Of a stretch of 64,000 nt of DNA, positions 1 to 64,000 are shown one piece after another. A program made the translations under genes and the position numbers. Origin of the DNA: Quercus robur (Eukaryota; Streptophyta; Magnoliopsida; Fagales; Fagaceae); NCBI RefSeq assembly GCF_932294415.1, contig NC_065536.1, positions 3,100,001 to 3,164,000 of the forward strand, given 5' to 3'. Position 1 is the first letter of the stretch; the number at the start of each line of letters is the position of its first letter. Below the pieces are notes generated by a model. The model had not been told where the DNA came from. It saw only the letters and a list, made by a program, of their open reading frames with translations, and searched no databases.

Positions 1-1191
1 CCTGAAGGTGCATCAGGGTCTTGAAGGTCTCTAGGTGATCGAGGGGATCCTTGATTCCGTCATAACTGTCCATGCTCGGCATGCGGAACTTACTCGGCAG
101 GGGGAAGGAGTTGACGGACGCCGTAAATGGCAAGTCAGTCCGGTTGACAAGGTCGTCAAGATCGCTGGACACTCGCCCCTTGAGAGCGTTCATCAGGACT
201 TCCATCTGTTCCTTCATCGCCTGCATCTCCGCGATGATGGGTTGTGGAGCTATGTCCGTCACTGAGGGGATGCTAGCGTCCCGTCGCACTTGTTTGCTCG
301 GGGCATTACTCTCCTGTGGTCCGTCATTATTTCTCCTTTCCTCACTGTTCCCTTCTTGATCTTCTCCTTGGCTATTCACCGCTGCACTCTTTTGGTTCAG
401 CTGCTCTGTCAGGTCGTGGTTTTGTTTGGTGAGGCGCTCTACGGCTGCGGCGAGCGTCTTGACCTGTCTCTCAAGGGCAGTCGTAGGGGCTTCTTCTTGG
501 ACGTCATTTGTGGTTGCCATCGAGCGCGTGAGTACCATGTAACTCCTTTATCTAGGAAATGTTACCGTACCCGGTCGTTTCCCACAGACGGCGCCAACTG
601 ATGACTTCGAAAATTGTCACCAATGGGTCACACCGTACTCGCGTCTCGAATCGAACCTGCACGACAAGAACAATCGACGGACGTCCTTCAAAGAGCACCG
701 GTGTGGTGCCGGCCAAAGGTTCTCCGACGGTCGAGTTAGAATTGTTCTGTTTTACTTAGAGCGTTAGAGAGGGTCAGTTAAAGCGTACCTCGATTACTGT
801 GGGTATTAGACCTTTTATAGTGATAGAGGGTTGACTTTTCCTTTTTGGTTTTCACATCTTTTCAATGTGGGACTCTAGTCCCAATTCTTCTAAGCGTGGT
901 GAGCAAGGATTCCCGTTTCCGGATCATGGGCCCTTATTGGGCCAGTCAGCGATGGGCCTTCAAAGCGCGTGGGATAGCCCTTGCACAGGCCCAACAGTCC
1001 CAACCCGTCAGGCCCGTTTAGGTGAGCCCTTCAAGAACGGCCGTCAGGCCCGTTCAGGAGGGCCCGTCAATCAGGGCCGTCATGCCCGTTCAGGTGGGCC
1101 CGTCAAGAAGGGCCGTCATGTCCGTCCAGGTGGGCCCGTCATGTATTCCGCATTTCTAACCGTCTTCATATATATATAGTCTATTACATCA
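1..1191 (-). mobile_element. 5' end of a Ty3/gypsy-like LTR retrotransposon (LTR, primer site, start of gag)
   Basis: The element reads on the minus strand and runs off the left edge of the window. The LTR spans about 599-1191; its ends form the inverted pair TGATG...CATCA. Just inside it (about 581-598, minus) lies TTGGCGCCGTCTGTGGGAA, a primer-binding-site-like sequence whose first bases fit the 3' end of a plant tRNA-Asp. The first part of gag follows from an ATG at 538 down to base 1. It has a heptad-like Glu/Leu-rich stretch and then a segment typical of plant gypsy gag (FPLPSKFRMPSMDSYDG). A TATA-like box lies on the minus strand near 812-820. Only one end is visible, so overall state and age cannot be judged. 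The same primer-site motif occurs in the LTR element at 21690-27225. Confidence 0.88.
1006..1149. repeat. 36-bp tandem repeat inside the LTR, four copies
   Basis: Four consecutive 36-bp units, each built on CCGTCAGGCCCGTTCAGG and GGGCCCGTCAA, with a few differences between copies. They lie in the upstream (U3-like) part of the minus-strand LTR, where enhancer-type repeats are common. The G/C-rich units stand out from the A/T-rich surroundings. Confidence 0.85.
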
Positions 1192-1390
1192 AAATTAACC
1201 AAAAAATTATGAAATAATTGGTGTTACTAAAACTACTCATATTCTCACTAACGTCACTGAATATTAATCTTGTTTCCAGCACTCACTGCACAGTCGCAGA
1301 GAGAGAACAAGTGTTTGTCTCTTTATCTGAGGCAGCCAGAGACACCTGCCCTAACAAGCATATTGAGGTGTAAAACAGTAGGGGTTGATA

Positions 1391-1476
1391 AGCCATGCAA
1401 AGTGAAGAATGGCATTGCATATTTGCATGTCATACATACGTGTCTGTCCCATACCAACATTTCTCTCCTATAAATA
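1391..1476 (+). promoter_or_regulatory. Seed-storage promoter: legumin box with RY motif, second RY-like motif, TATA box
   Basis: AGCCATGCAAAGTGAAGAAT (from 1391) matches the legumin box, whose core is the RY motif CATGCA recognised by ABI3/FUS3-type B3 factors in embryos. A second RY-like element (TTTGCATGTCAT) begins at 1422. The TATA box TATAAATA is at 1469-1476, about 58 bp before the ATG. This arrangement predicts embryo-specific expression. Confidence 0.85.
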
Positions 1477-1533
1477 CCAGCATCTTCGAGTTGCCGCTTC
1501 ACTACTAAACTACTACCTCACAAAAAACCAACC

Positions 1534-4262
1534 ATGGCTAAGCCTATCTTGCTCTATACTTCTCTGTGCTTTCTTGTGCTCTTCATCAACGGATGCCTAG
1601 CTCATAGACAGGGGCAGCAACAACAAGAGTTCAACCAGTGCCAACTGGACAGTCTTGATGCCCTTGAACCCAACAACCGCATCGAGGCGGAAGCCGGTGT
1701 GATCGAGTCTTGGGACCCCAACGACAAGCAGTTCCGGTGCGTCGGAGTGGCCGTCGTTCGCCGTACCATTGAGCCTAATGGCCTTCTCTTGCCTCAGTAT
1801 ACCAATGCTCCTCAACTCATGTACATTCAGAGAGGTATATAAACATACATAAGAGAGCTCATGCAATTTCTGACGTAATAACCTTTTTTTTTATTTTTAT
1901 ATTCATATTTCAAAACATTCTACCTGAATTATCTATTTTATACTATATTTAATTAAAATATTAATTTTTTTATTTTTATTTTTTACTTATTTATCTTTTT
2001 TTTTATACACAATAATCATCCTACTTTATGTCATTAGTACAAAGGATTAAAAAGATTAAAAAACTACCTGCAAAACATTATTGTAAGTATGTATTTTTAC
2101 ATAGTTTTGCATGAATTGGCTAAAATATATTACTTTTTTCTATTAATACAAACACTGAGTGCTCTAAATGGTTATATTCAAAAAGAAAGAAAGAAAAAAA
2201 AAGTCTAAGCAGCACTGAATTTAAATTAAAAATGGTTCTGTGCACATGCACATACTATAAATTAATTTGTGTAATGTAAAACAGGTTATGGTATCTTTGG
2301 TGCTGTATTTCCTGGGTGCCCCAACACATACCAAGAATCTCAAGAACAGCAGCAAGGACAGGATCGTAGGTCCCAGGATCGAGACCAGCACCAGAAGATC
2401 CGAAACTTCCGACAGGGTGACATCATAGCATTCCCAGCCGGAGTAACCCATTGGCTGTACAATGATGGCGAGTCCCAGGTGGTCGCACTGTCTCTCCTTG
2501 ACATTAACAACCAAGCCAACCAGCTTGATCAGAATCCTAGAGTAAGAACTAATTAGAAATCCAAATATCAATTCCAATTAATAATAACAATCCAACTGTA
2601 TAAAACTGACTATGCATATCATGGTTGGCTTTGTGTGTGTATATATATATATATAAATGTAGCACTTTTACCTTGCCGGAAACCCAGAAGATGAATTTCA
2701 GCAACAAGGTCGAAGCCCGCGAGGATCGCGACGCCACCAGCAAGAACAAGGCCAAGGCCGTCGCGAGAGTGGCAGGCATGGTCAGCAACAGGGACAGGGC
2801 AACAATCTATTCAGTGGCTTCCGTGCTAAGGATTTGGCTGAAGTTTTCAACGTGAATGAGGACACCATTAGAAACCTTCAAGGCTTAAAAGAAGACAGGA
2901 GCAACATAGTGAGAGTGAAGGGTAGGCTTCAAGTGGCCAGGCCACCAAGGTCACGTGAGGAGCGCGAGCGATTGGAAAGACAAGAGAGAGAGCAGGAGAG
3001 AGAAGATGAGAGGGAACAACGTGAGAGCGGCCGAGGCGGACATGGACGTGGACGCGAGGAGAGTGAGCAAGAGGAGAGACAACAAGAGAGAGAAGAAGAA
3101 GAGCGAGAGCAAGAGAGGGAACGACGTGAAAGCCTACGAGTTGGACGTGGATGTGGAGGTTACAATGGCATTGAGGAGACCCTATGCACCTTGAGGCTCA
3201 GGGAGAACATCCATGACCCTTCACGAGCCGATATTTACAACCCCCAAGCCGGTCGAATCAGTACCCTAAACAGCCACAATCTCCCGGTCCTCCGTTGGCT
3301 CCGACTCAGTGCTGAGTTTGGAATGCTTCAGAAGGTAAGAGCATTATCACCAGTTGTTTAAAAAAAAAAAAATATATATATATATATATATTTTATTTAT
3401 TTAAACACACCAATTTACGATATATCTTACGTCACATCTTTTATTTTTTTACTATATTATTTAAACATTATTTCATTATTCATTTTAATTCTTATTTTAT
3501 ATTTTTTTCCAATGATAAAAAAAGAGAGAAAAAGTTTGCATAGTCCCTAATTTCATAGAAGAGAGAGAAATTTTGAATAAAAAAATGCACAAATATTTAT
3601 AGCATATCTCATAGTACCCTTATATATTTTAAACATTTCTATATTTAGAACATCACTTTATGTCTGGTGTATTAAATGTTAAAATATTTAGCATTTAACA
3701 CACTTAATGCTAGTGTTTTAATGCTTACCAATGCTATGATTAACTTAACAAATATATTTTCCTTTTTTGATATTAAGATTTAATTAATTTAGAGCAATAT
3801 GAGTACTACTCCATTACAAACAAAATGAAATTGAAATTAGAAATTAACATATATATGCAGGATGCTATTTATGCTCCCCATTGGAACCGGAATGCACATA
3901 GCGTGATCTATGTATTAAGGGGTCGTGCCCAGGTTCAAGTGGTTGATGACTTTGGTCAGACTGTGTTTGATGATGAGCTTCAACAAGAACAGATCTTAAC
4001 CGTGCCACAAAACTTTGCTGTGGTGAAACGAGCTAGTAGTGAGGGCTTCGAGTGGGTGGCCTTCAAGACAAACGACAGGGCCCAGATTTCTCCTCTTGCA
4101 GGACGAACCTCTGTCCTCAGGGCCATTCCAGCAGACGTACTAGCCAACGCTTTCCAACTTCGCCAGGAAGATGTTTCAGAACTGAAAGTTAATATGGAGC
4201 GACAAGGGAACACTCTACTAAGACCCTCTAGATCTTCTTCTCAGAGGAGGGCTATAGCTTAG
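1534..4262 (+). CDS. 11S seed storage globulin (legumin), four exons
   Basis: Hexameric 11S globulin stored in protein vacuoles of the seed. Exons are 1534-1834, 2285-2541, 2663-3334 and 3861-4262; all junctions are GT-AG and the phases (1,0,0) join into 543 codons plus stop, the usual legumin length and exon plan. Residues 1-23 form a signal peptide (cut after CLA). The two cupin halves are clear: [18 protein letters not shown] in the acidic chain and [15 protein letters not shown] in the basic chain. The Asn-Gly processing site lies at residues 354/355 ([10 protein letters not shown]), with the disulfide-forming Cys just after it. A Glu/Arg-rich spacer fills about residues 275-340. The start is fixed by the TATA box and signal peptide; AATAAA at 4380 may be the poly(A) signal. 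It resembles oak and hazelnut legumins (from memory), which are known allergens. It looks intact. Confidence 0.97.
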
Positions 4263-4379
4263 ATGAAAAATCTAATGTAACTGTGTCGAAACTGTATCAT
4301 GCGACACTTAGTTCTTGCTTTTTGTAAGGTTGCAAGACTCCTCTCATAAATAATCAATGCTAAGGAGAGTGTCTGCTTA

Positions 4380-4385
4380 AATAAA
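4380..4385 (+). terminator. Possible poly(A) signal of the legumin gene
   Basis: AATAAA occurs 118 bp after the stop codon, with another near 4424. It sits in an A/T-rich 3' flank typical of plant genes. Confidence 0.45.
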
Positions 4386-4399
4386 TCACAGTTATGTGT

Positions 4400-5214
4400 A
4401 TCTTTGTGAGCTTATAATAAGTTAATAAAATCCTATTATGGTTCGTTCGGCTAAATTTTGTTTATAGATTTATTATTTTTTCCTTAATATTTTTATGGTC
4501 TTCTTTTGACTAATCTTTTGACTAATCAATGTTGAGGAAAAGTTTCTATCCAAGTAAATAAGTACTGGATATGTACCTTTATGGGAGTTATAATAGGCTA
4601 ATATAATGCTATATATAGCTTGTTTGGCTAAATTATGTTAATACATTTTTTATATTCCCTATTTATTTAGTAAATTTTGTTTATATACGATTCAACTCCT
4701 TCTTTGAACCCATGTACTCAATTTTAGTGGATGCCTCTCTTCATTGGATGCCTTTCTCAAGTCATTTCTTCTTATTAGAAATGACTTGAATTTTCTATCT
4801 GTTTCTTATTTATTTAATAATTTTTTTTTTATATACGGTTAAACTCCTTACTCATTCAAATTCTTTTGGTAACTAAACTCCACATTCTCTTTGAATTCAT
4901 GTACTCGGCTTAAAATTTACTGAAGTGTGTTTTTGGTGGATGCCTCTCTTTGTTGGACAGGTTAATTGGTTCCTCTATCTAGAAATGACTTGACTTTTTG
5001 CATTTTTGAAAGGTTCTAGAGGGTATTGTTTGTGAATGCCGTTATTAATTTAACAATTACAATTTCCTTCCTTAATTTTTAGTTTTAACTAGTTGCAGAC
5101 TCATGCAATGCATGAAAATAAATAATTATTTTGTTTAGTATTATAATGTATAATTTTTTTCTCTAAAATTTTTTGAAAATAATTTGTTCTCCCTAAAAAT
5201 TAAACAATTTTATT
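4400..5214. other. Intergenic DNA
   Basis: A/T-rich sequence with no convincing coding signal. A short phrase (GTGGATGCCTCTCTT) recurs near 4729 and 4951, suggesting old local duplication. Confidence 0.6.
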
Positions 5215-6160
5215 CATTCTAGTTAGGTCTACTTCAGTCCCATTTGGTCTATTTTGGTCCTATTTGGTCTACTCGGTCCAATTCGGTCAATTTCAGTCCC
5301 CTTCAATCTATTTTATACTAATTGGGCCTTAAATTGATTCTTATTTTTTTTCTTTTTCTTTTTTTTGTCGGTTGCATTTTCAAGTAAAGCTCAAAAATTC
5401 TTTTTTTTCCTTAATTTTTGGGTTGAAAGTATAAATTTTATTATATTTGAGCTGGAAATAGTTTTCAACCAGCAATAGACGTGTCTCGGTTAGAACCTCA
5501 CGGACTACGTTATTGCCCCAAGTGCAAAGATTATTATATTTGAGCTAAAATATTTAATTTTGAGTTAAAAAATACAAAGAATATAGGCGTTAGAAATTAG
5601 AAATATGAGCCCTAAAAATGATAAATATTCAAAAGTCTTATTCGGTCCATTCTATCCTCTTTGGTTCAATTTGGTCCATACGATCCTTTTCGGTCCATTC
5701 GGTCTTATTCATTCCACTTTAATCCTATTTAGTCTTTATTGGTCATATTTTGTCGACTTCAGACCTTTTTGTCCACTTTGGTCCTATTCAGTCCATATTG
5801 GTTTTATTTGATCCATTCTGTTCACTTTGATCCTATTCAGTCCATTCTGTTCACTTTGGTTCAATTTGGTCCTATTCGGTCCATTCTGTCCACTACAGTC
5901 TACTTTAGTCCCATTTGGTCTATTTTGTGCACTTTGGTTCTATTTGGTCCATTTTGTCCACTTCAGTCATGTTCCATATTGGTCCTTTTATGTCCACTTT
6001 GGTCCAATTGCATCCCCTACAGTCCTATTCTGTCTATAATGTTCATATTCGATTCATTCGGTCTTATTCTGTTCTTTCGGTCCATTTTGTTCCATTTAGT
6101 CCAATTCGGTCTATTTAGACCATTTTGGTCCATTTTGATCCATTTTTTGTGCATTTACAT
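5215..6160. repeat. Degenerate short-period array rich in TTTGGTCCA-like words
   Basis: Sparse at 5215-5335 and dense at 5636-6155, the top strand repeats variants of TTTGGTCCATT and TTCGGTCCTATT, with GTCC recurring about every 9-12 bases. The plus frame reads as runs like FGPFCPLWF because of the period, with no protein-family signal. It looks like an old, decayed minisatellite. Confidence 0.8.
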
Positions 6161-7134
6161 AGTTGGAGAAGATATGTTTAGGTTGAAAAACACCTATTCT
6201 AATCCAAATTTATTAAGAAAAATATATAAATCTCAAACTCGTAATATCTAAAAGTTTAAGCATAACATTTATTATTGCTACACTTTTGTTGATCCACATT
6301 AACATAGCATTTTAGTCCACTTTGGTACTGTTAAATTTAATTTAAAGTCTTTCTAAATATAAAAATTATGACTATACAAATGTAATTTTTATAGCAGTGA
6401 TTCATTTGTTTTACTATCGTTACTTTTAAATGAATTGCATAAAGTTTTTTTTTTTTGATAAATGAATTTGATAAAGTTGATTATACATTTAAGCAATATA
6501 TATATATATATATATATATATTGAGAGGATTCAAAAAGTTAGTTATTGTCTTTTTTTTTTCAAAAATACCCCTCATTTAATTAACTTATTCTTTTTCCTA
6601 AAACATAAAAATGAGGTTAAAATCGTAAATTGATTAAAAAAAAATTTAAAAAAAACCTACCCATGTTTATAAAACTACCCTATGTTCTATAAAACTTCCC
6701 ACTACCCTATGTACACAACCAAAACTACCCCCATGTTTTTTTTTTTTTTTTTTGGATAAAAAAAACTACCTTCCTATAAAAAAATTAAAAAAAAAAAAAA
6801 AAACCCATGTTCTAAAAAAACTACCCTAAGTTCCTAAAAAAAAATAAAAACTACAAAAAAAAAAAAAAAAGTCTCATTGCAGGCGCAAAGTGCGTGGGAT
6901 GAGGCTGATATATATTAAGAGAATAAATCATTGTTAAAAAGAAATTTAATTAACTTATCCTTATTCCTAAAACATTAAAATGAGGTTAAAATCGTAAATT
7001 GATAAAAAAAAAATTTAAAAACCTACCCATGTTTATACAACTACCTCATGTTCTATAAAACTTCCCACTACCCTGTGTACACAATCAAAACTACCCCATG
7101 TTTTTTTTTTTTTTTTTTTTTTTAAAATAAAAAA

Positions 7135-8760
7135 GGCGAAAATACTATTTTCGTCCCTATATTTTCACCAAATTCCCACTTTTGTCCCTAATTTTTTATT
7201 TTACCACTTTTAATTCCTAAAATGAAGAACACGTTTTATTTTAGTCCCTAACGTCATCTCACTAACGGAAATTGTCTACGTGGCAGACAGAGTGTACTGT
7301 TAGCACACTAAATACAGACGTGGCCATTAAAATAATAATAAAATTTTTATTTGGTATTAAAAAAAATACCACGTTAGCATCTAAATTTAAAAAATTAATT
7401 TATCAATTTTAACTAAATAAAAATATTAAAAACAAAAAATTACCTAAATTAAGATATAAATATATCTTGAACAAAAATAACAAGAACACCAACCTAGATT
7501 TAAGTACAAGAAAAACATTTTCCTTTATTTTCTTTTTCTTTTTGCTTAGAAAACAAACACAAAATTAGGCACACACAAATCCAAAAAATAAAATTAAAAT
7601 TAAACCCACACAATCCCATCCTCTCTCACATAGCCCAATCCCAACCATCCTCTTTTCCTCTCTCACTCTCGTTGAGTCAATCCTAGCCATGGCCAAAAGT
7701 CATTCACCTTCTCTACCTCGTCGGCTAAGAGAGGAGGTGGTTCTGTTGTCAGGTCTAAGGTTGATTTCATTTGGGTTTGATAGTTTCGAGGAGGTGGTTT
7801 GGTTTTGGATCTGAGGTTTTTGTTTGGTTTTTAAAAAGTATAAGAAAATTTAGATTTTGAGTTTTGTGTTTGGGGGCCGAAAATTTGGGTTTGAATTTAG
7901 TGTTTGGGGGGCCAAAAATCTGGGTTTGATTTTTGTGTTTGATGCTTTGGTGGTGTGGGGGTATGATTTTTTGTATTTTTTCATGTTTAATTTCGTGTTG
8001 ATTTGGATCTGATGTTATTTTTTTGGGTTTTAAATTTTCTCTATTTTAACAAGAAGATGATGTAGACCTTTTGTGAACACTAGATAAGAGATTGTATTCA
8101 TAACTAGGTCTTTGTTGTATGAACTCTATGGTTGGTGGTTGAAATTCAACTTGGGTTCGCCTATGAGATGAACCATTGAATGATTCTGCTACATTTAACA
8201 AATGGTAGCTACGGTTTGAGTTTTCTGAGTGGCTTCTATTATATTTGTTGTGAGGCTTCAACTTCTTGATGGCTTGGAGAAGAAATGGAATTAAACCTTC
8301 CATGATTTCATCTTCTTGATGGCTGGGTTCAATTTCTTGTTCAAATTTTCTGCGTTTTAAATTTTGTGTTCATGTTTAATCTGATGTGGATTTGAAGTTT
8401 AATTTTGTATTCTTATTTTCTGGGTTTGTGATTTTTGATTTTTAATTTTGTGTTCTTAAATCTGGGTTGGTGTTCTTGTTGTTCTTGTTTAAGATATACT
8501 TAGATCTTAATTCATGTAGTTTTTTGTTTTTAATTTTTTTATTTAGTTAAAATTGATAAATTAATTTTTTAAATTTAGATGCTTACGTGGCATTTTTTAA
8601 TACCAAATAAAAAATTTTATTATTATTTTAATGGTCACGTCAGCATTTGGTATGTTAACAGTACACTTCATCTACCACGTAGACAATTTTTGTTAGTGAG
8701 ATGATGGTAGGGACCAAAGTATAAATGAGGTAAAAATGTAGGGAAGAAAATAGTATTTCC
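7135..8760. mobile_element. Mutator-like element with long terminal inverted repeats (Pack-MULE candidate)
   Basis: Left arm 7135-7504 and right arm 8455-8760 are inverted copies: both begin near AAATACTATTTTC and continue through CATCTCACTAAC, CTACGTGG and matching A/T-rich stretches to an ACCAACC(T/C)AGATTTAAG end. The right arm lacks about 55 bp present in the left. Arms of 300-370 bp fit Mutator-like elements. The flanks are both A-rich, so a 9-10 bp target duplication is possible but ambiguous. There is no transposase; the 950-bp core holds the gene-like ORF at 8046-8303, so it is non-autonomous. Confidence 0.82.
8046..8303 (-). CDS. 85-codon ORF in a MULE, resembling a small plant protein of unknown function
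   Basis: Complete ATG-to-stop frame starting MEGLIPFLLQAIKK, with a middle rich in Ser/Asn/His (NRSYHLL) and the segment SSHRRTQVEFQPPTIEF. From memory this resembles a plant-specific family of small uncharacterised proteins starting MEGLIPF and sharing SYHLL and SSHRRT-EFQPPT blocks; I know no function for them. It lies wholly between the inverted arms of the element at 7135-8760, so it is most simply a captured host gene copy. Its open frame suggests recent capture or some constraint, but 85 codons can survive by chance. Whether it is expressed is unknown. Confidence 0.55.
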   Translation of the reverse strand: MEGLIPFLLQAIKKLKPHNKYNRSHSENSNRSYHLLNVAESFNGSSHRRTQVEFQPPTIEFIQQRPSYEYNLLSSVHKRSTSSSC

Positions 8761-8906
8761 ATAAAAAAAAAATAAAAAAAAAACAAAACTACCCCTATAT
8801 TCTAAATAAAACTACCATAAGTTCCTAAAAAAAAAAAAATTCCTACAAAAAAAAAAAAGTCTCACGGGGAGGCTGATATATACTAAGAGAATGAATTATT
8901 TGAACA

Positions 8907-9463
8907 ATTTATTTAAATAAAAATTATACATAAATGCACACATAAATTATTCAAATGATTCAGGGAGTGTTTAGTAATATTGTTCTAGTAATGTTGTTTG
9001 TATTTTTTGAAAATACATATAAATGAAAAAGTGTGGGAAAATACGTGTAATGTTGTTTAAAAATTGGAAATTGTTGCTCAAAATCACGTACCAAATGGCC
9101 CCTCATTCCTTAAAAGAGATTATCATAATAATCAAAAATCATATACACATATATGTATAATTAATTCGCTGCATTTTATATAATTATGTCAAGAATTTCA
9201 TATAACTATGTTTCATTTATCAGAAGAAAAAACCTTAAAAATTAGTATAAAGTAAGAAAAAAAAGAAAAGAAAACCCACCGTTTATGGAACAGTGTAATC
9301 TGCCACTGCATCCCTCTCTCTCTCTCACCTCTACGATCTACCACTGCTTCTCCATTGAAGCTCATAAGCTCCACCGAAACCGGACCCGAATTTTTAGCTG
9401 GATCTACCACCACAAAACTAATATCTGTCAAATTTGCTTCTTCTTTTTCTTCATCTTCAGGAA
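8907..9463 (+). other. Upstream region and leader of the first PPR gene
   Basis: Nothing recognisable to about 9250. From there the sequence resembles the region before the PPR gene at 17721 (CTCCATTGAAGCTC, CCGACCCGAATT-like words, then a pyrimidine tract ending CTTCAGG just before the ATG). The shared leader, and a similar one before 61745, shows that the copies were duplicated together with their upstream DNA. The CAG before the ATG could be a 5' UTR intron acceptor. Confidence 0.55.
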
Positions 9464-11134
9464 ATGGGTTTTTCTGCTAAATCAACTAGCTCTCTTCTTT
9501 TTATATGCAATCGCTTGAAAATTACGGTACGCCTTCCATTTCATTCTTATTATTATAATTCTACTCTTACTAGTAGAGAAAATGTGGAAAGCCCAAATGG
9601 GTTGTTGGAATATGTGAGAGTTGTGTGCAAATCTGGAAGCTTTAGGAATCTTGATCATGCCTTAGACCTGTTTGATAAAATGCTTCACTTAAGCCCTTTG
9701 CCTTCCATTGTGGATTTCACTCAGTTTTTGGGTGCCATTGCAAGAATGAAGCATTACTCAGTAGTCATTAATCTAATTGGACAAATGGAATCGTTAGGAA
9801 TTGCTCCCAATGTTTATACTCTCACTGTTTTGATTAACTGCTTTTGCCACTTGAACCGAGTAGATTTTGGGTTCTCCATCTTGGCAAGACTTTTGAAACT
9901 TGGTTATCAACCAAACCATATAACTCTAAGCACTCTTGTCAAGGGCCTCTGTCTCCAAGGTAACATTGCTGGAGCTGTGAGGTTGGTAGATGAAATGGAG
10001 AAGAAAGGCTATGAACCTAATGAAATTACTTGTGGAACAATAGTACATAGTTTGTGTAAGATTGGTGAGACTGATATGGCTATTAGATTGCTTAGGAAGA
10101 TGGAGGAAGGGAAGTTTAAACCTAATGTGGTGCTCTATAGCACAATCATTGACAATTTATGTAAAGAAAAATTGGTAACTGAAGCTTTGAATCTTCTATT
10201 TGAAATGAAGAGTAAAGGCATTCAACCAAACATTATCACTTACACGTGCTTATTTCAAGGCCTATGCAATTTTGGCCGGTGGAAGGAGGCTACTACTTTA
10301 TTGAATGAGATGGTGCAAAGGAAGATCATGCCAAATGCACATACCTTCAGCATATTGGTGGACACACTTTGCAAAAAGGGGAAGTTGACAGAGGCGAAAG
10401 AAGTTTTTGATGTGATGATTCAAAGAGGCATTGAGCCTGACACCGTCACTTACAATTCTTTGATTGATGGATACTGTTTGCAAAACAAAATGGATGATGC
10501 AGTCAAAGCATTTAATGTGATGGTTGAGTGGGGTTGTTCACCTAATGTGTATAGTTATAGCATATTGATCAATGGATATTGCAAGAATAAAAGAATTGAT
10601 GAAGCAAGGAGTCTGTTTCATGAAATGTCCAACAAAGGAGTGACTCCCAATGTTGTGACTTACAACACTCTTATAAGTGGTTTTTGTCGAGTGGGGAGAC
10701 TACAGGTTGCACTAGATTTATTCCATAAGATGCAGGCTTGTGGCCAACCTCCAAATCCCCAAACCTATGCTATATTGATGGATGGCCTTTGTAAAAATAA
10801 ACAAATTGTTGAGGCAATAAAATTGTTTCAGGGGATGGAAGACAAAACGTTGGGCAACGATATTGTGATTTACAACATATTGATTGACGGTTTGTGTAAT
10901 GCTGGGAAACTTACAGATGCAAGAGAACTCTTTTATAGTCTACCTGCGAAAGGATTGCAACCCAATGTTCGAACTTACACCATAATGCTCAATGGGCTTT
11001 GCAAAGAGGGACTAATAGATGAAGCGAGTGAGCTGCTTGAGAAAATGGATGGGAACAGTTATACACCTAATGATCGCACATATAACACAATCATCCAAGG
11101 GTTATTGCAACACAATGAGACATCAAAGGAATGA
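9464..11134 (+). CDS. RFL-type pentatricopeptide repeat protein, C-terminus shortened
   Basis: P-class PPR protein of the Restorer-of-fertility-like clade, expected to be imported into mitochondria and bind specific organellar transcripts. The true start is the ATG at 9464 (MGFSAKSTSS), aligned with the paralogue at 17721; the ORF is open further upstream only through a TTG. 556 codons, no introns. Residues 1-40 are basic and Ser-rich like a transit peptide; about 13 consecutive 35-residue motifs follow, e.g. NVVTYNTLISGFCRVGR. Relative to the paralogue a single C is missing in the AAAGG(C)AATGAAATA context near 11128, so the frame ends in ...NETSKE and about 45 residues are lost. The lost part is still readable in another frame to about 11261. 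Most PPR motifs survive, so activity is possible. Confidence 0.92.
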   Translation: MGFSAKSTSSLLFICNRLKITVRLPFHSYYYNSTLTSRENVESPNGLLEYVRVVCKSGSFRNLDHALDLFDKMLHLSPLPSIVDFTQFLGAIARMKHYSVVINLIGQMESLGIAPNVYTLTVLINCFCHLNRVDFGFSILARLLKLGYQPNHITLSTLVKGLCLQGNIAGAVRLVDEMEKKGYEPNEITCGTIVHSLCKIGETDMAIRLLRKMEEGKFKPNVVLYSTIIDNLCKEKLVTEALNLLFEMKSKGIQPNIITYTCLFQGLCNFGRWKEATTLLNEMVQRKIMPNAHTFSILVDTLCKKGKLTEAKEVFDVMIQRGIEPDTVTYNSLIDGYCLQNKMDDAVKAFNVMVEWGCSPNVYSYSILINGYCKNKRIDEARSLFHEMSNKGVTPNVVTYNTLISGFCRVGRLQVALDLFHKMQACGQPPNPQTYAILMDGLCKNKQIVEAIKLFQGMEDKTLGNDIVIYNILIDGLCNAGKLTDARELFYSLPAKGLQPNVRTYTIMLNGLCKEGLIDEASELLEKMDGNSYTPNDRTYNTIIQGLLQHNETSKE

Positions 11135-13493
11135 AATATCTCAAAATAATGGCTGACAAGGGTTTCTCAGCAAATGCGACCGTTGCAACCATGTTGGTTG
11201 ACTTGTTGTCATCTAATCAAGTGAATAAGAACATTCAAGAATTGCTTCACAAGTTTGTGTGAAGGTTTTTTAGCTTCTCCAGATCAAGGGCAAGCTTCAT
11301 ATTTTTACCCATCACTTGTCAATCTATAAGTGACATGTTTTTTCTTTTAGTAAACTTTATATTTTTTACAAGATGAACTTTTTCTTCATTTATATGCGCA
11401 AGATTGTTTGTTCTATCTTTTGATGAGATTTAATTGTGCACTTATGTTGCTGCTTTCAACGTATTTTCATAGATATTTATTTCAATTTTGTCAAATGTAA
11501 AGTTAATGCTAAATATATTTGTTTTAAAGTTTGGCCTTCTTTGTGGTCATACATCCATTAGCAAGTGAAATTATCATTAATAAATGTTTCCTCGAATAAA
11601 ATTAAGTGTTGGAGTTGCATGTTAAATGTTATTCAATAAAAATATATATTACACTTAAATGCAAGGTGTAGCGAATACTTGACTTCTATTTCTAGGCTGA
11701 ATTTGTCTTAGTTTCACATGCTTTCTTGAAATTTATTGACACTAGACTCGGGAGTTGGAACCAATTTATATTTGTGTAGTTCGAAACGCTTTTGAACTTA
11801 ATGAAGAAGATTTGCAACTTTGGTTGCATTATGGTGCAAAAATAACTTGATGATTTGGTGATCATAAAATCCAATGTTTGATGTTGTGGATGCTTAAACA
11901 AGTGTATGAAAGAAGAAATTCAATTTTATTTTTGGCATAAAATGGGCTGACATATGAGCTTGACTAGAGGTAGATCATATTTACTAATTTTAGTTTGTTA
12001 TTTTGTGGAACTAATGAGACATTTGTAATTATTTAAGGAATACTTGTTGCTTAGTTATTTGTGCAATCCATTTGTTCATGACTTTTTTTCCCGAAAATTC
12101 TTCATTAATGAATTCTATTTGTGCATTTGGGTACTTTGTCCCAGACTTGGGGTTTGTACATTGTGAAGTTCTTTAGGAAGCTAGAGGAATTTATTATGAA
12201 TGTGTTTTCTTATGTACTTATAAAAGAAAATAGTGTCTTCTTATGTAGATGATTTGTTTGGTGATTAATTTGCTTGTGATCCTTTCTTTTTGGTTTTTGG
12301 GTTAGGTAGAATTGGTGGTACAGATTTAAGGGTTTTGGGGTTTTGAAGTTTGTAAGGGTATCTTAATTAGGATATAGAAAATAATTATGATTTTTTGTTT
12401 GATTCATGATTGAAGGCAATGTCAAATTACCCATCATCTAAGTCACATTTTTGTAGTTTTAATGCCTCCGTGATTATATAGGAACCTATTTCTTTGTCCT
12501 TTTGCAATTATGTGTTCAAAGAATTTTTAATTTTATTTTCCAAAAAAAGGGGAAAAAGAAGCATCATTGAGGACCTGTGATCCCTCAACCCATCTGAAGA
12601 TCTCTCTTCGAGATCTGATTTTCTGCCAAGCTTCAAGTCCTCCACAAGTCCTTTTTTCTTCTGCTTTACTAAGGTATTGGAACCAACCATCTGCTACCCT
12701 CTTTGCCTTTGGGCTCCAGCTCAATTGAATTTCATGAAAATTCCTTCGAATCCCAGTCCATAGCAAGTAAATCTCTTTCACTAATCCAAAAAAAACAAAC
12801 ACAGTATGAAACTAAAGCAAATGCTTCAAGCAGGATTAAAATGAAAGAATCAATGGTATTTTTTTTCTTCTTTTGGTTAAATCTTATATATATGGAGCTT
12901 TGTTACTTTTAAAACTTGATTAGTTTCTCCAGGACGGCAGTTCAAATGTGCAAAACCTTTTTTTGTTAAAAAAAGTCTTCTTCAAGAGCATGTAAAGCTG
13001 CTGGAGTCTGTACACTTGTATTGGAAGGACATAGTGATGGAGTTGCTTCTGTTGGTGTCATCAAATGAAAAAAGGTATAATATATTGGGTTTAATCATCT
13101 CTTTAAATGATTCTTATTGCTTACTAGAAACTCCCATATTAAATGTTGTATCAAGTCGAACCTCTCTGGCCTCAATTGTTCTATATATAAAATTCTATTG
13201 TTTGAAGTGGTGTAGTAATAACATTATACTCTTCTTTTTCTATCCTACTTGGTGTCTGAGGTGGCATGCACTATTTGATTGTTAGTTGATGCTTCTTTCC
13301 AATGGTCAATGTTTCAGTAGTCACTTCTTTGTGCTATCAATTTTTATGTTGTTCTATATGTACAGGTGCTAAAGTTTAATGTGACTACTGCTTCAAAATA
13401 TCACATGGTGAGGCTATGGAAGGCAATTGGAAAAGGTGGAAAAAGAAAAATCTACAGTTGGTAGTTAGATTAATTTCCTGACTAAATAATAGT
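11135..13493. other. Downstream part of duplicated block, copy 1
   Basis: Lost PPR tail to 11261, then 3' flank and spacer. It is collinear with 19530-21689 plus 27226-28420 of copy 2 once the inserts there are removed. The empty sites of the later insertions lie here: CTTAG near 11709 (Harbinger-like element), ACTTATAAAAGAAAAT near 12217 (small MITE) and GGTGGTACAGATT near 12313 (LTR element). Apart from the shared minus-strand ORF at 12533-12802 no coding signal is seen. Confidence 0.75.
12533..12802 (-). other. Unidentified ORF shared by both block copies (copy 1)
   Basis: Minus-strand frame containing LLWTGIRRNFHEIQLSWSPK and SQVLN(D/N)ASFSPFF, also present at 27424-27690 with few changes. 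I do not recognise the family. The frame is open in both copies over about 80 codons, but high DNA identity alone could explain that. It has no clear start context or promoter. Confidence 0.3.
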
Positions 13494-14305
13494 CAACTTT
13501 TGTGGAGACCTTTTACTCAAGGTGGAGCAATGACCATGACAATGGTTGAGGCCAGGCATAATCTGCACCGGATGTTGAATGAGGTAATTAAAGGTTCCAT
13601 CCTGATAGGAGCTCAATGAACGTATAATATGTTAATTTAGTTATGCAGCCTTAAAAGAAAAGAAAATTTTAATCTTTGAAAAATTGATTGTGTTCTTACA
13701 TTACTCTTCTTCTAGAAACCTAGGGTGTACGGACATGGGTATGGGTATTATATGGTGACATGAGCAATTTTTTAAAAATTATAACATGATACGGTAGATA
13801 GGACACTATTATGAGACAGGTACAACACGGATACGACATTGGTACGGGACTCCAAATGAAGTATCTGTGCATCATAAAAACTAATACTATATAAATATAA
13901 TCAACAATTCTCATATTGAATGAAGTTGGATCATTTTTTGTTGTTGTAAACATTGCTATTGTAATACTGTTACTTTATGCATTATTCCGATTTAAGTGTT
14001 TTGTTGGAATTAATGACATGTATACCCCTTTATCTTATAGAGTAAAAAGGACCCAAAATTGTCTATTTGCATTCCTTACTGTAAGCAAGTAGCAAATTTA
14101 GTTACCCACTATGTCCAAATTTTGTTGAAAATTTTGTTGAAAATTTTCTTGTGCATAATATAATTCTTGTTGAATGCCTAGGCTGCTTTGAGGGATGCAT
14201 TGCTGCTCGTATTTCCAAACAAGAAGGATCTTCCAAATGCCGTGGATGCCACCGATAAACTTGTTCTTCAATCCCGGACAATGCCACCACTGGTATATTG
14301 ATTGA

Positions 14306-14356
<51 letters not shown>

Positions 14357-14611
14357 TTTATCCTATGCATGGGAAATTGAATAATATCCACCGATTGGGG
14401 CCATTTCTGTGGGTTCTATTATAGGTATATCCAGAGAACATGTGCCACTTCTAGGGAATGGCTGTACGAGGGCCTAGACTTGCTTTCCCACAATATTTCT
14501 ATTAAGGGTAGGCTCTAGTGTTGTATTCAAATTCATTCCTGATAACCTTATGTATAATTATGGACTTATTATTTGAATTTGTCTCTATCTTTTTGGTTCT
14601 TGCAGGCTTAG
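13494..14611 (+). pseudogene. Remains of an ADP-ribosylation factor (ARF) GTPase gene, copy 1
   Basis: ARFs are small membrane-traffic GTPases at the Golgi. Only the second half is present, still split by introns. About 13494-13583 encodes relics of PLWRHYFQ and then VEARHNLHRMLNE before a GT donor. 14182-14292 encodes AALRDALLLVFPNKKDLPNA, the NKxD guanine-binding region (normally FANKQDLPNA). 14425-14506 encodes YIQRTCATS and LYEGLDLLSHNI, the ARF C-terminus with its TCAT motif. The last codons follow an acceptor at 14605. The front half (P-loop, myristoylation site) is absent, exon one has lost about 36 bp seen in the other copy, and the frame is disturbed. Kept introns mean a duplicated gene fragment, not a retrocopy. 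Confidence 0.85.
14310..14352. repeat. (CT)n microsatellite
   Basis: About 21 uninterrupted CT dinucleotides within an intron of the ARF remnant. Confidence 0.95.
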
Positions 14612-17580
14612 GAGATCAGTAAATATTCAGTAACATTTTTGGGCTACAGTCTCCGTCAAATGGGATGTTAGTGTTGTTATGTGGTGTTCATGCATTTTAC
14701 ATTTGATATTGTCTTAAGAATGTATCTGTTTGTTTAGATCATTGTTACCATATGAAAGAAATTGACGCTTGCCTTGTAGATTCTAAAAAAATTAATGATT
14801 CATATTTCATAGAAATAAACCTTTTTATTTTGGGATACCCTTGTTTTTGGCTCCCCTTTAATGGACATGGTTGAAATATCTTGTCTGCTCCCCTAATTTC
14901 CATTCATGATTAAAAGGTTAATTCTCGTATTCCTATATGGTAAATGCTATGGGTACTGGAAGATCCATTTATGTTTATCTTTTGTGAGTCACCAATCTCT
15001 TTAGCTAAAATGGGAGTAGTGGTACCTTAGTTAGAGGGTCTTGATTATGGTGTAATTGATCTGATCTTCTTTTCCATATGGATCCTCTTCAATGCATAAC
15101 CATCAGGATTTTGGTTAAAACGCCGTAGGTGTTTGATTGCCGGCCTTAATGGATTAACAAGTGGTTGGGTACATCTCAATGGTATGGGGTTTTTTTAAAA
15201 ATAAAATTTCATATAAAAACTAAAAAGAACTATATCCCATATGTAAGAAGAGCATGTGTTATATGGCACCCACAACAAAATACACTGCACTTGCTTTTAA
15301 TACTTGAGCGTAGGCGCATTTTCATCCATCATATCTAGATGCATTGCAACAGATACATTAGCTGTAGGTTGGTCCATTTCCTATGTGATTCATTGTTGAG
15401 CAAAGGTTTTGTTGAATAGGTGAATCATTATGCCGTTGTGAAATCCTAAAGAAGGGTGATCACCCATTTAGAGCTCACATAATTCTATTACCATGGTATT
15501 GAAATAATTTCTTTCCTCTTTATTGTAGCTCATGGTTAGTAGATGTCTTTGACCAATATTTAAGTTTAGTATTGATGATTCACATTGTGGAAAATGGGTT
15601 AAAACACATCTATTTCTTCAACTTTTGTCTTAGTTATTTTTCTGTGTTTTTTCTTTTTTTGGAAACCCTTGTTCAGTGTTTTCTAAGGTAACAAGAAAAT
15701 GCAATTTATTCACCATTTTGAGTTTCCTAATTTATAAATTCAAGTCATTTCAACTAAATGACACCTAACATATCTGCTTTTTTAACAATTTCACTCAATA
15801 ATAACAGTAATATACTTGAGAAAATCCATATAACTATATAAATCTAAACGATATCAATATATTATAAACTTGGTTTTCTTGAATTATAGTAATCCATTTG
15901 TGTTCCAAAAATTAATTCCGAATTGTCTCGAGTTTGCAACCTTCATTTTCTCAAAGGCAAACATAATAAAATGGGAAGTGCCTATCAAGCAAATATTACT
16001 TTCCATTAAAGGTATGTTCCAATTATTCAAGTTATGTAATAAAGTAAACATTATTTATAAAACCAATTTAAACCTAATCCATAACCCAAAAACTAGATAT
16101 GATTAATGAAATATTATCATACCAACTCAATTACAAAGGCTTTACACAATAAAAACTCTAAAAGCTCAACAAGCGATTCTGTGTGTTCAGATTGGATTTT
16201 ACCAATTTGTTTAAAATAGATAAAAGCACTGTCGTACTTAAAGTGAGGTTATACAAATTTATTGGACTTGTTAGTACAAGTAACTCCCCATGTATAAAGT
16301 GTGTTTGTGCATGAGGTCCAAGGGGTAGCATAAATTTCTAACCATTTAAAAAAAAATTGTACATAAGTAAATAACTTAATTACATTATTAAAAAAATTTA
16401 AATTAAAAAAAAAAATAAAGGCACACAATACATGCATGACTTAAAGATACAACTTTGTCAAATTAGTTTAATGATTTTAGGGCCATGAAGCTCAAATTCT
16501 CCTTTTGTCTAAGTAGATAAAATTTATTCAAAAAAAAAAAAAATCCAATCTACAATGTACAATGGAGAGAATTTTTCTCCAAAATGAGTTGGAGAATATT
16601 ATGCGATAACTCAAATAGCAAACATATATACTTTTAGTCATTTTCTCTATTTAATAGTTGTATATTTTTTTTAAAAAATGATTTTATAAATCATATAATT
16701 ACATGTGAATAATCTAATGAACTTTCATATAAATATAGTGATTTCGATAAAATTTATGTTTGAGAAAATATTATCAATACTTTGAGAATAATGCTGACTT
16801 CTTTTCATATCAATATTAGTATAATTCACTATTACTTTTTTTTATTTATTTAGAAAACTAAAATGTTTACATAAATATTAGTGTACTGAAAAATCAGCAA
16901 AAACCACAGAATTTAAATCTGGTAGAACAGATTTCATCCAGACAAGTAAAGGAAAAGATAGTCTTACTCTCTGAACTAAGACATGTGTGACCGCATTTCC
17001 TTACCTTACATTATGAGAGAAAGAAAAGCTACGTAAGGGACTAACAAAGGATATAGTATCCCTAACTAAATGACCAAAGGAGGAGAACAACATGTTTCCT
17101 TTCTGCGGCGCCTTTATTCCAATCTCGGAATCGTCTTCAAAATGGGATTGCTGTAAGCCTACCTCTTGGGGCATGCCTCGCAGCCAGCATCTCTAAGGTT
17201 ACCACTGACAAAGGATTTAATTCACTATTACCTGGTATGAGGAATGAATATTCTTTTTCATTTAGTAAATAATTAGTCATCAGTTTGGAGTCTTGGAAGA
17301 AAACTTTTTTCTATGGCCAGTTAATTGGATGATTCACTTTTTGGTCTACTTATATAATCCCCAAAAAGAAAATTAAAAAAAAAAAAATTCTCCCTACTTA
17401 TTACATTAATTTTTGCAAACATAATTTTGCCTTAACAAGGATTTTTTTTTCACACTTTCATAATGTACTTATCATCGATTATATTTACTTTATAACTGAC
17501 TTTTTTAAATAAAAGTTCGAGGCGTTTAAAAAAAAAAAAAAAAAAAAACCCACCTTATGTTAGTATGCGGTTTGCCACCC
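14612..17580. other. Long intergenic stretch
   Basis: A/T-rich DNA with no supported gene. The first part may be 3' flank of the ARF fragment. About 16860-17240 is less A/T-rich (CTGCGGCGCCTTTATTCC, GGGGCATGCCTCGCAGCC) but gives no recognisable protein. From about 17560 the leader shared by the PPR copies begins. Confidence 0.5.
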
Positions 17581-17720
17581 CATATCATTTTCTCTCACTA
17601 CTCACTACTGCTTCTATCTGCCACGGCTTTCTCCATTGAAGCTCCGGAGCTCCACTGAAATCCGACCCGAATTGGAAGAGCTGTCAGAACTGCTTCTTCT
17701 TCTTCTTCTTCTTCAGGGAA

Positions 17721-19529
17721 ATGGGTAGGTGTGATTTTTCTGCTAAATCAACAAGCTCTCTTCTTTTTATATGCAATCGTTTGAGAATTAGAGTAAGCCT
17801 TCCATTTCATTCTTATTATAATTATTCTACTCTTACCAGTAGTAAAAATGCGGAAAGCCCAAATGGGTTGTTGGAATATGTGAGAAATGAGTGCAAATCT
17901 GGAAGCTTTAGGAATCTTGATCATGCCTTAGACCTGTTTGATAAAATGCTTCACTTAAGCCCTTTGCCTTCCATTGTGGATTTCACTCAGTTGTTGGGTG
18001 CCATTGCGAGAATGAAGCATTACTCTCAAGTCATTACTCTAATTAAACAAATCGAATCATATGGTATCTCTCCTGATCTTTATTCTCTTACTATTTTGAT
18101 TAACTGCTTCTGCCATTTAAACCGTCTAGATTTTGGGTTCTCTGTCTTAGCAACGATTTTCAAACTTGGTTATCAGCAAAACCATATAACTCTAAACACT
18201 CTTGTCAAAGGGCTCTGTCTTCAAGGTAAAATTGCTGGAGCTGTGAGGTTGGTAGAAGAAATGGAGAAGAATGGGCATGAACCGGATGCAGTTACTTGTG
18301 GAACGATACTAAATGCTCTGTGTAAGATTGGTAAGACTGATATGGCTATTAGATTGCTTAGGAAGATGGAAGAGGGGAAGTTTAAAGCTAATGTGGTGCT
18401 CTATAGCACAATTATTGACAATTTATGTAAGGACAAATTGGTAACTGAAGCTTTGAATCTTTTATCTGAAATGAGGAGTAAAGGCATTCAACCAAACATT
18501 ATCACTTACACGTGCTTATTTCAAGGCCTATGCAATTTTGGCCGGTGGAAGGAGGCTACTACTTTATTGAATGAGATGGTGCAAAGGAAGATCATGCCAA
18601 ATGCACATACCTTCAACATATTGGTGGACACACTTTGCAAAGAGGGGAAGCTGACAGAGGCAAAAGAAGTTTTTGATGTGATGATTCAAAGAGGCATTGA
18701 GCCTAACACTATCACTTACAGTTCTTTGATTGATGGATACTGTTTGCAAAACAAAATGGATGATGCAGTCAAAGCATTTAATGTGATGGTTGAGAGGGGT
18801 TGTTCACCTAATGTGTATAGCTATAGCATATTGATCAATGGATATTGCAAGAATAAAAGAATTGATGAAGCAAGGAGTTTGTTTCATGAAATGTCCAACA
18901 AAGGAGTGACTCCTAATATTGTGACTTACAACACTCTTATAAGTGGTTTTTTCCGAGTAGGGAGACCCCAGGCTGCACTAGATCTATTCCATAAGATGCA
19001 GGCTTATGGCCAACCTCCAGATCCCCAAACCTATGCTATATTGATGGATGGCCTTTGTAAGAATAAACAAATTGTTGAGGCAATAAAATTGTTTCAGGGG
19101 ATGGAAGGCAAAATGCTGGGCAACGATGTTGTGATTTACAGCATATTGATTGACGGTTTGTGTAATGTCGGGAAACTTACAACTGCAAGAGAACTCTTTT
19201 ATAGTATACCTGCAAAAGGATTGCAACCCAATGTTCGAACTTACACCATAATGCTCAAAGGGCTTTGCCAAGAGGGACTACTAGATGAAGCGAGTGAGCT
19301 GCTTGAGAAAATGGATGGGAATGGTTGTTCACCTAACGATCATACATATAACACAATCATACAAGGGTTATTGCAACACAATGAGACATCAAAGGCAATG
19401 AAATATCTCAAAATAATGGTTGACAAGGGTTTTTCGGCAAATGCAACGGTTGCAACCATGTTGGTTGACTTGCTGTCATCTAATCAAGTAGATAAGAACA
19501 TTCAAGAATTGTTTCACAAGTTTGTGTGA
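17721..19529 (+). CDS. RFL-type pentatricopeptide repeat protein, intact
   Basis: The best-preserved of the four RFL-PPR copies: 602 codons, single exon, ATG at 17721 (MGRCDFSAKSTSS). An N-terminal basic, Ser-rich stretch fits a mitochondrial transit peptide. About 14 tandem 35-residue P-type PPR motifs span roughly residues 85-585, with the usual V-TYN-LI-GYCK pattern (NVYSYSILINGYCKNKRIDE). It ends ...VDKNIQELFHKFV. RFL proteins bind and cleave or block chimeric mitochondrial transcripts that cause cytoplasmic male sterility; the target cannot be read here. From about residue 205 to 550 it is nearly identical to the gene at 9464, while residues 100-200 differ much more, suggesting gene conversion. 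No premature stop is seen. Confidence 0.97.
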   Translation: MGRCDFSAKSTSSLLFICNRLRIRVSLPFHSYYNYSTLTSSKNAESPNGLLEYVRNECKSGSFRNLDHALDLFDKMLHLSPLPSIVDFTQLLGAIARMKHYSQVITLIKQIESYGISPDLYSLTILINCFCHLNRLDFGFSVLATIFKLGYQQNHITLNTLVKGLCLQGKIAGAVRLVEEMEKNGHEPDAVTCGTILNALCKIGKTDMAIRLLRKMEEGKFKANVVLYSTIIDNLCKDKLVTEALNLLSEMRSKGIQPNIITYTCLFQGLCNFGRWKEATTLLNEMVQRKIMPNAHTFNILVDTLCKEGKLTEAKEVFDVMIQRGIEPNTITYSSLIDGYCLQNKMDDAVKAFNVMVERGCSPNVYSYSILINGYCKNKRIDEARSLFHEMSNKGVTPNIVTYNTLISGFFRVGRPQAALDLFHKMQAYGQPPDPQTYAILMDGLCKNKQIVEAIKLFQGMEGKMLGNDVVIYSILIDGLCNVGKLTTARELFYSIPAKGLQPNVRTYTIMLKGLCQEGLLDEASELLEKMDGNGCSPNDHTYNTIIQGLLQHNETSKAMKYLKIMVDKGFSANATVATMLVDLLSSNQVDKNIQELFHKFV

Positions 19530-20006
19530 AGGGGTTTTAGTTTCTCAAGATCGAGGACAAGTTTCATATTTTTACCCGTCACATGTCAATCTGTAAGTGA
19601 CATGTATTTGTTTTGAGTAAATTTTATATTTTTTATAAGATGATATTTCCCATCATTTATATGCGCAAGATTGATATTTCTCATCATTTGTATGCGCAAG
19701 ATTGATTGTTCCTTTAATTGATCTATCCGTTGTTGAGATTTCATTGTGCATTAATGTTGTTTCTTTTGACCTATTTTCATGGATAGTTATTTCAAATTTT
19801 GTCTAATGTAAAGTCAATGCGAAAAATAGTTGTTATAAAGTTTGGCCTTCTTTGTGGTCATACATCCATTTGCTAGTGGAATTAGCTTTAATAAATGTTC
19901 CCTCCAGTAAAATTAAGTGTTGGAGTTGCGTGTTGAATGTTACTATAAAAATATATATTATGCTTAAATTTAAGGTGTAGTGAATACCTTACTTCAATTT
20001 GTCTTA
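19530..20006. other. 3' flank of the second PPR gene
   Basis: Collinear with the 3' flank of the first PPR gene (words such as AAGTTTGGCCTTCTTTGTGG recur). No coding signal. The TTA at 20004-20006 is the left target duplication of the element that follows. Confidence 0.7.
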
Positions 20007-21001
20007 GGCTGTGTTTGGTTCATGTAAAATATTTTCCGGAAATGCTATTTTCAGGAAAGGAAAACATGTTCGGTTGTTTGACTGTGTTGTGAAAATTATG
20101 CCAGAAAATTATTTCTTGTGTTTGGTCTTACATGTAAAAAACCTATTTTCAGAAAAGGGAAACACAAGTCAGCCCCCAGCCAGCACTTGCTCCAGCCACC
20201 GCCACCACCACCACCAAGGAAAAGCACAACCCACCACCAACCACCCAAAATCTAGATTGAGAAGAGGAAAAAAACCGCCCCCATTGCTTCATTACCACCA
20301 AAATCCACCAAAGCACCACCACAAAAACAACAAAATCTAAAAAAAAAAAAAAAAAGAATATCAAACACAGAAATATGTGGGGGGTTTGGTTCGGTTTAGA
20401 GAGAAAAAGTGAGATGAGAAGATGAAGACCACTGTGGAGAAGAGAGGGAGGGTGAGACCGATTGAAGAGAGGGATGGTGATATCGTTCCAGATCGAGTTA
20501 TGGCGGTGGTGGATCAGGTTCATGCAGAGGTGGAGGAGGTGTTTGATTGGTCGACGGTGAGGTGGAGTGAGAAGATGAAGGAGAAACTCACCGTGGGTGC
20601 ATGGCTGGCGATCGGAGAGGTGGATCGGTGATGAGGGAGGGGTGGGCTGAGATCTGGATGGACCGGTGTTTGTGGGTCTTAGGTGTTTGGCCAGCGCGTG
20701 ATCTGGGCAGTGGGGCGGCGTGATTTGGGTGGTGGGGGCGGCACGATCTGGGCTGGCCGGAGCTTAGCTGGGCGGTCACTTGTGCTCTCTCTTCTTGCTC
20801 TCTCCCTCTCTCTCTGTCTGTGAGCCTGGAATTCATTTGAAGGTAAAATAGAAACTGAAAATCATTTCCGGCTTTGGAGGGGTATTTTATGGTCAACGCG
20901 GAAATTGATTTCCGTTTGAACCAATTTTCTATGCTTACCAAACACTCAGGCTGGTGTAAAATGATTTCCTGAAATCCTTTTCAGCCAAAACAAACACAGC
21001 C
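20007..21001. mobile_element. Non-autonomous PIF/Harbinger-like DNA element, 995 bp
   Basis: The ends are GGCTGTGTTTGGTT and its near-inverse AACAAACACAGCC, flanked by TTA on both sides (20004-20006 and 21002-21004), the signature of PIF/Harbinger and Tourist elements. The matching place in copy 1 (near 11709) lacks it, giving an empty site and showing insertion after the block was duplicated. The core is G/C-richer than the surroundings and has only short ORFs (for example 20422-20631) without a recognised family. No transposase is present. Confidence 0.85.
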
Positions 21002-21261
21002 TTAGTTTCACATGCTTTCCTGAATTGTGTTGACACTAGACTCAGGAGTTGACTAGTGGTAGATCATATTTACTAATTTTAGTTTGTTATTTTGTGGAAC
21101 AATGAGACATTTGTAATTATTTAATGAATACTTGTTGGTTAGTTATTTGTGCAATCCATTTGTGCATTTGGGTATTTTGTTCCAGACTTGGGGTTTGTAC
21201 ATTGTGAAGTTCTTTAGGAAGCTAGAGGAATTTCTCATAAATGTGTTTTCTTATGTACTTA

Positions 21262-21591
21262 TAACGCTCTGTTTGTTTCAGCAATGATGTTTTCTAGAAA
21301 ATGAGTCATTTTTCAAAAATCATTTTTTATAAAATTATCTCATTTTCCAATGTTTGGTAACAACTTTAAATGAGTTGAAAAACAATCTCATAACTTTCTT
21401 TACTTAGCTTGCTGTGAGATAGAGTTGTTTTCCAAAAAAATTTAATGGAAAACAATATCTAAAAATAAGTCATACTTTTTATGTTGACTAAATATAGTTT
21501 TTCTTTGACTTATCTTTTTTTTATGCTTCCAAACACTGGAAAGCACGGAAACCTATCTTTACACAAGATTTTTCATCGAAACAAATGGAGA
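21262..21591. mobile_element. Small MITE-like insertion
   Basis: A roughly 330-bp segment starting CGCTCTGTTTGTTTCAGC and ending GAAACAAATGGAG, whose ends are imperfect inverted repeats. It interrupts sequence that is continuous in copy 1 (ACTTATAAAAGAAAAT near 12217). The target duplication is unclear because the flank is A-rich. Confidence 0.65.
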
Positions 21592-22550
21592 AAGAAAATA
21601 ATTTTTCTTATGTAGACGATTTGATTGGTGCTTAATTTGCTTGTGATTTTTTCTTTTTGGTTTCTGGGTTATGTAGAATTGGTGGTATATGTGGGGCCCA
21701 ACAATATATGGGCCAGACCCACTTGTTCACGGGAAGCTTTAAGGCCCAAGCCGAAGAAGGTGGTAGTCCAAGCTCATTAGCGCAAAGCACAAATGGGCCC
21801 AGAAAAGCGGCCGAGGACGATGCAGCCCTCGGCTGGCCCAAAGCTCTACCAAGAAAAGGGGGCAAAAGCGGCATAGGGACAATCTTAAAAGAAAATCTGA
21901 AATATCTAGGAAAGGCTGCCCTTACTGCCTTTCCCAGACTGAGTTTTGCACCTAACAAAGCCATATCCTTTAGCTTTATCAACTACTCCCAACAACTTGG
22001 GTTTGGGACTGATGGGACAAGTATCAGTCTTGGAAAGGTCGACCCTACACGTGGACGAAGGAAATTGAACGCATGCGAGTATAAAAGAAAAAATATGTAA
22101 CCTAAAGAAAGGGGGGAGTCCCACTAGGAAAAAGAGGGTTCCTGAGGTGAATACACCTGAGCCATGTAAGAACACCTTAACAAAAACCACCGCCGGGTAA
22201 ACACGACTTAGCCTTTCGATCCCACTCTCTACAAATGATATTGTATGGGCCCATTCACGTCCTGACGCAACAACTATTATGGTTCGTTTCGGAACGTGAC
22301 CCTACAATTGGCGCCGTCTGTGGGAAGGCTTGCATGTTAGCTCGAACGGTGGTGAAGTTGAGTTTCTGTCGAACAAGGGACTACGAGGGTGCCTTTATCA
22401 CCGGCAATACATTGTTGCTATTCCAACATAAGTTCCCACTAGGGGCTACGTTCCACGGTGTCAATGACATGGGCAAGTCTAGGGGCTTCAAACATCAGGC
22501 TAGCTTCCCTCACCTTATTTGAGGAGCTAAACCTTCGGAAGATCAATAAA

Positions 22551-23440
22551 TACAAAGAGAATAAAAGTTTTGGACAGAACCAAGGCCTTGTATGGTCCTC
22601 GGACCCAAGCCTCTGGGGAAACCAACTACTTAAAAAGGAGAATAAAAGTTTTGGACAGAACCAAGGCCTTGTATGGTCCTCGGACCCAAGCCTATGGGGA
22701 AACCAACTACTTACAAAGAGAATAAAAGTTTTGGACAGAACCAAGGCCTTGTATGGTCCTCGGACCCAAGCCTCTGGGGAAACCAACTACTTACAAAGAG
22801 AATAAAAGTTTTGGACAGAACCAAGGCCTTGTATGGTCCTCGGACCCAAGCCTCTGGGGAAACCAACTACTTAAAAAGACGATAAAAGTTTTGGACAGAA
22901 CCAAGGCCTTGTATGGTCCTCGGACCCAAGCCTTTGGGGAAACCAACTACTTAAAAAGGAGAATAAAAGTTTTGGACAGAACCAAGGCCTTGTATGGTCC
23001 TTGGACCCAAGCCTCTGGGGAAACCAACTACTTAAAAAGACAATACAAGTTTTGGACAGAACCAAGGCCTTGTGTGGTCCTCGGACCCAAGCCTCTGGGG
23101 AAACCAACTACTTAAAAAGGAGAATAAAAGTTTTGGACAGAACCAAGGCCTTGTATGGTTCTCGGACCCAAGCCTCTAGGGAAACCAACTACTTAAAAAG
23201 GAGAATAAAAGTTTTGGACAGAACCAAGGCCTTGTATGGTTCTCGGACCCAAGCCTCTGGGGAAACCAACTACTTAAAAAGGAGAATAAAAGTTTTGGAC
23301 AGAACCAAGGCCTTGTATGGTCCTCGGACCCAAGTCTCTGGGGAAACCAACTACTTACAAAGAGAATAAAAGTTTTGGACAGAACCAAGGCCTTGTATGG
23401 TCCTCGGACCCAAGCCTCTGGGGAAACCAACTACATAAAA
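22551..23440 (+). repeat. Eleven 80/81-bp tandem repeats inside the LTR element
   Basis: Units start at GTTTTGGACAG at 22567, 22648, 22728, 22808, 22888, 22969, 23049, 23130, 23211, 23292 and 23372. Each holds the palindrome CAAGGCCTTG and the hairpin-like GGTCCTCGGACC. Copies differ by only a few bases, pointing to recent amplification. Open frames through the array are a by-product of 81-bp units. Three looser relatives lie at about 24801-25045. Confidence 0.95.
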
Positions 23441-24800
23441 GGAAAACTGTGTTACATGGATTCTCTAGCTTGCCTTCGGATCCTCAACACTAAAGGGACC
23501 AGTATGGAATGGAGTAACGTGTTTCCAAAAGCATAACTGAAGTCATGCAATGCTCGGTCACTCCCTCGGATGAATTATTTAGAATTTGTCGTCCTCAGAC
23601 AATATTCTCGCGCTTATTACAGAATGTTTAAACGTTATCTCGGTTAGTTTCCTAAATTTAACTTACTATGAGTTATTATTATTATGCCTGATAGTGTCGG
23701 TAGATTAGAATTAGCTGGATTGTGCTTCAAGAGTTCTTGCTTTAAATACCGCCGAGGAGGAACACACACATGGAGCACACCCACTCACAAAGTAGTGTTG
23801 TCAAAGGAACATCATTCAAAACAAGTAAAGAAATCTCAATTTTTTACTAAAACAAAGAAATAGTACAGCGTACAATGAAAAGCTAGAATCAGTTTGTGTC
23901 AAAGCTCACTACATAACCAAAAAGAAAGGAAGGTACAAGAGAATAAAGTAAAGCTGAGGAAGTAGATCAGAGGAGAGGTTGGCTACAGCTCCAAGACCTT
24001 GTTCTTCCTCAATACTTTCACTTGCCCACAACTCAAACAGCAAAAGAGACCCAACTTGAGCCTGACACCGCTGAAGGAAAGGTGCAGGGAGTTAGAAGTT
24101 GAGGGGCTTTCTCTAAATATTCGCCCGCCACAAGGCAGAGGCGCTGATGGCGGAGAATCTTTCTTCTGACACACCAAAGTTCTGGCGTGAACAGAACCTG
24201 CTTCGGATTTTGACTAAAAGAGGGAGAGACATCCTTTCCCCTCGATTGAAATGGAGTACTCTCTTGAACTTATGCTTCCTGTGCCCATACCTCACCATTT
24301 TTAGTCTCATAAGGGCACGGCACTTCGGTGGCGGAGAGATTTCCTTCTTCCCAACCCTCGCCTCAGACATATTGTGCTAAGGGAGGACAACACTGAGTAT
24401 AGGAGCTGTGATTTGGGAGAAAACTAAAGAATTGGTGTGAGGATGAAGTAACTTTCTCTCCTATTTATTTAAAGAGATAAGGTGGTGGCATTTAATTCAC
24501 GCAGCGTCCCAAGGAACGCTACAGACAAGATGGCGTAGGCTCAATCTCCAACGCCACCTGCAACCAGGGGATTAAAGGAGTCTCTGGAAGGTGCACCTCG
24601 AACATTGGGACGCCAAAAAGTACTACGTAACCAAAAACTACGTAAATACCCTTTAAGTTGTGGACCAAGTGAATTCGCGGCCCAGGCTTGTTCTGCATGG
24701 GGGCCCAGGGGCAATGGCCCACCCCGAGGAATAACTGTTGCCGAGGACAACTTCCTGCTCGGCACCTCGTGAAATACCTGAGGAAAGGGAGAAACTGAAC

Positions 24801-25045
24801 TCAAAGAGTCTTGGACAGAACCTAGGCCTTGTATGGTCCTCAGACCCAAGCCTATGGGGAAACCAAGTACTGAGAAAACCTAAGTTTCAGACAGAACCTA
24901 GGGTTTGCATGGTCCTCGGACTCAAGCCTATGGGGAAACCAAGTAATAAAAAAAAAAAAGAAAAAAAAAAATCTAAGTTTAAGACAGAACCCAGGTGTTA
25001 CGAAGTCCTCGGACTCAAGCCTTTTGGGAAACCGATTGCTCGAAT
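24801..25045 (+). repeat. Three degenerate relatives of the 80-bp unit
   Basis: Three successive stretches share GACAGAACC, GTCCTCGGACTCAAGCC and GGGAAACC with the main array at 22551-23440 but are diverged and spaced by A-rich insertions. They suggest that the interior repeat family is older than the neat array. Confidence 0.8.
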
Positions 25046-27225
25046 GGGGAAGGTTCTCGGCTCAGATACTGTAAAAGGTTAAAGCCAGTGTGTTAAAAAG
25101 ATGGCGAAACGACCCAACTTTCATTAACCTAAGGAAACTGTCCTTTTGGCGATTGAAACGTCCTCGGATAGTTATTTCCTACACTGTATCGAGCACTTAG
25201 TCCTCATCTTGGCTAATTTTAAGGTGAGTTTCGTTCCTCACTGGTCGGCTTTGCTATGTTAAATAATTTTATTAAAGTTATGGTGACACCTTTTTATTAA
25301 CAAATATTTCAGCCTTAGTTGTCATTAATTCAAATGCTATATTATTGTGCCGAGCAGCATGTGTAAACTTATAAAACATAAAAACAGAACATGCGAAATA
25401 AATGAATAGTAACTTTTATTAATATGGAAAATTGTTACAACGTACAAAGAAGGGCTTAAACAAGCCTCTACAAAAGGTATACTGCTGAAGCAGCAATAAC
25501 CACTGCAATACAGATAAGTAAACAGTCAGGTACCCTTTAAACTCGCCTTCAAAGCTTCTCCAATCTCTGCCTCAGTACTGCTCGTATCAGGAGAAGAACC
25601 TTTTTTAGAAAAAGATAAAGGAGAAGGAAGAAGAATTGGAACACATGGAAGCACTTCAGCAAGCTCTTGTCACCAAAGAGCACAAAGGATGAGGAAGATG
25701 GAGGATATGAGCAAGAGAAGGAGGAGAAGAAGAGGGAAGAAATGAAAAGAAGGAGAAAGGAGCAAAAGAGAGAGAAGGAAAAGCCCCAGAATGGAGCTGG
25801 TGGTGGAAAGAAGAAGAAAGAAAAGTAAAGGGTGGCACCAGTGAACGAAGAGAGGAAGAAGCAGGGGCATTTAGTCCCTGCCCCAGTCCTGACTCCTAGC
25901 ACACCGGTACCACATTAGATATGCTTATGAGAGAGCGGGTGGTGATGATGCTGTGTGTCCTCGGCTCAGTCACGTCGAAGGTGCGACGTGACGAGTTCCT
26001 GCTTCGGATTTTGGCTGAAAGGTAGGCAAGACAAATCTTAAGTCTCCGCCATCCTTGCCCCGACCGAGCCATCTCGAGCTTGGCCAGAACAAGGTATTTT
26101 TGGGAGGGAGAAGGTTTCTTCATCACCTATGACTGTGGCGAACGTATTACGAGTCGAGGTATAATCAGAGGGTAAATGTGAATTCTGGGAGGAATCTAAG
26201 GACTTCAGTTTTCTGGGGGATTAAGGGATTCACATATGAAAGAAACAACTCATGTCCACCCTCTTTATATAAGGGACGAAGAGGATGGCATTAAATGTGT
26301 TCAGGTCTTCAAGGAAATCTGCCAGCAAGAATGCGCCTGTTCCGCTCCCCCACGTTATCAGTAGCCATTGAATTTGAGAGGTCTCGTGAAGGGAAAACAT
26401 TAAAGACCTACTTCGGGTAGCCAAACAGACAGAACGTATAAATGCTAAATCAAGAAGGATATCTCGTAGATCGGAGCGTTTCCTAGGCATTCGGAGAATT
26501 GCCAACGCCAGGGAAGGGTCGAATTAACTGAGCCGTAATAAAGGCTTGAAGTTACCAAAACCCCCCTCTCCAACCAAGAGGTCGGACAGCAGGGTTTTGA
26601 GGGGCTATTGTGGGGCCCAACAATATATGGGCCAGACCCACTTGTTCACGGGAAGCTTTAAGGCCCAAGCCGAAGAAGGTGGTAGTCCAAGCTCATTAGT
26701 GCAAAGCACAAATGGGCCCAGAAAAGCGGCCGAGGACGGTGCAGCCCTCAGCTGGCCCAAAGCTCCACCAAGAAAAGGGGGCAAAAGCGGCATAGGGACA
26801 ATCTTAAAAGAAAATCTGAAATATCTAGGAAAGGCTGCCCTTACTGCCTTTCCCAGACTGAGTTTTGCACCTAACAGAGCCATATCCTTTAGCTTTATCA
26901 ACTACTCCCAACGACTTGGGTTTAGGACTGATGGGACAAGTATCAGTCTTGGAAAGGTCGATCCTACACGTGGACGAAGGAAATTGAACGCATGGGAGTA
27001 TAAAAGAAAAAATATGTAACCTAAAGAAAGGGGGGAGTCCCACTAGGAAAAAGAGGGTTCCTGAGGTGAATACACCTGAGCCATGTAAGAACACCTTAAC
27101 AAAAACCACCGCCGGGTAAACACGACTTAGCCTTTCGATCCCACTCTCTACAAATGATATTGTATGGGCCCATTCACGTCCTGACGCAACAACTATTATG
27201 GTTCGTTTCGGAACGTGACCCTACA

Positions 27226-28421
27226 GTATAGATTTAAGGGTTTTGGTTTTTTTGAAGTTTATAAGGGTATCTTAATCAAGATATAGAAAATTGTTCTGAT
27301 TTTTTGTTTGATTCATGATTGAAGGCAATGACAGATTACCAATCATCTAAGTCACATTTTTGTAGTTTTAATGCCTAGTAATTTTAGAGGAACCTATTTC
27401 AATGTCCTTTGGCAATTATGTGTTCAAAGAATTTTTATTTTTATTTTCCGAAAAAAAGGGGAAAAAGAAGCATTGTTGAGGACCTGTGATCCCTCAACCC
27501 ACCTGAAGATATCTCTTCCAGATCGGATTTTCTGCCAAGCTTGAAGTCCCCCATAAGTCCTTTTTTCTTCTGCCTTACCAAGGTATTGGAACCAACCAGC
27601 TGCTACCCTCTTTGCTTTTGGGCTCCAGCTCAATTGAATTTCATGAAAATTCCTTCGAATCCCAGTCCATAGCAAGTAAACCTCTTTCACTACTTATCAA
27701 AAAAAAAAGAAAAAAGAAAAAAGAAAAAATCACAGTATGAAAGAAAAGTGAATGCTTCAAGCAGAATTAAAATGAAAGAATCAATGGTATTTTTTTTCTT
27801 TTGGTTAAATCTTATTTATATGGAGCTTTGTTACTTTTAAAACTTGATTAGTTTACCCATTAAGGCAATTCAAATGTGCAAAACTAGTTTTTTGGTTAAA
27901 AAAAATCTTTTTTAAGAGTATGTAAAGCTGCTGGAGTGTGTACATGTATTGGAAGGATATTGTGATGGAGTTGCTTCTGTTGGTGTCATCAAATAAAAAG
28001 GTATAATATTTAGGGATTGATCATCTCTTCAAATGATTCTTTCTTACCAGAAACTCCTATATTAAATGTTGTACCAAGTCGAACCTCTCTGGCCTCAGTT
28101 TTTCTATAAAATTCTAGTACCTGAAGTGATGTAGTAATAACATTATACTCTCTTCTTTTTTCATCCTACTTGGTGTCTGGGGTGGCATGCACTATTTCTT
28201 TGTTGGTTGATGCTTTTTTCCAGTGGTCAATGTTTCAGTGGTCACTTCCTTGTGCTATCAATTTTTATGTTGTTCTATATGTACAGGTAAGGTGCTAAAG
28301 TGTTACTGTGAGTTTGTGACTGCTGCATCAAAATATCACACTGTGAGGCTGTAGAAGGCAATTGGAAAAGGGGGGAAAAAACTACATTTGGTAGTTAGAT
28401 TAATTTCCTAACTAATTTATA
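27226..28421. other. Continuation of duplicated block, copy 2
   Basis: Resumes after the LTR element with GTATAGATTTAAGGG and follows 12313-13493 of copy 1 with small differences. It includes the unidentified minus-strand ORF at 27424-27690 (LLWTGIRRNFHEIQLSWSPK). Nothing else coding is seen. Confidence 0.75.
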
Positions 28422-28545
28422 GTCAACCTTTGTGGAGACATTTTACTCAAGGTGGAGAAATTACTACCAAAACACGCCTTTCATGGTTGATAGCAATGAC
28501 CATGACAATGATTGAGGCCAGGCATAATCTGTGCCAGATGTTGGG
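28422..28545 (+). pseudogene. ARF GTPase exon relic, copy 2
   Basis: Encodes relics of PLWRHF and, at about 28479-28545, FMVDSNDHD followed by the degraded VEAR-LH region, matching ARF [23 protein letters not shown]. It retains about 36 bp missing from copy 1, so the two copies decayed independently. Homology to copy 1 ends just after 28545, so later ARF exons are absent. Confidence 0.7.
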
Positions 28546-29082
28546 TTTTGGTACTACAATTGACCTCCATAGGTAACTATTTATTGTTCTCCTTTTTTTT
28601 TTTTTTCTTTTTTCTTTTTTAATTTTTTTTCTATTAGGTGCTTTTCTGTTAGTTTTTCATATTATTTAAGAAGTGGAAGTGTGGAACACTATAATTCTGT
28701 AAGTATCATTACGAATTTGTATATTACTACTATAAAAATTGCTCAACATCATTTTACCGAAACACAGTTGCAATTCCACAGTTAAAATCTTAGTAAACAA
28801 GTTGCAATTCCACCGAAACACAGTTTGTATAGGTGCAACATCTTGGCAAGGCAATTCATACACGGTGCTAGTTGTAAATTCTTGATTTAACAAAGCTTGA
28901 TAGCTTCTAATGTATAAATCTCATACAAACATAAGTTTAACTTGTTCAATTACAATAGATCTTAAAAAAACACAACAAATTTACATAGCATCATTGATTA
29001 CTTAAATGATCGGCACATTAGTTACAAGAAGGATTGTTGACTGTGTACAACGTCTCCATCCTCCACAGGAACAATAAAAAAT
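28546..29082. other. Spacer and probable 3' UTR of the ABCG gene
   Basis: Contains a pyrimidine tract near 28592-28630 and a short repeated phrase (CACAGTT...GCAATTCCAC) at 28764-28826. The last 100 bp probably belongs to the 3' UTR of the minus-strand transporter. Confidence 0.4.
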
Positions 29083-30883
29083 TTACCTACGCTGAAAGTT
29101 TAACTGTGCTATAAAATATGCAAACAAGGAAGCAAAAACAAGGGGGTATGCAATGAGAACAATCGCCACAAGAGGTAATTGATCATGGTGAAACCCAAAG
29201 TAATCTTTTAAGAAGGCCACAACAGTTTTGGTTTCTCCAAATACCATGATGTCTTTATTTATATCTCCATACATTGAAGTAAGCAATCCATTTAGCGACC
29301 AAGATGTAGGAGTCAGATAATACAACCAGATCCACCATTTTGGAATTTGCTGCAAGGGTAGTACAACATAATTGGTTCAACTATATATTCATAAGTTTTT
29401 ACAATCACACATACACTATGGCCTAAATGGAGACAGAGTTTGGCAACCTTACCGGTCCAGGAATCAAAAAACCAGCAAAAAGGTTGAATGTTGTGTAGAA
29501 TCCCGAAGACAAAATTGTAGCTACCATGTAGTTTGGTGTGAATGAAACAAGTAGCATTCCAAGATAATTGTAGTACAGCAAGGAACAAAATGTGACATAG
29601 AAGTACCAGGAAACCTTATAAGCTGACCCATAATATCCAATCATTGGATATATGATCATCACGAATATGACAGTTTCAATGAAGAGATAGGGAACTTCCA
29701 CTATCACCTACAAAATTATTATCCATCACTTTATAAGCTGAAAAAAAGGAAAAACAAGTGGCCCTATCAATATCTTAACTTTGTCTCTCTCTCTCTCTCT
29801 CCTTCCTTTTTTGGATCAATGGTGATAGTATCCTACACAAGTGGCATTAACCAGTAGAACATATACAGCAAAGAGGTCATAAATTTCTCATGAACATGTT
29901 TGTTAAACAGCCCCATATTCCACTGGGTATTCATGTTGTCACTGTCAAAGATCTAGCAAGATTCATCACACATAAAAATGACTTCATTTTAGTTTACAAA
30001 TAATATCTTGAAATCAAATCTACACTAAATTCAACCAGTTTCAAAAAAAATATACCTGTGCAAGTGAATAAGCCCATGAAGAGTACATCCCTGCAAATTT
30101 TTCCCGATACATAACAGTTCGCTCTGTAGCAACATATGGTAGGACTTTTGTGCAGTTACTTATGCCCAAGAAGATCACAGCTGAGTACATTGCCCCAAAT
30201 ATATTGAATACATTCTGCTGGTTATTTCTGTAAGTAAAATAATAGTCAAGTCTTTTATCATGTAGAGAAATTTATATATTTTACAGATGTAATCTATCTT
30301 AAGCAAAGTGAAGATCTACGATTGTAAGAATCACGTTTAACAAACTTCATAAGTGGCACTCTCATTGTAGTCTCACACTACAAATTCAATTTGTCCAAAG
30401 TCACTATTACTAGTAGTTATCTCATGCTGTAAACATTTTTCTAAAGAGAGTGGAAAACTTAAACATATTAAAACTTACATTTTTTTTCCTTGGTTCCAAT
30501 ATAGTACCCCAAAAATTAAAGCTGATATAAGTGCAAATAAGATACGCATCAAGTTGTATGCAGGGCTCCTCCAATAAGCCAAATGCTGTTTCCATAGGCA
30601 AGATTTGAATTGTCCCCAACCATTTTGTGAAAAGAGGGTAGGAAAATACAGATCTCTTGAACCAGGAGGTGGACTACTCAACTGCCTTACAAGCTCCTTG
30701 TTTTTTCTGCAAATGGGATAATAGTAGGAGTCACATTCGAAGTTTTAAAAATGCCAATACATGTCAAATGTAGATCATTCATCTTAAGGACACTATTTTA
30801 CTTCACAGTGACACAATAGATGGCTTTAAGAGAGATTAGCACAATCTTGATACCTTCTAACCTACATCCAGACACATACACAT

Positions 30884-30922
<39 letters not shown>

Positions 30923-33900
30923 TCTAAGCTCCGTTACATTTGAACGCTAATTAAGTGAATGAATAAGTTGAGTTTGAAATGCTCTGCATGGCCAGAGTAG
31001 AAGGTTGTAAATCAAATAAAGATTTTTTACTGATATCTCACACACATTGATTTGGCTCAAAATAATCAACCTAAGGCAAAGTTTCTACTTGGAATTCAGC
31101 AAAAAGCTTTTTAGGAATAGTTTACACTAAATTCACCTGCAATCTAGTCATCATATGGCTACAACTCTGACATAGAAAAACCACCATAGCAGGTTGCATA
31201 TTCTAATAACTCGAGATTTTGGAAAGAGAGAGATCCGTGTAATACAAATACAACATGTCCGTTCTAAACCCTGATCTGCCTCACAACAGATTGTTATATT
31301 TTCTATTTTATGCCATATACTTTTAGATCCCAATAATTGAATTTGTTCCCATTGAGGTCGCATAAGGAAGGAAAAATATAATACTGGGCCACCCAATGCT
31401 TTTCAGAACAGATGCCAAGCAAATTGTTTGCTTCTTTTGATCTTATTATCCAACATTAGGAATAAGTATGATAGAATTCAGCATCATCAAAGTTACTTTT
31501 GAAATAGAAACACATTATTTGACATTATGTGACATCAAAACCAATGACATTCGTAATTGAACTCAGCAACTCACTCGTATAAAGCAGATTCTCTGTATTT
31601 CAGAGCAAAATCTATGCCAAGTTTTGCTTCTGCAGATGTAGAAGTGACGTCTAACATCCATGCTGCCGGATTGTAATTATTTCTAATCTTTGGAACTCGA
31701 GGAATACTCTGTCAGAATATAAGTTGAGTAACAAGAAGATTTATCCACTTAACTAGATGAAGAAAATAGTATTACTAAAAGAAGATGAAAGAGGAAAATG
31801 CAGAGGATAAATATATTGTTACAGGAAACAGACCTCAAAATATTCTATAACGCTACTTGAATGCTCTCCAAGTTGTCCAGAGTAAATCAAGTGTCCACCA
31901 GTTTTTAGAAGAATTAACTGCAAAAGCAAGAGAAGCATCAGATAAATAACTCTTCAAGATACAATACTATCCGACACTAGGTCTCATATTCTCTTTTTGG
32001 GTATCAGGTTCGAATGGAGCTTATATAATTATAATCTGGTTGCTCCACAATGGGGTGCATTATTTTCTCCATTGTAGCCAAAAGTAAAACCTCTTAGGCC
32101 TTTATTTAGCTCTCCAGTACTTATGCATTTATTCCTAAGATTAATAGCACTCCTAGAAGCAATGGAGCACCGCTTCTTGTTTTCAAAAGTAAATTCTATT
32201 TACAATTTTAATTTTAAAATGTTCAAAAAATAGTATTTTTTTTTTACCTCATCAAATGCTTCAAATAGGTCAATACTTGGTTGGTGGATGGTACAAACAA
32301 TTGTTCTTCCCGTATCAGCTGCATTCTTCACAGCTCGCATGACAATTGCAGCTGCTCTTGCATCCAATCCAGTTGTTGGTTCATCCATGAAGATAATAGA
32401 GGGGTTTGCAACAAGCTCCACAGCTATTGTAAGCCGCTTGCGCTGCTCATTTGATAGACCAGTAACGCCAGGTATGCCTACTAAAGCATCCTTTATTCCA
32501 TCAAGCTCAATGGTCTCCAGGACTTCATTTACAAATTCCTGCAAGACATGCCACAGCAGATCTGACAAATTATTATCTCAATGACGAATATAAAACAAAA
32601 TCTTTGATTGATGTCAATGCCTGGAGAACTTACAGCTTTAGTTTTTGCGTCTATCTGAGGAGACAGTCGTAGCCAAGCAGAAAATATCACTGATTCTTCA
32701 ACTGTGATTTGAGGAGAATGTATATCTGTTTGTTCACAATAACCTGACACCCTAGCAAATGTTTCTTGGACCTTGGGATACCCTCCAATCTTTATTTGCC
32801 CTTCAATATAGCCACTAGTCTTTCTTCCTGCTAGGACATCTAGAAGAGTTGTTTTCCCAGCTCCACTGACACCCATCAATGCTGTAAGAACGCCAGGCCT
32901 CAATGCACCCATAATATCAGAAAGAATTTGGAGTTTTTTGTTGGTGAATCCATTTTCTCTCATTTCCTGGGAGCCAAAAATAAAAGATAAAGACAGGAAT
33001 TAACATAATAGTGCACAGCTATAATTATAGCAACCACCAGAAACTTATACGAAGTTAATTGTGATACCAAGGGGGTGTCAACATAGTACTGCACATCTTG
33101 AAACGCTACTGTTAAGGGTGTAAAAGGTAAGACCATCCTACCTGTTAATTAAGACAGGAAACTCATTAAAACACTGGGGAAATATTGCCAAACCTTAATT
33201 TGGTTCAATACTAGTCTGTGGAGAGGTATGATCTGAAGAATAAGCAGAAGAACAATAAAATTGATAAAACCTTTCTTTGGTTCAATACTAGTCAGTGGAG
33301 GAGAATTTCTAGACTTTTTGTCCTGATGGGTACCATCATGTGAATCTTCACTTCCTCGTATTTCGGAAAGCTTTTCATGTGAGATAATAGCACGAGATGA
33401 TCCAGGAGCTGAATGTTTATTAAATGAGGATGAATTAACATCTAGCTATTGTTTCACTGCTGTTTAAGTTAAAATATAATAAAAATTAAGACAAACTTAC
33501 ACTTCAAGAAGCTTAAGGCCAAGATGTATCCAATGTTGAATACTATTGTGAATCCAAACAGGGCACCCAGTGATATCCAATAAAGATATCCGTCAAAGTT
33601 TAACCCTCGGCTTTTAAGTATTTCTTGCCCTATCGTAGTGTTTGTGGAAAGCATCTACAGGCAAGAAAGGAAATTAAACTTAGTAGGTAAGACCATCTAT
33701 TTACTCAGGATGTTAATGTCAAAGTTAATTATGGAAATGGCAGACAATTAGAAGGTTTATAGCAGGATTATTGGTGCACATGCCTCACATCTGAAATTAG
33801 TGGCATAGTAGCTAGTATAAGCACATAATCTGTAGTCTACAAGGTTTGGTTGTAATTGAAGTATTCACTACTTTAGTTGCTAGTGTATAAGGCCAGCTAA

Positions 33901-36900
33901 GATTTGTTACAATAAATAAGTGATATTACAAGAAAATCTATTGAACTTTCAGTGCTTTAGAAGTAATGAAGCCCCAATACAACATTATGACTTACTGGCT
34001 AATATTCTAAAAGAAGGCAAAAGTGAGTGGAAGTAATTAGTGAAGAAGTATTTTTGAATTTGCATAAGGTAACAAAAAATTGGCTAAGATTAGAAGAGGC
34101 AGAAGTGGGTGGATGGAGATAGTGAAGAAGGATTTGAATTTCCACACTCCAAGAAAGGTCTGGCCCATCAACTTTATATGTTGTAACAGGAAATAAGATT
34201 TATATAGTTGGGACAAAAGTTTGAGATTCAAATTAAAATAACATACGTAAATAAAGACACTAATAATTAGTGAGGACATTTGAGAATTTATCTGATTGGA
34301 TTTCATTGTTGATCTCTTTGGAAGAGCCATAAAATCACTAGGTCTGCCCCTTGTTCTTGAGCAGTTGTATCAGCATAAAATAGACTGCATTTTTTAGTAT
34401 GCAATGAGAGACTCACCTTTTGCCATCGTGGGGCAAGAAATTCATTCAAAGAAAGGCCTATTTCTCCATATGTCAGGGGAGAAACCCAGAAACCCCACTT
34501 CAACCAAACAGGCATAGAAGCTGAAACAAGAAGCTGAAACAAAAATCACAGCTGATCCTCTCAACTGGTTATATTAGAATGAGATTGGAGAAGAGGTATG
34601 ATAACCTTACGTTGAGTGATAATGAAGCCACCAAATACAAACTGTAAAAATACTGCCAAACTACCAGCAGTCATGGCAGAAGTATGAGTCCGGAAGACTG
34701 CAGCCACGAAACGAAACATCGATAATGAAGATAAGTGCACCGCAAAAAGAAGAATGAACTGGCAGAAGAACCTGAAAACAAAGAAAATTATTAGAGTCAT
34801 AACAAAAAGAAACTGAGTCTGCTTCTGCTTCTGCACTTACATTCCAAATTTTGGACAGCTATATAAATTAAAGGCCAACTTCATTTATTTTTACTAGACA
34901 AGAAAGATAAAGTAAACATTGATTTCTATAAAAAAAAAAAAAAAGGAGATAAAAATCTTTAAAACAAGAACACTAATTGATGAACCAAAAATACGGGGAA
35001 ATGCACAATTAAATTTACAAATTTTCATGTCAAGTTCACCTTTTGGCCTCAGGACTATATCCAATTACATAATAAGTAAGAGATGTCCAAACTAGAGATT
35101 CCACAAATGAAAGTGGAACCTTTAAAACACTTGCTGGGATTGCATATGCCCAAGCTGGGTAAAAACAGAATTCTTTTTGTTTGTAGAATACTTCAAGCCT
35201 TTGAAGAGTCATGGCCAACTCTGGAAGTCCGTCAACAAGAAGTATGTTAAGAGAATAAAACAGGGCACCCATATAGTAATTTGCATGAAGAACATCAATA
35301 TCCATCTGAGTCTGTAAAAATACAGTCATTGTGATACATGCAATGACAAAAAGCTGCAGATAGAAGAGACCAAAGCGAGTTTCAGATTTGCAGGGCCTTT
35401 GACAAAGGAAATAAAGAACATGACTGCAATGTGAAGAATGAGAATCGGTTTTAATACAAAAGTACATTTCCTAACCTGAGTTGTTTTGAAGATATATATG
35501 AAAGAATTCCTTTTCATGAGAAGAAGCTCCCTTGATGCACATGCTCTAAAAAGTTCCCATTTAGAAAGAGAATACACACTAAAGGAAAGAGCGTCCTTAT
35601 GGCTTTGGGATTTATCATATGGCTCCGAGAGCTCCTCATCTAGCTTCTTTCCATAAGGAGATTCCTTGAACTTCCTAGAGAACATATCAACTGAAACATA
35701 ACTGTAAGGTACTTCCATGTGATACCAGTACTGTGCTTGATCTTTTCTAGAGATAACCTGCATAAAGATAGGACAAAGTTGTTCTTTTAAAGAAACAAAA
35801 GCTTATAAAAAGAAAAACAAATATAAGGCTTTTATGCACTTACCTCTTGGACAAAATCAGCAATCCCTTTCCTCTCAGGACACCTAAAACCCCAATCCTC
35901 AAAATATTCTAGAACATGATCACGTGGACCATGATACACAATCTTCCCTTCTGACATTAAAATAAGGTCATCAAAAAGATCAAAGGTTTCTGGTGCTGGC
36001 TGAAGAAGTGAAACCAGTACAGTAGCATCTGTGATATGCGCCATCTGCTGAAGACAAGTAACAATTTGAAATGCAGTGGAACTGTCTAAACCATTCGTTA
36101 TTTCATCCATAAACAGGGCTTTTGTAGGACCTACAATCATCTCCCCTGCCAGATTTTAATTTAATTCCTTGTGGTCAAAATTGTAAGCTGAAATTGGGAT
36201 TTAGCTATCTCAGTAACACTAGTAAATAACTGAACAACTATCATTCTATTATTCAAACTACCTGTAGTCAATCTTTTTTTCTGACCACCAGAGATACCTC
36301 TCCTCATGGCATTTCCAACTAGAGTGTCAGCGCAGATATCAAGTGCAAGAATCTGAGAAGCCAAGGCAGCAATACACATAAACTGGTAAGGCATTCATCC
36401 GTATAGGAATTACAAGATACAAGCTTTTCTTTCAGCTTAGTTAAAAGAGAGTGACCTTTAATATGTAATCTGTTTGAAGGGTTCCTTTTAGTCCTTTGAC
36501 AGAAATTGCCTGTCCGAGAAAATGGTAAGATTAATATAGCAAAATATAACTTATGAATACCATCAAGAGGTAGGAACAAAAGAATATCATAGAATGACAT
36601 GACTGTGGTGCACAATGCTTTCAATGAACTCGCATAATAATTATTGTACCTAAAGATATTAGAGTTTTGTAACTTCAATCAATAGCTGCACTAACTTTAC
36701 TATGCCACATTGCTTTACTTTGACTTGCATGATAATGCACACGTAGAACCTAGGATTGCAATGTTACATGTTCTAATAAAGGAACATGTTCAATTACATG
36801 GTGTGCACTATCAAATTTGCAAACAAGGAGTATGTTGAAACAAAGAGACAGAGAAATTACAGAATAAAACTATTATGAAAGAATCTGCATATTCTCTGTA

Positions 36901-39900
36901 TTTCTGTATGTATTGGTACTGATCAAGGAAGCATATATATAAATATGCTAAAGTACCTTTGAGGATCTCTTGATTGGACTAAAATTAAGGACAAGTAATG
37001 TTCCTAAATTTTAGTTACAACCAAGGGCTAACATGTGCCAAATAAGATACGCCAATAACATGTGCTAAATATGATAATATGATAATTGAGTCTATACACT
37101 AACATCTCGCCCCATACTCGAGGTGGTTTGAAGGAAGCCGTCTTTAGTTTGAAGATGCGAATTGGATGATCAAACTCTTACACATTGCTATGTCTTTTGC
37201 TATGGCTATGATTCTTTCCATGTACAGCAGAGAATTTCCTCAGAGTAAGGGGATTCAGCCTCAAGGATTCCATCAATACTTTTTGACATTATCAGAAGTT
37301 TTTTTTTTTTTTTTTTCAATTTCACAAAATATTTATCTAATGGATTTGGGTGGGATTTGATTCCATTTTTTTTCCCTTTTGCTAATTTTCTAGTTGGGTG
37401 AGGAGGGATTTGAATCTTGGATGTCTTCGTTGGAAACACCAGAAAGTGTCAATTGAGCTACAAGGCCCATGACCATGTTTGTTGATCAAAACAAAGGGAT
37501 GTATTTTGACCTTATTAATTTCTCACATAGCCAAAGCACTCGGCATGTCCCCTTCATACATATAAAGAACAGTATTTGAATGATGCTATAGAAGTACAGA
37601 TAAGTTCACAAACATGAAGGAAAAGAAGACTAGAGATGCAATAGTTACCTTCATGTAAGTGTCTATGTCTGGATCTGGAACAACTCCAGCTTCCTTCTCC
37701 CTTTCACTGACCTCCACCATAACCTCTTCATTAGGCCAAAAAAAGTATTATTATTATTATCATCATCATTGTTATGAATTGATAGGGAATCTATAACTGA
37801 ATCATCTTTAAGGAGAACCTCTAAGGAAAAGTTACCTGCTCGGCTTCCAACACCTTGACAACGTGCTGAAAAATCCAGTATTTCCCTCACAGTCATCTCA
37901 TGAATGTTGAGGTCATTTTGGCTAATATAGGATGAAGTCTTTTGGGGAACAAACTCTTCTAGCTTGTATCCATTGTAAGAAATTTCCCCAGTAATCTTTT
38001 AGAGAAAAGGAGACAGAGGCATAATACAACACTTACATTACACACTGAAGTATTTGTCTCACATATTTTAATTGTTAACACAAGGACATAGGTATAATTT
38101 AAAAGTTCTTCTATGGCCACAACAAAATCTTACAATATTTTCACAAGCAGCTAAGGGGTCAGTTCGCTATAAGTTGGTATAGCATATAGACTCTGATATT
38201 TCAGTTTTATATGTTAGCATATATTAGGAAATTACTATAATATTTTTTATCTCTCACTCTTAATCCCAACCAAATTTTGAGAATTCCTTCTAGGAAGTAT
38301 TTTTTACCAGAGCATACCAAAAATTAGCTGAAAACCCTTCTCACACTCTGCTAGAAAGTTCTTCCAACCAAGCCAATGGCCTATGCCTTCGCTCACTTGA
38401 ACATGTTGGCAACTCCAGGCCACTGGTGTAGCCATCCTCTGAACATAATAGTTGTCCTCTGGTCTACATGGACATGGTTTCCTTCATGAGCGTATATTCC
38501 AAATTCAAGTTGTCTTCAAGTTTACACTTGATTTTGATGGGGATGTTAGAATAAATTACCATAAATACATAAGCCATGATGTATAACACCATAGGTTATT
38601 GTGGTTTTGTAATGCATTGGATTATTGTGGTTTAGGCTTACTATATTAAGTCTAATCTATTTTTATATAAACCCTGCATTAAATATTGTAACATATAGTT
38701 CAATATAGCAAAGATGTGACTCATTGTCTTTCCGCCGTAGACATAGGCCATCAAGCCGAACTATGTTAATAGATTCTCTTATTTCTACTTTCTCTTTTTA
38801 TGTGTTTTATTTAATTCTTTCTATTTTAACATTATAAATTTAAATTGTTAAGATCTACATAGGTATTGCTTTGAGCTTGTCTTGATCTTTTCTATAGTGA
38901 TCTTTGGTAATTTGCATTGCAATTATTGTGAGTGTGAAACCTTGAGAGATTGGTTTAGATTCCCTGATAGAGCCTTTAAAAGGGTGGTCTTCCCACAACC
39001 CGGGGGACCAAGCAGTAGAGTTATCCTGCAAGAAAGGTAAGGCCATGTAAACACATTTCTAGCCTCATTAAAGCACATTTTTTAGTTCTCTCTATTGTTT
39101 AAAAAAAAAAATCATTGAAGCTAGGAACACAACAAAAATTGTAGTGAAATTGTAGAATTCTAGTATAATTTGGGAATGTTGTAAAATTATAGTGAATTTT
39201 TAATGTGCCCTTAAACAGACTAAAAAAAAAAAACTTCCGAGCATATAGTATGAAAATGTATTACAGATTCTAGTAAGTATTTCAATGTGAAGGGACAATA
39301 TTCCCCACTCCAAAGCATTATAAATTTATGTATAGAGGTATTGTATCAATGAAGATTTCATAAAAATGGGATAGCACTAGGTAATAAGAAATCACAGTAT
39401 AATATCTTTTCCAACTGAAAAGTCTGTACTAAATAAGCACCTCCAATGAATAAAGCATGACTACTCAATTACATGTCCCTCACATATCTAAAAAATATAC
39501 TACGAGTCCTCAAAATTTCCTTAATAGACCAATCTAAATCATACAAAGGTTTTTTTTTTTCTTAATAAAATTTCAGTATATGATACCACTTAGAAGTATC
39601 CTGCAAGAAAGATGCCATTTAAAGAAGATATAAAGACAGACCAACAAAGTGAGGAACTCAATTTCAATTATTTTTGTATATAGGCTATAGCTTACCTTCC
39701 TGGCTTTATGTTACCACTAACGTCATTGATGATGCTTATCTTGGTTTGACTTGACTTTGAACCTGGCAGCTTAGTGAATACCTGTTAAGAAAGAAAGAAG
39801 ACAACCTTGATTTTCCAACATTCATACATGTTATATAATAAGTTGATAACTGTAGCATATTTTTATTTTAGATAAAATAAATAAACTATTCATAAATTGT

Positions 39901-41138
39901 AGGTTATACAATTCAGCAAGATTCAGAAAACCTAGGTTACTTCTTGGTTATTGATGCAGAATGAAAAGTGTAAAGGTGTTTGATATCATTCTAGTTAGAT
40001 GTAAACCATTAAATCTATAAGGAACTTCTTGTAGTCTCAAGAAAAAAACTCTAGTATCGATCAGAAATAAAGAGCCATATTTTTATATTAAATTATTGAA
40101 AACAAATTGTTATTTTTGTTTTACAAATTGTAAGCCTATATAAAGGCTCCTAAAAACTTTATTTTTAAGTAAAAATATTTCAAAATAGACATGATTCTAA
40201 TTTGATAAGGAAAACCTTAAAATCACCTAAAATCAAGAAAATAGAATCCTAAAATTATGAAAATTACATAAAAGTATGAAAATATAACAAATGACAAAAA
40301 TTAATCCCATTTTCTTTGCTCTAAGATGGTCATACTGAGACACAAACATGCATGTGTATATGCATATTTATACCCCATGATGCCTTTTATTTTTATTTTT
40401 TGTTTTTCAAAACTTCTATCTCAAAGCTAAAAATCCATAAATCTAACTCTGAATTACTCTCCAAAAATGAAAATACTTACAGAGAGTACGCTTTTAAGAG
40501 AATTCCATAGTGTTGGAAGGGGCTTGCCGTGAACCACCTCACATTCAGCCTCCACATGCAAATTTTTGTATCTAACCTCCACAGTGGGCAATTTTACACC
40601 AACACTGTAAAAACAATTCATTTTTTGGTAAGCTTCAAAAAAAAAAAAAATTCAGACAAATGAACTGTTCATTATGCATGGAAAAAATCACTAACTCGTT
40701 GAGCAATGAAAAAGATAGCAAGAGCAATGAACAGCAACATGGTATGTGAATTCAATTCTAGCATGCAAGCTTTTGCTTCTCTATGTATGACTTTGTTGCT
40801 ATGACATCAATTCCATTCAAATTGATTCTACATACATATGTTGCTTGTATATACTTAGGCATGATTTTTACAAGAAAAAAAAGTGAGTAAAAGAATTACT
40901 TGTCTATCCTGTTTTTTATTTTTCTCAACAAGTGAAGGTTGTCATGCTCAATGTGCTTAATGAGCTTCTCTATGAAGAGATGGCGTTCTTGAGCTCCAAG
41001 CTTGGTAACATCTATCACCCTTTTTCCTTTATTTTCAGTACCACCAACATCACCATTATTGTCAAATAAGGATGATCTCAGCCGCTCAAATGTAGGCAAT
41101 CTCTCAATTGCAGCCCACTGCAAGTCATATTCAGCCAT
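29083..41138 (-). CDS. Full-size ABCG (pleiotropic drug resistance) transporter, 24 exons
   Basis: Plasma-membrane exporter layout (NBD-TMD)x2. Exons in coding order: 41138-40900, 40604-40481, 39781-39696, 39025-38941, 37995-37836, 37725-37649, 36509-36456, 36352-36262, 36145-35844, 35757-35476, 35353-35040, 34771-34611, 34520-34417, 33654-33501, 33408-33271, 33141-33068, 32966-32634, 32538-32248, 31917-31834, 31708-31575, 30706-30479, 30227-30056, 29707-29453, 29349-29083. All introns are GT-AG and all phases agree: 1,402 codons plus stop (family about 1,430). NBD1: GPPGCGKTT near residue 157, GISGGQKKR near 295, ALFMDE near 313. NBD2: GVSGAGKTT near 847, [22 protein letters not shown]. It ends in the PDR tail [12 protein letters not shown]. 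Codons typical of the family N-terminus (LAGLGRSIRSSF) lie upstream at about 41170-41230, in frame but cut off by a TGA at 41154-41156; translation would have to start at 41138. Substrate unknown. Confidence 0.94.
30889..30919. repeat. (GA)n microsatellite in an ABCG intron
   Basis: About 15 GA dinucleotides in the intron between exons ending at 31575 and starting at 30706. Confidence 0.95.
33195..33226 (-). repeat. Partial duplicate of an ABCG exon edge inside an intron
   Basis: GGTTCAATACTAGTCTGTGG here repeats GGTTCAATACTAGTCAGTGG, the 3' edge of the linker exon 33271-33408 (PPLTSIEPK). It lies in the next intron and lacks a donor site, so it is probably not spliced in. Confidence 0.7.
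37299..37470 (-). mobile_element. tRNA-derived SINE-like insertion in an ABCG intron
   Basis: On the minus strand it opens CCTTGTAGCTCAATTGACA (A-box-like), then GATTCAAATCC (B-box-like) about 50 bp later, and ends in a long A-tract (poly-T at 37299-37316 on plus). This is the layout of a plant tRNA-related SINE. No clear target duplication was found. Confidence 0.55.
38330..38831 (+). mobile_element. Copia-like LTR remnant in an ABCG intron
   Basis: 38543-38831 begins TGTTAGAATAA and ends CTATTTTAACA, the typical Ty1/copia LTR end pair, with an internal TATATAAACCC. It is preceded by a purine-rich TTTTGATGGGGA that would be the polypurine tract, so about 200 bp of interior may also be present. 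No 5' LTR or matching target duplication was seen; it looks like a broken fossil. Confidence 0.5.
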
Positions 41139-41156
41139 CACCCTTTTTAGAACTCA

Positions 41157-42036
41157 ATCCTCAACTTCTTTGGAAACTCGAGGTATGATGCTGAAAGATG
41201 ATCTAATACTTCTTCCTAATCCTGCCAACTTACTTCTCAGTATCTATATATCTCATCTGTACCTGTTACGAACACACGTCAGTAAAAGTCCAACATAGAA
41301 AATACTAAAGAAGTTAAGGAATTAATATAGCATAATTGGGTCCAGACTTATGTTTTTGGGTTAAATGATATTTTTATATTTCATATTAAGGTTTCAATTG
41401 GAATCTCTCCAAGGTGCTATCTTCATGCAATTTGGCTACTCTATTTGCATATCTTATAACGTGTGATAAGCAACCTTGGAAGCTGGTGTTGGCGTGTTGC
41501 TATCAATGAGAGGTCAGTTTTTATAATCGCAACTAGATGAGTGATTCATGTTTGCAGTGGAAGTCAAATGTAAAAGGAACCTATGTGGCTATGAATGCCA
41601 GAACGAACCATCACGATTGCTTTGGATAATTGGATCATCTTTTCTGGCTCTCCATGTCTTCATGTGAATGTTTCTAGTGAATTATGATGGAAAGATGCAA
41701 AGAGTCAGACCAGAAAAGAAAGGAAAACTAGAAACAGAGCACCTCACGTACCTCTAGTTAGTGTTCAGCTTGGGTGTTTTTTATTTTTATTTTTTCCTGT
41801 GGAGGAGGTGGAGGAGAAAGAGCGAGAGAAAGGCAGAGAGAGAAAGTCAAATGAGAGAGAAAGTCAGATGTCAAACTTTTTTTGAGTTTTGAGATAGGTT
41901 TAGAAAATAATAAATGAAGGTAATTAATTAGGTACTAATTTTTTTTTTTTTTTGAAACAATACTAATCATAATATTTGTAATAATTATAGTTTTTTTTTA
42001 ACGGTTGGATCTACTTAAATCCAATGGTTTAACCTA

Positions 42037-42072
<36 letters not shown>

Positions 42073-42275
42073 ACAGTTTAATTTAGTAGGTAAATCAATT
42101 TAGTAGGTAAATCATGGTTATTGTAGAGATTGCTGTAATTATAAACTTAAAAAACATAATGGTTTTTAACTATGGATCATGCTAATGGGTGCTTTTAGGG
42201 TAATAGTTAACAATCTATTTTAGGAAAGTTTTGACATCACTTTTATGGAAAAATGAAAAAACTATCAAAACATTA
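41157..42275. other. Upstream region of the ABCG gene
   Basis: 41157-41240 holds the out-of-use N-terminal codons of the transporter. Beyond that lies A/T-rich DNA with a (GA)-rich patch at 41820-41870 and an (AT)n run at 42041-42070. A promoter is expected here but no single box can be singled out. Confidence 0.5.
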
Positions 42276-42707
42276 GGATATGTTTGGTAACTGCTTTTTC
42301 CCTTTATTTTCTGTTTTCAAAAATAGTTTTCTATTTTTGAGACTAAAAAACTTGTTTGACAACCCAAAATAGACAGAAAACAAAAATTGTTCTCAAAATT
42401 CAATTTTTGAAGGAAACTAAAAACATGCAAAAGGCTGTTTTCAGTTTCTAATTTTTAAAAGTCAATGAAAAACGCATTTAATTTAATGAATCTGTCTCAT
42501 TTAATGAGTTAGTTAGCATTAGAGTTCAAATCCTAGTAACAACATATTTTAGTATTTTCTTTTTTTGTTCTTCAAAAAACTATCTTTTTAATTTCAACTA
42601 ACCAAACATGTTTTTTATTTTAAAAATACATGAAAATTGTTTTTTCTTTATATTCAGAAAAAAAAGTTTTTAAAAATAAAAAACAAAAACTGTTACCAAA
42701 CATAACC
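42276..42707. mobile_element. Tourist-like MITE, 432 bp
   Basis: The ends GGATATGTTTGGTAAC and GTTACCAAACATAACC are inverted repeats, flanked by TTA on both sides (42273-42275 and 42708-42710). Size and target fit a PIF/Harbinger-derived MITE. The interior is A/T-rich and non-coding. Confidence 0.85.
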
Positions 42708-44055
42708 TTATTTTTTTTCTTTTTTCTTTTCTCATAAAAGTTTTCTTTAAATCTATTGTTAACCATTCCCCTAAAGACATTCGTTAACATTTCCCTTTAA
42801 AGACATCCGTTAACATTTCCCTTTAACTAATAAGGTTGAATTTACTTCAAATAAAGTCATCCGTTAGCATTTCCCTTTAAAGACATCCGTTTTCAGGATC
42901 CTATCATGAAGTGCCCAAAAAGAAAACTACAGTACAAAATAAAAAAGTTCATTACTTTGTAACAATGGTGGAATGTCATTATTCTTATTGGTGGGTTGAA
43001 GAGAAAGGGTAAGTGTGAATTGATGTGTATCTCGTGGTGGATCATAGACTAGAGTTGGACCTCAAGCTTTTGAGACAGTGGATATCTCGAGACAACCCTA
43101 TTGGGATTTACAAATATAAGAATCTATACATGGAATTAATTATAAGAGTCCGGTCAAGGAGTTTATAACGAGAGCATTTAAAAAAAGTTTTAATACTCAA
43201 ATTATAATAATATATTTTTTCCATTTTGGGATTACCTTACAATTTTTATACCGGACTAAACATTAATTTGTTTTTTCTAGCTTTATGGATGCCCAATCCG
43301 AAGATTGGACAAATAAAGCTATCTCATCACTAAAAGCACAACTTCATGAACTACTCTTTGCTATTTTTTTTTTTTTTTTTTTAATGTATAACTTCATGAA
43401 CTACTCGTAAAAACCAAGTAGCACACTTCGTATATCAAACAAAGCTTTTTCTTTCGGTTTTTCATGGGATTGATCTCATTTCCCTTTTTAAAAGTATCCT
43501 TTATCACCAAAAGTAAGCTCTCTCTTAACAAAAGCATTGATAAGCAAGAATGCCTCAAATAATTAAGAAGGGACATTTCTTTTTTCTTTTCTTCTTTTTT
43601 TTTTTTTTTGATAGGAAGTGGGGACGTTTCTTAATCTTAATTAGCCAACTTAAAAGTAAGACATTGTTTTCTCAAAAAAAGAAAAAAGAAAAAAGTTAGA
43701 CATTGACAGTGAGACAAAAGTCATTATAATAATGCAACGTTAAGCATCAAACTTGGTCCCATGCATTAACTAAAGTCATATTTTCCAACGATTTGATAGA
43801 ATTTCCATGTAAATAAATGTGTTTGAATGTGGATAAAGATTAAAAAAAACATATACACACAAATAGAACGGAGAAGAAATTTAGACTCTGAACTGAAGTT
43901 AGGAAATTTTGTGCACCTAAGAGGACTGTTTTCTTGCCAAAATCTATTCGAAAAAGAAGAAGAAGAAGAAAAGTTGTACCTTATATTTGGTTTCATGCAC
44001 CTTTGTCAACTCTTTCAGTCTCCTGTGTAATCATATCAAACTTTCATTTCCAAGT
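42708..44055. other. Intergenic DNA with a short repeat cluster
   Basis: 42775-42890 carries four imperfect copies of a 25-27-bp phrase GACATCCGTTAACATTTCCC. The rest is A/T-rich with several homopolymer runs and no supported gene. Confidence 0.6.
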
Positions 44056-44520
44056 ATGGCTCGGGCTTTAGTTTCTTTCTACTATATCATGGATCAGCTT
44101 GGTTCAATCATTTCTTCAGAGTTCACGTTGTTTGCAGATGTTGAGGAGGAAATCCAAAAGCTTGAAAGCAAATTCCATAGTATTCAGACAGTGCTCAACG
44201 ATGAAGAGAAAAGGTTTGTGAAGGAGGAAGCTGTGAAGGTTTGGTTCAAAAGACGTATCCTATGAGATTGACGACATGTTGGATGAGTCAGAGTACTACT
44301 AGCTAGCAACTGATAAAGAAGAGGAATCTATGGGCCCTCACCAACTTTAATTTCTCAAATCCTAATCATTTTCAGCATTGTGGTATTGCTATTTGTTCGT
44401 ACAAAAGAGTTAATAAATGAAAGATTTAGTAATCATCCCACAGGAGAAGAAAGAATAGCCCTTATGTCATCTCTTTGCTAGGTATTGGAAAAATGACTCT
44501 TACAGAACCAGCCACAATGA
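44056..44520 (+). pseudogene. CC-NBS-LRR resistance gene relic
   Basis: Intracellular immune receptors of this class start with an Rx-type coiled coil. From ATG 44056 the frame reads MARALVSFYYIMDQLGSI then VEEEIQKLESKFHSIQTVLNDEEK, diagnostic for that domain. After VWFK the frame slips by one base near 44250; the family continuation DVSYEIDDMLDE is present in another frame to 44290. Further on, about 44455-44515, VISLLGIGKMTLT is a worn P-loop (family VISLVGMGGIGKTTLA). The NBS remainder and LRRs are gone. Clearly non-functional as a full receptor; a CC-only product is conceivable but unsupported. Confidence 0.82.
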
Positions 44521-45145
44521 TCTTGAGGTAAAGGCGCACTTTGGAAAAAAATATTAATGGGTTTATGTTTTATAACCTTTTCTATCATAGCATTAGCATT
44601 GGGGTGTAAAAACCCCCTAGTTGCTATTTTATCAACCAAGACACTAAAATAGAGTATTACCCGGGAATGGATATGAAAATTTTTTTAGCATTTGGGAACA
44701 GTAAAGTTGTATATATACAAGTATACAATCCTATTGTTCATGGGTTGTAAAAATAAAAACTAATATTTTAATGGAGTGAGAGAAGAAGAGAGGAAAAGAG
44801 GGAGAGAGATGGGAGAGAAGAGAGAGAATTGATTTGTTTATATTGTTTTTTGGTATAGTTTATATTATTTTAATAAGTTGTATGTAAAAATAGAAACTTG
44901 GATTTTGGGTGAGTTGTAAAATAAGATGGTAAAATAGATAAAGTATGTTTTGAGGATGTATAATAGACACTTTTTTATATCATCGGATGATAAGTGTAGG
45001 GTTGCCAAAGCCAAACATCAAAGTTTTTGAAGGTGGCAACCCCAATATTAATTCCTAAAGTGCAAAGGCTATTGGAAAAATAAATGTGGATTGATTTGGG
45101 ACATTTTTTTTAAAAAAAAAAATTAATGTATATGTTAGTGTATGG
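44521..45145. other. Intergenic DNA
   Basis: A/T-rich, with a purine tract at 44775-44830. No gene seen. Confidence 0.5.
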
Positions 45146-46136
45146 TTGTGCAACAAAATGTATTTTTAGTGACGAAAAAATTCGTCACTAAAAGTCCAGT
45201 TTTTTGTCACTAAGAACCTTTAGTGACGAAATTGGACTTTTAGTGACAAAACTCATTTCATCACTGTAGCCCCGTCACTAAAAGTCCTGGTGACGAAAAA
45301 TTTCGTCACTAAAAGTCTGATTTGATTTTTTTAAAAAAAACTTTTAGTGATGAAAATCTTTCGTCACTAAATGTTTTCCTCACTAAAAACACCATTCATT
45401 TTCGTCACTAAAACTATGTTCGGGTATATATAGTGACGAAAAAGTTCATCACTAAAACTATTTTTAAGAAAATCCAGGCACAAATAGCGATGAAAATTTT
45501 CATCACTAAAACCATTTCTTACAAAATTTTGCTACATTTAGCGACGAAATATTTCGTCACTAAAACAATGTTTTGTTGCTATATTTGTGACGATAAAATT
45601 CGTCGCTAAAACTTATTTTTATTTTTTATTTTTTTATGGCTTTGATATTAACCTGTAACCTGTCATTTTATTATTAAAACCTCACATTTGAATAACACAT
45701 TTATAAAAAAAAATCCATACATTCCACAAGTAAAAAATAAAACAAATATCAAATTCAAACTCATTACATACAATAATTGTTTGCAATACAAACAATAATT
45801 TAAGATGTTTTATAACAATACAAAAATGGTAGCATAATATAATTAGAACTAACGGAAGATATCCTCATATGTCTTCAAGTAATGCCAAAAGTAAATTCCT
45901 AAAAGCCACCAATAAGAAATCTGCACAAATATAAAAACAATATTACATTAAAATCATAAAGTAAAAACATTAATTATGTTATAAGAAACATTTCTAACAA
46001 CTCATTAAGAGTAACCACACCAATAAATTAAAATCACAACTCCTAATGTATAAGTTGTAGAAAGCAAATATAGATTTTCAAGTGTAATACAATACAATTA
46101 GTTTCAAATAATGTATCAAAAAAAGTATATGAATTT

Positions 46137-46620
46137 AAACCACCTTATAACACCATGCAAGCCACCCACTTGCTCCAACACAACAATCTACCACAAAACG
46201 AATCAACAACATACAATATATAATGCTTACAAGTATTGAAAACACTTAAAATATTTCCTTCACATGTAAATCAACAATACCCAATCACAATTCAAAAGAA
46301 TGAAAAACACTCCCAATATTAGTTTAAACCACCTTATAATACCATGCAAACCACTTGCTTGCTCTAACACAACAACCCACTACAAAACTAATTTCCAACA
46401 TTACAAGTATAGAGTTTTACAAGTATTTAAATAAAATAAAATACTATTCATCACATTTAATCAACTATACTCAGTCACATTTGCAAGAATTGAAAAACAC
46501 TCTCAATACATATTTGAACCACCTTATAATACCATGCAAGCCACCCGCTTGCTCCAACATAAAATACCACCACAAATCCAATTTCCAATATCACAAGTAT
46601 AGAGTTTTATAAGTTTTTAA
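46137..46620. repeat. About 190-bp tandem repeat, two and a half units
   Basis: AACCACCTTATAA(C/T)ACCATGC starts units at 46137, 46326 and 46516; each continues through GCTTGCTC-AACA, a TTTCCAA-like part and ACAAGTAT. It is non-coding and lies in the left interior of the CACTA element. Confidence 0.85.
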
Positions 46621-47770
46621 CTAAAATTTACTTACTTTGCTCAAGCTACAATAAATTAAGTAAAAACAAATTATAGCAGCAGCAAATTAAGATACAGTAA
46701 AACAATCCAATAGTTATAGCAGCTGCACACGTACAAAAGAAAAATTATACAAAGTAAAAATTATAAAAAACCAAAATCAGTAAAAATCATTATTATTATT
46801 ATTATTATTTGATAAGACATACATACTATGTTGATTAGTCTGCTTCTTTTTTTAGTCATCTTCTAGCTTTGGAGTTTATGTCAGACATTTTTCATCTTCT
46901 AGTAGGCACACATGATTACGTTACCTTTTGGTCAATCTCTTGTAGCTCCTACCAATTTTTAATAATAATAATAATAATAATTTTTATTATTATACAAAGT
47001 AAAAATAATAACAATAATATTCTGTTGGCAATCATCAATATGCGTGAACCCATCCCTTCTCAAGGTAGAATGACTACAATTTGTATGTATTATTTATTTT
47101 AGATTGGGAGCTTTAAATATGCCAGCCTGTCCACTGTCCACCTATAACCTATTCTAAAACCCGCATTTTCTCTTAACTCATAGCATAGCTACTCTTCTGT
47201 TTTCACCTGTATCAGCACTACATTACTCTAATAACATGCCTCCAATCCAAAAATGGAAATTTCCAGAGTCATGAAGAACTCTAAAATCATAATTTCCATT
47301 TACTTTCAGATATTGGATAAGAGTTTATATATTTGCACACAATTGTTTTATTTGTTCAGAAAAATAGGATGAGGGTTTATTTATCTAGTACTCCACTACA
47401 TACATTTGGTATTGTTCTTGTTGGATTATATCTTTAAGGTTTATATATATAATTTTATCTATTTCTATTCTGCAACAGTTGGACATATCATTAAATTCTT
47501 GATCTGACATAGGATAAACAATAAAAGAAAATTGCAATAAAGAAAAAAAAATTATAAAAAAAAACTTGGAGTCGACACCCAAGGTTGCATGAAGTTGACA
47601 CCAAGGAAGATAGAAAGCCTAGGAGTTAGCACCAAACTACTGGAAAAAAAATCCAAAAGAAAATTTATTAATCAAACAAAACTGTAAACTTTGTAGTACA
47701 ATAGTGTATTTATATATGAAGACTACTATAAATACAAAAAATAACCTTGACTCTAGCAAATGAATAAAAT
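46621..47770. other. CACTA interior without gene signal
   Basis: A/T-rich with ATT/ATA trinucleotide runs at 46791-46810 and 46961-46990. No transposase or captured exon recognised. Confidence 0.5.
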
Positions 47771-47783
47771 TCAAATGAATTCT

Positions 47784-48274
47784 TTTTTTTTTGATAGGTA
47801 ATATAAGAACTATTATTAATAAATAAAAGATGAAAAATACAAGATGTTCATGATGATGAACAATAAGAAACAGAAGAAACAAACAGCCAAACAAAGAAGA
47901 GGGAAATCAAATAGAAAAACTAAGGGAAGACAAAAACTCTGGAAGAGACGAAGACTCAGTAAAACCCCAACAACGAGACCACTCAAAAAGACTACGATGG
48001 CTTAAAACCTTCAACTCATCCAACGTCTTCTCCTTGTTCTCAAAGGAGCGACGATTCCGTTCCAACCAAACAGTCCACATTATGCACCCTGGAATCAAAT
48101 TCCAAATATTTGAGTTGTGCTTCCCGAGCCACTGATGCCAACAAGACAACAATCCCGCCACCGATCCTGGCATAACCCAATGAATACCATAAGCCTGAAG
48201 CATGAAGGTCCATAAGGTATGAGTAACAGGACAGTGAAGGAGGAGATGGTCAACCGACTCCCCATACATTATGG
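47784..48274 (-). mobile_element. 5'-truncated L1-type LINE with 13-bp target duplication
   Basis: TCAAATGAATTCT flanks both sides (47771-47783 and 48275-48287). The insert ends on the minus strand in an A-tract (poly-T on plus at 47782-47792). The ORF at 47907-48278 reads SVDHLLLHCPVTHTLWTFML and CIMWTVWLERNRRSFENKEK, the zinc-binding tail that follows reverse transcriptase in plant LINEs. Only this C-terminal piece is present, as expected from incomplete target-primed reverse transcription. It sits inside the CACTA element and so is younger than it. Confidence 0.9.
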
Positions 48275-48891
48275 TCAAATGAATTCTAAAATAAAACTAA
48301 ATTAAAATAAAATTATCTTCACATTTCCAGCATCATTCTCCCCCTAGTGGAGACAACACTTTCTATTCACATGGTAACTAAAAAAGGCACAACAAGAATT
48401 TTCCAATTCTGTCAAAGACAAAGTTTTGGCTACATACTTCTACGTGATTCAACTGATTGCTTCGCTGGACACTGCCAAGCCCTCAATCCAATTCTAGAGA
48501 ATTGTTAAAACTTGAGACACCATCACTAGGTCCTTAAGTTTACCTGACCCATTCAGGAAAATTTCAGCCCATTTCAATTAGCCCAATAATTTACCCAACC
48601 GATTTAAAACAGCAAAGGCAAAACCTTCACCCTTCCCAAAAAAAATAAAATAAAATCAAGCTTCTCATCCAACATGGCCCATTAAAAAGATAAATAAATA
48701 AAGTAAAAAAATCAACCTGGTGTAATTATTTTATAATTATTTTTTTGTTTGAAAAAAAAGGCCTAACCCATCACTTATGCCTAAGCTAGAGTCCTCCTTA
48801 AGCCCTTTTAATCCAAGGTTCGTGATCCATCTAGTGTTGCCATAAGCTATACTCAATGGGGTCAACTTTCTCCCACACCAGGAGAGTTGAT

Positions 48892-49300
48892 GTAGACACT
48901 ATATTAATGCTGATTGATTCCATTAGTCCAGATTATGGGATTTGAATTTTAATTTGACCATTTTAAGGGATTTGATTGCTAGCTAAATTATGATTTTATT
49001 TCCTTCCTTATCTGATGTAATCCAGTACCCTATTTAAAGGCCCAAAGTAATCTGATAATAAGATGAATATATAGATTAGAGATTTTCTATCTCTAGCTTT
49101 GTGTCGATTTTAAGCACTCTTAGATGGTGAAGCCTAGGGATTTCAGGCGGAAGAATCTAGTTGGTGAAGCCTAGAATTTTTCTTGTTATTCTCTTTTCCC
49201 TTATTTCTACTTCTTGCCCTTTGACCTGTATCACTTGGCTATGTACTTTCAATCTAGCTAGCTAGCTGCCTGTTTCACCCCTAAGCCTTGGACATTTGGT
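48892..49300 (+). mobile_element. Possible LTR-like fragment
   Basis: Starts TGATGTAGACACTATATT and has a TATTTAAAGGCCC box followed by an R-like region with AATAAGATGAAT, then a pyrimidine-rich stretch. The layout is LTR-like, but the 3' border and target duplication were not found. Low confidence. Confidence 0.25.
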
Positions 49301-49409
49301 GTAGGTATTTCCAATTTTCAGCATCTTTTATTATTAATATTCTATCAAGCTGAACTATAGATCAAGTTGTTAAAGCCTATATGATATTTGCATAAATCAG
49401 TAGATTTTT

Positions 49410-50290
49410 CTCTATGGTTTTATATAAAGGAAGAGTTTGTTAGCCTTAAAAGTTTTCAGATTGAACATCAGAAACTGTAAAGCACACAAAGACGCATATT
49501 TATAGTCTCTTAGAACATCAATGACTTCTTTAACCAAAGACAATAAAGACTCAACTTCCTGGATGACCTGTGAATTTTGTGGCAATTTACTTGGTGGTGA
49601 TGCAACTGGCACTGTAGGATTATGAAAAAAAGAGGAGACTTAAGTCAATTCAACAGGTCATTCTGAATCTCTGATAGTTAATTAGAAACTTTAGTTTTGA
49701 AAAAATGAATGTAATAAGGTGCACCAGGTAATAAGGATGGTGTTATTTCTGGCATATTTGGGTGAACTGCAGGTGGATTTTGTCCCACTTTCCTTGGTGG
49801 TGATGCAACGGTTACTGTATTTCGTAAAAAGGGGTGGGGGGAGCAACTTAGAACATTCCAACCACAGATTTAGCAAAGGGGTGAAATTTGAGAAGTACTT
49901 GTCACATACCTGGAGTAATTGGTTCTAGGATGGGAGCCTTATTATCTGGTGCATTGCTTTGATGAGAGCTTGGTGACAAAGTTCCTGGCACACCTGGGTG
50001 GCTGACTAGTGAGTTTTGTGGCAAATTCCTAGAAGTTGCTACTAGAATTTTACATTAAGACAAAGCAGCTAATTCAGAACCTATTTCAACTGGGAATACA
50101 GCACAACAAAAGCCTAATAAGTTTTGTACCTGGAGCAGCAAGTGGCATTCATGCAGCAGTCTTCTTAACTGGTGAAGGACTTAGCAGTATGGATGGTGCA
50201 TGTCCTTGAATAGTCAGAGTTGGAGGAGTTGTTCTATATGGTGGCGATACAGTTGGAGTGCTTGGTGACAAGGATGGTACAAGCATTCCT
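49410..50290 (-). pseudogene. Proline/serine-rich exon fragments, source uncertain
   Basis: Minus-strand segments read VPVASPPSKLPQNSQV (about 49559-49612), VTVASPPRKVGQNPP (about 49770-49815), PGTLSPSSHQSNAPDNKAP (about 49925-49985, donor after 49910) and PSLSPSTPTVSPPY (about 50230-50285). The recurring (V)ASPP-KLPQNS theme resembles the proline-rich outer part of ALE2-type receptor-like kinases; that match is from memory and weak. No kinase domain is present. The pieces look like exons of one captured gene or a chimera and lie within the CACTA element. Confidence 0.35.
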
Positions 50291-51967
50291 CCTTAAGAGC
50301 ACAAGCATGTTTGATCAAATAAATAGAAAAATTAATTTGATTTGGGGTGTCATAAAATTCAGCAAGATGAACTTCCTTCAAATGTTCATGTTCAAGTTCA
50401 TGGACATTTTCGTTAGGCTCAAGCATTCCTTGTTCAAAGTCATTTGGGCATGGCATCTGCAATTACAACAAGTGTACACTAATTCAATTCAAAAGCTAAC
50501 CAGAACATGAGGTTTAAGCCTTAAAGTGATGCAAGATGGACACGACCTCAAAATAAATATGAACCATAATAATCTTTAACATCAAACTATATGGGAAACC
50601 TTGAATTGACGAACAAACCAATGTTATTCCAGCAGATGAGGCAACCTATTTGATGCCACAAACGAGTATCAAGGGGTTAATCCAAATAAGTATAAACTCT
50701 ATAATGAACCTAGGCCCCATTATGCCATGATATAAGTACCCAATTCAATATAATTTTCAATTATTTACAGTGTGAACTTCAACATGGAAGTTTCTTTTAG
50801 TTTTGTAGGTACTTTACAGGAGCAAAACAACATATAGGACTTTTGATGCCTTTTTGAACAGGGTCTTTTGGCTAGATCTAAAAATGTCTTTTTTTTTAAC
50901 AAAAAAAAAAAGATTTTATTCCAGTAAAACTACATCATGATCAATACAAAACAAAAGATAGCCTAAAGAATTACAAGTAAAAGAGACTGAACTAGCAAAC
51001 TCTACCACTGTCACTGAGACCTAGAAAAATTGGCCATTCATAGAGTAATTTAAGAAAAGAAAGTTTCATTCGACTGAACTTCTGAAATTTTTGACATTTT
51101 CAAAACTTCCACTTCCTAAACATTTCATGTTATTTCTACTATAAGGCAGAATGAACTTTTTGGCAAGCCTTTGAATAGGGGGAGATTGCAGTTAAATAGA
51201 TATAAAGAGAACAAGCTTGGAGTAGCCAGCCATGAATAACAAAATATTATATCACTCACCATCATATAAAATTTCTTTAAAAGGGGAAAGCCTTTGAGAA
51301 TAGCTATCACCTTCAAGGCGTCAAATTCCATTCTTTGAGAGAAACACAGCTCCAAAGTTTCAACGTTGCTGAAGATACCAATGCTCTTAGGTATGCAGAA
51401 CTACACAAAGAAATACACGATTAGTCTTTTACTACAACTAATAAATCTTCACTTCATAAAGAAGTGACAACAATTTTTTCATTTTTTTCACGTACCAACT
51501 TAGTTGAAATAGAAACATGTAGCATCCTCAGATTAGGGAGATCTTTTGCAAGCTGTTGGAAAATATAATGCATGTCTCTTTCACGGTATTACACCGAAAC
51601 ACACTTCTTCTAGCTTAGGGACATTAAGGAAAGAAGTTTTAACCAAAAGTAAATTAGAATATTCAAATCTAAGGAGATTCATAACTGACAGTTCAATTTC
51701 CTCCACCTCAAAGCAAAAGCAAATTGTTAAAATTCTCAAACGAACTAATGAGCTGAAAATCCTCAATTTAAGGGGAAGGTAACACCCATCCATTAACAAA
51801 GTGATAAGGCTCAAACAACAAGTACAGATGGTCTGTACATCAGATAGACCTAAACGTACATTCACTAAATTGAGAGTTGTTAAGTTGCAGAATTTGGTGA
51901 ACAAATTAGGTCCCAAACTAGTAACACTGCCAAAACATGAGACAACAACAGGTGGACAATCATGCAT
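50291..51967 (-). pseudogene. Captured F-box/FBD-LRR gene fragment
   Basis: F-box/FBD/LRR proteins are substrate receptors of SCF ubiquitin ligases. Minus-strand pieces: 51967-51496 with LRR-type FCNLTTLNLVNVRL, VPKLEEVCFG and LPNLRMLHVSISTKL (donor at 51495); 51400-51260 with FSNVETLELCFSQRMEFDAL and GFPLLKKFYMM (donor at 51259); 50456-50291 with MPCPNDFEQGMLEPN, EHEHLKEVHLAEFYDTPNQI and YLIKHACAL, the FBD tail. The N-terminal F-box is missing, and a one-base slip separates FGVIP from the RERDMHYIFQQLAKDL continuation near 51580. The FBD exon runs without an intron into a proline-rich segment at about 50290, a likely fusion point. Confidence 0.75.
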
Positions 51968-52915
51968 CCATCAAATAAAACCAATACATATTGAAAAAAA
52001 AAAAAAAAATCCCAAATTCTCAGCATATACTCCTCCAAAACTAAAACCACTCATCAGGGGAAGACTTCAATTTTAAGAATACAATTTGTTTTTGCAAAAT
52101 GTAAGTTTCAAGCACATTCCACCAAAAATAAATTAGATATAAAAAAACTGACACATGCATCAACACAGATTAACTAAAAATTCAATAAATCAACCAAAAC
52201 CATTACGTTTTTAATTGTATAGCTCGTAATGCCATTCGAATTAGAACTCAGTAGCCAAAACAACATTCTCAGTAACAAATTTTCAATTTCAAATCAAAAC
52301 CCAAAATTTCCCAATCAAATGAAAAATGAACCTTCTCAGTAACAAATTTTCAATTTCACAGTAACGAATCTGAAATAACTAACCTCCCTGGATCTTGATC
52401 GTCGAGGAAGAGATCCTCTTGAACACTGTGAACGCACACGATCGCGAAGTCGATCATTAACGCCGAGATGAGGAACGATCTGATGGTGGTGAGGAAAACG
52501 ACGGCAACAGTTAAGAGCGAGAGACCGATCTCGGAATCAAAACAGAAAGCGGAGAGTGAAGTGCTGTGGTTGGAGATTTAAGGCAGTCATCGGACCTGAG
52601 GGAAGGTGGCGCTCTGGGCCCAGACGCTGCCGTTGTGGCCGATGATCGACGTTTGAGGGGAGAAGGGGAGAAAGGAGATCGGCGAAGGGTCTGGCGGCAG
52701 CGTCGGCATCGGCGTCAGTGTTGGCATTGGTGTCGGCTGAGGTTGTGAGGGGAAGGGAGGGTTGGAAGGCGAAGGGTCGGAAGGCGAACGGTCAGCAGCT
52801 GACGTTTGGGTTTGTGAAAGAAAGGAAGAAAATAGTTTGTGTTTGGGAGGGAAGTGACCAAAAAAGAGGTGGGAAGTGATATTTGCTGAAATGGGTTTAA
52901 GGGAATTAGAAACCC
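51968..52915. other. CACTA right interior, partly G/C-rich
   Basis: 52380-52800 is G/C-rich, with CGATCGCGAAGTCGATC and short Asp/Pro-rich or Pro-Thr repeat-like frames on minus (PTPMPTLTPMPTLPP). It resembles a plant 5' UTR/first-exon region, perhaps the promoter end of a captured gene, but no protein family is recognised. Confidence 0.4.
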
Positions 52916-53387
52916 CTTTAGTGACGAAGCTCAATTTTGTCACTAAAGAACTTAGATTTTGTTAAGATTTTTAGAGAGGAATTTCAGATTTCGTCGCTAT
53001 AGCATACTTTTAGTGACGAATTGTGATTTCGTCACTAAAACAATGAAATGAAGAACCATGATTATTTTTAGTGACGATTATTTTTCGTCGCTAATTCTTC
53101 CTTATAGAGACGAAATGATTTTCGTCACTAATACTATCCATAGCAATAGCTATAGCGACGAAATATTCCGTCGCTATAGATTAATTAAGTTCCTGCCAAA
53201 TTTTTCCTTGTCAGCGCCTATTTTTCAAATTACAATAGAAACGAAAATTAGTTTTCGTCGCTAAATGTTATAATTTTTTTACATTATTAGTGACGAAATT
53301 CGTATTTCGTTACTAAATCTATATTTTTAGTGACAAAAAATATTTCCTCACTAATTTTCGTCACTAAAAATACATTTTGTTGTAGTG

Positions 53388-54840
53388 GTGACGAGTAATC
53401 ACACCATCGTATGGTGTACTTTCATGCATGCAATAATTCTCTTTAGTCGATAGTGTTATTTCACAAATTATTTCACAAACATAGTATTGTTTGCAACTTT
53501 TTTTTTTTAATTTATTTTTTGAGGTTAAAAGGCAGAAAGGAATATGCGACCTTTTGGATTTGTTATATATGTTTATGGAGAAGCCACTAAACTTGGAGGG
53601 CCACAATTAAGAAATTTAGTAAGTTCATTAATTAACATGGGATTAAAGGGAACTTAGGAACGTATAATTAAGACTGAGGAAAGGGATGTAGAATACAAGA
53701 ATCAATGACGCAAAGAAATTAATGTGATTCAGCCACTAAAATTTACATTCACATCACAAAAAGTCGAAACGTGTCATTTTTCGTTCATTTGATTGATGAT
53801 CACACAGAATAAAGGAATGAATGTTTATAAGGAGACTAACACGTAAAGTCTTGTTTAATTTAAATCGGTAAAACCTATTGCACACACATCCATATACAAT
53901 TGAAATCATGAATTGGATGCATGATTTTTCCAATTGTTTTCACCTACGTACAGACATGTGTGCAAGTTGGAATGTGTAATTAACACCATCCAATTTAAAT
54001 CATTTGAGACTTCATTTAATTATGGGGGTGTGTGTTGTTTTAACCAACAATGGCTTTTAAGTTTCTTTAGAATAGCTTGGATTCTTGAGGATATTAAGTT
54101 TATTTATGATCGTTTTGATTTCCTTTGATAACATATTTTTACATTGTAATTGTGTTGCTCTAACTCTTGTAAGTATTGCAGAAAAGAATGAGGAGGTCAA
54201 TATGCAATGTGGTGTGCAAAAGAAATCGCTTGGATTCTTGAGGATATTAAGTTTATTTGTGATATTTTTGTTTTGTATGTATTTGTGTTACTTTTTTTTT
54301 TTTTTTGTTACATTTTTTTCTTCTTTTTTTTGAAACTTATTGTCATATATTCATGATTATTAATAGTAAAATTGGCCATGATATTTTGAAAATATTCCAT
54401 TCCAAAACCGGCTAAACTGCACCTTGTATATCACAATGCACTACATATGTGACTGCAAAACTGAGGTGTGGTGTAATGATAGTTTTAGCCAAATTATACC
54501 GCAAAGTACAATACTAAAAATGACCCAAAACTACACCACGAAAAGCTCTAATTATTCCTATTCCCATATAATAAGCATTATAATTTACTAAACTTGCTTT
54601 AGACTATAAAGCTCTTGAATCTTGATCAATTGACTTCTATTTGACTGTATTTTAATCATTTATTTTTGTATTATTTTCATTATATTCTTTCAATAAATCT
54701 TAAAAATAGTGTAAAAATTGAAATTTTGAAACCAGGGTAAAAGCCTCCATTTTAAGCCACAGATTTTCAGAATAAGTTGTTTATATATTATATTATATTG
54801 TATTTTATATATAGTTAATAATTATCTTTAATTTCTTAAA
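53388..54840. other. Intergenic DNA with a 40-bp direct repeat
   Basis: CTTGGATTCTTGAGGATATT occurs at about 54077 and 54230, each followed by AAGTTTATTT. Otherwise A/T-rich and without gene signal. Confidence 0.55.
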
Positions 54841-55040
54841 AAAAAAAAAAAAGACACCCCCACTTGTGTGACTCAAAACTCAGAAAGTGTGAAGCACAGA
54901 CATAGTGGCTGCATACTCTTGTTCACTCTATCGTGTCTCTCTCTAAAACTCGGCGCTTCTTCGATCCGATCTCTCATCTCTTATCCCCACTACACCGAAA
55001 CCCATCTCCATCTGCTGCTGCTTCTTTTTCTGCAGAGAAA

Positions 55041-56855
55041 ATGGGTACATGTGTTGCTAATAAATCAAGAAACCCACTTGTTTTTGTTACTGTTAGAGTA
55101 AGGCAGTTTATCCCATTTCATGCTCTTTATTCTACTCTACCTCCTTCTACTACAAGTAGTAGTAATGGTAGAGAGTACTTGGAAATCCCATATCAGAATC
55201 GCAATCAGTTGTTGAAATCTGTGATAGATCACCGCAAATCTCGAACCTTTAGGAATCTTGACCATGGCTTAGTCCTGTTTGATAAAATGCTTCAGTTAAG
55301 CCCTTTGCCTTCCATTGTGGATTTTACTCAATTTTTTGGTGCCATTGCAAGAATGAAGCATTACTCGGTAGTCGTTACTCTAATTGGACAAATGGGATCA
55401 TTAGGAATTGCTCCCAATGATTATACTCTCTCTGTTTTGATTAACTGCTTTTGCCAATTGAACCGAGTAGATTTGGGTTCTTTGTCTTGGCAACAATTTT
55501 GAAACTTGGTTATCACCCGAATCGTATAACTCTAAACGCTCTTGTCAAGGGGCTCTGTCTTCAAGGTAACATTGCTGGAGCTGTCAGGTTGGTAGAAGAT
55601 ATGGAGAAGAATGGTTATCAACCTAATGCATTTACCTGTGGAACGTTACTAAATGGTCTGTGTAAGATTGGTGAGACTGATAAGGCTATTAGGTTGCTTA
55701 GGAAGATGGAAGAAGGGAATTTTGAGCTTGATTTGACTGCGTATAGCACAATCATTGATGGTTTATGCAAGGACAAATTGGTATCTGAGGCATTGAACTT
55801 TTTGTCTGAGATGATGAGGAAAGGCATTCATCCAAACCTTATCGTTTACAATTTCTTAATTCACGGCCTATGTAATTTTGGCTGGTGGAGGGAGGTTACT
55901 ACCTTGTTGAATGAGATGGTGCAAAAGATCTTGCCAGGTGTCCAAACCTTCAACATATTGGTGGACGCACTTTGCAAAGAGGGGAAGCTGACCGAGGCAA
56001 AAGAAGTTTTTGACGCGATGATTCAAAGAGGCATTCAACCTAACACAGTCACTTATGGCTCTTTGATTGATGGTTACTGTTTGCAAAACAAAATGAATAA
56101 TGCTATCAAAACATTTAATTTGATGGTTGAGAAAGGTTGGTCGCCTAATGTGTATAGTTATACCATATTGATCAATGGATATTGCAAAAATAAAAGGATT
56201 GATGATGCAATGCATCTCTTCCATGAAATGTCCAACGAGGGTTTGATTCCTAATGTTGTGACTTATAGCACTCTTATAGGTGGCTTTTACCGAGTGCAAA
56301 GACCTCAAGCTGCACTAGAGCTATTCCATAAGATGAAAGCTTGTGGCCAAGACCTAGATCTCCAAACTTATGCCATCTTGTTAGATGGCCTTTGTAAGAA
56401 CAAACAAATTGATGAGGCAATGGCAGTGTTTCAAGAGATGGAATCCAAAAGGATGGACCATACTATTGTGATTTATAACATTTTAATTGAAGGTTTGTTT
56501 AATGTTGGGAAACTTAAGAATGCAAGAGAAATATTTTATAGTCTTCCTACCAAAGCATTGCGGCCTAATATTTGGACTTACACTATTATGATCAAAGGGT
56601 TTTTCAAAAGATGAAGCGGTTGAGTTGCTTGAGAAAATGGATGGGAATTGTTGTTTGCCTAATGATTGCACATATAACACAATCATCCAAGGGTTACTGT
56701 AACATAATGAGACATCGAGGGCAATGAAATATCTCCACATAATAATTGAGAAGGGTTTCTCAGCAAATGCAACCACTGCAACCATGTTTATTGACTTGTT
56801 GTCAACTAAGCAAGTAGATAAAAACATTCAAGAATTACTTAAGAAGCCTAAATGA
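55041..56855 (+). pseudogene. RFL-type PPR pseudogene (third copy)
   Basis: Aligns over its full length with the intact gene at 17721. ATG at 55041 (MGTCVANKSRNP), basic N-terminus, then PPR motifs. A T is missing in GATTT(T)GGGTTC near 55471, which ends the first frame at 55502; the second frame carries PPR motifs to 56614 (ending GFFKR), where a short deletion (GGACTAATA-type sequence of the paralogue) shifts the frame again, and a stop follows in GGGTTACTGTAACATAATG. The family ending is recognisable to 56855. The leader shares pyrimidine-rich sequence with the other copies. At least three defects make a complete protein impossible. Confidence 0.95.
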
Positions 56856-57719
56856 GGTCTACATATTTTAAATTCATCACAAGTCAATCTGTAAGCAATG
56901 TGTTTCTTTGAGTAAATTTATACTCTTTGAAAGATTATGTTTCTTTTGAATTGTATGCACAAGATTGTTAGTTGAACCATTTGATATTTCTTCGCCATTT
57001 CTATGCGTTAATGTTGCTGCTTTGAACCTATTTTCAAGAATATTTATTTCAAAGTTTGGCATATGCAAAGTTAATGTTAAATATTGTTTTCATAAACTTT
57101 GGCAGTTTCATGAATACTTGTTTCAAAATTTTGAAAAAGTCAGGTCATAGTAAAATAGACATTTGGATATGTTTTTGCACTGTCCTTTTTGTATGTATTA
57201 TGAGTATTTATTAATGCTGCATGTCATATGTTTGATAAACATTTCTTTTAGACATGATATGTAATATTGTAATTCAAAATTTTTTTTTCCTGTTCCTGTT
57301 ATAGATTTGCATCTCCTTTGTTGGATTCTTGCATTTCACTAGCATTGAGTTTCTTGATTAGGTTTTAATTGTATTTTATTGATCATGAAATTGGTTGATC
57401 GTTGAGAATTCTATGGAAGTAATGACTGTATAAAGCTTTGTTATGAAGTAAGGAAAAAATATTTGGATGAATGTTTTTTATGTATTTATTGATTAAACTG
57501 AGCCAACAAAAGATTTGCCTAACTGGGTAAATATGTTAAAATCATACAGTGAAAAGGCTTAGCGAATAGCTAATTGAATCAAAGGAATTGAAATCTTTCA
57601 TATGTTTCTCTCCTAATTCTCATCCCACATGACTTCAATTAATTATTTGTTAAAGAAAGTTGGATGGGAAGGAATGTCATAAGCAATTTTTCATTTCATA
57701 TCAATTCTTTTGATGATTT
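56856..57719. other. 3' flank of the third PPR copy
   Basis: Shares phrases with the 3' flanks of the other PPR copies (ACAAGTCAATCTGTAAG, GAGTAAATTTATAC), then unique A/T-rich DNA. No coding signal. Confidence 0.6.
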
Positions 57720-58630
57720 AGAAGAAGATCATGTTTACCGTTGCAAGAATTCAGTTCTCACCAAAGTGGAGAAGGCCAAGAATTGGAGACATTCAGCAAG
57801 AAGAAGTGTAATGAGGATGTGTTGACATAAGGATATCAGCTTGGATAAAGATGAAGATGGAAAATAAGATGTGAATACCTTAGAGTCCCAAGTAATAATA
57901 TTACACCCTTATTTTGCTAAACAGATATGTTCCATATTTTTTTTTCCTTGTTTTTTATTGCTTTTTGTGAGGTAAAATGCTAAAACTTCAAACACCAACT
58001 CTTACTTATCAGTGAACTGGAAATGTGTTTTCCTATTTCTGAATGCCCTTACCAACCTATTTCTTCTTGTCTGGTGGATTCTCCTTTATACTATCATTTC
58101 ACTGTCAACATATGAATTGGAGTTGGCTCCTGAGGGGTCTAAGGAAACTGCCACGCAGCATCCAAGAGCAGTAATTGTGATTTATGGGAAGCCTTTTTTT
58201 GACAAACAGTGTCAGTTGTGGTGGAAATAAGTGGCCTACAAGTCCAAACAATATAATAACTGAAACTGTGACTAAGATGTTGGGACCAGTTTTTGCTGCA
58301 GTATATGATGCAACCCAGGCTATTTCCTCAAACATTCAATGCCTCACTGTTTCAGCATCAGCAGCTCCATGGAACTTTTCAAGTGAGGAAACTCCACAGA
58401 CCTTGTCTGGCCAGACAATTCCACAAGCTTATTCAGCCACAACAGTTCCACACACACTCTGCCCATGTTGCTTCTGAAGAGGAAAGCAAATAAGGGATAA
58501 GGGTCTTTCAGTGACAGAGTATTTGATGCATAAACTTGAGCTTGGGGAAGATGAGAGAGTGCTTTCTCAAGTGATATTTGAGGCAATGAGTCCAAAGAGA
58601 ACTTCTGGTGATTTAGATGCAAGGTACGTT
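57720..58630 (+). pseudogene. Relic of an LTI65/RD29-like stress protein gene (CAP160 family)
   Basis: LTI65/RD29 proteins are hydrophilic, ABA-, drought- and cold-induced. Pieces occur in family order: NSVLTKVEKAKNWRHSARR (about 57750-57805), YELELAPEGSKETATQHPRA (about 58104-58165; family YESELAPEGYKETARQHPRA), ITETVTKMLGPVFAAVYDAT (about 58255-58315) and DKGLSVTEYLMHKLELGEDE with LSQVIFEAMSPKRTSGDLD (about 58497-58620). The frames change between pieces and stops intervene, and long acidic and linker parts are missing. No promoter survives that I can identify. Assignment is from remembered family motifs. Confidence 0.75.
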
Positions 58631-60578
58631 TGGATACCGCTTATTTTGCTGAAAACTGAAAATGATAAAAAAATAATAATTTTCGGATTACTGTTCACAC
58701 CAAAAACACTGTTCATTTGCCTAGTTAAAAAAAAAGAAAAAAAAAAAAAAGAAAAAAGAAAAGAGGAAACGCAAAATGTCAGTTCATCCAAACGCTCACG
58801 TAGTGGGGAAAGTGAGAGGCTGTGATTTCTTTGCTCCGGCAAGAGGAAGCGTCCAAATACCCAGCTCTGAATTATGCTAAAACCACATTATGCATTCCAA
58901 TTTCCATGACCATCACATGAAGTATCTTTTTTTGGTTTTTTTCCTTTTTTTTTGTCCATTATTTTCTGTCAAATTTGATCCTGAATGTATATGGGAACAG
59001 ATTAATGTGCTTTAATTAGTAATGCTAAATCATGGTCAAGTGTGGGTGTTGGGATCTTATATGAACCTAGATATGCATGACATGATATTTACCAATTATT
59101 TTTTTGTATGCTATGTGCTAAACATGGGATGATATATGATAAGAAATCACATGGTCAAATGCATATCCTTGATTAGTTATTAGAACATGGTCCCGAGTCC
59201 CAATCATGCTATGAGGAAGAAACCTTAAAAGAATCCTCCTAGTTAATTGAGAGAGGATAGTTCCTCTAAATTCATCAGTGATGAATTTTGGAAGAGCTTT
59301 AAGTTCATCTCTAAGTGGAACTTAACTATCATTTGGTGCCATTGAAGCTAAGTTCGATATTTTTGTCGATTGCAGTTTGCAGATGTTCCCTCTTTAGTTT
59401 CCGTTTCCATTAAAAACTGGAAATCCTTCAACTTCATAAAACTTTTAAACTTACAAGGATTGTAAACAAATCAAGAAAATGTGAAGGCTTTTTTGATAGC
59501 CAAGCAGTCTTGTAACTTCCTAAACATGAATTTACAATGCATAACCATATTTTTTTGTAAATAAATTGGATCGTACTTTAATGATTTTGTTGGCTTTATT
59601 TGTGTTTGTCAATTTGCACCAATATTGTCTCTAGCTCTTCAACAATTCCTTTTTTTTTTTTTTTTTTTTTTGGTTTTAATGATAGACACAACAATTCCAT
59701 ATTTATCACAGGCTTCCTATATTGGACTAGATGACCTACTATTGCCATTTACAAAGATGAGGACCAAATGCTGGTAGTATTTTCCAACACTTCATCTCTT
59801 TCAAAATGGTATGCTCAGCCAGTGGACTGGGACAATGGGAAATATGTACAAGCAGCTGCTGCAGACCCCATGGCCAGTAGAAATGCAAGTTAGTTTCAGC
59901 AGGCCTCAATAGCTCAAGTGGATATTCTTGGTTAGTAAAAGCATGAAACAAAGCTCAAGATAGCCTATTGCTTAGTGCTGTGGGAATGGATGGCAGATAT
60001 GTGATTTCCCTTGGTTTGGCAGCAAAAGTGGCCATTGATCATTCTGTAGCTTCAGATTTTCATGATGGTGATTTTGACTTGGCTACAAAAATGGGAAAGT
60101 GATTGTACAAACGAGGCTGAAAAAGATTAGCCATAATACAGTTTTGGTTCAAATGGTGACTGAACAAGTCATGTTGGTAACCTCTTGTGTGAATCTAATG
60201 ATGGCAGGTTAAGAAATATTGATGGGGAAGTTTTAGGAATGAAGTACATATTTTATTGCTCTATTATTGAGATTGTAATTTTTGTTACTTTTTTCAGTCA
60301 ATTTCTTTTATAGTGCCACATCACATTTTATGCCATGGTGTGGGAAACAAGTTTGAGAATGCCACAATTACTTCTGATCTTAATCTTGTGTTGGAGTGCT
60401 TCTTGTTGTTGCGGTTTTATTACAAGAACAAGCCATATAGCTCAACAAGAAACCAATCTTATTGAATTTGTCATTGAGGTGGATGATATTTATTGGCTTG
60501 GTAATTTCTAAAGTCGAGCAAAACTTTGTGTTTGTTTACTATAATCAACTAAATTTTATAAGATAACTGTTATCTAAA
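58631..60578. other. Spacer with unidentified gene-like scraps
   Basis: 59740-60230 has a less A/T-rich texture and short open stretches (e.g. SKWYAQPVDWDNGKYVQAAA at about 59805, VISLGLAAKVAIDH at about 60002) with stops between. It could be a decayed host gene; I do not recognise the family. The rest is A/T-rich with poly-A/T runs at 58728-58755 and 59649-59670. Confidence 0.35.
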
Positions 60579-60904
60579 TTATTTTATTTATTTTTGTTTG
60601 GAAGACATTATCATTGTAGTGAGTAGTCTTAAGTCTTAGGGTCTTGTAATTAAATTGTCATCTAATGCACAAAGTATTTGGAGGTTTAGGAGAGGAAGGT
60701 TCGAGTTATTTTTTTATTTTATTTATTTTTGTTTGGAAGACATTATCATTGTTGTGAGTAGTCTTAAGTCTTAGGGCCTTGTAGTTAAATTAACATTTCT
60801 AATGCACAAAGTACTTGGAGGTTACTGGAGGAAAGGTTCGAGTTACATGATTAGTAGTATATTATAACTGTCACCAAAAATAATATTTAAAAAAAAAAAA
60901 AAAA
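60579..60904 (+). mobile_element. Two tandem SINE-like copies with A-tail
   Basis: The phrase TTTGTTTGGAAGACATTATC begins two direct repeats at about 60593 and 60728. Each contains GGCCTTGTAGTTAAATT (A-box-like) and GGTTCGAGTTA (B-box-like), and the second ends in an A-run at 60886-60903. This suggests a tRNA-derived SINE with a partial duplication. Target duplications were not found. Confidence 0.5.
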
Positions 60905-60965
60905 GTCTAAACACACATTTTCTGCGACAACAAATATCTCAAAGGGTAATGCCTCTAATCTATGT

Positions 60966-61466
60966 CATCATGTCGTTTTTAAGGGTAATGCATTAGTCGG
61001 GTGTTAATTTTTTTGTATCAATATAATACATGTGTGAAAGTATATGAAGATACTATTCTTATAGTAAGGCCCAAAACGATGTCGTCCAAGTATTTCGTGA
61101 AATGCGTGTCTAAGTTGTCGTTTATCATTAAATAAAATGATGTTGTTTTGATAAACAATGTCGGTGTTGTGGTTACAGAGTACTGGAATGTTGCACACAA
61201 TCTGTCATGTCGTTTTTAAGGGTAATGCATTAGCTGGGCATTAATTTTTTTTTTTTTTTTTTTTTGTTCTAAATGATACATGTGTGAAAATGTGTGAAAG
61301 TATACAAAGATATTGCTCTTATAATAAGGCCCAAAACAATGTCGTCCAAGCATTTCATGAAATGCATGTCTAAGTTGTCGTTTGTCATTAAATAAAACGT
61401 TTTGATAAACAGTGTCAGTGTTGTGATTACATTATACACAGTACTAGAATGTTGCACACAATCTGC
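60966..61466. repeat. About 240-bp direct duplication
   Basis: CATGTCGTTTTTAAGGGTAA starts copies at 60969 and 61207; both run through GGCCCAAAACGATGTCGTCC-like and AGTTGTCGTTT-TCATTAAAT to TGTTGCACACAATCTG. They differ by scattered substitutions and short indels, including a long T-run in the second. Short minus-strand ORFs in both are products of the same repeat. Confidence 0.9.
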
Positions 61467-61744
61467 AATTGCGTGATGATGCCCTCTTTTTGGGCTTGTC
61501 TGGTTGGGCCTGAACCAACCAGAACATATTTGGGTTCGGATCTGCTTTTACGCGGGTTATATTTGTAGGATTAGGACTAGAAAGTTGGAACCGTTGAAAC
61601 GATCTGCAACTGCCACTGCCACTTGCTCAGTCTCAATCTCGGTCTCAGACTCAGACTCTGAGTCTCACAGCTTTGGAGCTCCAATGAAACCAAAAAATCC
61701 AACCCGAATGGTTAGCTGAAACCAGATTTGGTCATCTTCTTGAA

Positions 61745-63492
61745 ATGGGTACGGCTTCTACTATATCATCAAGCTCTCTTGTTTCTATATTCAACTATTT
61801 TCAGTATTAGAATAAGCAGGGTTCCATTTCATGCTCTTAGTCTAGCTCAGTCTCAAACTAATAGTAGTGCTAGTGTTAATGTGGATACCCATGATTCTAA
61901 TCATAGTCAGTTGTTGAAATCCATGGGAGATAAGTGTAAAGGTGGAAGCTTTAGGAATGTTGATGATGCCTTAGACCTGTTTGATAAAATGCTTCACTTA
62001 AGCCCTCTGCCTTCCTTTGTGGATTTTACTCTATTGTTGGGTGTCATTGCAAGAATGAAGCATTACTCACTAGTGATTAGTCTAATTAGAGATATGGAGT
62101 CACTGAAAATCTCTCCTGATTTTTATACTCTGAATACTTTGATTAATTGCTTCAGCCATCTGAACCGTGTAGATTTCGGGTTCTCTGTCTTGGCTAGACT
62201 TTTCAAACTTGGTTATCAGCCGGACCGTATAACTCTAAACACTCTTGTCAAGGGGCTGTGTCTTCAAGGTAACGTTGTTGGGGCTGTGAGGTTGGTAGAT
62301 GAAATGGAGAAGAAAGGGTATGAACCTAATGCAGTTACTTGTGGAACCATAGTAAACGGTTTGTGTAAGATTGGTGAGATTGATGCGGCTATTAGGTTGC
62401 TCAGGAAGATGGGAAAAGGGAATTTTGAACTTGATGTGGTGGTTTAGAGCACAATTATTGACAATTTATGTAAGTATAAGTTGGTAACTGAATCTTTGAA
62501 TTTTTTATCTGAAATGAAGGGTAAAGACATTCAGCCAGATCTTGTAACTTACAATTCCTTGTTAATTCAAGGCCTATGTAATTTTGGCCGGTGGAGGGAG
62601 GCTACTGCTTTGTTGAATGAGATGACACAAAGGAAGATTGTGCCAGATGTGAAAACCTTCAACATATTGGTGGACACTCTTTGCAAAGAGGGGATGTTGA
62701 CAGAGGCAAAAGAAGTTTTTGATGTGATGATTCAAAGAGCCATTGAGCCTAACACAATCATTTATAATTCTTTAATCAATGGTTATTGTTTACAAAGCAT
62801 AATGGATGGTGCAATCAAAGCATTTAATATGATGGTTGAGAGGGGTTGTTCACTTGATGTGTTTAGTTATAACATATTGATGAATGGTTATTGCAAAAAT
62901 AAAAGAATTGATGAGGCAATGCACCTCTTTCATAAAATGTCCAACAAGGGAGTGACCACTGATGTTGTGACTTACAACACTCTTATAGGTAGTTTTTGTC
63001 GAGTGGAGAGACCACAGGGTGCACTGAAGCTATTCCGTATGATGAGAGCTCGTGGCCAACATCCAGATGTCCAAACCTACGCCGTCTTGTTAGATGGTTT
63101 ATTTAAGAACAAAAAATTTGTTGAGGCAATGGCATTGTTTCAAGAGATGGAAGACAACAAGCTCCACCACAATCCTGTGATTTTCAACATCTTGATTGAT
63201 GGTTTGTGTAATGCCGAAGAAATTACAATTGCATGAAAAATCTTCTATTGTCTTCCCACCAAAGGGTTGCAACATGATGTTTGGACTCATAATATAATGA
63301 TCAAAGGAGGGGCTGATAGATGAAGCGAGTGAGCTGCTTAGGAAAATGGATGGGCATGTTTGTCCACCTAATGAGTGCACATATAACACAATAATCCAAG
63401 GGTTACTAAGACATAATGAGACGTCAAGGGCAATGAAATATCTCCATATAATGGTTAAGAAGGGTTTCTCAACAAATGCTTCAAAAGTCTAG
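61745..63492 (+). pseudogene. RFL-type PPR pseudogene (fourth copy)
   Basis: Starts at the conserved MGTAST position (61745), but that frame stops after 21 codons (SIFNYFQY). The main PPR frame runs 61728-62447 without a usable early ATG and ends at a TAG where the paralogues read VLYSTIID (here VV-stop-STIID). It continues in the same frame, with one extra Leu codon (SLLIQGLCNFG), to a TGA at 63234-63236; a deletion before the ELL-KMDG motif and a shortened tail (to TAG 63490-63492) follow. Clear PPR motifs include VVTYNTLIGSFCRVERPQGA. Leader and 3' flank match the other copies. It has more defects than the third copy. Confidence 0.95.
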
Positions 63493-64000
63493 ATGAGGGC
63501 TTTTAAGTTTCTCAACATCAAGAACAATTTTCATATTGTAACCCATCACAAGTCTATCTGTAAGTGATATATATATTCTGAGTAAATTTTATACTTTTTA
63601 CAAAATTATATTTCTTTTTGTGTGCAAGATTGTTTGTTCTTTTAACTATTTTGAAAAATATTCATTCCTTTAGCTGTTTGATCTTTAGTTGCATTTTCTT
63701 CATGCACTTACATTGCTGCTTTGTGGCTGTATTTTATAATATTTTGTTTCTAAATTTGGCTGATGTGAAGTTCATATTATATGTTGTTCTCATAAAGTGC
63801 ACCATTTTTTGTGGTTGTATCCATCGGCTGGCCAAAATGATGTTTTTCATGGTTCCCTCCAAAAGAAGTTTTTAATGTTTGTCTGTTAATAAAATAATTT
63901 AATTAAGAAAGAAGAAGAAGAAGAAGCTATGTTTGACTTCTAATAAGCCTGTAATATTCTTTCTTGGAAGATCCCCCCGCCCCCCATATCTTCACTTCAA
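63493..64000. other. 3' flank of the fourth PPR copy
   Basis: Homologous to the other PPR 3' flanks over the first 300 bp (TCAAGAACAATTTTCATATT, TCTATCTGTAAGTGATAT). A GAA microsatellite lies at 63910-63925. Confidence 0.6.

Follow-up and report, generated by a model that had tools for sequence, protein, structure and literature searches.

Does the stretch of about 8.2 kb between two arrays of hairpin-forming repeats in the genome of the oak Quercus robur represent a single transposon carrying pieces of host genes, or a native gene flanked by separate transposon-derived insertions? The window, that is, the whole 64-kb stretch of DNA that was analysed, also holds legumin-like and PPR genes. 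The original prediction described the interval as a CACTA element loaded with host-gene pieces, and this is still the best reading of it. The region from 45151 to 53387 is most probably (a probability of roughly 0.85) a non-autonomous CACTA element of the En/Spm superfamily, of the Pack-CACTA type, carrying host-gene fragments.

The extent of the element (8,237 bp) follows from its inverted ends and from the arrays that lie next to them. The outer edges are identical in inverted orientation over 28 of 28 bp (45151-45178 with 53355-53382). The right terminal repeat (53355-53387, minus strand) includes an exact CACTACAACAAAA, and this right terminus is the sole exact copy in the window. The left terminal repeat (45151-45178, plus strand) opens at CAACAAAA; the five terminal bases, CACTA, are absent, and the match to the right end begins with the sixth base. 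The triplet GTG stands directly before the left repeat (45148-45150) and again directly after the right terminus (53388-53390). These triplets are candidate copies of a target site duplication, which appears only if a loss of 5 bp at the left is assumed, and chance alone gives three matching bases about once in 64 cases. The left end is most simply read as a loss of CACTA beside an intact 3-bp duplication, weak as a match of 3 bp is. The right limit had been placed correctly at 53387, and the left limit, predicted at 45164, moves to 45151, where the 28/28 inverted repeat begins. The two ends match, are correctly oriented and have a common candidate duplication, in support of one element. When the flanks were compared with the remainder of the window in search of an empty site, only PPR paralogues and short local repeats came up, and no further copy of the element was found within the 64 kb. 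The exact terminus had no match in viral DNA (viral_contigs), and the exact palindrome described below had none in prokaryotic DNA (genome_contigs); neither result says anything on plants.

Motif counts and folding define the two subterminal arrays of palindromic repeats, the left one with 17 core half-sites (45165-45610) and the right one with 14 (52917-53368). Their palindromic motif is TTTCGTC(A/G)CTAAA. With at most one mismatch, TTTCGTCRCTAAA occurs 27 times in the 64-kb window, every time inside the two arrays; 100 shuffles gave a mean of 0.17 matches and at most 2. The 8-bp core is similarly concentrated: 31 of the 35 half-sites of the window lie inside the arrays, a single one falls in the 7,259 bp that separate the arrays, and the other three are elsewhere (300 shuffles per array gave means of 0.03 and 0.12). 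Many of the reverse and forward half-sites pair as hairpins. Six stretches of the arrays were chosen by hand, one of them nested in another; the fold of each is more stable than that of any of its 200 shuffles, whereas a single internal control stretch was equalled in stability by 16 of 200. The CpG observed/expected ratios of the arrays are 1.59 and 1.97, values reached by none of 1097 overlapping 490-bp windows outside the element. Dense subterminal direct and inverted repeats, a trait of the CACTA (En/Spm) superfamily, are present, and the prediction that hairpin arrays bracket about 8.2 kb is confirmed by the counts and by the stable folds.

The finding of one core half-site in the DNA between the arrays leaves no clear trace of inner element ends. 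An alternative is that a native, decayed FBD-LRR locus sits between two separate CACTA-derived, MITE-like insertions. Within the left array, a TTTTGTTG at 45571-45578 resembles the terminal repeat, so that 45151-45578 can be read as a small MITE; when the letters of this array were shuffled 5000 times, just 79 of the products contained TTTTGTTG. The left end of the element is also imperfect. Such a MITE would be flanked by GTG before 45151 and by CTA after 45578, which do not match, whereas GTG flanks the element as a whole. The left array, moreover, extends to 45610, beyond the putative end of the MITE. No exact inner terminus was found: at up to two mismatches CACTACAACAAAA has 8 matches in the window against 4.88 expected, and the single one inside the element (50099-50111) is at chance level. 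The LRR/FBD piece described below is without its N-terminal part, which also argues against a native locus. Two flanking insertions are thus an unlikely explanation. A review, as excerpted, describes a hybrid model in which adjacent elements whose terminal deletions are complementary merge into one (PMC13317346). For the present locus this model is neither supported nor excluded, because no clear inner ends are left, save for the internal TTTTGTTG in the left array.

If the region is a single Pack-CACTA element, what does it encode? Stop-to-stop open reading frames of at least 45 aa were listed for 45000-53500. Of the 58 frames, 55 were scanned against Pfam; the other three lie wholly or mostly outside the element. 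None of the 55 matched a transposase domain, Tnp2 included, and no transposase is among the 20 Pfam families with matches at E values up to 0.5. The absence of a visible transposase, noted in the original prediction, is borne out at this scope. The Tnp2 transposase is a trait of autonomous CACTA members only, from which non-autonomous ones are exempt. Apart from the LRR, FBD and zf-RVT rows, the Pfam matches were taken as chance, including those to Defensin_beta (8.4e-4) and PRA1 (1e-3). A Pack-CACTA element combines the lack of a transposase with host coding sequence in its interior, and both are found here, the LRR/FBD matches lying near their cut-offs.

The first cargo piece appears to derive from an LRR/FBD gene and is read from the minus strand. 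The frame 51970-51581 matches two models for the LRRs of FBD/F-box proteins: PF23622 (E 5.3e-6; 26.5 bits, under the cut-off of 26.9) and PF24758 (E 4.3e-4; 20.5 bits, under the cut-off of 27). The LRR exon to which it belongs spans 51970-51496, with a putative start. Past the stop at 51581 a different frame runs on, with sequence of similar appearance, to a GTACGT donor at 51495, identified by eye and unscored, so that the exon appears to be frameshifted near 51590. A second LRR exon of 47 codons (51400-51260) lies between AG and GTGAGT. The FBD exon (50456-50290, with a putative 3' limit) starts after TTGCAG, and its frame stays open to 50214; the frame 50462-50214 scores 22.3 bits against FBD, and 22 when the exons are joined, for a cut-off of 22. 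By itself the second exon matched no Pfam family at E values up to 1. Joined to the FBD exon, it aligns with positions 230-324 of PF23622 at 24.2 bits (below the cut-off of 26.9), collinear with the first LRR piece, which covers positions 90-185. In the PDB the LRR pieces have two matches, both weak (E 0.086 and 0.56). With boundaries picked by eye, the piece consists of three exons separated by two GT-AG introns, both of phase 0. Judged from its sequence, it appears to be a collinear part of a single gene, introns retained, minus the N-terminal part.

The same data bear on whether an F-box gene resides here in its native state. An F-box domain had been predicted along with the FBD and LRR exons; the latter two are recovered on the predicted strand, and none of the 55 scanned frames of at least 45 aa matches an F-box. 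Because the piece is without its N-terminal part and apparently frameshifted, it is not an intact native locus. An intact F-box gene is rejected: the scanned frames gave no F-box match, the LRR frame closes at 51581 and the N-terminal part is absent.

The second cargo piece is a series of proline-rich mini-exons, also on the minus strand (50292-49540), which were recognised by joining frames and by their internal repeats. The exons extend from 50292 (a putative start) to 50130, from 50041 to 49910, from 49814 to 49725, and from 49611 leftward to a putative end, with limits picked by eye at GT and AG sites. When the four are joined, they form a single frame with phase 1 introns that contains one stop, as against seven in each of the other frames. 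Mini-exons two to four begin alike, with a sequence of the V-ASPP-KLPQNS type (repeats D10 and D14). The piece matched no family in Pfam; it may resemble the proline-rich parts of ALE2-type receptor kinases. The two cargo pieces meet within about 50214-50300, where they overlap or abut in differing frames. Because both the frame and the intron phase change between the FBD exon and the proline-rich piece, the cargo probably comes from two donor genes, although mixed intron phases are possible within one gene. All of the FBD and LRR matches and the proline-rich mini-exons lie on the minus strand, as had been stated.

Between the LRR exons and the right array lies a block rich in G/C and CpG (52870-52390, minus strand), proposed to be a 5' control region or first exon. 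The G/C-rich stretch of the original prediction is real: the GC content is 0.545 and the CpG observed/expected ratio 1.22. Measured over 490 bp the ratio is 1.17, which is reached by 0.3% of the 1097 overlapping windows outside the element. The block adjoins the right array, 517-997 bp from the right terminus, and its left edge carries GTTAGT, a candidate donor. It may well belong to the element itself, as its 5' region, and not to the cargo. The right end is taken to be the 5' end of the element. It is also conceivable, but somewhat doubtful, that the block is a captured host promoter and first exon, a reading that is compatible with a Pack-CACTA element. The composition of the block, which differs from that of the rest of the interior, and the candidate donor at its left edge would fit such a capture. 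Against it stand the high CpG that the block has in common with the arrays and its position just inside the array, near where En-1 has a GC-rich exon 1. The likeness to En-1 is a loose one: exon 1 of En-1 occupies positions 300-550 with 82% GC, against 54.5% here, and soybean Tgmt* is without such a block, according to the excerpted text of PMC2613891. The low CpG of the cargo was considered as a sign of decay and dropped, as the PPR genes of the window are similar (0.28-0.37 vs 0.27).

Two further features lie in the left half of the interior. A repeat scan found a tandem repeat with a period of 190 bp and 2.6 copies (46133-46627). The segment 48274-47784 (minus strand) is read as a truncated LINE-like tail. 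It is bracketed by a 13-bp duplication (47771-47783 and 48275-48287) and has a stretch of T bases, A on its own strand, at the left edge; its open reading frame matches zf-RVT weakly (E 0.12; 13.5 bits, where the cut-off is 27.5). Such a tail would have arrived by insertion into the element or along with the captured DNA. A possible solo LTR (48835-49251) with a 6-bp match was the sole candidate of a scan that had no control and is therefore not claimed.

How does the element compare with known systems? CACTA elements that have captured gene pieces are already described for soybean, Arabidopsis, maize and grapevine in the excerpts of three reports (PMC1947982, PMC8903248, PMC2528002). Among the closest parallels is Tgm-Express1 of soybean, a CACTA element that contains both exon and intron sequence from several unrelated host genes; its five fragments are spliced into chimeric transcripts, according to the excerpted account (PMC1947982). 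That element is 5.7 kb long, has five other donors and lies within an intron, and chimeric transcripts were demonstrated for it. The Pack-CACTA elements of Arabidopsis and maize, as they appear in the excerpt of PMC8903248, are likewise non-autonomous, have CACTACAA termini and contain gene fragments, those of maize often from more than one locus. They were found as clusters of copies, whereas the oak element is known from one copy and lacks the left CACTA. Captured gene fragments are also reported in excerpts on grapevine Cactavine-5 and Chenopodium CACTA elements (PMC2528002, PMC8978399); these examples retain transposase-coding sequence and captured other genes. In the latter, gene pieces are found at the 5' side and satellite arrays at the 3' side (PMC8978399, in part), and the order would be the same here if the right end is the 5' end. 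Maize En-1/Spm likewise has subterminal repeats, and it has a GC-rich first exon near its 5' end, far richer in GC than the block here and nearer to the end (PMC2613891, in part). It is autonomous, and its repeat motif is another one. The original prediction had called the cargo set distinctive. As a claim of novelty this is unsupported, since other CACTA elements that combine fragments of several unrelated genes have been published (PMC1947982, PMC8903248, both in part). A literature search for FBD or F-box capture by CACTA elements found nothing apparently related, and the FBD cargo is not claimed to be unpublished.

By analogy with En/Spm, it is possible to describe how such an element might have moved. 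The subterminal repeats of En-1/Spm are bound by TNPA. The oak element would have been moved in trans by the proteins of an autonomous relative: a TnpA-like protein would bind the palindromic arrays and a TnpD-like enzyme would cut the ends. Genomic DNA, with its introns, would have taken the place of the coding core; it would stem from an LRR/FBD gene and, in part, probably from a second gene that is proline-rich. As the CpG-rich block may well be the element's own 5' region, a transcript would start there and run leftward over the captured exons, giving a chimeric and probably non-coding RNA. With the cargo decayed and the left CACTA lost, the element should now be immobilised.

Expression with a function, for instance as a truncated LRR/FBD product or as small RNAs acting on the donor gene, would be compatible with a Pack-CACTA element and is improbable. 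The splice sites of the captured exons are canonical and in phase, and soybean offers a precedent, as transcripts there include spliced exons of such an element (PMC1947982, as excerpted). The apparent frameshift, the out-of-frame junction and the stop in the proline-rich part argue against a functional product. To the more elaborate scheme, in which the 5' CpG-rich region drives a spliced LRR-FBD-proline-rich chimeric RNA and small RNAs regulate the donor FBD-LRR family, we attach very little probability.

The Pack-CACTA element of the oak would thus be another DNA transposon that holds exons, probably of two unrelated genes, with their splice signals still in phase. Its value would be that of a data point on the acquisition of DNA by CACTA elements.

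Inside the left array of subterminal palindromic repeats of the proposed non-autonomous CACTA-type element, a near-copy of the terminal inverted repeat is found at 45571-45578, belonging to an inverted pair with 45150-45195 (46 bp, 83%).

Elsewhere in the window, four related PPR genes, which we take to resemble Restorer-of-fertility genes, lie on the plus strand at 9422-11134, 17640-19529, 54906-56614 and 61716-63236, the last two each being split into two ORFs. The PPR domain test covered one of the four, the gene at 54906, which within the aligned stretches shares 79.8-85.8% DNA identity with the remaining three. The legumin-like seed storage protein gene at 1474-4262 (plus strand) has Cupin_1 matches in three ORFs. 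Exons of an ABC transporter, presumably of the PDR/ABCG type, occupy 32200-35802 on the minus strand; an ABC_tran match falls within 32529-32999, and no domain match was found at E 0.01 in 35326-35802.

An 80-bp tandem repeat (11 copies, 22554-23440) is flanked by near-identical ORFs, at 21636-22301 on the left and 26528-27220 on the right, which are perhaps both ends of one retrotransposon.
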